From Nicotiana tabacum (taxonomy: Eukaryota; Streptophyta; Magnoliopsida; Solanales; Solanaceae): a DNA stretch of 64,000 nt. Position 1 is the first letter of the stretch. Each line of letters begins with the position of its first letter. The notes beneath the pieces are model-generated. The model saw nothing but the letters and a program-made list of their open reading frames with translations, was not told the origin of the DNA and did no database searches. Shown here piece after piece: positions 1-64,000 of this stretch. Made by a program: the position numbers and the translations under genes. The DNA lies in contig NC_134096.1 of assembly GCF_000715075.1 (NCBI RefSeq), positions 68,639,026 through 68,703,025 of the forward strand, written 5' to 3'.

Positions 1-1060
1 TTACCACAGTTCCTGAGCATGTTTGGTACATTGGCTCAGGCGGGGTTGATTCCGGTTTCACCAGCTATTTCACAGACTGGGGGAGGAGCCCAGACTCCCG
101 TCGCCCACACCCAGAGCAGCGAGTTCATATTGGTCAGGTTCCAGGTGTCATGGCGACACAGCATGTGGTCCCAGTTCAGCCTGTGGTCAGGGAAGCAACA
201 TCTGAGGAAGAGCAGCTTAGACTTACAAGGTTCAAGAAATATGACCCTCCTACATTTAGTGGTTTGGCTTCAGAGAGTGCACATGGTTTTCTGGAGGAGT
301 GTCACCGTATTCTCCGTACTATAGGTATTGTGGAGACGAGCGGGGTTGCTTTTACTACGTTCCAGCTCAGGGGAGCGGCTTGTCAGTGGTGGCGAGCAAA
401 TGAGTTGGGTATCCTAGCCGAGTTAGCTTCACTTACATGGGTTCAGTTTTTAGAGATGTTCTTGAGAGAGTTTGTACCTTAGTTCCTTCGAGATGCATGG
501 CACGCGGAGTTTGAGCAGTTGCGCCAGGGCACTATGTCAGTGTCAGAGTATGCCATGAGATTCAGTGATTTGGCCAGGCATGCACCTGCTTTGGTCGCCA
601 CAGTTAGATAGCATGTTCGTAGATTCATTGAGGGACTCAGACATGATATTCGGTTCAGCATGGCTCGGGAGTTAGAGTCAGATGTTTCGTTTCAGCAGGT
701 GGTAGGGATCGCTCGCCGTGTAGAGGGCATGTGGGATCAGGAGAAAGAGGACATGCGGGTCCATAAGAGAGAGTACAAGCGAGATCAGGAGAGAGAGGAC
801 AGGGAGATGAGGAGGCCTCATAGACTAGAGAGATCTACTGGTCCTTATTTTGGAGGCAGGGTACGACATGGTAGAGGTTTTGTAGGTCAGCCAGTTCAGT
901 TTGCACTTCAGGCTTTGCACAGTGTTTCAGGTGCTCAAGGGTCTTAGAGTACCCATATCGCATAGTTCCCACAGCCATGTCAGCAAAGAGGTTTCTTCGA
1001 GTGTGGAGATACTAGCCACATGATGAGAGATTGTCCTAGACTCCGGACAAGTATGTCACA
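1..1060 (+). pseudogene. gag remnant of element A (retrotransposon gag plus broken zinc knuckle)
   Basis: The product would be the capsid/nucleocapsid polyprotein. Reading begins in frame 1 (FLSMFGTLAQAGLIPVSPA) and moves to frame 3 near 115-150, so at least one frameshift is present. Frame 3 then shows a typical plant retrotransposon gag core (YDPPTFSGLA, FLEECHRILRTIG, QLRGAACQWW, SEYAMRFSDLARHAPAL). In-frame stops occur at 480-482 and about 606-608, and another near 945. The zinc knuckle at 993-1034 should read C-x2-C-x4-H-x4-C, but its first cysteine is Phe (FFECGDTSHMMRDC). The corresponding segments of B and C agree residue by residue. It is a dead gene; the family call is firm. Confidence 0.85.
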
Positions 1061-2301
1061 TCGGAGTATTCAGACGAGTAGAGGGTGCCCAAGAGGGGAA
1101 GGCCCAACTCGTTGATGTGTTTTATATAGTAGGCTTGAGGCCACTGCGCCAGATGATGTCATACAGGTATGCTTTTGATTTGTTATAGAGGGGCACCATT
1201 CGTGTTTTGATTTGGTCCTGCTTATCGGGGCGAGTTCCCCTACTTGTGGTCCCACCTATGGGTGAGTTTATGACTTAGTATTATGTTTAGATGTTTACCC
1301 TGTTGGGAGATTCTATGAGTGATAGCCGTTTCTATTGTTTGTTTCTATCCATTATTGAAAGTTACGAGACTATAAGTGAATTCATGTTGTCCATTATGGT
1401 AGGTTTGATGTGATTCCTGAGTAAATTGGTTATAATTTGTGATTTGATACTCTACCGGGGTGAGAATTTAACAAGTGTTGAGATTTTATTGGCAGAATTG
1501 AGTTAGTGGAGGATTTCAATTGGTATGATGTTTATTCGACTTGTGATTCAGAGTTGAGGGCGAGACCCTCGCGACTCCATGTGATTTGATATGTTTGAGC
1601 CGGGCTGTGTGTCGCGGTGGAGGGTGACACCCGGATGAGATCCTTATGATTTGTTCATGTACTTTGATTTTTCCTTTTGAATTGATTTGTAGTAGGGTAT
1701 TGTTAGAAAGTTGTGCCTGTCGGGCTTGTTTGATATTTCTCTTACGTGTTTCTCTTTAAATATTCAGTCATTGTCATTATATGCTTCTTAAGTTTTTTCT
1801 TGCGCGTGTGTGCCCAATGGTATTAGTTGTGACTTGCTGATTCAGGAGTATAGTTTTGAGGTCTTCGTGTTTCCTGCATCATTGTCAGTATTTTGGAGGT
1901 TTGAGACCGGTGGCTAACGGATATGGGTCTAATTGCTGGTATTGGTTTTGATTTCGGTAGCTATTGTGGTCAGAAATGTTATTATGGGCCTATATGTGGT
2001 GTGTCTTGTTGTGTGGTCGTACCTTGTGGGTGTAGGCATGAGTTGTTACCACTGGTTGAGACTGATATCGGTTATGGATTTAGAATTGGATCTTTTGAAG
2101 ATAAATGGAAGGCGAGAATTTTTGACTCTAAAGCTTATCAGTGTTGGCAGAAAGGATAAATTACAGTTGAGATGGTGTCGTCAGGCTTATGAGGATTTGG
2201 GGTGACGTGGGGTCACCCACGGGTATGTGTTGGGTATGTACTTTAAGTGATTTCAAGACTTCGAGGCGATGCTTAGCACGTTCGAGGACGAACATTTGTT
2301 T
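1061..2301 (+). other. Pol-less internal module of element A
   Basis: About 1.24 kb between gag and the polypurine tract holds no convincing reading frame. A short stretch near 1120-1250 vaguely recalls the start of the protease region but is full of stops. The module is recognisably related to 46719-48029 of element D (shared phrases such as GTTGATATGT/GTTGATATAA, TTGGGAGATT and GAGTTGAGGGCGAGACC/AAGTTGAGGACGAGATC, in the same order), so it was inherited by the family rather than made by local decay. Its last 40 bp encode the relic tail TFEDEHLFKRGRM, ending at a stop inside the LTR. Confidence 0.6.
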
Positions 2302-2314
2302 AAGAGGGGAAGGA
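2302..2314 (+). promoter_or_regulatory. Polypurine tract of element A
   Basis: The purine run AAGAGGGGAAGGA lies directly before the LTR start TGTAACGACC. It is the expected plus-strand primer of reverse transcription. The T-rich TTGTTT just upstream is shared with the other elements. Confidence 0.85.
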
Positions 2315-3004
2315 TGTAACGACCCGGCCGGTCGTTTTGAAAATTTAAATCTTTTCCAGCAGCATAAGGCCCTGAGCAGCTTCATATTATATGTATTGAC
2401 TTGCGTGCGTGGTTGAATTCGGTTACCGATTGTTTCGGGGTGATTTAGGATACTTAGTCCCTAAAACGGAAGCTTAAGTCTTAGAATTTTAATTGTAATC
2501 GAAAATATGTGAAGACGACTCCGGAATGGAGTTTTGTCGGTTCCATTAGCTCCGTTGGGTGATTTTGGACTTAGGAGCATGTCCGGACTGTGAATCAGGG
2601 GTCTGTTGCTGATTTATGCTTGAAATGGCGAAAGTCGAATTTTTGGAGATTTGGACCGAAAGTGGACTTTTTGATATAGGGGTCGGAATGCGATTCCAAG
2701 AGTCTAAACAACTCCGTTATGTTATTTGGGTCTTGCCTGCAAAATTTGACATCATTTCGGGTTGATTTGATAGGTTTCGGCACGGGTTTTAGAAGTTGAA
2801 AGATTTGAAATTTATAAGTTCGATTCATGGTGTTATTCGTAGTTTCGACGTTCTTTGATGTGATTTGAGACCTCGAGCGGGTTCGTGTTAGGGTATAGAA
2901 CTTGTTGGTATCTTTGGACACGGTCCCGAGGACCCCGGGTGTTTTTGGGATGAGTTGCAGATGATTTCCATGGTTTTGGGGAGGTCTGAGTTCTGGTGTA
3001 ATCG

Positions 3005-3320
3005 CACATGCGAACCTTGGGCGCAGGTGCGATGGTCGCAGGTACGAAGAATGAGGCACAGGTGCGGGAAGAGCTGGACTTGGTAGTTTCCGCAAGTGCG
3101 GAGAATTTGTGCGCATCAGCGGACTCGCACGTGCGGAGATGGAAGCGCAGATGCGAGAATTTGAGAGTTGGCCTGGGGTCGCGAGTGCGAGGAAGTTCCA
3201 CATCTGCGATGCCCGCATATGCGCAGAAGACTCGCAGGTGCGGAGGCTGTGGGAGTTAGTGACTTCCGCAGGTGCGACTGGTTAGACCGCAAGTGCGGTA
3301 GGCGCAGGTGCGAGGATCGC
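3005..3320 (+). repeat. CpG-rich inverted-repeat cassette in the element A LTR
   Basis: About a dozen copies of short inverted repeats of the form CGCA-NN-TGCG, for example CGCAGGTGCG, CCGCAAGTGCGG and CGCACGTGCG, spaced 15-40 bp apart. The cassette begins about 690 bp into the LTR, the same place as the cassettes of elements B, C, E and F. Confidence 0.8.
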
Positions 3321-4559
3321 TGGGCAGAAAGGGGTTGGAATCGAGGGTTATTTCATTTTTCACTCCATTTTTTATTTTGAGCTCGGGAGAAGGAGATTCT
3401 TTGATGGATTTTCAGATGAATCTTGTGGGTAACGATTTATTACTCAAATTTGGTTTTATTGCATTAATCTATAGTTGTCTTCTACATTTAGTTTCGGATT
3501 TTTGGGGTTGAAATTGGAAAACAATTGGAAGAACTTCTTCAATAAAGATTTCGAGTTTTGAAAGGGGATTGTGGTCGGATTTGAGTAATTCTTATATGGT
3601 TGGACTCGTGAGTGAATGGGTGTTCATATTTTGTGATTTTTACCCGATTCCGAGACGTGGGCCCAGGTGGACTTTTTAGGGAAAATTTCAGAATTGTTTG
3701 TTAAAATATTGATTTCATTAATTAGATGAGTCTATTATCGTTGTATGCATGATATGCAATTGTGTTTGGTTAGATTTGGACCATTCGGAGTTGGATAATT
3801 TAGGAAAGGGCATTCTTACGGACTGTTTGAGCTTGGTTTGAGGTAAGTATCTGGCCTAACCTTGTGTGGGGGACTTCCCCTTAGGATTTGAGACTTCTAT
3901 GTTGATTGTAATCCGTGTACATGAGGTGACGAGTGCATGCACGGACTTATTTGTGGAAAATTGGCCTTTTAGGGTTCTTAGGTCCTTGTATTCATTGAAT
4001 ATGCAGTTGTTCTTGTTATGATTATATACCTTAATTACTAGATTCACATATACCTGCTTAATTAGAATCAATTGCTTCATGATCCACTATTATTGTTACT
4101 TGATTCATATGTTCCTTAACTGAAACTGTTATCTCTTTTATAGCCATGCTATCTTTTCATAACTGCTTATCTTTATTTGGAATTTATATTATTTCATCCT
4201 ATAATTGTCTAGTATTAATTGAGGTTATGATTATTTTCCGCTGCTTATCCTTAATTGAATTGTTGAATATCCTTCGTAATTTCCTCAACCTTAAAAGAAG
4301 TTTAGATATCCTATATTTCAGTCGACTTGTTTTATTTTGAATTATTTGACTCGTGTTAGCTTCCCTGTTGTTGAGGTGTATATTGTGGGATTGTTGCTAC
4401 ACATTAGTTTTCCCTTGTTGAGCTATTCTCTTTAGGCCTAGAATTTCAAATTGTGGTTACTCCTTGTGAATTGGTTCCACATTTTCTTGTGATTTAAAGG
4501 TTCTTGAGTTGATTTACTTGTCTTACTTTGTATTATTGCCATTGTTGTTGTTGTATTCG

Positions 4560-4800
4560 TTGTGGTGATGCACAAGGTTCCTGCCGTGCGATTGTTATTA
4601 TTGTGATGCCCAAAGTTTCTGCCGTGCGGTTGTTATTATGGGGTAGCATGAGGTTTCTGCCATGCTATTATTACTATTGATATTTGCACATGCAGCGTGA
4701 CAAGGTGGGTTATGCATGTGTGGCGAGACAAAGCGGACATTTATGTTACTATTGCACACGTGGCGAGACAAGGTGGGCTGTGTCAGGGATTGATTTGTGA
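4560..4800 (+). repeat. Tandem hairpin repeats in the element A LTR
   Basis: Three imperfect copies of about 50 bp (starting near 4566, 4611 and 4653) share AAGGTTCCTGCC-like centres flanked by inverted arms GCAC/GTGC in copy 1 and GCAT/ATGC in copy 3. Two copies of GTGGCGAGACAA follow near 4720 and 4750. Confidence 0.6.
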
Positions 4801-5865
4801 TGATTTATGGCCTGGGGGTATTCTTGTTGTTGATATTTGTGTAGTGGTATACGTACCTGTGTGAGCTTTATCTTGTGAAAGCTGTGAGAAAATATTCTAC
4901 GTGTTGTCCGTTCTTCTTCTTCCTTATGCTTATTTGCTGGTATGGACTATGTTAGGACACTTGCACAAGCATACACGTAGTTAAGCACTCTTATCGGATA
5001 AGAGGTGTTCTTGATATTGTTGAGCATAGATGCTCACCCTTGTTTACTTGACTTCTATGTGAGAATGGCTTTATTGGCACGTGAGTCGTCAGTGTGGTTA
5101 TGAGGTGTTATGAGGGCACATGATGCCAAGTGTTAGGGTTCAGGTATTGAGACCCGTGAGTTGTGAATTATCCGAGGTTCGGTACCTCGTGGAGTTGTTG
5201 ACTAAAACCTAATGTAAAAGCGGTTGTAATTACTGTGTTATTACTTGTCCTTGTTGTATTCGTTCCGGATTTAGGTTGTGTTCCATTCACTTTGTCTGCA
5301 TCATTTTCATGATATTCTGCTGATACTTGTTGTTTCATGCTTTAATGTCATTACTGTATTATGAGCCATATTGCATAATCTTTATGTAGACATCATACTT
5401 CTGTTATTCATGTACTTATATCTGTTCAGTTTATTAGACCAGTGGGTGTCTTGACTGTTCCTCGTCACTACTCCACCGAGGTTAGTCTTGATACTTACTA
5501 GGCACCGCTGTGGTTTGCTCATACTACTCTTCTGCACATTTTTGTGCATATCCAGGTACTTGTTCGTTAGCTAGCTGTGTGGACTGTTGCTGTCGAGACT
5601 CAAGGTAAACATGCTGCTGTGTTCGCAGGCTTCGGAGTCACCTTCCAGTTTTCGTTTTGCACTGTTTATTCTTATTTCTGGACAGTTGAATTTAGAAGTT
5701 TTCTAGCAAACACTCTGTAGAGCTTATGACTTGTACTTCCGGTTTTGGGAATTTTAAGAGATTCTATTTAAATAATGTTGTTGTTTTAATTATTGTTAGG
5801 CTTACCTAGTCCCTAAGACTAGGTGCCATCACGATACCCAACGGAGGAAAAATTGGGCCGTGGCA

Positions 5866-6097
5866 TCAGCTAACCCAATAGCACGTGTCCTCACCATCTG
5901 TGAGAGAATGGAGATACAAAGGTTCAAATTCCAAATTCAACAAATTCCGCATGACAGGAATGAAAGAAATGGAAATTTCCTAACAGTTTTGTAGCCTCTC
6001 AGAGATAAGTACAGACGTCTCTGTACCGATCTGCAAGACTCTACTAGACTCGTTCGTGACTCGTAAAACCTATGAACCTAGAGCTTTGAAACCAACT
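5866..6097 (-). mobile_element. Leader and extreme gag start of a minus-strand LTR element
   Basis: Read on the minus strand, the LTR end at 6098 is followed by a decayed primer site (GGTTTCAAAGC in place of GGTATCAGAGC), about 190 bp of leader, and the gag start MVRTR at 5897. The segment matches the leaders of B (17323-17524) and C (36809-37000). It is cut off abruptly at 5866, directly against the end of the element A LTR. Confidence 0.7.
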
Positions 6098-9000
6098 TGT
6101 CATGACCCAAAATCCCACCACAGGCGTCGTGATGGCACCTAGTCTCTAAGACTAGGTAAGCCGATTTAGATTACCTTTTGATGCCATTTTTGAAGCCATT
6201 TTTTGTTTTTGAATTAAAATCTAACAGCGGAAATAATTACAATACACAACCTCCCAAGACTGGTAGTACTGAGTCACGAACTCTAACTGAATACATGGAA
6301 TGATCACGAGGACCGAATATACAATACTGTTTGATTACAAATTAACAGTACAATGAAATGAAAAGACTCCAAGGGACTGCGACGGCCAAGCAGCTCTACC
6401 TTGAATCCTTATGATCGCACTTTAACTCTGCTCAAGTCCGATATCTCCAATACCTAGCTCAGCAAAAAAATGTGCAGAAGTGTAGTATGAGTACACCACG
6501 GACGGTACCCAGTAAGTATCAAGACTAACCTCAATAGAGTAGAGACGAAGTACAGTCAAGACACTCACTAGTCTAATAACCTGTGCAATATAATATACAA
6601 AATACTAGGAAACATATAGCAATAAGGGCAGAATAAAACAACCAATGGTATGCGCAGCAAGACAACAAGAATACCATAAATATCACTCAACAATTAATAA
6701 ATACATGTACGCCCAAATAATTTCAAGTTTTTCAAATAAATATCCTTCACATATAATTCTTCCAAATAACTCTCTTTCAAATGTAGTTTTTCTGAAATAA
6801 TTATTTTTTAAATACAATTCTTTCAATAAATATTTTCAAATATAATTTCCTTAAATAAGTATCTTTAAAATACAATTCTTTCATATAATTCTTTTTGAAT
6901 AAAAAACCTTCCAAATAAATATTTTGAATATAATTCTTTCGATTAAAACATCACCATGTGACACCTCATTTCATAATCATAAAAGAATACGGGTCTCAAC
7001 CCATTTTCATATTTTTTTTATAAACATGGGTCTGAGCACATTTTCATATTTATACGGCACTTCGTGCCCATAATTAAATCATCATATTTCCCCTGCATCT
7101 CGTGCCCTCATTTTATATCACAACTGCACGGACAATTCACGTGCCAAATATTCTCATTATTTACTCACGGCACCTCTTCACGACCCAAAATCCCACCACA
7201 TGCGTCGTGATGGCACCTAGTCTCTAAGACTAGGTAAGCCGATTTAGATTACCTTTTGATGCCATTTTTTAAAATTAAATAAGTAATTAAAACTAACAGC
7301 GGAACAAATATGAATACACAACCTCCCAAGACTGGTAGTACTGAGTCACGAACTCTAACTGAATACATGGAATGATCACGAAGACCGAATATACAATACT
7401 GTTTGATTACAAATTAACAGTACAATGAAATGAAAAGACTCCAAGGGACTGTGACGGCCAAGCAGCTCCACCTTGAATCCTTACTATCGCACTTTAACTC
7501 TGCTCAAGTCCGATATCTCCAATACCTAGCTCAGCAAAAAAATGTGCAGAATTGTAGTATGAGTACACCACGGACGGTACCCAGTAAGTATCAAGACTAA
7601 CCTCAATAGAGTAGAGACGAAGTACAGTCAAGACACTCACTAGTCTAATAACCTGTGCAATATAATATACAAAATACTAGGAAACATATAGCAATAAGGG
7701 CAGAATAAAACAACCAATGGTATGCGCAGCAAGACAACAAGAATACCATAAATATCACTCAACAATTAATAAATACATGTACGCCCAAATAATTTCAAGT
7801 TTTTCAAATAAATATCCTTCACATATAATTCTTCCAAATAACTCTCTTTCAAATGTAGTTTTTCTGAAATAATTATTTTTTAAATATAATTCTTTCAATA
7901 AATATTTTCAAATATAATTTCCTTAAATAAGTATCTTTAAAATACAATTCTTTCATATAATTCTTTTTGAATAAAAATCCTTCCAAATAAATATTTTGAA
8001 TATAATTCTTTCGATTAAAACATCACCATGTGACACCTCATTTCATAATCATAAAAAAAACGGGCTTTCATAAACATGGGTCTGAGCACATTTTCATATT
8101 TACACGGCACTTCGTGCCCATAATTAAATCATCATATTTCCCCTGCATCTCGTGCCCTCATTTTATATCACAACTGCATGGATAATTCACGTGCCAAATA
8201 TCCTCATTATTTACTCACGGCACCTCTTCACGACCCAAAATCCCACCACATGCGTCGTGATGGCACCTAGTCTCTAAGACTAGGTAAGCCGATTTAGATT
8301 ACCTTTTGATGCCATTTTTTAAAATTAAATAAGTAATTAAAACTAACAGCGGAACAAATATGAATACACAACCTCCCAAGACTGGTAGTACTGAGTCACG
8401 AACTCTAACTGAATACATGGAATGATCACGAAGACCGAATATACAATACTGTTTGATTACAAATTAACAGTACAATGAAATGAAAAGACTCCAAGGGACT
8501 GTGACGGCCAAGCAGCTCTACCTTGAATCCTTACTATCGCACTTTAACTCTGCTCAAGTCCGATATCTCCAATACCTAGCTCAGCAAAAAAATGTGCAGA
8601 ATTGTAGTATGAGTACACCACGGACGGTACCCAGTAAGTATCAAGACTAACCTCAATAGAGTAGAGACGAAGTACAGTCAAGACACTCACTAGTCTAATA
8701 ACCTGTGCAATATAATATACAAAATACTAGGAAACATATAGCAATAAGGGCAGAATAAAACAACCAATGGTATGCGCAGCAAGACAACAAGAATACCATA
8801 AATATCACTCAACAATTAATAAATACATGTACGCCCAAATAATTTCAAGTTTTTCAAATAAATATCCTTCACATATAATTCTTCCAAATAACTCTCTTTC
8901 AAATGTAGTTTTTCTGAAATAATTATTTTTTAAATATAATTCTTTCAATAAATATTTTCAAATATAATTTCCTTAAATAAGTATCTTTAAAATACAATTC

Positions 9001-11792
9001 TTTCATATAATTCTTTTTGAATAAAAATCCTTCCAAATAAATATTTTGAATATAATTCTTTCGATTAAAACATCACCATGTGACACCTCATTTCATAATC
9101 ATAAAAGAATACGGGTCTCAACCCATTTTCATATTTTTTTTATAAACATGGGTCTGAGCACATTTTCATATTTATACGGCACTTCGTGCCCATAATTAAA
9201 TCATCATATTTCCCCTGCATCTCGTGCCCTCATTTTATATCACAACTGCACGGACAATTCACGTGCCAAATATCCTCATTATTTACTCACGGCACCTCTT
9301 CACGACCCAAAATCCCACCACATGCGTCGTGATGGCACCTAGTCTCTAAGACTAGGTAAGCCGATTTAGATTACCTTTTGATGCCATTTTTTAAAATTAA
9401 ATAAGTAATTAAAACTAACAGCGGAACAAATATGAATACACAACCTCCCAAGACTGGTAGTACTGAGTCACGAACTCTAACTGAATACATGGAATGATCA
9501 CGAAGACCGAATATACAATACTGTTTGATTACAAATTAACAGTACAATGAAATGAAAAGACTCCAAGGGACTGTGACGGCCAAGCAGCTCTACCTTGAAT
9601 CCTTACTATCGCACTTTAACTCTGCTCAAGTCCGATATCTCCAATACCTAGCTCAGCAAAAAAATGTGCAGAAGTGTAGTATGAGTACACCACGGACGGT
9701 ACCCAGTAAGTATCAAGACTAACCTCAATAGAGTAGAGACGAAGTACAGTCAAGACACCCACTAGTCTAATAACCTGTGCAATATAATATACAAAATACT
9801 AGGAAACATATAGCAATAAGGGCAGAATAAAACAACCAATGGTATGCGCAGCAAGACAACAAGAATACCATAAATATCACTCAACAATTAATAAATACAT
9901 GTACGCCCAAATAATTTCAAGTTTTTCAAATAAATATCCTTCACATATAATTCTTCCAAATAACTCTCTTTCAAATGTAGTTTTTCTGAAATAATTATTT
10001 TTTAAATATAATTCTTTCAATAAATATTTTCAAATATAATTTCCTTAAATAAGTATCTTTAAAGTACAATTCTTTCATATAATTCTTTTTGAATAAAAAA
10101 CCTTCCAAATAAATATTTTGAATATAATTCTTTCGATTAAAACATCACCATGTGACACCTCATTTCATAATCATAAAAGAATACGGGTCTCAACCCATTT
10201 TCATATTTTTTTCATAAACATGGGTCTGAGCACATTTTCATATTTATACGGCACTTCGTGCCCATAATTAAATCATCATATTTTCCCTGCATCTCGTGCC
10301 CTCATTTTATATCACAACTGCACGGACAATTCACGTGCCAAATATCCTCATTATTTACTCACGGCACCTCTTCACGACCCAAAATCCCACCACATGCGTC
10401 GTGATGGCACCTAGTCTCTAAGACTAGGTAAGCCGATTTAGATTACCTTTTGATGCCATTTTTTAAAATTAAATAAGTAATTAAAACTAACAGCGGAACA
10501 AATATGAATACACAACCTCCCAAGACTGGTAGTACTGAGTCACGAACTCTAACTGAATACATGGAATGATCACGAAGACCGAATATACAATACTGTTTGA
10601 TTACAAATTAACAGTACAATGAAATGAAAAGACTCCAAGGGACTGTGACGGCCAAGCAGCTCTACCTTGAATCCTTACTATCGCACTTTAACTCTGCTCA
10701 AGTCCGATATCTCCAATACCTAGCTCAGCAAAAAAATGTGCAGAAGTGTAGTATGAGTACACCACGGACGGTACCCAGTAAGTATCAAGACTAACCTCAA
10801 TAGAGTAGAGACGAAGTACAGTCAAGACACTCACTAGTCTAATAACCTGTGCAATATAATATACAAAATACTAGGAAACATATAGCAATAAGGGCAGAAT
10901 AAAACAACCAATGGTATGCGCAGCAAGACAACAAGAATACCATAAATATCACTCAACAATTAATAAATACATGTACGCCCAAATAATTTCAAGTTTTTCA
11001 AATAAATATCCTTCACATATAATTCTTCCAAATAACTCTCTTTCAAATGTAGTTTTTCTGAAATAATTATTTTTTAAATATAATTCTTTCAATAAATATT
11101 TTCAAATATAATTTCCTTAAATAAGTATCTTTAAAATACAATTCTTTCATATAATTCTTTTTGAATAAAAATCCTTCCAAATAAATATTTTGAATATAAT
11201 TCTTTCGATTAAAACATCACCATGTGACACCTCATTTCATAATCATAAAAAAAACGGGCTTTCATAAACATGGGTCTGAGCACATTTTCATATTTACACG
11301 GCACTTCGTGCCCATAATTAAATCATCATATTTCCCCTGCATCTCGTGCCCTCATTTTATATCACAACTGCATGGATAATTCACGTGCCAAATATCCTCA
11401 TTATTTACTCACGGCACCTCTTCACGACCCAAAATCCCACCACATGCGTCGTGATGGCACCTAGTCTCTAAGACTAGGTAAGCCGATTTAGATTACCTTT
11501 TGATGCCATTTTTTTAAAATTAAATAAGTAATTAAAACTAACAGCGGAACAAATATGAATACACAACCTCCCAAGACTGGTAGTACTGAGTCACGAACTC
11601 TAACTGAATACATGGAATGATCACGAGGACCGAATATACAATACTGTTTGATTACAAATTAATTGTACAATGAAATGAAAAGACTCCAAGGGACTGCGAC
11701 GGCCAAGCAACTCTACCTTGAATCCTTACAATCGCGTTTTAACTCAGCTCAAGTCTGATATCTCCAATACCTGGCTCTGCAAAAAAATGTGG
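6098..11792 (-). repeat. Tandem array of an LTR-end segment (5 full units of 1050-1078 bp plus a partial sixth)
   Basis: Units begin at 6101, 7179, 8229, 9301, 10373 and 11423 with CACGACCCAAAATCCCACCA (CATG in unit 1). Lengths are 1078, 1050, 1072, 1072 and 1050 bp; the sixth stops after about 370 bp where it joins the element B LTR. Each unit is the last ~1.05 kb of a minus-oriented LTR, including the U5 hairpin (6136-6156 in unit 1). Units 2-5 differ from each other at only a handful of positions, while unit 1 and the partial unit 6 are more diverged, as expected at array edges. Units 2 and 5 share the same ~22 bp deletion. No open frame over 60 codons exists in it. Confidence 0.95.
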
Positions 11793-12393
11793 ATTTCAAC
11801 AGCTAATTTCATCTGATAACCATTCTAATCACACCCGAGACCCTCGGGACCTCAACCAAACATACCAACCATACCTAAAACGTCATTCAAGCTTAGTCGA
11901 ATCTTTGAATCACTTAAAACAACATCAAAACACCAAATTACCCTCGAATTCAAACTCAAAGAACTTGAAACTTCTAAATTCGACAACCGATGCCAAAACC
12001 AACCAAACCACGTCCGATTGACCCCATATTTTGCACACAAGTTATATTAAATATTACAGACCTACTCCAACTTCCGGAATCAGATTCCGATCCCGATATT
12101 AAAATTTTCACTACCGGTCCAAAACACAATCCGAATATGCCCCTAAGTCCAAAATCATCTAACGGAGCTAACAGAACCGACAAAAATTCTATTTCGGGAC
12201 CATCTTCACACAGTTTCGACTACGGTTCAAATTCTAAGATTTAAGTTCTCATTTAGGGACTAAGTGTCCCAAAATACTCCGAAACTCAAAACCAATCATC
12301 CTGGCAGGTCACAATAACAGAAATAGATATGGGGAAAGCAGTTAATAGGGTTCCGGGGATCAAACTCTCAAAACAACCAGCCGGGTCGTTACA
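11793..12393 (-). repeat. Truncated 3' LTR of element B
   Basis: These 601 bp match the first ~657 bp (in element direction) of the B 5' LTR, 19473-20129, from GGGTCGTTACA inward through the conserved core block (11833-11873). A 57 bp stretch present in the right copy is missing here, removed between two TCCAAAAC direct repeats. At 11793 the sequence switches to the partial sixth unit of the array. Confidence 0.9.
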
Positions 12394-12409
12394 TCTTACC
12401 CCTCTTAAA
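12394..12409 (-). promoter_or_regulatory. Polypurine tract of element B
   Basis: On the minus strand TTTAAGAGGGGTAAGA directly precedes the LTR start TGTAACGACC. The pol stop codon lies in this tract (LFEDERLF-like tail, then TAA). Confidence 0.85.
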
Positions 12410-12739
12410 ACAATCGTTCGTCCTCGAATGAGTATAAATACATACCTGAAACCGTGAAAAGATGAGGGTACTGGATGTGCATATCCTGTTCGGCCTCCCA
12501 AGTTGCCTCCTCGACTGGTTGTCCCCTCCATTGAACCTTCATGGAAGAAATGTTCTTTGACCTAAGCCTTCTGACCTGCCTGTCTAAAATAGCCAATGGC
12601 TCCTCAACATAGGATAGATCCTTGTCCAATTGAACTGAGCCGAAATCCAACACATGGAACGGATCGCCGTGATACTTTTGGAGCATAGAAACATAGAATA
12701 CCGGATGAACTACTGCTAGACTAGGAGGCAAGGTTAAGC
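12405..12739 (-). pseudogene. Integrase C-terminus and chromodomain of element B
   Basis: The frame reads LPPSLAVVHPVFYVSMLQKY (integrase C-terminal GPY/F-like end), then VEEPLAILDRQVRRLRSK and KVQWRGQPVEEATWEAEQDM, a chromodomain of the type at the end of Del/Tekay integrases, thought to steer integration to marked heterochromatin. The aromatic W of EEATWE is kept. It ends SFEDERLF just before the LTR. This is the best preserved part of the element, yet a frameshift near 12745 separates it from the rest of integrase. Confidence 0.88.
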
Positions 12740-14019
12740 TCATAAGCAACCCCCCCCAACTCGACGCAACACCTCAAATGGACCAATGAACCTTGGGTTA
12801 AACTTGCCCTTTTGTCCAAACCTCATAATGCCCTTCATAGGTGAAACTCGAAGCAAGACTCGCTCACCAACCATGAATGCAACATCACGAACCTTCCGGT
12901 CCGCATAACCTTTCTGTCTGGACTGGGCCGTGTGAAGTCTATCCTGAATCACCTTAACCTTCTCCAAAGCATCCTGAACCAAGTCTGTACCTAATAATCT
13001 GGCCTCGCCGTGCTCGAACCAACCCACTGGGGACCGACATCGCCTACCATACAGAGACTCATACGGTGCCATCTGAATGCTGGACTGATAACTGTTGTTG
13101 TAGGCAAACTCCGCAAGTGGCAAGAACTAGTCCCAAGCACCCCCAAAATCTATCACACACGTACGGAGCATATCCTCTAATATCTGAATAGTGCGCTCGG
13201 ACTGCCCGTCTGTCTGAGGGTGAAATGTTATGCTCAACCCTAGTACCCAATACCCAAATCATGTTGTATAGCTCTCCAGAACCATGATGTAAACTGCGTA
13301 CCCCGGTCAGAGATAATAGATACTGGTACGCCATGAAGCTTGACGATCTCACGAATGTTGATTCGAGCTAGCTGCTCGGAAGAATAGGTAGTCATCACAG
13401 TAATGAAATGAGGCAACTTGGTCAACCTATACACAATCACCCAAACTGCATCAAACCTCTGCTGAGTCCGTGGGAGTCCAACAACAAAATCCATAGTGAT
13501 CCGCTCCCATTTCCATTCCAGAATCTCTAACTTCTGAAGCAATCCACCTAGTCGTTGATGCTCATATTTTACGTGCTGGAAATTCAGACATTGAGCCACA
13601 TACTCTACTATGTTCTTCTCCATTCTCCTCTGCCAGTAATGTTGTTTCAAGTCCTGATACATCTTTACGGCACCCGGATGAATAGAGTACCGCGAACTGT
13701 GAGACTCCTGGAGAATCAACTCACGCAAACTATCTGCATTGGGCACACATAGCCTGCCCTGCATCCTCAATGCACCATCATCTCCAATAGTGACTTTCTT
13801 AGCATCACCGTGCTGGACCGTGTCCTTAAGGATAAGCAGATGGGGGTCATCATACTGACGCTCCCTGATACAATCATAAAGAGAAGACCGAGAGACCACA
13901 AAAGCCAATACTCGATTCGGCTCAGAAATATCCAATCTCACAAACTGGCTGGCTAAGGCCTGAACATCCAACACCAATGGCCTCTCTGCTACTGGTAGAT
14001 ATGCTAAACTCCTCAAACT
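12740..14019 (-). pseudogene. Integrase (zinc-binding and catalytic core) of element B
   Basis: The N-terminal zinc-binding domain reads HSSRYSIHPGAVKMYQDLKQ followed by VAQCLNFQHVKYEHQ, where the second cysteine of the CxxC pair is Phe. The core keeps the first Asp (WERITMDFVVGLPRT) and the second (SIISDRGTQFTSWFW). The frame then breaks near 13240-13352, and the end resumes as PLAEFAYNNSYQSSIQMAPY through GRRCRSPVGWFE. Frame changes and the lost cysteine show it is inactive. The role in an intact element is to cut chromosomal DNA and join the cDNA to it. Confidence 0.88.
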
Positions 14020-14459
14020 CTCTGTTCGGTGACTCAAAGCATCGGCCACCACATTGGCCTTCCCAGGGTGGTACAAAATAGTGATATCATAATCCTTAAG
14101 TAGCTCCAACGACCTCCACTGACGTAAGTTAAGATCTTTTTGCTTAAATAGATGCTACAAACTCCGATGATCGGTGTAAATCTCACAAGGAATACCATAC
14201 AAATAATGCCACCATATCTTTAAGGCATGAACAATAGCTGCTAACTCAAGGTCGTGGACAGGATAATTCCTTTCGTGCACCTTCAGCTGTCTGGACGCGT
14301 AGGCAATCACCCTACCGTCTTGCATCAGCACCGCGCCGAGACCAATATGCGATGCATCATAATATACAATATAAGACCCTGAACCTGTAGGTAATACCAA
14401 TACTGGGGCTGTAGTCAAAGCTGTCTTGAGCTTCTGAAAGCTCTCCTCACATTCCTCTG
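14020..14459 (-). pseudogene. RNase H of element B
   Basis: Catalytic landmarks are visible in order: [18 protein letters not shown] (Asp), [16 protein letters not shown] (Glu) and EIYTDHRSL (Asp), then a stop (at 14154) before the linker LLKDYDITILYHPGKANVVA. The enzyme would remove the RNA strand after minus-strand synthesis. The three acidic residues are intact but the frame is not. Confidence 0.87.
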
Positions 14460-15440
14460 TCCACCTGAACGAAGCACCCTTCTGGGTCAGCCTGGTCATA
14501 GGTGCTGCAATAGATGAGAATCCCTCTACAAAGCGACGGTAATACCCCGCCAAACCAAGAAAACTTCGGATCTCTGTAGCTGAGGACGGTCTGGGCCAAC
14601 TCTGCACTACTTTAATCTTCTTAGGGTCTAACTGGATCCCCTCACTCGATATATATGACCCAAGAATGCCATTGAGTCTAGCCAAAACTCACACTTTGAA
14701 AATTTTGCATATAACTTCTTTTCTCTCAAGGTCTGAAGTGCAGTCCTCAGGTGCTGCTCATGATCCTCCCGACACAGGGAGTATACCAGAATGTCGTCAA
14801 TAAACACAATGATGAATGAGTCAAGATAGGGCCAGAACACACTGTGCATCAAGTGTATAAAAGCTGTTGGGGCATTGGTCAGTCCAAAATACATCACAAG
14901 AAACTCATAGTGACCTTATCTGGTCCTGAAAGCAGTCTTCAGGGTATCCGGCTCCCGAATCTTTAACTAATGATAACCTGAACGTAAGTGAATCTTGGAA
15001 AACACTCTGGCACCTTGTAACTGATCAAATAAGTCATCAATACGAGGCAATGGATACCTGTTCTTCACTATGACTTTGTTCAACTGGCGGTAATCAATAC
15101 ACATCCACATAGAACCATCCTTCTACTTCACAAATAAGATAGGGGAACCCCAAAGTGACACACTAGGTTGAATGAAGCCTTTATCAAGCAATTCTTGTAA
15201 CTGCTCTTTCAACTCCTTCAATTCAGGAGGAGCCATATGATATGGAGGAATAGAGATGGGTTGAGCGCCCGGCAACAAATCAATGCCAAAATCAATATCT
15301 CTGTCGGGCGGCATGCCCGGAAGATCAGTTGGAAACACATCTGGAAAGTCCCTCACTACTAGAACTGACTCAACTGTAAGGGTATCAATACTGACATCTC
15401 TCACATAAGCTAAATACGCGTCACACCCCTTCTCAACCAT
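14460..15440 (-). pseudogene. Reverse transcriptase of element B
   Basis: The N-terminal half contains PPYHMAPPELKELKEQLQEL and KGFIQPSVSLWGSPILFVK, followed by a stop where the family has KKDGS. The active-site motif [13 protein letters not shown] (the Ty3-type F/YxDD box) is intact in the piece at 14628-14897, and [14 protein letters not shown] follows. A frameshift near 14650-14690 links to [20 protein letters not shown]. Several stops and shifts make it non-functional. Confidence 0.9.
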
Positions 15441-15450
15441 TCGTTAAGCT

Positions 15451-16059
15451 TTAAGAAAAAGAAATAACTCTGCTGGGATTATACTCTAAGGTACCTCTCC
15501 ACTCTAATCGTGATAAACCTGGCATAGCAAGTGTCACAGTTTTAGCGTGACAATCAAGAATAGCATAATGGGGCGACAACCAGTCCATGCCCAAAATAAT
15601 ATTAAAGTCCACCATGCTAAGCAATAATAAATCGGCTCTGGCCTCAAAACCACTAAGAGCAATCAAACACGACAGATACATGCGGTCCACAACAAGAGAA
15701 TATCCCACAGGAGTTGATACATAAATAGGGAAACTCAAAGAATCCTAAGATACGCCTAAATACGGGGCAAAGGAAGAGGACACATAAGAATATGTAGAGT
15801 CTAGGTCAAATAATACCGACACATATCTATGACAGACCGGAACAATACCTGTAATGACAGAATCAGATGCACCTACCTCTATACGAGCAGGAAGTGCATA
15901 ATATCTGGCCTGGCCTTCCCCTCTAGGGTGACCTCTACCTCCCTGACCTCCACCTCGAGCTGGTTGAGCAGGTGGGGTGGCAGCTGGTGCTGTAATCATA
16001 GCCTGAGGACCCGGTGGAGCCCGTTGTGGGTGAAAAGTCTGTGGAGGTACACCCATCCT
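15451..16059 (-). pseudogene. Aspartic protease region of element B
   Basis: The first part ends with VLFDLDSTYSYVSSSFAPYL. In related copies (element C) this loop reads FDPGSTYSYVSS; here the Gly of the D-x-G catalytic loop is Asp. After a stop the frame continues PIYVSTPVGYSLVVDRMY through FNIILGMDWLSPHYAILDC, the usual flap and C-terminal half. The protease would cut the gag-pol polyprotein. Confidence 0.82.
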
Positions 16060-17322
16060 AATCCTGGGGCAATCCCTTACCATGTGGCGAGTGTCACCAC
16101 ACTCAAAACAAGCTCTGGAAGGGCGTGGCTGCTGTGACTGGCTCAGGCCAGGTCTGCTGGACTGGCCGCTAGGAACACCCCGTACAGGAGGCACGCTAGA
16201 TACTGGAGGTGCATAATAAGGCTCATGTGGTTAGAAGGAGCTGGAACACCGCTGGAGGCTGGAAGAACTGAATGAACGGGGCGGACCCTTACCATGGCGA
16301 GCTGCTGGGGTACGAGCTCCCGAATAATAACCAGCCTCTCGAGACCTCTTGGCCTTCCTGTCCTCTCTATCCCGAGAAAACATGCCCTCTAATCTCCTGG
16401 CAATACCCACAACCTGCTGATAAGAAATATCCATCTCTAATTCCCTGGCCATACAACTCCGGATGCTGGGATGGAGACCCTCAATAAACCGTCGAACCCT
16501 CTCTTGAACTTTGGCAACTAAGGCTGGTGCATGTCGGGCCAAATTAGTGAAGCAAACTGCATACTCTGACACAGTCATAGCACTCTGGCACAGCTGCTCA
16601 AACTCTACGTGTCATGCATTCCTGATGCTCTGAGGGACATACTTTCAAAAAAATATGTACGAGAACTGAGTCCATGTAAGTGAAGTTGCCTTAGCTGTAC
16701 TACTCAACTCATAAGCACGCCACCACTGATAGGCTGCTCCTCTAAGGTGGAATGTGGTAAAAGAAACCTCGCTCGTCTCCGCTACGCCCATAGTACGGAG
16801 AATACGATGACACTCTTCCAGAAAATCATGAGCATCATCTGTTGCCAATCCGCTGAAAGTAGGTGGGTGGTACTTCTTGTACCTCTCAAGTCTGAGTTGC
16901 TCTACCTCAGAAGTTGCTGCCCTAACCTCGGGCTGAGCTGAAGCTACCGGATGCATTGGTACAATCTATGGAACCTGGTCGACCTAAACCCGCTGCTCTG
17001 GAGTACCGGTGACGGGAGTTTGTGCTCCTCCCCCGGCCTAAGATGTGGCAGGAGCAAGTGGAATCAATCCAGCCTGAGCTAAGGTGTTGAACATGCTCAG
17101 AAACTGGGCTAGAGTCTCCTGGAGGGCTGGTGCAGCAACAGATATCTCAGGTGTTTGCCCTCCAGCTTGAGCTACTAGGGGCTCCTCTGTAATAGCTCAT
17201 GCGGGTGCTCTGTCTGCACCACATGGACGTCCTCGGCATCTACCCCGGCCCCGGCCTCTCACGGCTCTAGCAGGGGGTGCGGGTTCCTGTTCATCAGATC
17301 CGCTTGTACGTGTCCTCACCAT
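16060..17322 (-). pseudogene. gag of element B with intact zinc knuckle
   Basis: Translation starts at the ATG at 17320-17322 (MVRTRTSGSDEQEPAPPARA), a start shared with element C and the fragment at 5897. A basic Gly-Arg stretch follows (RGRGRGRCRGRP). Stops interrupt the linker to about 16960. The capsid core is readable at 16645-16956 (HPPTFSGLATDDAHDFLEEC) and 16231-16578. The zinc knuckle at 16069-16110 is complete: CFECGDTRHMVRDC. Stops such as TAG where relatives have CAG suggest decay by cytosine deamination. Confidence 0.88.
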
Positions 17323-17509
17323 CTGTGAGAGAATAGATTACAGAAATTTAGAATCTCTAAAGTCAAGAATTTTTGCACGATAAGGAATCAAAGTAGTGAA
17401 ATTTTGCTAACAGTTCCATAGCCTGCCGAAGATAAGTACAGACATCTCCGTACCGATCCGCGAGACTCTAATAAACCAGTTTGTGACTCATGATACCTAC
17501 GAACCTAGG

Positions 17510-17521
17510 GCTCTAATACCA
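17510..17521 (-). promoter_or_regulatory. Primer binding site of element B
   Basis: The minus strand reads TGGTATTAGAGC three bases after the LTR end. It differs by one transition from TGGTATCAGAGC, the complement of the 3' end of plant initiator Met-tRNA. The leader from here to the gag start (17323-17509) contains no gene. Confidence 0.85.
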
Positions 17522-18084
17522 ACTTGTCACGACCCAACTTCCCCTCCGTGTGACGTCATGATGGCACCTAGTCTCTAAAACTAGGTAAGCCTAACATTTT
17601 ATGGAATAATGAAATAAAAATAAAAATTAAACCAACTACTCAAAAATACACAACAAATTCCAAAACCCGGAACATCGTGAATCACAAACTAAAGAAGGAA
17701 TAATCTAGTGTCTCTATACGTCAGAGTCTAACAAGGAAAATATAGAAAATAATGGACAAGAGTGGAAGGGACTCTGAGGTATGCGGATGCGGAAGATATA
17801 CCTTGAAGTCTGCAAAGTTGTCCCGGTTCACTGATCGTGCGGCTGATAAGGTGCACATGGATCTGCACACGAAAAACATGTGCAGAGAGTAGCATGAGTA
17901 CACCATAAGCGGTGCCCAGTAAGTACCAAGCCTAACCTCAGTCGAATAGTGACGAGGTCAGGTCAGGGCCCGACTAGTAAATATATAATAAAACAATATA
18001 GAGTGTAATATCACAATAAAATAAAGGCTGAAATTTAACAACGATGGAATCATAGAAGGTAACAACTCAGTACACAAAAATACA

Positions 18085-18330
18085 ATAGGGGATCTCCTGA
18101 GATACCGTCTCGTAGTCCCAAACATAAATGAGCAGGAGGGTCTCCTGGAATACCGTTCTGTAGTCCCAAAGTAAATGTGCAGGGGGATCTCCCGAGATAC
18201 TGTCTCGTAGTCCCAAACGTAAATGAGAAGGGGGATCTCCCGGAATACCATTCCGTAGTCCCAAAGTAAATATGCAAGACAGGGGGATCTCCCGGAATAC
18301 CGTTCTGTAGTCCCAAAGTAAATATGCAGC
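18085..18330 (-). repeat. Five tandem hairpin repeats in the element B LTR
   Basis: Five copies of 50-60 bp share TAGTCCCAAA and GGGGGATCTCC around a 15 bp inverted repeat. Copy 3 is CGAGATACTGTCTCG and copy 4 is CGGAATACCATTCCG (plus strand), both perfect 5 bp stems with different bases. The same repeat family occurs in the element D 5' LTR at 41345-41680. Confidence 0.88.
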
Positions 18331-19239
18331 GCGAATGATAGAAATACAACTACATCACAAAATTCTTACAATTTAGACTAAGTACCAGTCAGGGAAGAAG
18401 CAAGAAATTCACTAAGCATGCTGCACAAAATTCACATAAACAATTAAGACAAGTAGACATGTTGTATTGGACTAAACATGATAGTTACACATATTGGAAT
18501 AACTCAATTAAGAATGAAAATAGATTAGTACTCACAAAAATGGTATAACTCAAAATAATAGGAAAACATGTTGCTGCTCGGTAAGAAAATCGAGTTTTAC
18601 CACAACTAGCCCGTGTACCTACTCGTCACCTCACGTACACGGCGCTCACATAGCACAATAGTTCCAAATCTTAAGGGGATTTCCCCCACACCAAGTTAGG
18701 AAAGCTACTTACTTCGAACCAAGCTCAATCAATCGGTCAAAATGCCTTTCCCACGAATATCCGGCTCCGAATGGCCCAAATCTAGCCAAAAAGCAATTAC
18801 ATAATGTAAATATAACCACAAGTAACTAATTTAACTAATTAGTTTGAAGATAAAATGTGAAATTAGGAAAAAACCCTAAAATTCTCCCCGGACTCACGTC
18901 TCGGAATCGGGTAAAAATTACAAATTACGAACACTCATTCACTCACGAGTCCAACCATACCAAATTTATCAAAATCCGACTTCGAATAGACATTCAACTC
19001 TCAAAAGCCATTTTATGAAGTTTCTACTATTTTCTCCATTTTTCCACCCCAAAGTACGAACCAAATGATGAAATCAGTGATATAATCAAGTATTTTAGCC
19101 AAAACTAAATTAGAATCACTTACCCCATTGGTTTTCTTGAAAACCCCTTGAAAAATCGTCAAAACCCGAGCTCTCTAGGTCAAAATATGAAAATAAAACC
19201 CTGAATCTCGTATTTATAGTGCACTCCTCGGATTCCAAT

Positions 19240-19440
19240 TTCACTGACCGCGAAAAACTCACTGCCCCCCGTGAACGCCTTACCACGGTCCACGAAATTT
19301 CCACCGCAGCCGCGAAAAGCATTCCGCTGACCGCAGAACTTTTCTGCCCCCGCAGAATTCCACTGTGGTCCGCGGAATTTCTGCCACCCCCACGAACTTC
19401 CACCGCTAACTCGAAATTCCACCGCGGTCCGCATTCCCAA
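19240..19440 (-). repeat. CpG-rich inverted-repeat cassette in the element B LTR
   Basis: Repeated phrases such as CCGCGGTCCGCGGAATT, CCACGGTCCACG and CCGCAGAA. The arms are CGCG/CGCG around GTC. The cassette begins about 690 bp from the LTR start. Confidence 0.75.
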
Positions 19441-20129
19441 CTTCAGAGACCAATACCTAAACACCAGCAGTGTTTTCAACAGCTAATTTCATCCGATAAC
19501 CATTCTAAATACATCCGAGACCCTCGGGACCTCAACCAGACATACCAACCATACCTAAAACATCATTCAAGCTTAGTTGAATCATCGAATCACTCAAAAC
19601 AACATCAAAACACCAAATTACCCTCGAATTCAAACTAAAAGAACTTGAAACTTCTAAATTCGACAACCGATGCCGAAACTAACCAAACCACGTCCGATTG
19701 ACCCCATATTTTTTACACAAGTTATATTAAACATTACAGACCTACTCCAACTTCCGGAATCGGATTCCGATCCCGATATCAAAATTTTCACTACCGGTCC
19801 AAAACTTCAAAAATTCTACTTTCGCCAATTTAAGCCTAAATAAGCTATGGACCTCCAAAACACAATCAGGACACGCCCCTAAGTTCAAAATCACCTAACG
19901 GAGCTAACGGAACCGACAAAAATTCCATTCCGGGACCGTCTTCACACAGTTCCCACTACGGTCCAAATTCTAAGACTTAAGTTTTCATTTAGGGACTAAG
20001 TGTCCCAAAACACTCTGAAACTCAAAACCAATCATCCTGGCAGGTCACAATAACAGAAATAGATATGGGGAAAGCAGTTAATAGGGGTTCGGGGCTCTAA
20101 CTCTCAAAACAACTAGCAGGGTCGTTACA

Positions 20130-21022
20130 GGGCCAAACGCCTTGGCAGTATATTGAGATGCATCTTTGGTTCGTGCCGGTCGACCCTCAGCAGTGTACAC
20201 ACCACTCTGGATTAGGTCGTACAACCTCAGCATAATCGTGCGTGATACCGCTAGCAGTCTAGATATTCATGAGATTCCCCTTCTATTGAGACCTGGTATT
20301 TATGTGGCGTTCCTTACCCGTTTAAGACTACCTTTGATATTTCTGATCTGTTGAGATAACATATGACATTCGAGAGGTTTATATTGTCAAAAGAAATGTT
20401 GGAGGATTATGCTAGTTTCTGTTTTACCTCATTATTATTGTTGTGCTTCATATCTGTTTATGATTTATCATACTGCTTTATTGGACCACTAGTAAGTGTC
20501 GATGTCGACCCCTCGTCACTAGTTCTTCGGGATAAGTCTAGATACTTACTGGCTATGCGTTGATTTACATACTCATGTTATACTTCTGCACTAAATGTGT
20601 AGGATCTGACAGGTTTATTTTGTGGTCATCTTGGCGCGTAGGCGCAACTGCCGAGGAGACTTAATGGTGAGCTGCATTTCGGGCTAAGTATCGCAGCCCA
20701 CAGAGTCTTCATCATATTATTTACTTTATCCTATCTAACTTACATTCCGGACAAATTTTGTATTATTATTGCACTTGTGACGCCGTGTTTTGGTATATTC
20801 TAGTTGATGTTTACAGATTTGCATGTTGTTATCACCTTTTGTTTTTATGCATCACTAATTAAGTATGTACCCATGATTATAAATGCTTGAATTTCCTTAC
20901 TTAATAAAATTTATGATTTCGAACATAATAAATTGAATAATTAACGTGATAGTTCACTGTTGGCTTGCCTAGCGGCGACGTTGGGCGCCATCACAGCCTA
21001 TAGCGGGTTTTGGGTCGTGACA
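20130..21022 (+). repeat. Truncated LTR end of a further element
   Basis: The last ~890 bp of a plus-oriented LTR, ending GGGTTTTGGGTCGTGACA. It carries the U5 hairpin (20967-20986; arms GCCTAGC and GTTGGGC) and the GGGCGCCATCACA phrase typical of this superfamily. Its left part is cut by element B, so B probably inserted into it or was joined there. No gene is visible. Confidence 0.75.
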
Positions 21023-21418
21023 TCTTATATAAAAAATATATAGCTTCTTGCTTTTCCAGGCGGCCTTCTAAACAATGAGCATTTTATTTCAAAGCCAAAA
21101 TTTTCCAGGCGCCCTCCTAAACAATGGGTATTTTATTTCAAGTTCAATTTTACAAGAGCCCACCTTCTAATACGGGTAATTTAGATTCCAAATGCTTCGT
21201 TATCGCTTCAGATTGGTACATAACCTGGATTTTCTTTTCACATTCAAGTGCTCCGATCACTTCGGACTGATACTCAGCTCGAATGTCCTCCAAAATCCAA
21301 AGTGCTCCGATCACTTTGGATTGGCATCATGCCGGGATCCCTTTCGAACTAGAATTCCAACCTAGGACCCCATTACGTTCAAAAATCACATATCAATCTT
21401 TGCCAGTTCAAATAGAAG
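21023..21418 (+). other. Old repeat remnant left of a solo LTR
   Basis: Low-coding sequence with two ~56 bp direct repeats (CCTAAACAATGGGTATTTTA and CTAAACAATGAGCATTTTAT phrases) and two copies of AGTGCTCCGATCACTT (near 21247 and 21301). With 23638-24333 it looks like the interior of an older LTR element split by the solo LTR. I see no gene. Confidence 0.4.
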
Positions 21419-21423
21419 CATAG

Positions 21424-23632
21424 TGTAAGGCCTCGTAAAAGTTCACCTAGAATTTAAGTTTTTATGGTGTCAAGGAAAGCTAATGTGCCACAAACCAGAT
21501 TTTTGGATTGTGCAATGCATCGCGGAGTTGGTAGAAGAATATTTAGAAAACGACAATTCTGTGGTCCATTATGCTATAGCAGATCTGTTCCGCTGACCAT
21601 GGAATCACCACGGAATGAATCAGAAGCAACTCAAATTTGGAAAGCATTTTGTGGCCATTCTGCTGGCCACATAACCATTATGATGCCGCAAAATTGTATC
21701 GCGGAATTGACCAGACCTAACCCAGAATTTGAAAATCATTTTGTGGCCATTATGTTGGCAGCATAACCATTCTACTACCGCAAAATGGCATCGCGGAATT
21801 GACATACCATTTTGTGACCATTCTGCTGGCCACATATCTGTTCTGCTAAGATAGAATTACCATCGGGGGGTTATTTTTGGAAATTATCTTATCAGACCCT
21901 ATTTTGATATAAGGCCTTAGGGGATTATTTTATAAGATATAACTTGATGTTTTACAGTGAGGGTATCAATTAGAGAGAGAGAGAGAAGCTCTATCAAATT
22001 ATACTCTCCAAATCTTGCACAAACCTTGGGAATTCAAGAGGGAAACTCGCAAAGACCTTCTACTTACAAGGTAAGACTTCATCCCTAGATTTTATGCAAA
22101 GTTTAATAATGGGTTTAAGTAGGATGTTATCATGGTTTAGGGATTGTGGGATGGCGACTGGAATCCATAATCCGTCAATCTCGAATTTGGGAGCATGTAC
22201 AGGCTAGGAAATGTGATTTTGGTGGGTTTGAAGCAAATGATTGGGCATGCATGTGACTAATGATGATTGATGGGTGTTGTAAAGATATTGTATATTGGTT
22301 GGCTGCTTGAAAATTAATGGTGAGAGTAGAGAAATTTCTATTATGGGACCTTGTAATCGATTTACCATATTAGGTGTTTGATGAAATGTTAGAATGGGCT
22401 AAATCTAAGAACACCTTCCTAACTATGGTTAAATTTGGTTATGTTTCTATAGATTGAGGTTGCTAGGAGTATTGGGACGTTGTAGTAATCTAAGGAAAGC
22501 TCAAGAAAGATATGTTGGCTAAACTTCTCTCTTATAATCGAATTCCATGATGTTCCCGTAAGCTTCAAGTATGGTTGGCCCAGGTTCCTAATTTCCATGT
22601 TCCGAGTTGTTCCTAATAAAGTCTATTTTTCTGAGTAAGCACTGTGTTGAAAGATGTATATACTCAAAACATGTTCCAATTGCTCTTATCTCATCATGAT
22701 CTCTTTCGGGAATGTGTTCAACTATGGTTAAAATTAAAATGTTATAACTTCAATTCATGTTTCGAATAGAAGTTCATTATGCTTAACTTGGAAAGAAAAC
22801 CCAATGTGCTTAAAACTCATATATCTCATATGCATATCAAGTTTATAATTCCAAATGTCCTTATTGTTGATAAACTATGACTATGTTTGGAAGTGAAAGA
22901 AGTGAGAGTGAGATATAAAATGTTGCCATGGTTGTTGTAACTAGTGCATATGATTTGAATCTATGTTTCAATCATAAATCACCATGATCTCCTTTGTAAG
23001 AGTTTACAATGTGTTTTTAGTCCTTATTTACCCATGAGTTGAAACTGTGCATTGGCGTTTTTTGAGAAGTATTTCAAAAAGAAATGGTGTATTACTCGTT
23101 TATGATTTTTAACTTGTGTTGCTATTGCAAGTCATTTTGTTCTGTATCTTGGAAAGAAAACTATTGTGTTTAAATCCTTCATTACTATTGAACTTAAGGT
23201 TATGATTTCTGGAATATTCCATATGTTGATGTTTATGATAATGATCCTTGAAAGTCAACAAATGAAAGTGTGGAATATAAAATACGGTCGTCGTGCCATG
23301 GAAGAATACCTCTATGGATGGCCAAGAGAGCCCATGGAATAATAATGTCGTGGGTGGTGTTCAATGTTGGATAATGAAATAGAAGTGTTGGTATTTTTCA
23401 AATATGTTTTCCCACATAACTATGAACTTATAACATTTTGAAAATTGTAAATAGATCTCTTTTGAGTAATGAAAAAAGAATGTGGAACACTTTACTCCTC
23501 TCATGTCTATCCCTTATTACTGATTCTTATATCGTTCATGGGTAAGGTTGGGTAGAAGGCATCAAGTAGGCTTGCTTGACTAGGGTATTTCGGTTGAGCA
23601 TCGGTCGTGCTCCCCGAGGTTGGGGTGTGACA
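21424..23632 (+). repeat. Solo LTR (2209 bp) with 5 bp target-site duplication
   Basis: It starts TGTAAGGCCTCG and ends GGTTGGGGTGTGACA, and is flanked on both sides by CATAG (21419-21423 and 23633-23637). The perfect duplication and TG...CA ends show a true insertion reduced to one LTR by LTR-LTR recombination. The family differs from the TGTAACGACC group. The interior holds no gene; short frames near 21464-21835 arise from the repeat at 21640-21845. Confidence 0.92.
21640..21845 (+). repeat. Three tandem ~90 bp repeats in the solo LTR
   Basis: Copies beginning near 21650, 21740 and 21810 share ATTTTGTGGCCATTCTGCTG, CACATAACCATT and TCGCGGAATTGAC. The phrase GTGGCCATTCTGCTGGCCAC is itself an inverted repeat with 7 bp arms. 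Confidence 0.8.
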
Positions 23633-23637
23633 CATAG

Positions 23638-24333
23638 TCCATATTTCGTCAACTTTCCTGATCGAAGACGCGACAAAACGTGAAATTATCTACTAGCAAA
23701 TAAACTGGGACAAATTTTGAGGACGGACGTCGGACATTCCAACAGCAATCGGTGATATGTCCCCAAGTATCGTTCTTATGTCCAATTGAAATGTGGTGTG
23801 TAGGTAATCCGAACCCTCATAATCATAATAAACCCAGTATAATCATAGCTTGACGCTAGGACAACTTTCAAAATCAATATCAAATCATCCCATTGCTTTC
23901 CTGAACTACAATCGGCCTGATTCATTACGTTCAAGATATATAGGAAAACTCAACACTGACTTCGGTCATACATACATCAAAATCCACCAATCAATCCGTC
24001 CAGCATCCAATAACCATGTCACAGTGTTCCACAGTCCGACACTGGGACAATTTGTGAAGCAATTTCGAAATCACACGAACCTTTTCGTCCTCGAACATTT
24101 GTCTTCCACCCCATGAGGCTACAATCCACAAGTAGCACTAAGTTGCATTCCAGAACTACACACGACCTGATTCTCATGCAATACGAGATATGTAGGCAAC
24201 TCAAAAATCAGAGTTCGGTCACAACCTTCAAAACATCCCCATTCCCACGATGTCATGTCAGGTCAAAATTGAGTATGGTGTCAATATCCTTGCCTGAACA
24301 GTCTTACGTCATCTCCAATCAAATATGGGCAGT
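23638..24333 (+). mobile_element. Probable 3' non-coding repeats of a Tat/Ogre-like LTR element
   Basis: Two diverged ~250 bp repeats (about 23850-24110 and 24110-24333) share the order CTGAACTAC / CAGAACTAC, CCTGATTC, GATATGTAGGCAACTC, TTCGGTCA. Phrases of this kind stand before the 3' LTR in many plant Tat/Ogre elements, and TGTTGACACTCAATTTTGAC, a typical LTR start of that group, follows at 24334. No pol domain is present to prove it, so this is a recognition-based call. Confidence 0.45.
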
Positions 24334-24459
24334 TGTTGACACTCAATTTTGACCCTCCGTATTTAAAAATTAAATTCTGCAGGTTTCCCTGACAAAAAAA
24401 TGATAAAATATAGTTTTTTACACATTATTTAGCTTTAATGCAGTTTATTGATAATTTTT
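24334..24459 (+). repeat. Possible start of a Tat/Ogre-like LTR
   Basis: It begins TGTTGACACTCAATTTTGAC and runs into AT-rich sequence interrupted by the element at 24460-25254. The AT-rich sequence after that element (25255-25700) may be the continuation. The far end of the LTR was not found. Confidence 0.35.
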
Positions 24460-25254
24460 AGTGTTTTAAAAGGCGTGGGCATAAGGTGAGGTATTTTACA
24501 TATGCCTCGGCGAGGTGTAAGCCTCGAGGAACGGGGCGTAAGCCCCATAGGTATTTAATTTTTAATATTTTATAAAATAATATAATGATAGTAAATATTT
24601 ATAAACAAGTAAAATTGCATAAAAATTGAAGAAAATTATATATATGTGTGCTCCATCCCCACAAAAAACTAATCAAAATAATCTAGTATACGTTACTTAC
24701 AACGTCTTTAACTTTCAAATAATTAAAAACATACAATTTCATTAAAAAAAATGATCAAACTCCACATTTTACCTTCCTAAAATTAAATAATTAATAAAAT
24801 CTTATTAGTGCGATAATTAAAATATTACTCCTTCATGAATAAATATAAATTAGTTTAAGACATCAAATTAATAAAAGTGTATAACAAGGAGGAACAAATG
24901 AACTAAGATACGACCAATAACAAGTGAAGATATAAATTCACAATACTATATCTCATTATTAGGGTTATGCTCAATCTTCATATTTTTATCGATGAATAGA
25001 AGTTTTATCATTAATTTGTTAAAGAATTTTGAAGGTCAACGATATTAATTAGGAAATTTGACACGTGATTTGCGTTAGAACTGTTAGGCGAGCCCCGAGC
25101 ATTGGGCGTTAGGCGTGTTTAGGGCGTACGGTCGGGGCTCTTGGGGTGCAAGCCTCACAGAACTAAGCCACATACATGAGCCCCACGGCATTTTACAAGT
25201 GCCCCGCCCAGGGGCGAGCCCCGGGTGAGTCCCAGAAATGCCTTTTAAAACACT
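24460..25254. mobile_element. Non-autonomous terminal-inverted-repeat DNA element (~795 bp)
   Basis: Perfect 15 bp terminal inverted repeats: AGTGTTTTAAAAGGC on the left and GCCTTTTAAAACACT on the right. The outer ~90 bp at each end are GC-rich and full of short inverted phrases (CCTCGGCGAGG, GGCGTAAGCCC, GGGGCGAGCCCC), while the core is AT-rich and non-coding. There is no transposase. Flanks GATAATTTTT and GATAATATTTT are similar but not an exact duplication, so the superfamily (hAT-like is my guess) is unproven. Confidence 0.7.
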
Positions 25255-25841
<587 letters not shown>

Positions 25842-25869
25842 TATTATTTTTTTTTATTATTATTATTTT

Positions 25870-27710
25870 CAAGTCGCCGCCCTTTAAAGGAGCGGGTGCA
25901 GTGAACTGTAATTGTGAAAAGATTGGAAGATCTGGCCAAAGAAGGTGATAGCCCTGTAGATTCATTCCCATGGTTCAATCTATAGATTAGCTATAGATCA
26001 CCTTCCAGTAGAAGGTTTTCTGCATTCAGTCAATCTACGCAGAGTGAATCGGTCCCTAAGGAACCCCCGAAATGGCTGCCATCCGATGGGTACACGAAAG
26101 TGACGAAGTTGCTTTGACTACAGAACCATGCATGTCTGTTGGAGCGAATTGGATGATCGGGCCGAGGGCTGCCCCCTCTTCCCCTCACCCTCCTTTCCCT
26201 AATATGAACCTTGAGACATCAAAGCCTTTCTCACTCGGCCTAGCCCGGTCGCCCTATGCAACTGGCACTTCAAAAGGCAAAACTCTCGGTTGTAGTTTGG
26301 AGACCTATCTTCAGTATGGGCCTTTAGTCTTTTGATTAGAGTAGGGGTCGCAAGAGAGTAGAGCGTACCGCCTTGCCATAGTCACGAGTCTATTTATAAT
26401 CGCGACTGTTGTCATAGTCAACAAGGTTGAAACTTCTAGGAAAAAACTTCGAATTGGGAGGGCGATCCTCCCGGTGAACTGACCGTACCCCAAACTGACA
26501 GAGATGAACAAGTAGAGTATACTAGGGCGCTTGAGAGAACCATGTCAAAGAAACTCGGCAAAATCACCCCGTAACTTCAGGAGAAAGGGTGCTCTCCTAT
26601 CTTTTGATTAGGAAAGAGACACATACCAGGGGATAGGCAATGTTTATTAAAAACACAGGACTCTGCTAAGTGGTAACACGATGTATAGAGTCTGACACCT
26701 GCCCGGTGCTGGAAGGTCCGAAGGAGAAGTGTTATATGCTTTGAATAGAAGCCGCGGTAAACGGCGGCAGTAACTCTAACTGTCCTAATATAGCAAAATT
26801 CCTGCACGAATAGTGTAACGACTGCCCCGCTGTCTCCGACATGGACCCGGTTAAATTCAATTCTCCGTGAAGATGCGGAGTACCAACGGCTAAACGGTAA
26901 GACCTTGTGCACCTTAACTATAGCAGGTTCGAAGTGACAACCTTAATTGAATCTGTAGGATAGGTAGGAGGTGGTGACACACAACGACCAATCCTGAAAG
27001 ACCACTCTTTCGTCTAAGGATGCCTAACCACCGCACCGATCATTCGAGGGGAGGAGGGACACTGTGAGGTGGGTAGTTTATTTTGGGCGGATGCCTCCTA
27101 AAGAGTAACAGAGGTGTGCGAAGGTAGGATCAAGCTAAGATTCTGCTCGTGAGCATAATGGTATAAGCCCGCCTGACTGTGAGACCGACAGGTCGAACAG
27201 AGACGAAAGTCGGCAATAGTGATCCAGGAGTCCCGTGAGGAAGGGCTCTCGCTGAGCGGATCAAAGGTACACCGAGGATAACAGGCTAATGACTCCCAAG
27301 AGCTCTTATCGAAGGAGTCGTTTGGCAACTTGATGTCCACTCATCACATCCTGGGGTTGAAGAAAATCCCAAGGATTCGGTTGTTCGTCGATTTAAGTGG
27401 TACGTGAGTTAGGTTTAGAACATCATGAGACAGTTTGGTTCCTATCTACCGTTAGTGTTAAAGAGAGAACTGCGAGGAGCCAACCCTAGTACGAGAGGAC
27501 TGGGTTGGGCTAACCTATGGTGTACTAGTTGTTATGCCAATAGCAGCACCAAGAAACTAAGTTTGTATGGAAGAACTGTTGTGCCGCGAGAAATACTTCT
27601 CTATACAAGTTCTCGTATGAGGTTTTTGAACAGAACTTCGATAGGCGAGAGGGGTAAGCACCGCGAGGTGTGAAGCGATCTCGTACTAAATGAAACGACT
27701 TTCACTTTCC
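25870..27710 (+). pseudogene. rrn26: Mitochondrial 26S rRNA gene fragment (nuclear copy)
   Basis: Conserved large-subunit rRNA landmarks appear in order: TCTGGCCAAAGAAGGTGATA near 25931, CCGCGGTAAACGGCGGC (as GCCGCGGTAAACGGCGGCAG near 26751), AACTCTAACTGTCCTAATAT (normally ...GGTCCTAAGGT), GAGGATAACAGGCTAATGAC near 27274, and the sarcin-ricin loop AGTACGAGAGGACTGGG at 27487-27503, where the universal GACCGGG has become GACTGGG. It ends near TTTCACTTTCC at 27710. It is about half the usual plant mitochondrial length (~3.3-3.5 kb); the 5' part is missing or patchy and at least one short gap occurs near 26800. It cannot serve a ribosome. Confidence 0.9.
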
Positions 27711-28136
27711 ATAACAAAAATTAAAGAAAGTCAACTTATTCCTAAAATTGTGGTAAGTCTCGCTACCTCTTTAGTTGACGCCCCCTACTTGCTCATTCGC
27801 AATTACTACCACAAGAAAGTCGCCCCCGTCTCTAAAGGGGCTTATGCACTCTGCGACTGAATTAGCTACCAACCTTAGTCAACAAGCTGAAAAACTTTCT
27901 CAATAACATGGAGAGCAGGGACTCTTTAACCTAACAAAATATAGATAAAAAAATGAAAAAATGGGGGGGGGGGGTCGTGGTCTATGCTGAATTTGTTTCT
28001 TAGATAGAATGAATAAAAAAGGGGTGCTTGTGTTGTGATTTTTGTAGTTGCAAGAATTATTTTTTTCGAGAAAAGGTCCGCTCCTTCAATATCATGATTG
28101 GGTCGACCAGGCCAGATCATGAGTGAATAGAAAAAA
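27711..28136 (+). other. Mitochondrial-derived spacer between rrn26 and nad1 exon 1
   Basis: No gene is recognised. It contains a run of 12 G at 27963-27974. The GC content and lack of repeats fit mitochondrial intergenic DNA. Confidence 0.6.
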
Positions 28137-28523
28137 ATGTACATAGTTGTTCCAGTTGAAATACCTGGAATAATTCTACCACTTCTACTAGGAGTAGCCT
28201 TTTTAGTGATAGATGAACATAAAGTAATGGATTTTGTGCAACGTCGAAAGGGTCCTGATATAGTGGGATCGTTTGGATTGTTACAACCTCTAGCAGATGG
28301 TTTGAAATTAATTCTAAAAGAACCTATTTCACCAAGAACTGCTAATTTCTCCCTTTTTAGAATGGCTCTAATGGCTACATTTATGTTAAGTCTTGTCGCT
28401 CGGGTCGTCGTACCTTTTGAATATGGTATGGTATTGTCAGATCCGAAAATAGAGCTACTTTATTTGTTTGCCATATCTTCACTAGGTGTTTATGGAATTA
28501 TTATAGGAGGTTGGTCTAGTAAT
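28137..28523 (+). pseudogene. nad1: nad1 exon 1 (mitochondrial NADH dehydrogenase subunit 1), nuclear copy
   Basis: 129 codons, the usual length of plant nad1 exon 1, open from ATG at 28137 to IIIGGWSSN, then a stop at 28524-28526 that belongs to the intron side. NAD1 is a membrane subunit of respiratory complex I. Recognisable segments include [20 protein letters not shown] and [19 protein letters not shown]. Substitutions against the conserved protein as I remember it: A to V (twice), A to D (twice), R to H, D to E. The CGG in [10 protein letters not shown] stays Arg where edited transcripts encode Trp, so the copy came from DNA, not edited RNA. With no targeting sequence or further exons it should not make NAD1. 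Confidence 0.9.
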
Positions 28524-28782
28524 TAGGGGGTGACAGTTCGGTCACCAATAATACTAGGACCAACAGGTTCAAAATGGGCTGCGCCGCAGGTGTTGAACGA
28601 TCTGCTCTACACAGGTGTGGGCTTACAGGTCTAGGGCACATAAACCCTTTCTTTCATTTATCAATAGGGCCCTGCCCTGATTGGTCACTTTTTCGGCCAG
28701 GATCGATAAGTGGAAGTCATAAAAAAGAAATCTTTCTCTTCACACCTCAGATCAAGAGGAAGGGTTGCTTGTCAAGCTGGCC

Positions 28783-28941
<159 letters not shown>

Positions 28942-29074
28942 AATTATAAGAAAAATGAAAAGATTCGCTTTTTTTTAGCCAACTCCTTCTTTGTCAACGC
29001 TACTAAGGACCTATAGATTTGCCTACTTTACTTATTAAAGATAATGAGAATGGGTTATTCAAACAAAAAGGAAA

Positions 29075-29129
29075 AGGCCCTACTTAGTTTATTGACAATG
29101 ACAAAGGCTTGCGAAACTAAGTAGGGCCT
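29075..29129. other. Perfect 16 bp inverted repeat (stem-loop) in the NUMT
   Basis: AGGCCCTACTTAGTTT at 29075-29090 is matched by AAACTAAGTAGGGCCT at 29114-29129, with a 23-base loop. Plant mitochondria use such stem-loops as transcript-end stabilisers; the same role in the source genome is possible but not shown. Confidence 0.85.
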
Positions 29130-29626
29130 GAGTCCCCCTGAGAATCCGCAAATCTGAGGAGCATGCCGCAACAAAAGGATGATCCCCTATGCATTTTATC
29201 TTTTCCTTAAGGAAAAAAAAATACCCCCATCATAGTGAACCTCTCCTTGTGATCGGGATGATGTAGATGCCTCCCAGCCGGGGGACAGATCGAAACTTCT
29301 AATCAAAGTTTCCTTAGGTAGCCACCGACCTACAGTATTCCTTAAACTTTTGTGCTTGGTGGAGAAGAAGCGAACAAAAGTACGCTCGTTTGCTGTCTTG
29401 TTCTCTGTCGCGAGCTGGGATCGCTCGCCAGCTAGGTCAGATTGGAGCAAGATTTTATGAGAACATATTCCCCATATTCAGGGACAAGGGGCGAATGACC
29501 TCTCGATCTACTTACTGCAGCCTAGGAAGAAAAATGTCGTCTAGGCGTTCCCTGTTGCTCCGATCTCCCCTACACCTAGGACGTTGTCTGGGCCAAGAGC
29601 CGTAGTTAGTTGTTGTTTCCATTTAG

Positions 29627-31742
29627 TTATGGGCCAACAATGATATATCAAATATATACTAAGCATGGATTTCATGAACAATACTGAAAGCTCAATATCA
29701 GGAAATAGTAAATTCTTCTTTCTGCAAGTATTAAATCCCAAGCTTAGTTTCATTATTTAACAGCTTGTGATTCAAGGCATTTTAAGCAATGTAAATCATG
29801 AATAGTTCCAAAGGTTTTCATGCGCATATTATGCCGAGGTCACACGGTCCGATCCAACATAATATTTAATCTGTGTACTGCCGAGGGTCGAACGACACGA
29901 ACCATAGATGCATCTATCTTCTACCGAGTCGTTCGGCCCACTCCACAAATAGAAAACATTTCAAGTAACACACAAATTCTCATTTATAGTCAAGTGTTCC
30001 ATTCGCAACTTTAAGTAAGTAACTTTAACCTTTTTCAATTCTCTTATCAACTTCCAATATGCCTTAAGCAATTAAATCAACAAATGGGAGCACAAATATT
30101 TCAAGTATAGCATGGTATAGGTCCTAGACTACCCGGACAATAGCATAATTAGTAGCTACGTACGGACTCTCGTCACATCGTACGTATGTAGCCCCCACAT
30201 GTAGGAGTACATTTTAGTTATAATTTGTCTATGGGGTTAATTCCCTCTTACAAGGTTAGAAAAAAGACTTACCTCGTCTCAAAGCCTACTTCCCAATTCA
30301 AGAATGTGCTCAAACCTCCACATTTGATGCCAAACGACTTGAAACTAGTCAAATATTACATAAATAAATCAATCTATGCTCAAAAGTTCATATCTCCACT
30401 ATTAGAGTGATTACCCAACCCAAATTGCAAGATTCCTAAAATTCACCCCCGTGCCCAAATGCCCGGAATCCAGAAATGTTTGAAGAAAATAATTCCATAA
30501 CCTTAGGAACATAAATATATGGTTTTCACCAAGTTTCATAATCATTTTCGTGGTAAAATCTAATTTTTATTAAACCCTAGGTTTTTCATCTAAGCCCATG
30601 ATTTCTACCAATTTTGATGTTAAAATCTACCCATAATCTATGTATTAAACTCACATTAAAGTAGGAATTACTTACCCTCCATAGCTAGGTTGAAGTCTCC
30701 CTTTTTGAAGCTCTAAAATGGCCCAAATGTGTGAAGAATGGGAGAAAAATGCCTAAGTCCCGTATTAAATGAAGTTCAGTGCCTCCAGCGATTTTTGCAC
30801 CTGCAATCATAGCGCCGCACCTGCGCCCTCGCTTTTGTGGACAAAAGTCTACTTCTGCGGAACTCCCCTGGGCCGGCTGACGTCGTTTCTGCGGACGGGT
30901 TTCCGCTTCTGTGATCCCGCTTCGGCGGAGGATGGGCCGCACTTGCGGACTCTGGGCTACCCTTCCCTGGCCGTTTCTGCTAGGCTTGGCTCGCACCTGC
31001 TGTTGGCCAAGCGCAGGTGCGATTATGACACACTTGATGCTTCAGCTATTGCTCCAAATTCTCATCTTGGTTCGAGCCTCGTCCGATTGACACTCGCGGA
31101 CCTCGGGGCCCCACCCGAACATACCAACAAGTTTGGAATCATAAAACGAACTCGCTCGAACTCTCGGAACGCCCAAAACAACATCAAAACTATGAATCGC
31201 ACCCCAAAACCAATTGAATCGAACTTAAGAACTTCAAGTTCTTCAATTTACTTCCAATGCGACGAAACGTACTTAAACTACTCGGAGTGACACCAAATTT
31301 TGCGTACAAGTCTTAAATGACATTGCGGAACTATTCCCGGTCTTAGAATTGTGTTTGGACCTCGATATCACCAAAACCCGCTCCAAACCAAATTTAAAGA
31401 ACTTCAAGATTCTTCAAGAACCAACTTTCACTATTAAGCGCCAAAACGCTCTCGGGTCATCCAAACCCCGATCTGATATACACCCAAGTCTGAAATCATC
31501 ATACGAACCTATTGGGACCGTCAAATACCTCTTCCGAGGTCGTTTACTGAAAATGTTGACCGAAGTCAAACTTGGACTTTTTAGCCAACCTTAAGGAACC
31601 AAGTGTTCCGATTTCAACCCGAACCCTTCCAAATCCCGAACCAACCATCCCCGCAAGTCATAAATTAATAAAAGCAAATATGGGAAGTCTTATTTAGGGG
31701 AACGGGTATCTAAAAAGTAAAACAACCGGTCGGGTCGTTACA
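29627..31742 (-). repeat. 3' LTR of element C, outer ~550 bp missing
   Basis: It aligns with 37551-39643 of the right LTR from TATGGGCCAACAATG onward and ends GGTCGGGTCGTTACA. It carries a CpG cassette (30785-31022), the core block (31091-31133), a first donor-like GGGTAAGTAATTCC (near 30670, minus strand) and a second GAGGTAAGT with CTAAC (30229-30280). Confidence 0.92.
30785..31022 (-). repeat. CpG-rich inverted-repeat cassette, left LTR of element C
   Basis: Phrases such as CCGCACCTGCG, CTTCTGCGGA and GCACTTGCGGA repeat every 20-40 bp; the arms are CGCA/TGCG. It begins about 720 bp from the LTR start. Confidence 0.78.
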
Positions 31743-31758
31743 TTCTCCACCTCTTAAA
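31743..31758 (-). promoter_or_regulatory. Polypurine tract of element C
   Basis: The minus strand reads TTTAAGAGGTGGAGAA, directly before TGTAACGACC. The pol frame runs through it (LFKRWRM) and stops at TAA inside the LTR. Confidence 0.85.
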
Positions 31759-31764
31759 CAAACG

Positions 31765-32230
31765 TTCATCCTCGAACGGGTTTAGATTCATACCCTGAGT
31801 GCTGAATAAGTGTTGATATTTGCTCCGCATGTCCTCCTCGGACTCCTGGGTTGCCTCCTCGACTGGTTGGCCCCTCCATTGAACCTTTATCGCAAAAATC
31901 CTCTTGGATCTCAACTGGCGATCCTTCCTATCAACAATGGCAATTGGCTCCTCTTCATAACCCAGACTTTGATCTCACTGAATCGTGCTGAAGTCTAACA
32001 CATGCGACAAGTCGGGATGATACCTCCGGAGCATCAACACATGGAAAACCGGATGAACTCCCGATAGACTAGGGGGCAGAGTAAGCTCATAAGCAACCAC
32101 CCCAACTTGCCTCAACACCTCAAATGGGCCTATAAACCTTGGGCTCAACTTGCCCTTCTTCCCGAATCTCATAATCCCCTTCATCGGAGAGACTTTCAAG
32201 AGAACCTTCTCGCCTACCATAAACGATAAA
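31765..32230 (-). pseudogene. Integrase C-terminus and chromodomain of element C
   Basis: Integrase C-terminus: [35 protein letters not shown] and [15 protein letters not shown]. The chromodomain follows as IAIVDRKDRQLRSKRIF and KVQWRGQPVEEATQESEEDM; the Trp of EEATWE has become Gln. The frame ends FEDERLFKRWRM. Confidence 0.85.
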
Positions 32231-32241
32231 TCACGCGCCTT

Positions 32242-33354
32242 CTAATCTGTGTTACTCTTCTGTCCGGACTGAGCTGTGCGCAGCTGCTCCTGAATCAACT
32301 TTACCTTTTCCAAGGCATCCTTCACCAAATCAGTCCCACATAACCTAGCCTCGCAGGGCTCAAACCACCCAATGGGAGAATGACACCGCCGACCATATAA
32401 GGCCTCGAATGGAACCATCTTGATGCTGGAATGATAGCTGTTGTTAAACTCAGCCAAATGCAAGAATCGATCCCATTGCCCTCCAAAGTCAATCACAGAT
32501 GCTCTAAGCATGTCCTCCAATATCTGAACTATCCGCTCTGACTGACCGTCGGTCTGCAGATGAAATGTTGGGCTGAGCTCTACGCAGGTCCCCAACTCAC
32601 TCTGTACCGCTCTCCAGAAATGTGATGTAAACTGAGGACCTCTGTCTGAAATGATGGAAACAGACACACCATGCAGCCGAACTATCTCCTAGATATAAAT
32701 CTGGGCCAATCGCTCTGAGGTATAGGTAGTCATCACAAGAATAAAGTGTGTCGACTTGGTCAATCTGTCTACAATGACCCAAACTGAATAAAACCTCTGC
32801 AAAGTCCGCTGCAACCCAACCACAAAGTCCATAGTGATACGCTCCTACTTCCATTCGGGTATAGTTATCTGCTGGAGTAGGCCTCCTGGCCTCTGGTGTT
32901 CATACTTAACCTGCTGGCAATTTAAGCATCTAGCTACATACTCAACTATGTATTTCTTCATCCGCCGCCACCAAAAATGCTGCTTCAGGTCGTGATACAT
33001 CTTCGTAGAACCAGGGTGAATGGAATATTGAGAACTGTGTGCCTCCTCTAGAATCTTCTCCCTTGCGTCATCGACATTAGGAACACATAGACGACCCTGG
33101 AGTCGCAGAACACCATCCTCACCAATAGAAACATCCTTGGCACCACCCTGTAGTACCGTCTCTCTAAGAAATGCCAAGTGCGGATCATCAAACTGTCGAG
33201 CCTTGATCTGCTCCAATAGTGAAGACTGGGCAACAACACATGCAAGAACTCGGCTGGGCTCTGAAATATCTAGCCTCACAAGTATGTTAGCCAAGGACTG
33301 AATGTCCAAGTCTAGTGGTCTCTCCTCTGCTGAAATGAATGCCAAGCTACCCAT
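32242..33354 (-). pseudogene. Integrase (zinc-binding and catalytic core) of element C
   Basis: The zinc-binding part is complete: HSSQYSIHPGSTKMYHDLKQ and VARCLNCQQVKYEHQRPGG. The piece at 32242-32667 has SIISDRGPQFTSHFW (catalytic Asp) and LQTDGQSERIVQILEDMLRA (catalytic Glu). The first catalytic Asp lies in the poorly preserved join near 32600-32854, where frames change. The N-terminal frame also covers the linker RPLDLDIQSLANILVRLDIS. Confidence 0.88.
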
Positions 33355-33371
33355 ACTCTATGCCTTTTCGC

Positions 33372-33797
33372 TCAAGGCATCCGCGACCACATTCGCCTTA
33401 CTCGGATGTAAAGAATAGTGATGTCATAATCCTTCAGTAACTCAAGCAATTTGCGCTTCCTCAAATTAAGATCCCTTTGCTTGAACAAATGCTGCAAGCT
33501 GCGATAATAAGTGTAAACCTCACAGGATACCCCATAAAGGTAATGCCTCCAGATCTTAAGAGCAGGAACAATCGTGGCTAACTCTAGGTCGTGCACATGG
33601 TGATTCCTCTCATAAATCTTCAGTTGACGCAAAGCATATGTAATTACTCGCCTCTCTTGCATCAGTACACAACCCAAACCAATGTGTGGGGCATCGCAAT
33701 AAGCTGTATACATCCCCAAACCGGAAGGCAATACTAGAACTGGTGTTGTAGTCAAAGTTTTTTTGAGCTTTTGAAAGCTCGCCTCACAATCCTCGGA
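33372..33797 (-). pseudogene. RNase H of element C
   Basis: YTAYCDAPHIGLGCVLMQ and VHDLELATIVPALKIW keep the first Asp and the Glu, but the third acidic site reads EVYTYYRSL where element B has EIYTDHRSL, so a catalytic Asp is lost. The linker RKLLELLKDYDITILYIR runs toward integrase. Confidence 0.86.
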
Positions 33798-34763
33798 CTA
33801 ACGGAACGGAGCACCCTTCTGGATCAATCTAGTCAAAGGTGCTAAAATAGATGAAAAGCCCTCCACAAACCGACAATAATAACATGTTAATCCCAAGAAA
33901 CTCCTGATCCCAGTCGCTGAAGTAGGACGAGGCCAACTCTGAACTGCCTCAATCTTTTTGGGATCCACCTTGATACCCTCGCCTGATACCACATGCCCCA
34001 AGAATGCCACGGAATCTAACCAAAACTCACACTTTGAGAACTTAGCATATAACTTCTGTTCCCAAAAGTTCTGAAGCACTACTCTCAAATGATGCTCGTG
34101 CTCCTCCATGCTACGTGAGTAAATCAAGATGTCATCAATGAAGACAATAACAAAGGAATCAATATAAGGGCTGAACACCCTGTTCATAAAATCCATAAAC
34201 ACCGCTGGGGCATTGGTCAAGCTGAAGGACATCACTAGAAACTCATAATGGCCATATCTAGTACGGAAGGCAGTCTTCAGAACATCTGAGTCCCGAATCT
34301 TCAACTAATGGTACCTCGATCTCAAATCAATCTTAGAAAACACCCTTGCACCCTACAACTGGTCAAACAAATCATCAATACGCGGCAATGGGTACTTGTT
34401 CGTAATTGTGACTTTGTTCAACGGGCGGTAATCAATGCACATCCGCATAGTCCCATCTTTCTTCTTCACAAATAATACTGGTGAACCCCAAGGTGATACA
34501 CTCGGCCTAACGAACCCCTTTTCTAACAACTCCTCAAGTTGTTCCTCCAACTTCTTCAATTCTTTCGGAGCCATACGGTACAGTGGGATAGATATAGGCT
34601 GAGTACCTGGAGCCAAGTCAATATAGAAATCAATATCACGATCTAGTGGCATGCCTGGAAGGTCCAAAGAAAACAAATCGGCGAACTCCCGAACTACTGG
34701 CACTGAATCAATCGTCGGAGACTCTGGGTAGTATCCCGAACATAGGCTAGATAACCCAAGCAA
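33798..34763 (-). pseudogene. Reverse transcriptase of element C
   Basis: The N-terminal part (34353-34763) reads [40 protein letters not shown] and [20 protein letters not shown]. After a stop (near 34305) it continues [20 protein letters not shown], the active-site motif [13 protein letters not shown], and [20 protein letters not shown]. The catalytic box is intact; two breaks inactivate the frame. Confidence 0.9.
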
Positions 34764-35365
34764 CCCTTCTCGACCATGGGCTGAGCCTTCATAAAAGACA
34801 TAAATCGACTAGATGTACTGACAGATGAACCCTTCCACTCCAATCTCGGCAACTCTGGCATTGCTAAAGTAACAATCTTGGTATGGCAATCAAGGATGGC
34901 ATGATATGGGGATAGCCAGTCCATGCCCAGGATGACCTTAAAATTGGTCATACCAAGCAACAGAAGATCTGCCCTAGTCTTAAATCCACAAAATGTAATC
35001 GCACAGGACCGATAGATCTGATCCATAACAACAGAATCATCCACAAGAGTGGACACATAAACAGGAGTACCCAAGGACTCACGAGGAATATCCAGAAAAT
35101 GAGAAAACATGGATGACACATACGAATAGGTAGATCCTGGATCAAATAATACTGAAGCATCCCTACCGAATACAGAGATAATACTAGTGATCATGGCATC
35201 TGAGGCCACTGCATCTGGTCTAGCCGTAAAAGCATAAAATCTGGCTGGAGCGCCCCCCGGCTGGCCTTTGCCTACCTGACCTCCACCTTTGGGCCAGCCT
35301 CTACCCACCTGCCCTCTACCTCTAGGCGGCTGGATGGCTGGTGCAGCTGCTGAAGCTATAATCAT
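34764..35365 (-). pseudogene. Aspartic protease region of element C
   Basis: ASVLFDPGSTYSYVSSMFSH marks the active-site loop (D-P-G in this family), followed by FKVILGMDWLSPYHAILDCH. The frame also carries a Gly-rich RGRGQVGRGWPKGGGQVGKG nucleocapsid-protease linker. It overlaps the start of the RT frame at 34694-34763. Confidence 0.85.
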
Positions 35366-36808
35366 AGGCTACTAGCCCTGCTGCACTGCCTTGCCCAGAA
35401 GCCTGGGGCAAAATCTCCGCACATGACTAAGATCCCCAAACTCAAAACAACCTCTCGGCGCGGCGATCTCCTGCCCTGAAGTCTGACCCTGATGGCCCGA
35501 ATACTCACCGAAAGAACCCTGAATAGCCTGCGGGCGATATGAACTCTCTGGCATGGCACTGAAGTAAGCACTAGAAGAACCCTGATGACCGGAGTACCCA
35601 CTGGAAGGACCCTAAACAGATGGCGGTCGGTAAGAACTCTCCGGTATAGTGCTGAAATAAAGTCACGCTAGATCACCCAGTAGAGGCGGCGGTGCTGGAT
35701 ATGGGGGCCTACTGGGCTGACCCCTCCTAAACTGACCTCTATCCCTAGTTGGGGCACCTTAGAACTCCCCGAAGTAATGGACCCTCTTGTCCTACTGCAT
35801 CTGCTCCCTACCCCTCTGGCGATAGCCCTCGATCCTCCGAGCAATCTCCACTACTAGCTGGTAGGAAGTCCCCATCTCTACCTCTCGGGCCATACTAGCC
35901 TGAATACCTGAGTGCAACCCCGCAACAAACCTCTGCACCCACTCCGCCTCAGTAGGGAGTATCATGAGTGCATGGCGAGATATCTTAGAGAACCTCCCCT
36001 CATAATCGGTCACAAACATCTGACCCTGTTGCAGCTGCTCAAACTAGAATCGCAACTCTTCCCTCTAAGAGGGTGGAATATACCTGTCCAAGAATAGGCG
36101 TGTGAACTAGCCCCAAGTCGTGGGAGGAGAATCTGCTGGTCTACCAAGAAGATAAGATTGCCACCACCTACGTGCTCGGCCCTCTAACTGAAAGGTAGTG
36201 AAATCCATCCTGTGAGACTCCAATATCCTCATGTTGTGCAGTCTGTCCCTGCACCTATCAATAAAGTCTTGAGTATCCTCGTGTCGCTCACCCCCAAAGA
36301 CCGGAGGGTGAAGCCTAGTCCATATGTCTAAAAGCTTCTGCGGCTCGCCGGACGCAGCTAGTCTAGGCTCAGGTACAGCTATTATGACTGGCTGGGCTCC
36401 GCCCACGGGGAGAGTGCCCGGGGTTTGATATACAGCGGTTGCATGCCCAAGAGCCTGATCGGTAGGGGTCTGTGCTCCCCCTCCCACTTGAGAGGTGGCG
36501 GGGTCCGCTGGAAACAAACCAGCCTGAGTCATAGTGGCCATGAACCGCAGCATACGGCCCATGACCTCCTAAAAGGCCGGTGCTGACATGAAATCTACCG
36601 GGGCTGGCTCTGCTGCGAGCACCTCGCCCTGCTCCTCAATGATGGGATCCTCCACTGGATTCACTGGTGGTGCAACTGGGGCAGCTCTGGGACATCCTCA
36701 TCCCCTACCTCGGGCCGGTGCCCTCCCCCGGCTTCTCCCTCGGCCTCTAGCAACGGTGGGAGCAGCTCCACCCGTTTATGGAATGTCTGCCATACGCGTT
36801 CTCACCAT
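35366..36808 (-). pseudogene. gag of element C
   Basis: It starts MVRTRMADIP at 36808 and meets a stop after ten codons; a basic RGRGRSRGRAPARGRG stretch follows. The capsid core is at 36107-36562 (LHPPVFGGERHEDTQDFIDR) and 35792-36019. The knuckle at 35408-35449 reads CFEFGDLSHVRRFC, so the second Cys is Phe and zinc binding would fail. Gag is more diverged from B than pol is. Confidence 0.85.
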
Positions 36809-36985
36809 CTGTGAGAGAATGAGAGAAAGGAACTTAGTATACCATCAACCGCATAATACGAGATGAATAAAGAGTAGCTTCCTAACACCCTATAGCCTGT
36901 CAAAGATAAGCACAGATGTCTCTGCACCGATCCACAAGACTCTATTAGGTCTTCCCATAACAAGTGAGACCTATGTGAACCTAGT

Positions 36986-36997
36986 GTTCTGATACCA
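36986..36997 (-). promoter_or_regulatory. Primer binding site of element C
   Basis: The minus strand reads TGGTATCAGAAC, one base from the initiator Met-tRNA complement, three bases after the LTR end at 37001. The leader 36809-36985 has no gene. Confidence 0.85.
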
Positions 36998-37000
36998 TGT

Positions 37001-39643
37001 TGTCACGATCCAATTCTGGTTTAGGCCGTGATGGTGCCCAGCGCCGTTGCTAGGCAAGCCGACGGTGAACAATCTAGTGATTTCCATTTTTAATAAGTCA
37101 AACAGCCGACTTTCTTTAAAATTTAGTGAATTTAACAAATAACAGAATTTAAAGTGAACAAAACAAAAATAGCTAAATGAAATCATAAACGTAGAAATAC
37201 AACCCAAAATCATAAGTCTACTAGTGTGTGCCAAGATCCAGTGTCACAAGTATATAGGCTACTAGTAGAATATACAAAAGAATTCTAATCTACTATCTGA
37301 AATGGGATAGACAGAACAAATAAAGAAAGAAAAAGACTATGACTGCTGCAGAACGGCTCGGAAGGGCAGCTCACCGTGTAGTCTTGTAGCGGGGATCAAA
37401 TATGCCCACCGGACTGGTAATCAGATGTACCTGTTCAGATCCTGCACATCTAGTATAGAAGTGTGGCATGAGTACATAAACAACATGTACTCAGTAAGTA
37501 TCCAATCTAACCTCGAAGAAGTAGTGATGAGGTGTCGACTTTGACACCTACTATGGGCCAACAATGATATATCAAATATATACTAAGCATGGATTTCATG
37601 AACAATACTTAAAGCTCAATATCAGGAAATAGTAAATTCTTCTTTCGCAAGTATTAAATCCCAAGTTTAGTTTCATTATTTAACACCTTGTAATTCAAGG
37701 CATTTTAAGAAATGTAAATCATGAATAGTTCCAAAGGTTTTCATGCGCATATTATGTCAAGGTCGTACGGCTTGATCCAACATAATATTTAAATTGTGCA
37801 CTGCCGAGGGTTGACCAGTACGAACCATAGATACATCTATCTACTACTGAGGCGTTCGGCCCGCTCCACAAATAGAAAATATTTCAAATAACACACAAAT
37901 TCTCATTTATATTCAAGTGTTCCATTCGCAACTTTAAGTAAGTAACTTTAAGCTTTTTCAATTCTTTTATCAACTTCCAATATGCCTTAAGCAATTAAAT
38001 CAACAAATGGGAGTGCAAACATTTCAAGTATAACATGGTATAGGTCCTAGACTACCCGGACAATAGCATAATTAGTAGCTACGTACGGACTCTTGTCACC
38101 TCGTACGTATGTAGCCCCCACACGTAGGAGCACATTTTAGTTATAATTTACCTATGGGGTTAATTCCCTCTTATAAGGTTAGAAAAGAGACTTGCCTCGT
38201 CTCAAAACCTACTTTCCAATTCAAAAAATGCGCTCAAACCTCCAACTTTGATTCCAAACGACTCGAAACTAGTCAAACATTACATACATCAATAAATCTA
38301 TGCTCAAAAGTTCATATCTCCACTATTAGAGTGATTACCCAACCTAAATTGCAAGATTCGTAAGATTCACCCCCGAACCCACAAACTCGGATTCCGGAAA
38401 TATTTTAAGAACGTTGCTACCCATAACCTTAGGAACATAAATATATAGTTTTCACTAAGTTTTATAATCATTTTCGTGGTAAAATCTCATTTTTATTAAA
38501 CCCTAGGTTTTTCATCTAAGCCCATGATTTCTACCAATTTTGATGTTGAAATCTACCCATAATCTATGTATTAAAATCACATTAAGGTAGGAATTACTTA
38601 CCCTCTATAGCTAGGTTGAAGTCTCCCTTTTTGAAGCTCTAAAATGGCCCAAATGTGTGAAGAATGGGAGAAAAATGCCTAAGTCCCGTATTAAATGAAG
38701 TTCATTGCCTCCAGCGATTTCCGCACCTGCGGTCATAGGGCCGCACATTCGCCCTCGCTTCTACGGACAAAGTTCCGCTTTTGCGGAACTCCCCTGGGCC
38801 GGCTGGCATCGCTTCTGCGGATGGTTTTTTGCTTCTGCGGAGGATGGGCCAAACTTACGGAATCTGGGCAGCCCTTCCCTGGCCGCACCTACGAGGCTTG
38901 GCTCGCACCTGTGGCTAGCCATGCGCAGGTGCGATTATGAAAGACCTGATGCTTTAACCGTTGCTCCAAATTCTCATCTTGGTCCGAGCCTTGTACGATT
39001 GACACTCGGGGCCCCCGGGGCCCCACCCGAATATGCCAAAAATTTTGGTATCATAAAACGGACTCGCTTGAACTATCGGAATGCCCAAAACAACATCAAA
39101 ACTAAGAATCGCACCCCAAAACCAATTGAATCGAACTTCAAGTTCTTCAAGTTACTTCCAATGCACCAAAACGTACTTAAACTATTTGGAATGACACCAA
39201 ATTTTGCATGCAAGTCTTAAATGACATTACAGAAATATTCTCGGTCTCGGAATTCTATTTTGACCTCGATATCACCAAAAACTGCTCCAAACCAAATTTA
39301 AAGAACTTCAAGATTCTTCAAGAACCAACTTTCACTATTAGGCGCCAAAATGCTCCCGGGTCATCCAAAACTCAATCTGAACATACGCCCAAGTCTGAAA
39401 TCATCATACAAATCTATTGGAATCATCAAATCCCAATTCTGAGGTCGTTTACTCAAAATATTGACCGAAGTCAAACTTGGCCTTTTTAACCAACCTTAAA
39501 GAACCAAGTGTTCTGATTTCAACCCGAACCCTTCCAAATCGCGAACCAACCATCCCCGCAAGTCATAAATTAATAAAAGTACGTACGAGATATCTTATTT
39601 AGGGGAACGGGATTTTAAAAAGTAAAATGACCAGTCGGGTCGA
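37001..39643 (-). repeat. 5' LTR of element C (about 2643 bp)
   Basis: The left edge is TGTCACGATCC; the right edge stops at GGTCG, where TTACA should follow but an ATATATATAT run begins. It contains the U5 hairpin (37036-37055), a second donor-like motif (here GGCAAGT, 38147-38200), a CpG cassette (38705-38933) and the core block (39001-39043). Confidence 0.92.
38705..38933 (-). repeat. CpG-rich inverted-repeat cassette, right LTR of element C
   Basis: The counterpart of 30785-31022 with the same CCGCACCTGCG and CTTCTGCGGA phrases, many altered independently. It starts about 710 bp from the LTR start. Confidence 0.78.
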
Positions 39644-39774
39644 TATATATATATCAGATGCAGAAACAATGTATAAATACATGGAAACTTTCTTAGGAGA
39701 ATCAACAAAAGTATTATGGGAAGCATACAAGTCTGAATTTCCACAAGAATTTCAAGCCTAAATGGCATTGAGAC
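39644..39774 (+). pseudogene. Endogenous pararetrovirus-like fragment
   Basis: A 36-codon stretch (39651-39758) with YKYMETFLGES and VLWEAYKSEFPQEFQ resembles a conserved segment of caulimovirid (plant pararetrovirus) polyproteins, as I recognise it near the coat protein. It stops at TAA and is cut on both sides by LTR ends. This is a relic with no coding capacity. The ATATATATAT start is a common neighbour of such inserts. The assignment rests on a short match and needs a protein search. Confidence 0.5.
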
Positions 39775-39932
39775 TGTCATGACCCAAAATCCCACCATAG
39801 GCATCGTGATGGCACTTAGTCTCTAAGACTAAGTAAGCCAATTATAATAACAATTCAAGTCATTTTACAAAAAATAGATAATTGAAACCAACAGCGAAAA
39901 TATTCAAACAACCTCCCAAGACCGGTAATATA
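39775..39932 (-). repeat. Inverted LTR-end fragment of the D family
   Basis: It begins TGTCATGACCCAAAATCCCA and is the reverse complement of the D-type LTR end (compare 42727-42880), including the U5 hairpin. It is joined head-on to the truncated element D 5' LTR at about 39933. Confidence 0.88.
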
Positions 39933-42880
39933 GATTTTGGCTATAGCACTGTGCATTGCCAGAAATTGCTACTGCACATGGCTGACTTTGGCAGCTTATA
40001 TCTCGCAATATATAAGGAATTGGGAGATGAGCAAAACATGAAAGTTGTAGCCCTTGGTGTTTAGTTTACAAGAAGTTAAACCATTCATCATTTGGACATT
40101 TGTAAAGAGAGTTATGATCGATTTTTTAAAAGTTGGTAATGTTGTTTTACTGGGCTGAGGCAAATCGCAAATGTCAAATGCGACTTGCCTGGACAGATTC
40201 TTAAAACGAGGGCTTCGGCCATTTTAACATATTTGGAGTTATGGAAATCGGATTGAAGAAATTTTTGAGACGATTTTCACCATATGGATTGGGGTAAGTG
40301 TTCTATATCCAAAAGTTATTATACTTCATGATTCCATGGTTGTTTTCATCAATTATTAGTGAATTAAATGGAAGAAATTGGAGAAATTTGTAAAACTTTT
40401 CAAAAACAAAAATTTAAGATTTGGAGGTCGATTCGTTATCAGAATTTTATAAATTGGTATGGTTGAACTCGTATCGAAATGGGTGTTCGGATTTCGTAAA
40501 AAATCTATCGGGTTCTGAGAGGCGAGTCACGCATTGACTTTTGTTTACTTTTTAATGTGAAATTTTAAGTTGACGTTTTATTATCCGAAATTATTTTTGA
40601 TGAATTTTAATAAAGTTATACAAATAATTTGGATAGATTTGAGCTGTCCGGAGGTCAATTCAAGCAAGAATGCGACTTTGGAATATCGACATAACTTCAA
40701 AAGGTAAGTATCTTGCTTAACCTTGAGTGGGGGAATTACCCCTTAGGCACTGGAATTGGAAAATGTGAAAAAGCCGTGTACGTGAGGTGACGAGCACGTA
40801 CTCGGGCTTATATGTGCAAAACTTATTATTTTAAAGTCTTAATCATTTTTACGTATTAAACTGAATAATTGTGGACATTTATTTAATCCTCTATTTGTCG
40901 TGCCTCAAATCCTTATTTGTTGAATTTGTTTTTATATGATAAATCGGTGTGATTGCTACTTGAATTTTTATGTGAATTCTGTGTGTTTGTTGATTCAATA
41001 TTCCCCGAAAATAATTATATTATGGATTTTACTAACTACAAATAATTAAGTAAATAAGTTTTAAAAGAGGCATTATATATTTATCATAAATTTTGATTTA
41101 AGAAGGCGTTGTCCTATGCTGAGTTACTTTTTCCATCCTTGTGGTTGTTTTTGAGGTTTTATATACGTTGTGTGGAGCCTTGGACTAATTGCTGTGGAAT
41201 TAATTGATTTTATCGTATCTTTGGAATTGGTTGTGACCTATGGGTAATTCGTGACATGTTGTAATATTTGAGCACTTGATGTGCAATTTATGATGCGTTG
41301 TGATATTTGAGCACTTGAGGTACAAGTTGTATTATACTGTGATATTTACTTTTGGGACTATGAGGCGGTACCTCGGGAGCTCTCCATGTCTTGCATATTT
41401 ACTTTTGGGACTACGAGATGGTACCTCGGGAGCTCTCCATGTCTTGCATATTTACTTTTGGGACTACGAGGCAGTACCTCAAGAGCTCCCCCTATCTTGC
41501 ATATTTATATTTGGGACTACGATGCGGTACCTCGGGATCTCCCCGTGTCTTGAATATTTACTTTTGGGACTACGAGGCGATACCTCAGGAGCTCCCCTGT
41601 CGTGTATTTACTTCTAGGACTACGAGGCGGTACCTCGGGAGCACCCCTGTTGGTTACTCATATTGTATTATGTTGGCTTTTCCTACGACACTTTGAGGAT
41701 TTGTATTTCTGGTTTATACTTTTTTCGGTGAATGAGTTGTTTTAAATAAAAGAAATTACTATTATGTTTTAATTTAATAAGTTTTACATCCAAATCAGTA
41801 GTTTATCGGATGCTTTATTTAAATTGAAATGTCATTTTCTTCACTAAAACTATTTCATAAATAAATTTATTTCTTTGTTGACTTCTTATTTGATTTAAAA
41901 ATCGTTACCTTACTTTATTGAAAGTAAATTGATCATGCAGATTTTATATATTGATATGTTTTGCACGTGAGTTGTCTTTGCGATTATGATAGATATATGG
42001 GCACGAGGTGCCGTGGAAATACGAAAGTGGACTGAGACCCGTATTATTTATGATTATAAATGAGGTGTCACAGGATGACTTTTATTTGAAAGAATTATAT
42101 TCAAAATATTGTTTGAAAGGACTATATTCGAAAGATATTTATTTGAAAGAATTATATTTGAAATATATTTATTTGAAGGAAGTATATTAGAAATATATTT
42201 ATTGGAAAGGATTATATTCTAAACATTTTTATTTGAAAAACTTATAGATGAAAGATGTATATTTTGCAGGACTTGATTATTTGGTTGTACTTGTGTTCAT
42301 TATTGTTTGAGAAATAGTTATGGTATTCTTGTTGCCTTGTTGTTTATATCAGTGGTTGATTATTGTGGTTATTATTGCTATTAGCTTCCTATTATTTTGT
42401 ATGCTATATTGCACAGGTTATTAGACTAGTGAGTATCTTGACTGTACCTCGTCACTACTCCACCAAGGTTAGTCTTGATACTTACTGGGTACCGACTGTG
42501 ATGTACTCATACTACACTTCTGCATATTTTTGTGCAGAGCTAGGTAATGGAGATATCGGACTCAAACAGAGTTAGAGTGTAATCGCAAGAATTCAAGGTA
42601 GAGCTGCTTGGTCGTCGCAGTCCCTTGGAGTCTTTCTATTTTATTGTATTATCAATTCTTATTCGAACAATATTGTGTATTCGATCCTCGAGGTCATTTC
42701 AAGTATTCAGTTAGAGTTCGTGACTCTATATTACCAGTCTTGGGAGGTTGTTTCAATATTTCCGCTGGTGGTTTCGATTTTTATTTTTTAAATGGCTTGA
42801 ATTGTTATTATAATTGACTTACTTAGTCTTAGAGACTAAGTGCCATCACGATGCCTGTGGTGGGATTTTGGGTCGTGACA
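39933..42880 (+). repeat. 5' LTR of element D, 5' truncated
   Basis: It starts in the third of the ~208 bp repeats found in the 3' LTR (equivalent to 49146) and ends GGTCGTGACA. It includes GGGGTAAGTG near 40294, GGTAAGTATC with CTTAACC and a GGGG/CCCC hairpin (40701-40747), hairpin repeats (41345-41680), and a perfect 9 bp U5 hairpin (42821-42841). It keeps about 1.07 kb (40823-41893) that the 3' LTR has lost. Confidence 0.9.
41345..41680 (+). repeat. Six tandem ~53 bp hairpin repeats in the element D LTR
   Basis: Copies begin near 41345, 41398, 41451, 41505, 41557 and 41606 with TTTACTTTTGGGACTACGAG. The centre is CGAGGCGGTACCTCG, a 5 bp stem with a 5-base loop. They are related to the repeats in B at 18085-18330. 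Overlapping open frames (YFWDYE-type repeats) are artefacts. Confidence 0.92.
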
Positions 42881-42883
42881 AGT

Positions 42884-42894
42884 TGGTATCAGAG
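42884..42894 (+). promoter_or_regulatory. Primer binding site of element D
   Basis: TGGTATCAGAG, three bases after the LTR end, matches the initiator Met-tRNA complement. Confidence 0.88.
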
Positions 42895-43953
42895 TTTTAA
42901 GTTCATAGGTTCTACGAGTCACAAACGAGTTTAGTAGAGTTTTGCAGATCGATACGGAGACGTCTATACGTATCTTCGAGAGGCTACAGAGCTAGTAGGA
43001 AAATTTCCATTTTTTTCATTCCTTATCGTGCAGCATTTATTCAGCTTGAAGCATATATCTTATGTTCTTTTGCATCCACTCATGTATGAAATTGTGCACT
43101 CGGTATCAACTATACGCCAACGGTTCGTGATACTACAAAGGGGTTATAAGGGAGCCAGGGTTGCTCAACCATTGTTACCACGTGTCATCCAGATCGAGGA
43201 TGCGGAAGTTTTAAGAGATCATTCAGTTGTGCAGATGGGGGTGCAGCAGGTTCTGACATCTTGTTGATTAGTACGATCTTAAGAAGGTCTAATTAGTTGC
43301 CTAATCCTCACAATCGTGGTAGGGTCACGAGGTGGATGTAGATCTGAAGATAGTTGGTGGTATTAGAGACTATGTGGTTCATATGGGATTTCCATTTAGT
43401 GAAGGGTACATACTAGCAGTCAATGTACTAGAGGAAGCGAGTTTAACTATCACGAGGATGACATGCACCAAATAAATAGCTTGAGGTGTCTTATGACTGG
43501 TGTCGTACAAGCGGTGAAGGTTAGTATTGTGGATCATCAGATAGTGTCCTATGGCTTCGCGCCAAGTGAAGGGAGTCCACTATCAACGATCATATTGTGG
43601 GGTCATGTGTTATATCAATTTTGGCCTGAGATGTATTTATGTGATATTAAAAGGTTCTCCGAAATTTGTATATGATTAAGAGATGAGATTTGTATGGGAT
43701 GATGCTGGGACTTGCAGTATTACCCCGTCCTCAATAATTCTACATTTTAGTATCAGCGGGGCCATGGAAACAATTTTAGAATACTCGGAGTGCTCTAGTA
43801 AGTTCATTTAATGCACCACCGACACATGGTTCCTATAATGGTTATTCCAGTTATCTGGCACAGACCCTGTATGAGCAGCCGAATCTACAGAGGGGTTGTT
43901 ATCAGTGTGGTAATACTAGGCACATCATGAGAGATTGTCCCAGACTTAGGAGA
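42895..43953 (+). pseudogene. Leader and gag remnant of element D, zinc knuckle intact
   Basis: The leader matches that of F. The gag core is unreadable, but the end gives YEQPNLQRGCYQCGNTRHIM with a complete C-x2-C-x4-H-x4-C knuckle at 43897-43938. The frame is interrupted after RLRR by solo LTR E and resumes at 46719 as GGFNQNTHVTGSIPV. Part of the stretch near 43530-43680 resembles F around 55020-55200. Confidence 0.75.
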
Positions 43954-46713
43954 TGTCACAACCCAATTCTATCTTAGGCCATAATGGCGCCCAGCACTGT
44001 TGCTAGGCAAGCCAACAGTGAACAATCTAGTGATTCTCCTTGGTAATAAGTTTTTCAAGTAAATAACTTTTTTTAATTTGAAAGATTTAATAAATAACAG
44101 ATTTAGAATAATTAAAACGAAAGCAGCTAAATGCAATCATAACTGCAAAAATAAAGCCAAAACCACAAGTCTACTAGTGTGTGTGCCAATACCTGGTGTC
44201 ACAAGTGTATGGGCTACTAGTAGAATATACAAAAGATTTCTTCTCTATTGTCAGAAATGAGAAGACAGAACAATGACAACAATAAAAAGGACTCTGGTTG
44301 CTGCAGAATGGCTCGGAAGGGCAGCTCACCATGTAGTCTCGTAACCTAGAACAAGCGTGCGCGCCAAACTGATACCCAGATGCACCTACCTCAGATCCTG
44401 CACATTTAAGTACAGAAGTATAGTGTGAGTACATAAACAACATGTACCCAATAAGTATCCAGTCTAACCTTGAAGAAGTAGTGACGAGGGGTCGACTGTG
44501 ACACTTACTATGGGCTAACAATAATATGTCAAAATTATAATTAAGCATGTATTACATGAAAAATACTGAAACTCCACAACATGAAGCAATCCTTTCACAA
44601 TTGTTAAGTCCCTGATTCATTGTTTTCCATCATTTAACAATTTACATCTCAAGCCAATGAAGTAATATCAAATATAATTGGATCCAAAGATTTATCACAC
44701 ACAAATCATGTCGAGTTCGTATGACCCGATCCAACATAATATTTAAACTGTGCACTGCTGAGGGTCGAACGGCACGAACCATAGATGCATCTATCTGCTA
44801 CCGAGGCATTCCGCCCGCTCCACAAATAGGAAATACTCTAAAGAAACACAAATTCTCAATATCAGTCAAGTGTTCCATTCACAACTTCAAGTAAGTGAAA
44901 TTTAACCTTTTTAAAAAATTCTTTTATAAATTTCCAATATGACTTAAGCAATTAAATTAACAAGTAAGGATGCAAACATCTTCAAGTATAGCATGATATG
45001 GGTCCTAGACTACCCGGACAATAGCATAATTAGTAGCTTTGTACGAACTCTCATCACCTCGTGCATACGTAGCCCCCACAAATAGAAAACACACGTTAAT
45101 TAATTCACCTATGGGGTAAATTCCCTCTTACAAGGTTAGAAAAGATACTTACCTCGTCTCAAAGCCTACTTTCCGGTCCAAGATTGCGCTCAACCCTCAA
45201 TTCGGTGACGAACAATCCAAAACTAGTCAAATGGTTTAATAATAAATCAATACATGTTCAAAAGTTCATATTCCAACTATTGAAGAGATTACCCAATCCC
45301 AAATATATGATTCCTAAAATTCACCCCCCCGGGCCCACGTACCTGGATTTCAGAAATTTTCAAAGAAAGTTGTTACTCATAATCTCACGAACTCAAATAT
45401 ATGATTTTTACTAAATTCCATAACAAATTTCGTGGTTAAATCTCATTTTTATCAAAAACCTAGGTTTTCACCTAAAACCCAAGATTTTCACTAATTTACA
45501 TGTTATAGTCTACCCATAAACTATGTATTTCACTCACATTTGCTAGGAATTACTTACCTCAATTAGTTGATGAAAATCCCTCTCTAACCAACCCCAAAAT
45601 CGCCCCCAAGAAGTGTAAGAAATGAGCAAAAATGCTCAAACCCCGATTTAAAACAACTCACTGCCCAGCGAATCTCGCATCTGCGAGGACACTGCCGTAC
45701 CCGCGATGCCGGTTCTGCGGAGAAAAATCTCACATGTGCGGTCCTCCCCCAGGTATCCAATGTTTGCATCTGTAGAGTTGGAGCCACTCCTGCGCGACCG
45801 CTCGTGCGACCTTCGACGTGTGCCTGCAGACTCGGTCGCTTTTGCGATTTCCCTCAATCGCACCTGCGCGTTCACAGGTGCACAAACTTGCACGCATTTG
45901 CGGTCCATGGAAAAATTCTCCCAGCCACTTTTGCAACACGAACCACGCATCTGCGGGCTTGCACCTGCGGCCAAAATCTCGCAAGTGCCGGCACACCAGA
46001 ACCAGTGCACCAGCAGCCCCTTTTTGAGTATTGACTCAATCCACGCATCGTCCGAACGGCATCCGGGGCTCCCGAGGCCCCGTCCAAACATACCAACAAG
46101 TCTATAAACATATACAAACTTTCTCAAACTCTCTAAACATGTAAAACAACAGCAAAACCCAAGGATCACACCCCCGAAATCAATCGAATCAATATATGAA
46201 CTTCAAGTTCTTCAATTTACTCCCAACGTGCCGAAACGTACTTAAACTATTCAGAATGACACCAAATTTTGTGTGCAAGTCTTAAATGACATTACGGATC
46301 TATTCCCGATCTTGAAATTCCATTTGGACCTTGATATAATCAAAACCTACTTCAAACCAAATTCAAAGAACTTCAAAAACCTTCAAAGAACCAACCTTCA
46401 CTATTAGGCGCCGAAACGCTCCCGGATCATCCAAAACCAGATCCGAACATACGCCCAAGTCTGAAATTATTATACAAACCTACTGGAACCGTAAAATATT
46501 GATTTCGAGGTCGTTTACTCAAAACGTTGACTGAAGTCACACTTGGCCTTTTAAGGCCAACTTAAGAAACCAAGTGTTCCGATTTCAACCCAAACCCTTC
46601 CAAATCCCGAACTAACCATCCCCGCAAGTCAAAAAATGATAAAAGCACATACGGGGAGTCTAATTTAGGGGAACGAGATTCTAGAAAGCAAAATTACCGG
46701 TCGGGTCATTACA
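43954..46713 (-). repeat. Element E: solo LTR (2760 bp) with GGAGA target-site duplication
   Basis: TGTCACAACCC at the left, GGGTCATTACA at the right, flanked by GGAGA at 43949-43953 and 46714-46718. It splits the gag of element D exactly at the duplication. The family is that of element C. It holds the U5 hairpin (43989-44008), a GAGGTAAGT donor-like motif with CTAAC (45107-45160), another GAGGTAAGTAATTCC near 45556, a cassette at 45660-45990 and the core block (46062-46102). Frames such as 45648-46169 are cassette artefacts. Confidence 0.95.
45660..45990 (-). repeat. CpG-rich inverted-repeat cassette in solo LTR E
   Basis: Repeated TCGCATCTGCGA, CGCACCTGCGCG and CACCTGCGG phrases with CGCA/TGCG arms, beginning about 720 bp from the LTR start. 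Confidence 0.8.
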
Positions 46714-46718
46714 GGAGA

Positions 46719-48029
46719 GGCGGATTTAATCAGAATACTCATGTTACAGGCTCTATTCCAGTTACTACCCCACATGCACAATCAGTTCGGGGTTGAGAAC
46801 AAGCGGTTAAAGGGGCGCCCTAGAGAGGGAGGCCAACCCGTTGATATAATTGATATGGTATGGCTGAGGCCACTACACCAAATAGTGTCGTTACATGTAT
46901 GATTTAATTCATAATAGAGGAGCGCTATTCTTAGTTTGATTCAATTTCAAATATCGAGGTGAGACCTCCTATCATGCTCCATGTATGGTAAGTTAGTGAT
47001 TTTGTACACCACTCACGTGTTTATCCATGTTGGGAGATTTGATGGTGTTAGCCCGTGTCTAGCATTTTGTTTTGTACCCTATTGAGGGCTAAGAGTCCAA
47101 AAGTGACTTTCTGTTACTCACTACAGTGGGTATTGATATAAATTTGGATAGTTTGATTAAAATTTGTGAATTATATGCCCTACCGTTATGGGGGTTCATT
47201 TTATGTCGTGAAATTGTTTCACAGAATTTATTTTTAAAAAAAGAGAATGGAAAATTTCAATTGGCACAATGTGAAAAATACTTATGATGCAAAGTTGAGG
47301 ACGAGATCCTCACAATTTTTGTATGATGTGAAATATTTAAACCGGGCTACAAGCCACGGTAGAAGTTATATAAGGACGAGGTCCTTGTGGTGAAAATTCT
47401 ATGTTTTTAAATTCTCCCTTTGTGAAATTTAAATTTGTACTATAGTATTAATAGGGAGTCATACCTGTTAGGCTTATTTGATAATTCTTTTATGTGTTAT
47501 TGTACATATTTAGCCACATTTGTGCTGTGAATATTGAGTTTTCGCCTACAAGGTGAGTGCCCAGGTGGCGTTAAATATGACTCGTTAATTCGGGTAAATA
47601 ATTATGAGGTCTTCATTCCTCGTGTGTTGTTCTCAATGTTGTGAAAAAATTTGAAATAAGTTTTTGATTAATATGAGATTAATTGAGGACGTTGAAATTA
47701 ATTATGACCAACTATTATGACCAGAGATGTAGTTTGGGGCATACGTATAATGTGCATGTAGGCACGAAATTGCTACAACCGGTTGAGACTAACACTGTGT
47801 GTTAATATAAAAATCAGGCCTTTTTGAAATTAATTGGAGTGTAAAAAAAATTGGCTTTAAAGTTTATAAATGAGGATAAAAGAAATAATCTCAATTGAGA
47901 TGGTGTTATCGGACCCATGTTAAATTGCGGTGAAGTAGAATCACCCAAGAGTATGTGTGTAAGAACACACTCAGTAATTTAATGTCCTCAGAATAATTGT
48001 TGGCATGTTCAAGGATGAACTTATGTTTT
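46719..48029 (+). other. Pol-less internal module of element D
   Basis: After the last gag codons, about 1.25 kb lacks coding motifs but is colinear with 1061-2301 of element A. It ends with TTCAAGGATGAACTTATGTT, a decayed copy of the pre-PPT phrase TTCGAGGACGAAC. Confidence 0.65.
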
Positions 48030-48042
48030 AAGAGGGGGAGAA
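48030..48042 (+). promoter_or_regulatory. Polypurine tract of element D
   Basis: AAGAGGGGGAGAA immediately before TGTAACGACTCG. Confidence 0.88.
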
Positions 48043-50595
48043 TGTAACGACTCGACTTATCGTTTTAAGAATTTACGCCCTGCTCAGCGACATAAGGTCC
48101 CGATCAACTTCGTAATATATGTTATGACTTGCGTGTACGGTCGAATTTGGATTTTGGAAGATTCGGAATTTAATTGAAAGAACAACTCTCATTTTTGAAG
48201 CTTAAATGAAAAGAGTTGATCGGAGTTTAACTTTTGAGCAAACGACTTTGGAATAAAATTTTGATGATTCCAATAGCTTCGTATGGTAATTTCGGACCTG
48301 AGCGTATGCTTGGATTTGGATTTGGAAGTCTGTAGGACAATTCAACGCATTTTGGCAAAAGTTGAAAAATAGAAGATTTTTGGAAAGTTTGACCGGGAGT
48401 TGACTTTATTGATATCGGGGTCGAAATTCAATTATAGAAATTGGAACAGCTCCATTATGTCATTTAAGACTCCCGTGCAAAATTTGAAGTCATTCCGGAT
48501 TGATTTGATACGTTTCAGCGGAAATTATAAAATTTGGAAAATTCATAAACTCATAAATCGATTCGAGGTGCGATTCATAGTTTTGATATTGTTTGATGCG
48601 ATTTGAGGCCTCGAGTAGGTCCGTGTTATGTTGCGGGACTTATTGGTATATTTGGACAAGGTCCCGAGTGGCTCGGATGAGTTTCGGATGGGGTTCGGAT
48701 CGTTTGGCGCCTTGTTGAAGCTGCTGGAATTTCTGTTGGCAAAAGCTGTTTTTGGCAGCAATTGGTGAAATCATGTTGGGAATTTGGAAGCTTATATCTC
48801 GAAATCTATAAGGAATCTGGAAATTTTCAAAACATGAAAATTGTAGCCCTTTGATTCTAGTTTCCATAAAGATAAATCATGTATCATTTGGACATTTGTA
48901 TAGAAAGTTATGATCGATTGACTGAAGGTTAGTACTGCAGATTTTGGCTACAGCAGTGTGCATCGCCAGATTTCTCATACACAGAGCTGACTCTGGAAGC
49001 TTATATCTCAAAATCTACATAGAATCTGGAAATTATCAAAACATGAAAGTTGTAACCTTTGATTTTAGTTTTCAGAAAGATAAATCATTCATCATTTGGA
49101 CATTTGTATAGAAAGTTATGATCGATTGACTGAAGGCTGGTGCTGCAGATTCTAGCTACAGCAGTGTGCATTGCCAGTAATTTCTGTTGTACAAGGATGA
49201 CTTTGGGAGCTTTTATCTCGCAATATATAAGGAATTGGGAGATGAGCAAAACATGAAAGTTGTATCCCTTGGTGTTTAGTTTACAGAAAGTTAAACCCTT
49301 CATCATTTGAACATTTGTACAAAAAGTTATAATCATTTAATGAAGGCTGGTAATGCTATATTTCTGGGCTGAGGCAAATCGCAAATGTCAAATGCGACTT
49401 GCCTGGACAGATTCTTAAAACGAGGGCTTCGGCCATTTTAACATATTTGGAGCTATGGAACTCGGATTGAAGCAATTTTTGAGACGATTTTCACCATATG
49501 GATTGGGGTAAGTGTTCTATATCCAAAAGTTATTATACTTCATGATTCCATGGTTGTTTTCATCAATTATTAGTGAATCAAATGGAAGCAATTGGAGAAA
49601 TTTGTAAAACTTTTCAAAATAAAAAATTTAAGATTTAGAGGTCGATTCGTTATCGGAATTTGATAAAATTGGTATGGTTGAAATCGTATCGAAATGGGTG
49701 TTCGGATTTTATAAAAATTCTTTCGGGTTCCGAGAGGCGAGTCCCGCGTTGACTTTTTAATGTGAAATTTTAAGTCGACGTTTTATTATCCGGAATTATT
49801 TTTGATGAATTTTAATGAAGTTATACAAATAATTTGGATAGATTTGAGCTTTCCAGAGGTTAATTCAAGCAAGAATGCGACTTTGGAATATCGGCATAAC
49901 TTCAAAAGGTAAGTATCTTGCTTAACCTTGAGTGGGGGAATTACCCCTTAGGCATTGAGTATTATGTGCCATTTGTGAAATGCGAAAAAGTCGTGCATGC
50001 GAGATGACGAGCACGTACTCGGGCTTGTATGTGCAAAACTTATTAAAAATCGTAACCTTACTTTATTGAAATTAAATTGATCGTGCATATTTTATATATT
50101 GATATTTTTTGCACGTGACTTGTCCTTGGGGTTATGATAGAAATATGGGCACAAGGTGCCGTGAAAATACAGAAGCGTGCTGAGACCCATATTATTTATG
50201 ATTATAAATGAGGTGTTACGAGATGACTTTTATTTTAAAGAATTATATTCAAAATATTGTTTGAAAGGATTATATTCGAAAGATATTTATTTGAAAGGAT
50301 TATATTTGAAAGATATTTATTTGAAGGAAGTATATTCAAAATATATTTATTGGAAAGGATGATATTCTAAAAAGTTTTATTGGAAAAACTTATAGATGAA
50401 AGATGTATATTTTGTAGAACTTGATTATTTGATTGTACTTGTGTTCATTATTGTTTGAGCAATATTTATGGTGTTCTTGTTGTGTTGCTGTTTATATCAC
50501 TGGTTGATTATTATTGTTATCATTGCTATTACTTTCCTATTATTTTTATATGTTATCCTACACAGGTTATTACACTAGTGAGTGTCTTGACTATA
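48043..50595 (+). repeat. 3' LTR of element D, first part (interrupted by F)
   Basis: It begins TGTAACGACTCG. The core block is at 48639-48680, then three ~208 bp repeats, GGGGTAAGTG near 49506, and GGTAAGTATC with CTTAACC and GGGG/CCCC (49907-49953). About 1.07 kb present in the 5' LTR is deleted near 50045. Element F enters at 50596 and the LTR resumes at 61132. Confidence 0.92.
48754..49355 (+). repeat. Three tandem ~208 bp repeats in the element D 3' LTR
   Basis: Copies start near 48754 (partial), 48937 and 49145 and share CATCATTTGGACATTTGTA, AGAAAGTTATGATCGATT and GCAGATTTTGGCTACAGCAG. Only the last copy remains in the truncated 5' LTR. Confidence 0.9.
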
Positions 50596-51289
50596 TGTAA
50601 TGACCCAGCCGGTCGTTTTGAGTATTACAACCTCGCTTTCCCCTTTACTGCTCAAATTGTACTTTACAGTTATTGTGTGAATTGTCGGGGTAATTGGTTC
50701 GGGTCCGGTGAGGTTTTGGAATGAATTGGAATACTTAGTTTCAAGGTTTAAAGCTTAAGTTAAAATAGTGACTGGATGTCGACTTATGTATAAACGACCT
50801 CGGAATTTAATTCTGATGATTTCAATAGGTCTGTATGGTGATTTTGGACTTAGGAGCGTTTCCGGAAAATTATTTGGAGGTCCGTAGTGGGATTAGGCTT
50901 GAAATGCTGGAAGTTGAAATTTTGGGAAGTTTGACCGGGACGTTGACTTTTTGATATCGAGGTCGGAATCCGATTCTGAAAATTGGAATAGCTCTGTTAT
51001 GTCGTTTATGACTTGTGTGTAAAATTTGAGGTCAATCAAACGTGATTTGATGTGTTTCGGCGCAAGTTGTAGAAACTAGAAATTTCAAAGTTCATTAGGC
51101 TTGAATTGGGGTGTAATTCATGGTTTTAGCATTATTTGAGGTGATTTGAGGGTTCGACTAAGTCCGTATGATATTTTAGGACTTGTTGGTATATTTGGTT
51201 GAGGTCCCGAGGGGCTCAGAGGAGTTTTGGATGGTTAACGGATCATTTTTGGCCTTGGTGAGATTGCTGATATCTGTCGCTGCATTTTT

Positions 51290-51640
51290 CGGATTTTCTC
51301 TTTTGCGTCTGCCAGTGGGCCCTCACGTTCGCGAAGAGGAATTTGTGGTAGGTAGGATTTACTCTTCGCGTTCGCGAGGAGGTCTCGCATTTGCGAAGAG
51401 AAGATGGGTTGTGCATCGCATTCGCATATGGCGTATCGCGTTCGCGAAGGGAAACATAGTGGGCATGGACTTTTGCCTTCGCATTCGCGAAGGGGGAGCT
51501 CGCGTTCGCGAAGAAAGGCTCCGTAAAGCATCGCGTTCGCGAACAGTGTCTCGCATTCGCGAAGAGCAAATGTTGGGAAGCACATTTTGTGCTTCGCGAA
51601 CGCGAGAGACCTGTCGCGTTCGCGAAGAAGAGAGGTCTGG
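51290..51640 (+). repeat. TCGCGTTCGCGA cassette, 5' LTR of element F
   Basis: About fifteen copies of TCGCGTTCGCGA or its complement, arms TCGCG/CGCGA around TT, every 15-35 bp. The motif lacks stop codons in several frames, which creates spurious frames on both strands. Confidence 0.92.
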
Positions 51641-53002
51641 ATAGAAAGTTTAAGTTCAGAAAATGGGACTTCGTCCCATTTTCTATTTTTAACGATTTGG
51701 AGCTCGGATTGAGGCGATATTTGAGATATTTTCAGAGGAAACAACGGGGTAAGAGTTCTTAACTCAATATTAGTTAAATTACCCGAATCCGTGGTTGTTT
51801 TTAGCATTTAATTGGTGAATTAAGTTGGAAAAGTTTGAAAACTCTCTTAGTTTAAATTGAGGATTTGAAGGCCGAGTTGTGGTCGGATTTGAGTAATTTT
51901 GGTATGGTTGGACTCGTGGTTGAATGGGGGTTCGGATTTTATGAGTTTTATCGGATTCCGAGATGTGGGCCCCACGGGTGATTTTTGGGGCGTAACTTCG
52001 GATTTTGTGGAAATATTAGTATTTTGATATGGAATTAAGTCCTATAAATTTGTGGGTTGAATCAAATTAATTGCGACTAGATTTGAGATGTTTTGAAGTT
52101 GATACACGCAGAGTGGAATTGCTGGAGCATTGCTTAACTTGCTCGACATTGGATTTGGCTTGTTCAAGATAAGTAACTCTTCTAATCTTGGAGTTGAGGG
52201 TATGAACCCTGAATATATGTATTTTGTGAATTGTTGGGAGGTGACGCACATGCTAGGTGATGGGCGTGTGGGCATGCACTATAGAAATTGTAACATAATT
52301 GTTTCTGTGGAATTTTATAGTTAAATAATCTTAGCATTTTCCATGCGGTTTTATGTGTTAAAGAAATTGAGCTGAAAAACATATTAAAAATCATCTTGAG
52401 GCTATGTGCTAGTATTATTGGGACCCACAGAGGTCATATTGCTGTGAATTATTGTGTTAAATTGAAAAATTCATACTCATTCATATTCATTTCATTGCAT
52501 ATCATAACTCAGTTTTATGACTCTATTTTGATGCATATAAATATTTTGGGCCGAATGCCCTGTTTTACTGAGATACCCGAGTGGCTTGAGAGGTTTATGA
52601 CTGAATGAGGCCGAGGGCCTGATTTATGTTGCATATTTATGGGATCGGGCTACACGCCGCAGCAAGTTGCATATTTATAGGATCGGGCTGCACGCCGCAA
52701 CATGTTTGATATCGACTGAGGGCCTGATTTGTGAGGATGAGTGTGGATTGGGGCTGCCCGCCTGCAGCATATTTATGACTGAGTGAGGCCGAGGGCCTGA
52801 TTTGTGAGGATGAGTAAGGATCGGGGCTGCCCGCCTGCAGCATACTTTATTATTATAGCACGTGAGTTGTCCGTGCAGCACGTGAGTTGTCCGTGTAGAT
52901 TACAGTGCTTGGGCTGAAGGAGCCCCTCCGAAGTCTGTACACACCCCTAGTGAGCGTAGGTACCTACTGAGTGCGAGTGCCGAGTGCTGAGTGACTGGGA
53001 GG

Positions 53003-53120
53003 CATGAGTGATTGTGAGGTATGCCCGAGTGCCAAGAGTGATTGTGAGGTATGCCCGAGTGGCAAGAGTGATTGTGAGGTATGCCCGAGTTGCACGAGTG
53101 ACTGTGAGGTTTTGCCCGAG
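53003..53120 (+). repeat. 30 bp tandem repeats in the 5' LTR of element F
   Basis: Four copies of GAGTGATTGTGAGGTATGCC plus CGAGTGGCAA, translating to SDCEVCPSGK repeats. The same array recurs at 60126-60240. Confidence 0.9.
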
Positions 53121-54013
53121 GGGCTGTATATGAGTGATGTTCTTCCCGAGAGGCTGTTTATGATCTTATCATTGAGTTGCACTGCATTGGCATGCATACA
53201 TGACATACATGCATAGAGATGTATTTCCGCGTGATGTACTGCATCACATCATTCATGATTTTTCACACATTGTTGACAGATGAGCATAGTGATGCATTTG
53301 TTTTTACACGGGTTATCCGGAAGGAAAATGAAACATCTTATTTATTATTGACAAGATTTTGGGAGAAATTTATTGTTTTCAAACTATTCATATTTTTAGC
53401 AACTCCAGCAAACGATTTGGTTTTTTTTCACTTATGTATTTGAAAGAAAGAACTACTATTTTTGAAATCATGATTTGGCTGGGTATTTTATCCCTGAGTT
53501 ACTTCTGGCATTATTTGCTTTATGTTGTAATGGATTGCTGTGGACTATTGGTTTTGGAATCGAACTTTGTGTAAGCTTGTCACTACTTTCAACCTACGGC
53601 TAGGTTTGTTACTGACTCAGTACATAGGGTCGGTTGTACTGATACTACACTTCTGCACATTGCGTGCAGATGTTGGCTGATGTTGTTGCTGTGCTCAATG
53701 GTTGCGGGACTTGAAGATGTACCTGCATTCCTGTTGTAGCTGTCTTTTGTTCAGGGTAGCCTTAGATTTATAAAAGCCCCGTTTATGTATTATTCAAACA
53801 GACTATGTATTATTTCATTTCTGCTTTGTATATTCTATTCTTAGAAGCTCATGATTTTTACTGTCATTTCTTGGGGAATGTATAAGGTTAAGATAATTAT
53901 TTAGTTAAATTTCTTTAATAATTGTTATTGGAATTGGATATTTGAAAGTTGGCTTACCTAGCGGGTTGGGTTAGGTTCCATCACGACTAGTTGGATTTTG
54001 GATCGTGACAAGG

Positions 54014-54025
54014 TGGTATCAGAGC
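54014..54025 (+). promoter_or_regulatory. Primer binding site of element F
   Basis: TGGTATCAGAGC, a perfect match to the initiator Met-tRNA complement, three bases after the 5' LTR. Confidence 0.92.
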
Positions 54026-57000
54026 TCTAGGTTCATAGGTTCTACAAATCATGAGCAAGTGTCTAGTAGAGTCTTGCGGATCGGTATGATGACATCCATA
54101 CTTATCTTCGAGAGGCTACAGGGCATTTAGAATAAGTATACTTCCCATTTTTCTTTCCATATCGTGCGAGATTGATTTAACTTGAGATATAAACTCTTTG
54201 AATTCCTTCCACGTATTCGTATGCGCACATAAGCGCTCAGTATCAGCTGTGCATCGCCGGCTTGTGATTCCATGAATGAAGTTCGAGATGAGTATTCTAT
54301 GTATGGGTGAAGGGGCCAGTCTGGAGGACTTTAGGCCAAGTTTAGATCGCAGCTTAAGCTCGGTAGCTTCAGCTGTAACTTGTACAATTAGACTCATATG
54401 TCCTGTAATGACCCTACAGTGGAATTTTGTGGCTCGATGAGCGGTGGAATGGCGGTATGATGGGTATGATGTGACCGCGGGATGTGTTAAGATGATTTGA
54501 ATGTGATGAGAAGTGTTTCCTTGAAATGTAAATAAATGGCCATGGGATGCTTGATTTTCGTTTTAATGTGACGCACAGTTTCAAGTATGAATGTTTTGAA
54601 GGATCTTTTATATTGTTAAATTTTGGGGTAAATTAAATTCTCATGTCTGGGTAATGAGTTTGGACGCAGATTGACTAGGTGATTGCATAGTAATTGTGAC
54701 TGCGAAAAGATATAACACGATACCGGATTGAGGCTAAGAAGGTGGATTATCCCCTGCGGAGTAATCTATGTAGGAGTATTTCTTATGATGTGAGTGGAGA
54801 GTTTCTTTTCTACCGACGGGGTGTATGGGTGGAGATTTGAATCTGAATCTGGTTGAGAAAGTTGACTTGTGTGTTAAGAGAATGAATACGAGCTTAGCGG
54901 ATGATTGAGGTATTTTTATGGTTGGCGTTGTATGAACTTGGGAAGAAGTTTCGTTGGACTGACTATGGCACTATAGCAGTAAGAGAGTATTGGTATTGTG
55001 AGTTAAGGAATGCTTTAATCTATGGCTTTGAGCCAAGTGGGGGAGTCTGCTATTGACAATTTGATCTCATGGTTAGGTGTTAAATTTTAATTTTGGTCTG
55101 AGGCATACTTGTGGGTTAGCTATGACTTGCAGAAGTTGAGATCGAGGATGACTCGAATAAGGAAATTTCTGGTTAAGGATTATATTTCACGTATGAGTAA
55201 ATGAAATTCGCGGGATGAGTGAGTTGTTATTGGTGAATGATGTAGTGCGCACGGAGTATGAATTTTATATATGGTGTTAAAGTAGAGTTACTTCTTTGAG
55301 TGTTGTAGTGCTAATGGGGCACGTGTCTTTTGGCCCATTTGGGCGGTGCAATTAGATTTGAGCAAAGTGGGTGACTCTCAAGAAGATTCCAGTGGGTTTG
55401 AGAATTATATATAGCAATTGAGAATGTTTTCAGACTTGTGTATGGATTCGACATTTTTGTGTAAGGAAGGTAAGAAGAACAATTTCAAATTCACATAATG
55501 TATTCTCAGAGTGAGTGTTGTAGTTGTGGTATTTTTGAAGGTGCTTCAGAAGAATACAGTTGCCTATGGGCCGTATGGCGTTGTGGTTCTATGCTAATGT
55601 TTGTGGGGTAAGTTATGGTTAAAGATCATGGTATTTTAGCAAGAAGAAGTATCAATCTGAAGACAAATTCGGAAGGGACTTGGAGAAATAGGACAGCTTG
55701 GTAGTAGGTTGGATCAGTATGGTAATGGATATGATCGGTTCTTTGAGTGCTTATGATGTGGGGGTTTTCTACAGGTGCTTTGTGGCAATACACCTGAACT
55801 TGGCGACCTGTGTGGCTTGGTCGAGTTAGAGAAATTTAGTTTTAAGGGCTTGATTATGTGCAAATGGATTCCAATATATTCTTGATGGTTTCTACAGGTG
55901 TGGAGAACGTGTTATGTATTGTGATTTCCTCCTGGAAAGAAGCAAGAGAAAGGTTTCTAACTAAAATGGTATGTAAATTATTGGTGACTCAAAGTTGATA
56001 ATAAGATTATTGTGCTTTTCACATGATGGCAATATAGATGTTACGTGTTGCACGAAAGCTAGATTTTCATGTACAAGGTGGCAGTACAGTCTTGAAGAGA
56101 AGGTAACGAATGTTGGACAACATGGACGGTTTCAAATAACTAGATAAATACTATTACTACTTGGTATTGTATGAGAAAGGGGCGTACTTCAGAAGGCGCA
56201 TTGTATTTTTTACTTACGGAGGTATAAATTAGTATTGCGGTACTCACATGGTTGATACACTGCTGATATTCAAATTTTATCAATTGACACGGAAAAACTT
56301 TTAAAGTATTTCTCGTGGGATGATCGTGTATGAGAGAGTTATTAGGCATTCGGGCGGTGGAGATGGAATCAAATATGGTGATTCGCGTGTTCTATGGATT
56401 TGGAGATTGGGAGTTCTCAGGAGCGGATTGTTTCATGGTTGTGGACTGTGAAGTTGTGGCTGGAGCTAGCCATATGATAGAATGTGTTATGATTCAGTCA
56501 TTATGGATTTTCGAAAGAATTTTTTATCTATTTGTGGGTAACCCGAGTTGATTTGGGGGTCCATAGGTAGGCCCAATTAAGATGTGTATTCTACACCGAG
56601 CCGGAATGGTTGGCTCCATACTGCTATTATTGAGGGATGTGTCATTTGGTTGATGTGGAACTTATTCGTGTTCTCAAATGATCTGTGAGTTATTCCTTTA
56701 TGCTACGAGGAGTTGTGATTCATTGGTTATGTGCACAGATGGTGCGGTTCTATTTGAGCTTTATAGCGGAATTTGAGTGTGATGAGTAATTGGGTATTGC
56801 ATGATCGATAGCGTAATGGTTATGTCCTTTCAGGTTTTGTGTGGTATTTTTGTCATTTGCCTTTCCGTCGTTATTAAATTGAAGCAGGGTGGCTCGGAGT
56901 ATATAATATGAACCACGTGTTAGAATCAGGTGATGGTTCTACGGTGTATGATGAATTTTCAGTGTTTCGTTGTGGAAGTACTTATTAATCTAGTGGGGCA

Positions 57001-57717
57001 GTTCTCTCATTTGAGTCATTTTCCATGACTGGGTACATTTGAATTGTTGTGTATTAATGCACGGATGGCACGAGTTGTGGCTCCGAGTTATATTGGTTTG
57101 TTATGTCTGTGGAGAAGTTATGTTTAGTAATATAAGGTCATTGGACCTGGAATGGGTACTATCAGGTTTAATTTTGGTATATTCAGGACTATAATAATGA
57201 AAGTCAGCTTAGAAAGTGATTATGGTTCTGGTTGGGGCAAGAGACCTCCATGACTTGTTGGTCTGATAAAGGGTTACGAGAGTCTGTGTGTTTCTTTTAT
57301 TATCAACAGTGTACGAAGATTTTGGATGAGGTTTGGTTTGATAAGGGGTTTAATACTAGTAATTGGTTGGTTTTTGAGTTGTCACTGTGGTGAGTAATGG
57401 TGCTACGAGCATGCGAGTTGTGTAATATGCTGGGTGATTATATCCGTGATTATAGTTATGGCTTAATACAGCTTGTTCAAACTCATAAACTGTGTAAATG
57501 TAAGATTCGTGTCTTGAAATAATTTTAAAGGTTGGAAATTAAACTCCAAGGTTTATGGGCTAAGGTTAAATTAATGCTTTTCAGTTGCATTGTGTAGTCA
57601 AGCCTATGTGGGATAGGGTGACGTGGGTTCACCGCCAGGTACGTGTGTGGCAAGATGGAACAGTGATTTGATGGCTTGGAAACAACTCTTGGCACGTTCG
57701 AGGACGAACGTATGTTT
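54026..57717 (+). other. Non-coding interior of element F
   Basis: 3.7 kb without an RT, integrase, protease or gag motif in any frame; the longest frame (54116-54397, minus strand, 93 codons) has no recognisable features. The first ~350 bp match the leader of D. Around 55020-55200 the sequence matches D at 43550-43680 (GGCTTTGAGCCAAGTGGGGG versus GGCTTCGCGCCAAGTGAAGG, then GTCTGAGGCATACTTGTGG versus GCCTGAGATGTATTTATGTG). The end carries GGCACGTTCGAGGACGAACG, shared with A. Confidence 0.7.
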
Positions 57718-57730
57718 AAGTGGGGGAGAA
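57718..57730 (+). promoter_or_regulatory. Polypurine tract of element F
   Basis: AAGTGGGGGAGAA directly before the 3' LTR start TGTAACGACC, with one T interrupting the purines. Confidence 0.88.
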
Positions 57731-60700
57731 TGTAACGACCCGGTCGGTCGTTTTGAGTATTACAACCCCGCTTCCCCCTTTACTGCTCAAATTGTACTTT
57801 ACAGTTGTTGTGTGAATTGCCGGGGTAATTGGTTCGGGTCCGGTGAGGTTTTGGAATGAATTGGAACACTAAGTTCCAAGGTTTAAAGCTAAAGTTAAAA
57901 TAGTGATCGGATGTCGACTTATGTATAAACGCCCTCGGAATTTAATTCTGATGATTCCAATAGCTCCATATGGTGATTTTGGACTTAGGAGCGTGTCCGG
58001 AAAATTATTTGAAGGTCCGTAGTGGGATTAGGCTTGAAATGCCGAAAGTTGAATTTTTGGAAAGTTTGACCGAGGAGTTGACTTTTTGATATCGAGGTCG
58101 GAATCCGATTCTGAAAATTGGAATAGATCTGTTATGTTGTTTATGACTTGTGTGCAAAATTTGAGGCCAATCAGATGTGATTTGATGTGTTTCGGCGTAA
58201 GTTGTAGAAACTAGAAATTTCAAAGTTCATTAGGCTTGAATTGGGGTGTAATTCATGGTTTTAGCGTTGTTTGAGGTGATTTGAGGGTTCGACTAAGTCC
58301 GTATAATGTTTTATTACTTGTTGGTTTATTTGGTTGAGGTCCCGAGGGGCTCGGGTGAGTTTTGGATGGTTAACGGATCATTTTTGGCCTTGGTGAGATT
58401 GCTGATATCTGTTTCTGCATTTTTTGGATTTTCTCTTTCGCGTTCGCGAGTGGGCCCTCGCATTCTTGAAGAGGAATTTATAGCAGGCAGGATTTACTCT
58501 TCGCGTTCGCGAGGAGGTCTTGCTTTCGCAAAGAGAAGCTGGGTTGTGCATCGCGTTCGCGTATGGGGTATCGCGTTCGCGAAGGGAAACATAGTAGGCA
58601 TGGACTTTTGCCTTCGCGTTTGGGAAGGGGGAGCTCGCATTCGCGAAGAAGGGCTCCGTAAAGCATCACGTTCGCGAACAGTGTCTCGCGTTCGCGAAGA
58701 GCAAATGTTGGGAAGCACATTTTGTGCTTTGCGAATGCGAGGGACCTGTCGCGTTCGCGAAGAAGAGAGTTCTGGACAGAAAGTTTAAGTTCAAAAAATG
58801 GGACTTCGTCCCATTTTCTATTTTTAACGATTTGGAGCTCGGATTGAGGCGAATTTTTGGAGATTTTCAGAGGAAACAACGGGGTAAGTGTTCTTAACTC
58901 AATATTGGTTAAATTACCCGAATCCATGGTTGTTTTTAGCATTTAATTGGTGAATTAAGTTAGAAAAGTTTGAAAACTCTCTTAGTTTAAATTGAGGATT
59001 TGAAGGCCGAGTTGTGGTCGGATTTGAGTAATTTTAGTATGGTTGGACTCGTGGTTGAATGGGGGTTCAGATTTTGTAAGTTTTATCGGATTCTGAGACG
59101 TAGATCCCACGGGTGATTTTTGGGGCGTAATTTCGGATTTTGTGGAAATATTAGTATTTTTATATGAAATTAATTCCTATAAATTTGTGGGTTGAATCAA
59201 ATTAATTGTGACTAGATTCGAGCCATTTGAAAGTTGATACACGCAGAGTGAAATTGCTGGAGCATTGCTTAACTTGCTCGACATTGGATTTGGCTTGTTC
59301 AAGGTAAGTAACTCTTCTAATCTTGGAGTTGAGGGTATGAACCCTGAATATATATATTTTGTGAATTGTTGGGAGGTGACGCACATGCTAGGTGACGGGC
59401 ATGTGGGCGTGCACTATAGAAATTGTGACATAATTATTTCTGTGGAATTTTATAGTTAAATAATCTTGGCATTTTCCATACAGGTTTATGTGTTAAAGAA
59501 ATTGAGCAGAAAAGCATATTAAAAATCACCTTGAGGCTATGTGTCAGTATTATTGGGACCCACAGAGGTCATATTGCTGTGAATTATTGTGTTAAATTGA
59601 AAAATTCATACTCAGTCATATTCATTTCATTGCATATCATAACTCAGTTTTATGACTCTATTTTGATGCATATAAATGTTTTGGGCCGAATGCCCTGTTT
59701 TACTGAGATGCCCGAGTGGCTTGAGAGGTTTATGACTGAGTGAGGCCGAGGGCCTGATTTATATTGCATAATTATGGGATCTGGCTGCACGCCGTAGCAT
59801 GTTGTATATTTATGGGATCGGGCTGCACGTCGCAGCATGTTTAATATCGGCTGAGGGCCTAATTTGTGAAGATGAGTGTGGATCGGGGCTGCCCGCCTGC
59901 AGCATATTTATGACTGAGTGAGGTCGAGGGCCTGATTTGTGAGGATGAGTGTAGATCGGGGCTGCCCGCCTGTAACATACTTTATTATTATAGCACGTGA
60001 GTTGTCTGTGCAGATTATCGCGCTTGAGCTGAAGTTGCCCCTCCGGAGTCTGTACACACCCCCAGTAAGCGCAGGTACCTACTGAGTGTGAGTGCCGAGT
60101 GCTGAGTGCTGAGTGACTGGGAGGCATGAGTGATTGTGAGGTATGCCCGAGTGGCAAGAGTGATTGTGAGGTATGCCCGAGTGGCAAGAGTGATTGTGAG
60201 GTATGCCCAAGTGGCACGAGTGACTGTGAGGTTTTTCCCGAGGGGCTGTATATGAGTGATGTTCTGCCCGAGGGGCTGTTTATGATTTTATCATTGAGTT
60301 GCATTGTATTGGCATGCACACATGACATACATGCATAGAGATGTATTTTCTCGTGCTGTACAACATCACATCATTCATGATTTTTCACACATTGTTGACG
60401 GATGGGCATAGTGATGCATTTGTTTTTACACGGGTTATCCTGAAGGAAAATGAAACATCTTATTTATTATTGACAAGATTTTGGGAGAAATTTATTGTTT
60501 TCAAACTATTCATATTTTTGGCAACTCCAGCAAACGATTTGGTTTTTTTCACTAATGTATTTGAAAGAAAGAACTACTATTTTTGAAATCATGATTTGGC
60601 TGGGTATTTTATCCCTGAGTTACTTCTGGCATTATTTGCTTTATGTTGTAATGGATTATTGTGGACTATTGATTTTGGACCCGACCTTGGTAGAAGCTCG

Positions 60701-61131
60701 TCACTACTTTCAACCTACGGCTAGGTTTGTTACTTACTCAATACATGGGGTCGGTTGTACTGATATTATATTTCTGCACATTGCGTGCAAATGTTGGCTG
60801 TTGTTGTTGTTGTGCTCAATGGTTGCGGGACTTGAAGATGTACATGCGTTCCTGTTGTAGCTGCCTTTTGTTCAGGGTAGCCTTAGATTTATAAAAGCCC
60901 TGTTTATGTATTATTCAAACAGTCTATGTATTATTTTATTTCCGCTTTGTATATTCTATTCTTAGAAGCTCATGATTTGTACTACGAGTTCTTGGGGAAT
61001 GTATAAGGTTAAGATAATTATTTACTTAAATTTCTTTAATAATTGTTATTGGAATTAGATAGTTGAAAGTTGGCTTACCTAGCGGGTTGGGTTAGGTGTC
61101 ATCACGACTAGTTGGATTTTGGGTCGTGACA
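57731..61131 (+). repeat. 3' LTR of element F (3401 bp)
   Basis: Colinear with the 5' LTR. Landmarks: core block 58315-58360, cassette 58430-58770, GGGGTAAGTG near 58884, GGTAAGT with CTAAT and GGGT/ACCC (59303-59345), 30 bp repeats 60126-60240, U5 hairpin 61077-61097, end GGGTCGTGACA. Here the second donor-like motif is GGTAAGT, where the 5' copy has GATAAGT. Confidence 0.93.
58430..58770 (+). repeat. TCGCGTTCGCGA cassette, 3' LTR of element F
   Basis: The counterpart of 51290-51640. Several CpG sites in either copy have become TG or CA, as expected from deamination of methylated cytosine. Confidence 0.92.
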
Positions 61132-61574
61132 CTGTACCTTGTCACTAATCCACCGAGGTTAGTCTTGATACTTACTGGGTATCGACTATGGTGTACTCAT
61201 ACTACACTTCTGCACATTTTTGTTCAAAGCCACATATTGGAGATATCGGACTCGAACAGAGTTAGAGTTTGATCGTAAGGATTCAAGGTAGAGTTGCTTG
61301 GTCATCGTAGTCCCTTGGAGTCTTTCTATTTTATTGTACTGTCAATTCTTATTCAAACAGTATTGTGTATTTGATCCTCGAGGTCATTTCATGTATTCAG
61401 TTAGAGTTCGTGACTCTGTATTACCAGTTTTGGGAGGTTGTTTGAATATTTCCGTTGTTGCTTTCGATTATCTTTTTTTTTTTAAATGACTTGAATTGTT
61501 ATTATAATTGACTTACTTAGTCTTAGAGACTAAGTGTCATCACGACGCCAGTGGTGGGATTTTGGGTCATGACA
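61132..61574 (+). repeat. 3' LTR of element D, terminal part
   Basis: It resumes the D LTR at CTGTACCTTGTCAC after element F and runs to GGGTCATGACA, with the 9 bp U5 hairpin at 61515-61535. Its first 5 bp are the right-hand target duplication of F. Confidence 0.92.
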
Positions 61575-61754
61575 GAGACCAAATCCTTAAAATTTTACAA
61601 ACAAAATACATAGTCTAATCTATTAATAGAGAAAATGAGAGGCAAATCCATAATATTGTGCGAAGTGTCAAACCGAAGTATCGACACGTGTCAAGGTTTA
61701 TGACAATACTCCAATAAGCTTTGAGATTCAAAAAAAAATTATAAAATAAAAAAA

Positions 61755-61872
61755 TTAATTTGCAGCTTTTAAAGCATTAATATGTTTCAGTTATTTCCCT
61801 TAAGAGTCCCACGTTAATTTGCAGCTTTTAAAGAGTTAATATGTTTCAATTATTTCCCTTAAGAGTCCCACG
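61755..61872 (+). repeat. 59 bp tandem duplication
   Basis: Two copies, 61755-61813 and 61814-61872, of TTAATTTGCAGCTTTTAAAG through AAGAGTCCCACG, upstream of the RPA1-like gene. The second differs at a few bases. Confidence 0.92.
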
Positions 61873-62238
61873 TTTGTCTATCTATTCATGAGTCCCACAT
61901 TTTTTGGACTCCCATGATTCTTCATCCACGGTCATCTATTCAAATTTTTTGACTCCCACGTTTCTTCTTTAGTTATTTATTAAATTTACTATATACCTGA
62001 ATATTCAACTAAAAAAATTCGTTACCCATAATTTTACATAGAAATAGAAATAGGAAGATAGGGGAAAAAATACTCCACGATCCTCTTCCCAAATGTGGGC
62101 ATCAAAACCTTACTCCATGACTTAGAAACTGTCTCCTACGCTAATAATGTCTCAAACGTCTGCTCCTTCTTCTATTTTCTATTCTATTCTATTACTACTA
62201 TCTTTTTTCCTCTACTCAAAATACAGAAGTTTACAAAT

Positions 62239-63480
62239 ATGGCTTCAATACTTCATGAAATCAGTCAAATTTCAAGCAACTCGATGCAATGGAATATCAA
62301 AGTTAGAGTCGTTCGAATGTGGGAAATGCCGGATCGTTTCAATCCTGAAAATCCATATTCGATTGAGTTGATTTTACAAGATGCAAAGGTAACATATTCA
62401 ACTTACATAGTTCTAAAGTTTTTCTTCTTTTCTGGTTTTATGTATAAATTTTTCACAATACAGAGTACTAATTGTGAAAAATTATATGTAGTACCAGTAC
62501 TCTGTTTCTGTTAACGTTGTATTCACAATTGTGTTTATCGAGTGTTTAACAAAAACGACAGTAATTCAAGTTCTCAATAACATGTTCTTTAATTAATATG
62601 AAACTATTACTGTAGAAATTATTATAATTCATCTATAGCCTCGGTTGAACTATTATCGGCAAGAGTGTTATTAAGATGGTTAGGACGAACATAACGAAAC
62701 TTGACTCTTATATGAAACGATTATGTGTAGCATAAATATTTATGTTTCTGTTTCTACATATATGCAATTTATTAGCAATATGATACATCCTAATAATGAA
62801 TCTATTTTGTTTAGGGTGATCGAATCCAGGTCTCGATTGGGAAGTATGTAATTAAGTTTTTTCGGATCAAGATACAGGAACTCGACTTATATCGCATGAA
62901 CTACTTTATTATCGGACAAAACAATTTGAATTTAAAGAATACGACACACAATCCGAGGCTGACATTTACACAAAGGACAATGGTTGAAGAAATAATTGAT
63001 TCTTCATTTCATATGAATATTTTTAACTTTCGTCCTTTTGATCAGCTAACAAATCAAAATGATGTAGATGAGGCAGAATTAATCGGTAATTCTACTCTTC
63101 CATTATTACCACGTTTTACAAAATTGTCTAACTAACTTTTATATTTGTAGATGTCATTGGTCAGATTGTGACGTAAGAAGATGTTAAGACCCACAAGCAA
63201 GGAGATAATAAAAGTGTCTTTCTCAATGTAACACTCGAAGATGATCAGTAAGTAAGTTATTCACCGATACAAACTATATTTTTACAGTTTAATTATTTAT
63301 ATTATTTTATTGATGAACAATTACCTTGAAACTTATAAGAGGAACAGGATCACGACAATCTTATAGAGTTAACTTGTGGATCAAATTCAGCCTCACTTGA
63401 ATGGAGCTATAGACGAACCTTTGATTGTTGTTTTACAATTTATGAAACCTCAAAAATTCCGAGGTTTACCAACTTTACAT
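62239..63480 (+). pseudogene. RPA1-like (replication protein A large subunit) pseudogene, four exons
   Basis: Exon 1 (62239-62388) reads MASILHEISQ, KVRVVRMWEMPDRF and IELILQDAK; a GT donor follows. Exon 2 (62815-63084) reads GDRIQVSIGKYVIKFFRIKI, YFIIGQNNLNLKNTTHNPRL. Exon 3 (from 63151, after TTGTAG) gives DVIGQIVT, a stop, then EDVKTHKQGDNKSVFLNVTL. Exon 4 (from about 63340) shows VDQIQPHLNGAIDEPLIVVL and QFMKPQKFRG in a shifted frame. This is the N-terminal OB-fold type (DUF223/RPA1) that binds single-stranded DNA in replication and repair. The in-frame stop and frameshift mark it as dead. Splice sites are canonical where seen. Confidence 0.78.
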
Positions 63481-63670
63481 CTATATTTAAAATTTAGTTT
63501 CAAAAAAATTATAATTTCTAATTTTTGATTTATCTTATTTACAGGTAACTACTCAGTGAGTAGTTGTTGATACTCTACAAAACTTTGGATCAATTCTATT
63601 CTTCCGCAGTATGTTGAGTTTAAATCTAGGTATGTAAAGGGGTGTAAAAAAAAATTGTGTTTTCCTAACA

Positions 63671-64000
63671 TGTCACGGCCCGAAATTTCCCACCGACGGG
63701 ACCGTGATGGCGCCTAACATTTTACTTGCTAGGCAAGCCAATGTTAGAGAATTATTAAACCAAATCCTTATTTCCATTCAGTAATTAACAATAATTAACT
63801 AAGATGAAATATAATAAGTGCGGAATATCATAAAAATTGTATTAATTGCTACTACCCGGATCTGGACTCACAATTTACGAGCATTCTAGAATTTATTACA
63901 AGTAATAATCTGAAAGAAATACAACTGTCTGAATGAAAGAAACAGTATAACAGAAAGTATAGACGGGAACTTCAAGGTCTGTGAATGCCGACAGATCTAA
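63671..64000 (-). repeat. LTR end of a further minus-strand element (runs off the window)
   Basis: It starts TGTCACGGCCCGAAATTTCC and carries the U5 hairpin at 63712-63734 (arms GCCTAAC and GCTAGGC on the plus strand). It truncates the RPA1-like segment. The rest lies beyond the window. Confidence 0.85.

What the first reader, a model, noticed from the sequence alone, without database searches (positions are those of the whole stretch)
5804..5824. A U5 hairpin is conserved by compensatory change in all TGTAACGACC-type LTRs
About 40-60 bp before each LTR end, in sense orientation, sits a 7-9 bp stem. Arms are ACCTAGTC/GACTAGGT (A, 5804-5824), ACTTAGTCT/AGACTAAGT (D, 42821-42841 and 61515-61535), ACCTAGT/ACTAGGT (B, 17566-17586, and the array), GCCTAGC/GCTGGGC (C and E), ACCTAGC/GTTAGGT (F), GCCTAGC/GTTGGGC (20967-20986) and GCCTAGC/GTTAGGC (63712-63734). 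Pair 1 switches A-U to G-C, pair 3 C-G to U-A, and pairs 4 and 6 use G.U wobbles that pair only in the sense RNA. This pattern suggests selection on RNA structure next to the primer site, perhaps for priming or packaging.
Basis: partly seen in the sequence, partly recalled or inferred. Interest (0 to 1): 0.78.

Follow-up and report, generated by a model that had tools for sequence, protein, structure and literature searches.

The report
Paired RNA hairpins beside retrotransposon primer
The last stretch of these plant retrotransposons' long terminal repeats encodes an RNA hairpin that keeps its shape while its letters change, right beside the site where copying into DNA begins, which suggests that the fold itself is needed to copy the element.

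Summary
The window has 17 copies, 12 of them in the last 60-69 bp of an LTR and 5 in a tandem array derived from one. In 13 distinct copies, 91 of 91 cells of the seven core pairs are standard pairs despite 12-23 inferred arm changes; a tree-based null never did as well (0 of 5000 on each of three trees). Core wobbles fit the sense RNA: 7 G.U, 0 A.C.

The window's genome (4.0 Gb) adds more. A flank pattern matched 7,551 times; in 97 distinct listed copies pairs 1-5 hold in 459 of 485 cells, but pair 6 is G-G in 58 of 100, the mark of a shorter stem with a bulged G. A second LTR family (1,722 matches) has the same plan with an unrelated stem: in 100 listed copies G.U outnumbers A.C 208 to 17.

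The likeliest role resembles the retroviral U5-IR stem, acting when reverse transcription starts from the adjacent tRNA site. That role is inferred; no function was tested.

The parts
5799..5865 (+). U5 module of LTR A: H1 basal GGC 5799-5801, UU bulge 5802-5803, arms 5804-5811/5817-5824, GCC 5825-5827; H2 5829-5863; LTR end CA 5864-5865
20962..21022 (+). U5 module, family x (8-bp stem, GCGA loop, two G.U)
42816..42880 (+). U5 module, family D (9-bp stem; one basal pair A.C)
53951..54010 (+). U5 module, 5' LTR of element F (7-bp stem)
61072..61131 (+). U5 module, 3' LTR of element F
61510..61574 (+). U5 module, family D LTR that element F interrupts (basal GAC/GUC pairs)
63671..63739 (-). U5 module, family y (8-bp stem, one G.U)
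43954..44013 (-). U5 module, LTR C (8-bp H1; 11-pair H2 rich in G.U)
39775..39839 (-). U5 module, family D
37001..37060 (-). U5 module, 5' LTR of element E (7-bp stem)
17525..17591 (-). U5 module, 5' LTR of element B (9-bp stem, one U.G)
6098..6162 (-). U5 module with PBS, B6136 type
7176..7240 (-). U5 module in tandem array, copy 1 (no LTR terminus)
8226..8290 (-). U5 module in tandem array, copy 2 (no LTR terminus)
9298..9362 (-). U5 module in tandem array, copy 3 (no LTR terminus)
10370..10434 (-). U5 module in tandem array, copy 4 (no LTR terminus)
11420..11484 (-). U5 module in tandem array, copy 5 (no LTR terminus)
42884..42895 (+). primer binding site, initiator-Met type (assignment recalled), 1 mismatch, 3 nt after LTR end
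54014..54025 (+). primer binding site of element F, 12 of 12 match
36986..36997 (-). primer binding site of element E, 1 mismatch
17510..17521 (-). primer binding site of element B, 1 mismatch
6083..6094 (-). primer binding site, B6136 type, 2 mismatches
12408..12773 (-). integrase C-terminal piece with Chromo domain PF00385 (element B)
23568..23633 (+). possible U5 end of the second LTR family with the same two-hairpin plan (fold not significant, z -0.85)

Best explanation
The last 60-69 nt of U5 form, in the genomic RNA, a structured module directly 5' of the tRNA primer site. Its firm part is hairpin H1: a basal GGC/GCC helix, a UU bulge, a 5-11 bp stem whose letters drift in compensating steps, and a free loop. 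A second hairpin H2 often follows and ends 1-2 nt before the LTR terminus. I propose that it works like the U5-IR stem of retroviruses: it holds the U5/PBS junction in a form that lets the tRNA primer anneal and lets reverse transcriptase start strong-stop DNA. Shown: the hairpin in sequence, its location, compensation, sense-strand bias of wobbles, recurrence in two LTR families. Inferred: that it folds in the cell, its presence in the transcript (the start site must lie upstream), and the role in initiation.
For: Unprompted consensus fold of 13 copies gives both hairpins. Core pairs intact in 91 of 91 cells against a tree-based null. PBS starts 3 nt after the LTR end in 5 of 5 window elements where a PBS was found, and 7,551 exact genome matches join GGCTT...CATCACG...GTGACA to AGTTGGTATCAGAGC. 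H1 core pair probabilities in 5 leader sequences, with 0, 60 or 150 nt of upstream sequence, are 0.87-1.0 in 4 and 0.65-0.96 in the fifth, element F. The second family keeps GGC-UU-stem-GCC with an unrelated stem. Arm, bulge and basal columns vary less than the upstream flank and the H1 loop. Precedent: a U5-IR-like structure needed for reverse transcription of Tf1 (Lin and Levin 1998; title only, seen in reference lists).
Against: No functional data. The U5-leader pairing that accompanies the avian retroviral U5-IR (recalled) was looked for and not found (H1 arm to post-PBS pairing probability at most 0.01). With 34 nt upstream and 46 nt downstream of the anchor, the single best fold lacks H1 in 2 of 17 copies, 42842 and 61098. 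Antisense folds are more stable than sense in 3 of 13 and have the more negative z-score in 7 of 13. H2 is weaker: null 27, 515 and 519 of 5000 on three trees; in leader context it is predicted at all three lengths in 2 of 5 elements, at the longest only in a third, never in two. In 68 of 100 genome copies pair 6 does not form in the plain register. Two shuffle measures were not exceptional: pairs with a both-sided change 105 of 500, pair types 429 of 500.
Confidence: 0.5

Rival explanations
1. Packaging or dimerization signal: H1/H2, together with the conserved leader after the PBS, is bound by Gag so that genomic RNA enters particles.
For: The leader downstream of the PBS is also conserved and its consensus fold contains an irregular hairpin with two both-sided changes in 5 sequences. 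A weak zinc-knuckle match in Gag (zf-CCHC 18.3 bits, below its cut-off of 20.8).
Against: H1 loops differ between families, which does not suit a fixed kissing loop; the module abuts the PBS rather than the gag start.
Confidence: 0.25
2. Control of RNA 3'-end formation or translation by a structured U5/5'-UTR.
For: U5 lies just after R, where polyadenylation is decided (general knowledge); a stable hairpin early in the leader could slow scanning. No call tests this.
Against: Nothing here tests it: R borders, start sites and poly(A) sites were not mapped. The module's position is tied to the LTR end and the PBS.
Confidence: 0.12
3. DNA-level inverted repeat: two half-sites bound by integrase or a host factor, changing together as binding specificity changes.
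For: H2 ends at the putative integrase attachment site; CTAG cores look like half-sites in family 1; several window copies fold as well on the antisense strand.
Against: G.T wobbles break a DNA inverted repeat: G.U to A.C is 208 to 17 in family 2 and 13 to 1 in the H1 core. Spacing between arms varies (6-9 nt in the window; hairpin region 21-28 nt in the genome sample), against a fixed dimer.
Confidence: 0.06
4. No selection: shared descent, or hairpin arms copying each other by template switching, mimics compensation.
For: Rows are related; on the 97-row tree there are only 2 kept double changes, 3 broken ones, and 14 against 7 single changes to G.U and A.C.
Against: Template copying should erase wobbles (inference), yet they abound. 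Tree-based nulls rarely or never reach the observed pairing. An unrelated stem in family 2 keeps the same plan.
Confidence: 0.07

Closest known systems
Retroviral U5-IR stem-loop (avian sarcoma/leukosis virus; recalled, and mentioned in passages of PMC3601003)
   Same: A hairpin in U5 immediately 5' of the tRNA primer site, proposed to serve initiation of reverse transcription.
   Different: Here the host is a plant chromovirus; H1 has a UU-bulged GGC/GCC base, a second hairpin often follows, and no U5-leader stem is predicted.
Tf1 U5-IR-like structure of fission yeast (Lin and Levin 1998, title only; not held)
   Same: LTR retrotransposon with a U5 RNA structure near the primer site.
   Different: Tf1 self-primes from its own 5' end (PMC4600332 passages); these elements carry an initiator-Met type PBS (assignment recalled).
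Putative U3/U5 attachment sites of plant Del (Tekay) elements (Cruz et al. 2014, PMC4029996, abstract and sections 14 and 19)
   Same: Overlaps the last 11 bp of the LTR; family 2 ends carry the GGG of their type A U5 att.
   Different: They describe conserved letters at the integrase site; the words hairpin, secondary structure and inverted repeat do not occur. The module here reaches about 50 nt further in and is conserved as structure.

Membership tests
Tekay/Del chromoviruses (plant Ty3/gypsy) | Chromodomain at the integrase C-terminus | tested here: met
   PF00385 27.7 bits (cut-off 25.1) at 12408-12773, shown for element B only
Tekay/Del chromoviruses (plant Ty3/gypsy) | Gag, RVP_2 protease, RT, RNase H, integrase | tested here: inconclusive
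   Found in pieces over two decayed elements, not all in one; RVT_1 only in element E; Retrotrans_gag 24.0 and rve 24.4 bits lie below cut-offs of 24.1 and 32.6 (12 pieces searched)
Tekay/Del chromoviruses (plant Ty3/gypsy) | Type A U5 att: GGG at positions -8 to -10 | tested here: inconclusive
   Met by family 2 ends GGGGCGTGACA; family 1 ends GGGTCGTGACA have T at -8, GGG one place further in
Tekay/Del chromoviruses (plant Ty3/gypsy) | Placement in the RT/integrase tree | not tested
   No tree was built; the name rests on the chromodomain, the LTR ends and recall
Retroviral U5-IR stem | Hairpin in U5 directly 5' of the PBS | tested here: met
Retroviral U5-IR stem | Structure conserved rather than sequence | tested here: met
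Retroviral U5-IR stem | U5-leader stem flanking the PBS (recalled feature) | tested here: not met
   Predicted pairing probability at most 0.01 in 5 elements
Retroviral U5-IR stem | Needed for initiation of reverse transcription | not testable with these tools
   bench experiment
Rfam RNA family | Match at gathering score | tested here: not met
   Only an LSU rRNA match in the window

The most novel reading that the evidence does not exclude
The module is a primer-sensing switch. The GCCA that closes H1 imitates the 3' CCA of the tRNA and can instead pair with the UGG that opens the PBS, enclosing H2; when the tRNA anneals, GCCA is released to close H1 and the start site is freed. Plant Del elements would then carry a conserved two-state initiation element.
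Probability: 0.07. Interest if true: 0.8.

Novelty: new variant of a known kind. Interest (0 to 1): 0.5.

Why it matters
In the open papers I could search, RNA structure in plant LTR retrotransposons is seldom treated (2, 0 and 4 listed papers). Thousands of copies in one genome make this module unusually testable: sequence drift has already done the compensatory-mutation experiment. If it governs the start of reverse transcription, it is a handle on how elements that fill plant genomes replicate, and it gives a structural signature for annotating LTR ends.

Tried and rejected
Rejected. (1) U5-leader alternative pairing (H1 5' arm with CTAGGTT after the PBS), suggested by a matching change in element D: pairing probability at most 0.01. 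(2) GCCA pairing with the PBS, seen in the consensus fold: at most 0.37 in element E, 0.14 in F, 0 in the other three; kept as the novel case. (3) Basal-pair compensation in D61536: ambiguous because copies decay after insertion. (4) U3-start inverted repeat AACGACC/GGTCGTT: by eye only partly kept, not pursued.

Led nowhere. Pattern scans of viral contigs and genome contigs and protein-guided scans gave no relative. Plasmid search: one match, E 0.3. Sequence strings searched in papers: 5 papers, unrelated by title. Whether family 2 also sits beside the PBS: not answered (all busy).

Full report
WHAT THE WINDOW IS. The window is nested Ty3/gypsy retrotransposon DNA. It lies in contig C17 of a 3,996,098,646-base genome in 700 contigs. 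Among the 120 listed relatives of one integrase piece, those that bear an organism name include many from Nicotiana, with Tanacetum, Solanum, Lycium and others, so the host is probably Nicotiana or a near relative (inference). Pieces of Gag, protease, RT, RNase H, integrase and a chromodomain were found over two elements. LTRs begin TGTAACGACC or close variants (exact at 2315, 57731, 31742, 20129, 12393) and end GGGTCGTGACA or close variants; in the 5 places where a primer binding site was found, it starts 3 nt after the LTR end. Element F has LTRs 50596-54010 and 57731-61131 (92.7% identical) and is nested in a D-type LTR that appears to run 48043-50595 and 61131-61574.

CHECK OF THE OBSERVATION. 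Among the matches to GCCATCACG with up to 2 mismatches I picked 17 U5 ends by eye: 6 on the + strand and 11 on the - strand, 5 of the latter in a tandem array. A covariance model of 13 distinct ends, scanned with filters off, returned the same 17 at 63.6-90.6 bits; the next best hit has 16.5 bits. These 17 include the model's training copies, so the scan shows completeness and not independent support. Of the LTR starts, the one at 31742 (- strand) aligns to element E only as far as 29628 and lacks the module; the one at 12393 runs into the array.

THE STRUCTURE. RNAalifold, given only the alignment, predicted two hairpins. H1: GGC, bulge UU, 8 pairs beginning RCYUAGY, loop, GCC. H2: UCACGAC...GUCGUGA, ending 2 nt before the LTR end. 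In single-sequence folds of the module alone the H1 stem is in the best fold of 13 of 13 copies and H2 in 9 of 13; z-scores run from -1.94 to -4.71. With more flank the best fold lacks H1 in 2 of 17 copies, 42842 and 61098. Antisense: the sense fold is the more stable in 10 of 13, but the antisense z-score is the more negative in 7 of 13 (A, the three D, F61098, B6136, array), because copies without wobbles fold on both strands; x and C collapse (from -26.9 and -26.7 to -14.4 and -13.7 kcal/mol). So fold energy alone does not settle the strand; the wobble counts below do more.

COVARIATION IN THE WINDOW. Pair counts: pair 1 A-U 9, G-C 4; pair 2 C-G 13; pair 3 C-G 10, U-A 3; pair 4 U-A 10, U.G 3; pair 5 A-U 13; pair 6 G-C 9, G.U 4; pair 7 U-A 7, C-G 6; pair 8 C-G 6, A-U 2, G-C 1, U.G 1, unpaired 3. 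Over both hairpins 95.2% of cells pair, against 89.3% after shuffling (0 of 500 as high) and 26-42% when the partner is slid; cells changed on both sides are 17 against 6.2 (0 of 500), but the number of pairs with such a change (105 of 500) and of pair types (429 of 500) is not exceptional. A null that places the same number of changes at random on a tree gave 13.9-17.1 broken core cells; 0 were observed; 0 of 5000 on each of three trees. H2 did less well: 7 of 91 cells broken, with 27, 515 and 519 of 5000 simulations as good. Deep branches of the tree are uncertain because the LTRs align poorly upstream of the module.

SENSE OR ANTISENSE. In the core seven pairs the sense reading has 7 G.U and 0 A.C cells; with pair 8 and the base 9 and 3; in H2 12 and 7. 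The antisense reading breaks 7 of 91 core cells. With 8 further ends from 20 10-kb stretches spaced 4 Mb apart on contig C1, 21 distinct rows give G.U to A.C 13 to 1 in the H1 core, 2 to 3 in the base, 1 to 1 at pair 8 and 21 to 9 in H2 (this alignment was fitted to the model's structure and leans towards it).

GENOME-WIDE. The B6136-type string with up to 3 mismatches occurs 31,212 times, control 0. A pattern that fixes only the flanks of H1, the LTR end and the PBS matches 7,551 times, control 0; the tool calls its counts lower bounds. The first 100 listed copies, all from the first 63 Mb of contig C1, were analysed. Pairs 1-5 form standard pairs in 459 of 485 cells of 97 distinct rows; the null mean of broken cells is 128.2 (sd 51.5) against 26 observed, 2 of 1000 as low. 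Cells in pairs 1-5 of all 100: 22 G.U, 8 A.C. On the tree, single changes from a Watson-Crick pair went 14 to G.U, 7 to A.C and 14 to other states, with 2 kept and 3 broken double changes; this is the weakest support.

A SECOND FAMILY. One end in the random sample had the same plan with an unrelated 11-bp stem (L027). A pattern for it, fixing pairs 1-2, the base and H2 letters, matched 1,722 times, control 0. In the 100 listed copies pairs 3-9 are 456 Watson-Crick, 208 G.U, 17 A.C, 19 other of 700 cells; four of seven positions have G.U in 25-83 copies while A.C never exceeds 8 copies at any position; the sense strand folds better than the antisense in 99 of 100. For family 1 H1 the figure is 92 of 100 (1 equal), for H2 80 of 100. 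Sixty-five of the 66 distinct middles give 134 to 14. Copies are related and no tree was made for this family, so these are not independent events. It is still the strongest sign that the RNA, read in the sense direction, is what is kept. The window's own possible copy of this family (23568-23633) folds no better than chance (z -0.85), and whether this family sits beside a PBS could not be checked.

H2. In a subfamily with an upper H2 stem xGUUC/GAACy, 80 of 100 listed copies (of 587 matches) show G-C 47, A-U 21, G.U 7, A.C 4, other 1 at the outer pair (Fisher 1.2e-9, relatedness ignored), but pair 5 has 8 A.C against 3 G.U, and the total over five pairs is 20 G.U to 13 A.C. In leader context H2 is predicted at all three lengths tried in F and E, only at the longest in B17565, and not in D42842 and B6136. 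H2 is therefore likely but less certain than H1.

MECHANISM. H1 lies between R and the PBS (R border inferred) and its core is the favoured fold in every leader context tried (5 elements, 3 lengths). Position, strand bias and precedent point to a U5-IR-like element for the start of reverse transcription; packaging is the main rival. The U5-leader stem known from avian retroviruses (recalled) is not predicted here. Stems with different letters and the same outline, a UU bulge found in all 13 window rows (fixed by the pattern in the genome samples) and free loops suggest that a protein (RT, integrase or Gag) or the primer complex reads shape rather than letters (inference).

LITERATURE. Cruz et al. 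2014 (PMC4029996; abstract, sections 14 and 19, word search) describe 10- and 11-bp attachment sites of Del elements; the words hairpin, secondary structure and inverted repeat do not occur in it, nor in the 2016 sequel PMC4963935 (word search). Benachenhou et al. 2013 (PMC3601003; passages) mention the retroviral U5-IR loop but could not build models for plant Metaviridae LTRs. Neumann et al. 2019 (PMC6317226; passages) has no hairpin, stem-loop or secondary structure. Lin and Levin 1998 was seen as a title only (not held). The listings of searches showed no report of this module; most listed papers were not opened, one search listed 12 of 3,590, and subscription papers are not covered.

Noticed in passing
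25913-27708 (+): Rfam LSU_rRNA_bacteria match (807.6 bits), probably an organelle rRNA insertion in nuclear DNA (inference).
   Followed up: no
6098-11834: Tandem array of units about 1,050-1,072 bp apart, five of them ending in a U5 module with GGGTCGTGAAG in place of the LTR terminus.
   Followed up: partly
2315, 20129, 31742, 50596, 57731 (LTR starts): LTR starts carry an inverted repeat AACGACC...GGTCGTT that also resembles the U5 end; by eye kept only in part, with wobbles and A.C mismatches.
   Followed up: partly
after PBS at 54014, 42884, 36997, 17521, 6094: About 100 nt of leader after the PBS is well conserved in 5 elements and its consensus fold has an irregular hairpin with two both-sided changes.
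   Followed up: partly
42884-42905: Element D has a change after the PBS that matches the change in its H1 5' arm; alternative pairing is not favoured by folding.
   Followed up: yes
L027:2952-3030 (+): U5 end of a second LTR family with the same H1 plan and an unrelated 11-bp stem.
   Followed up: yes
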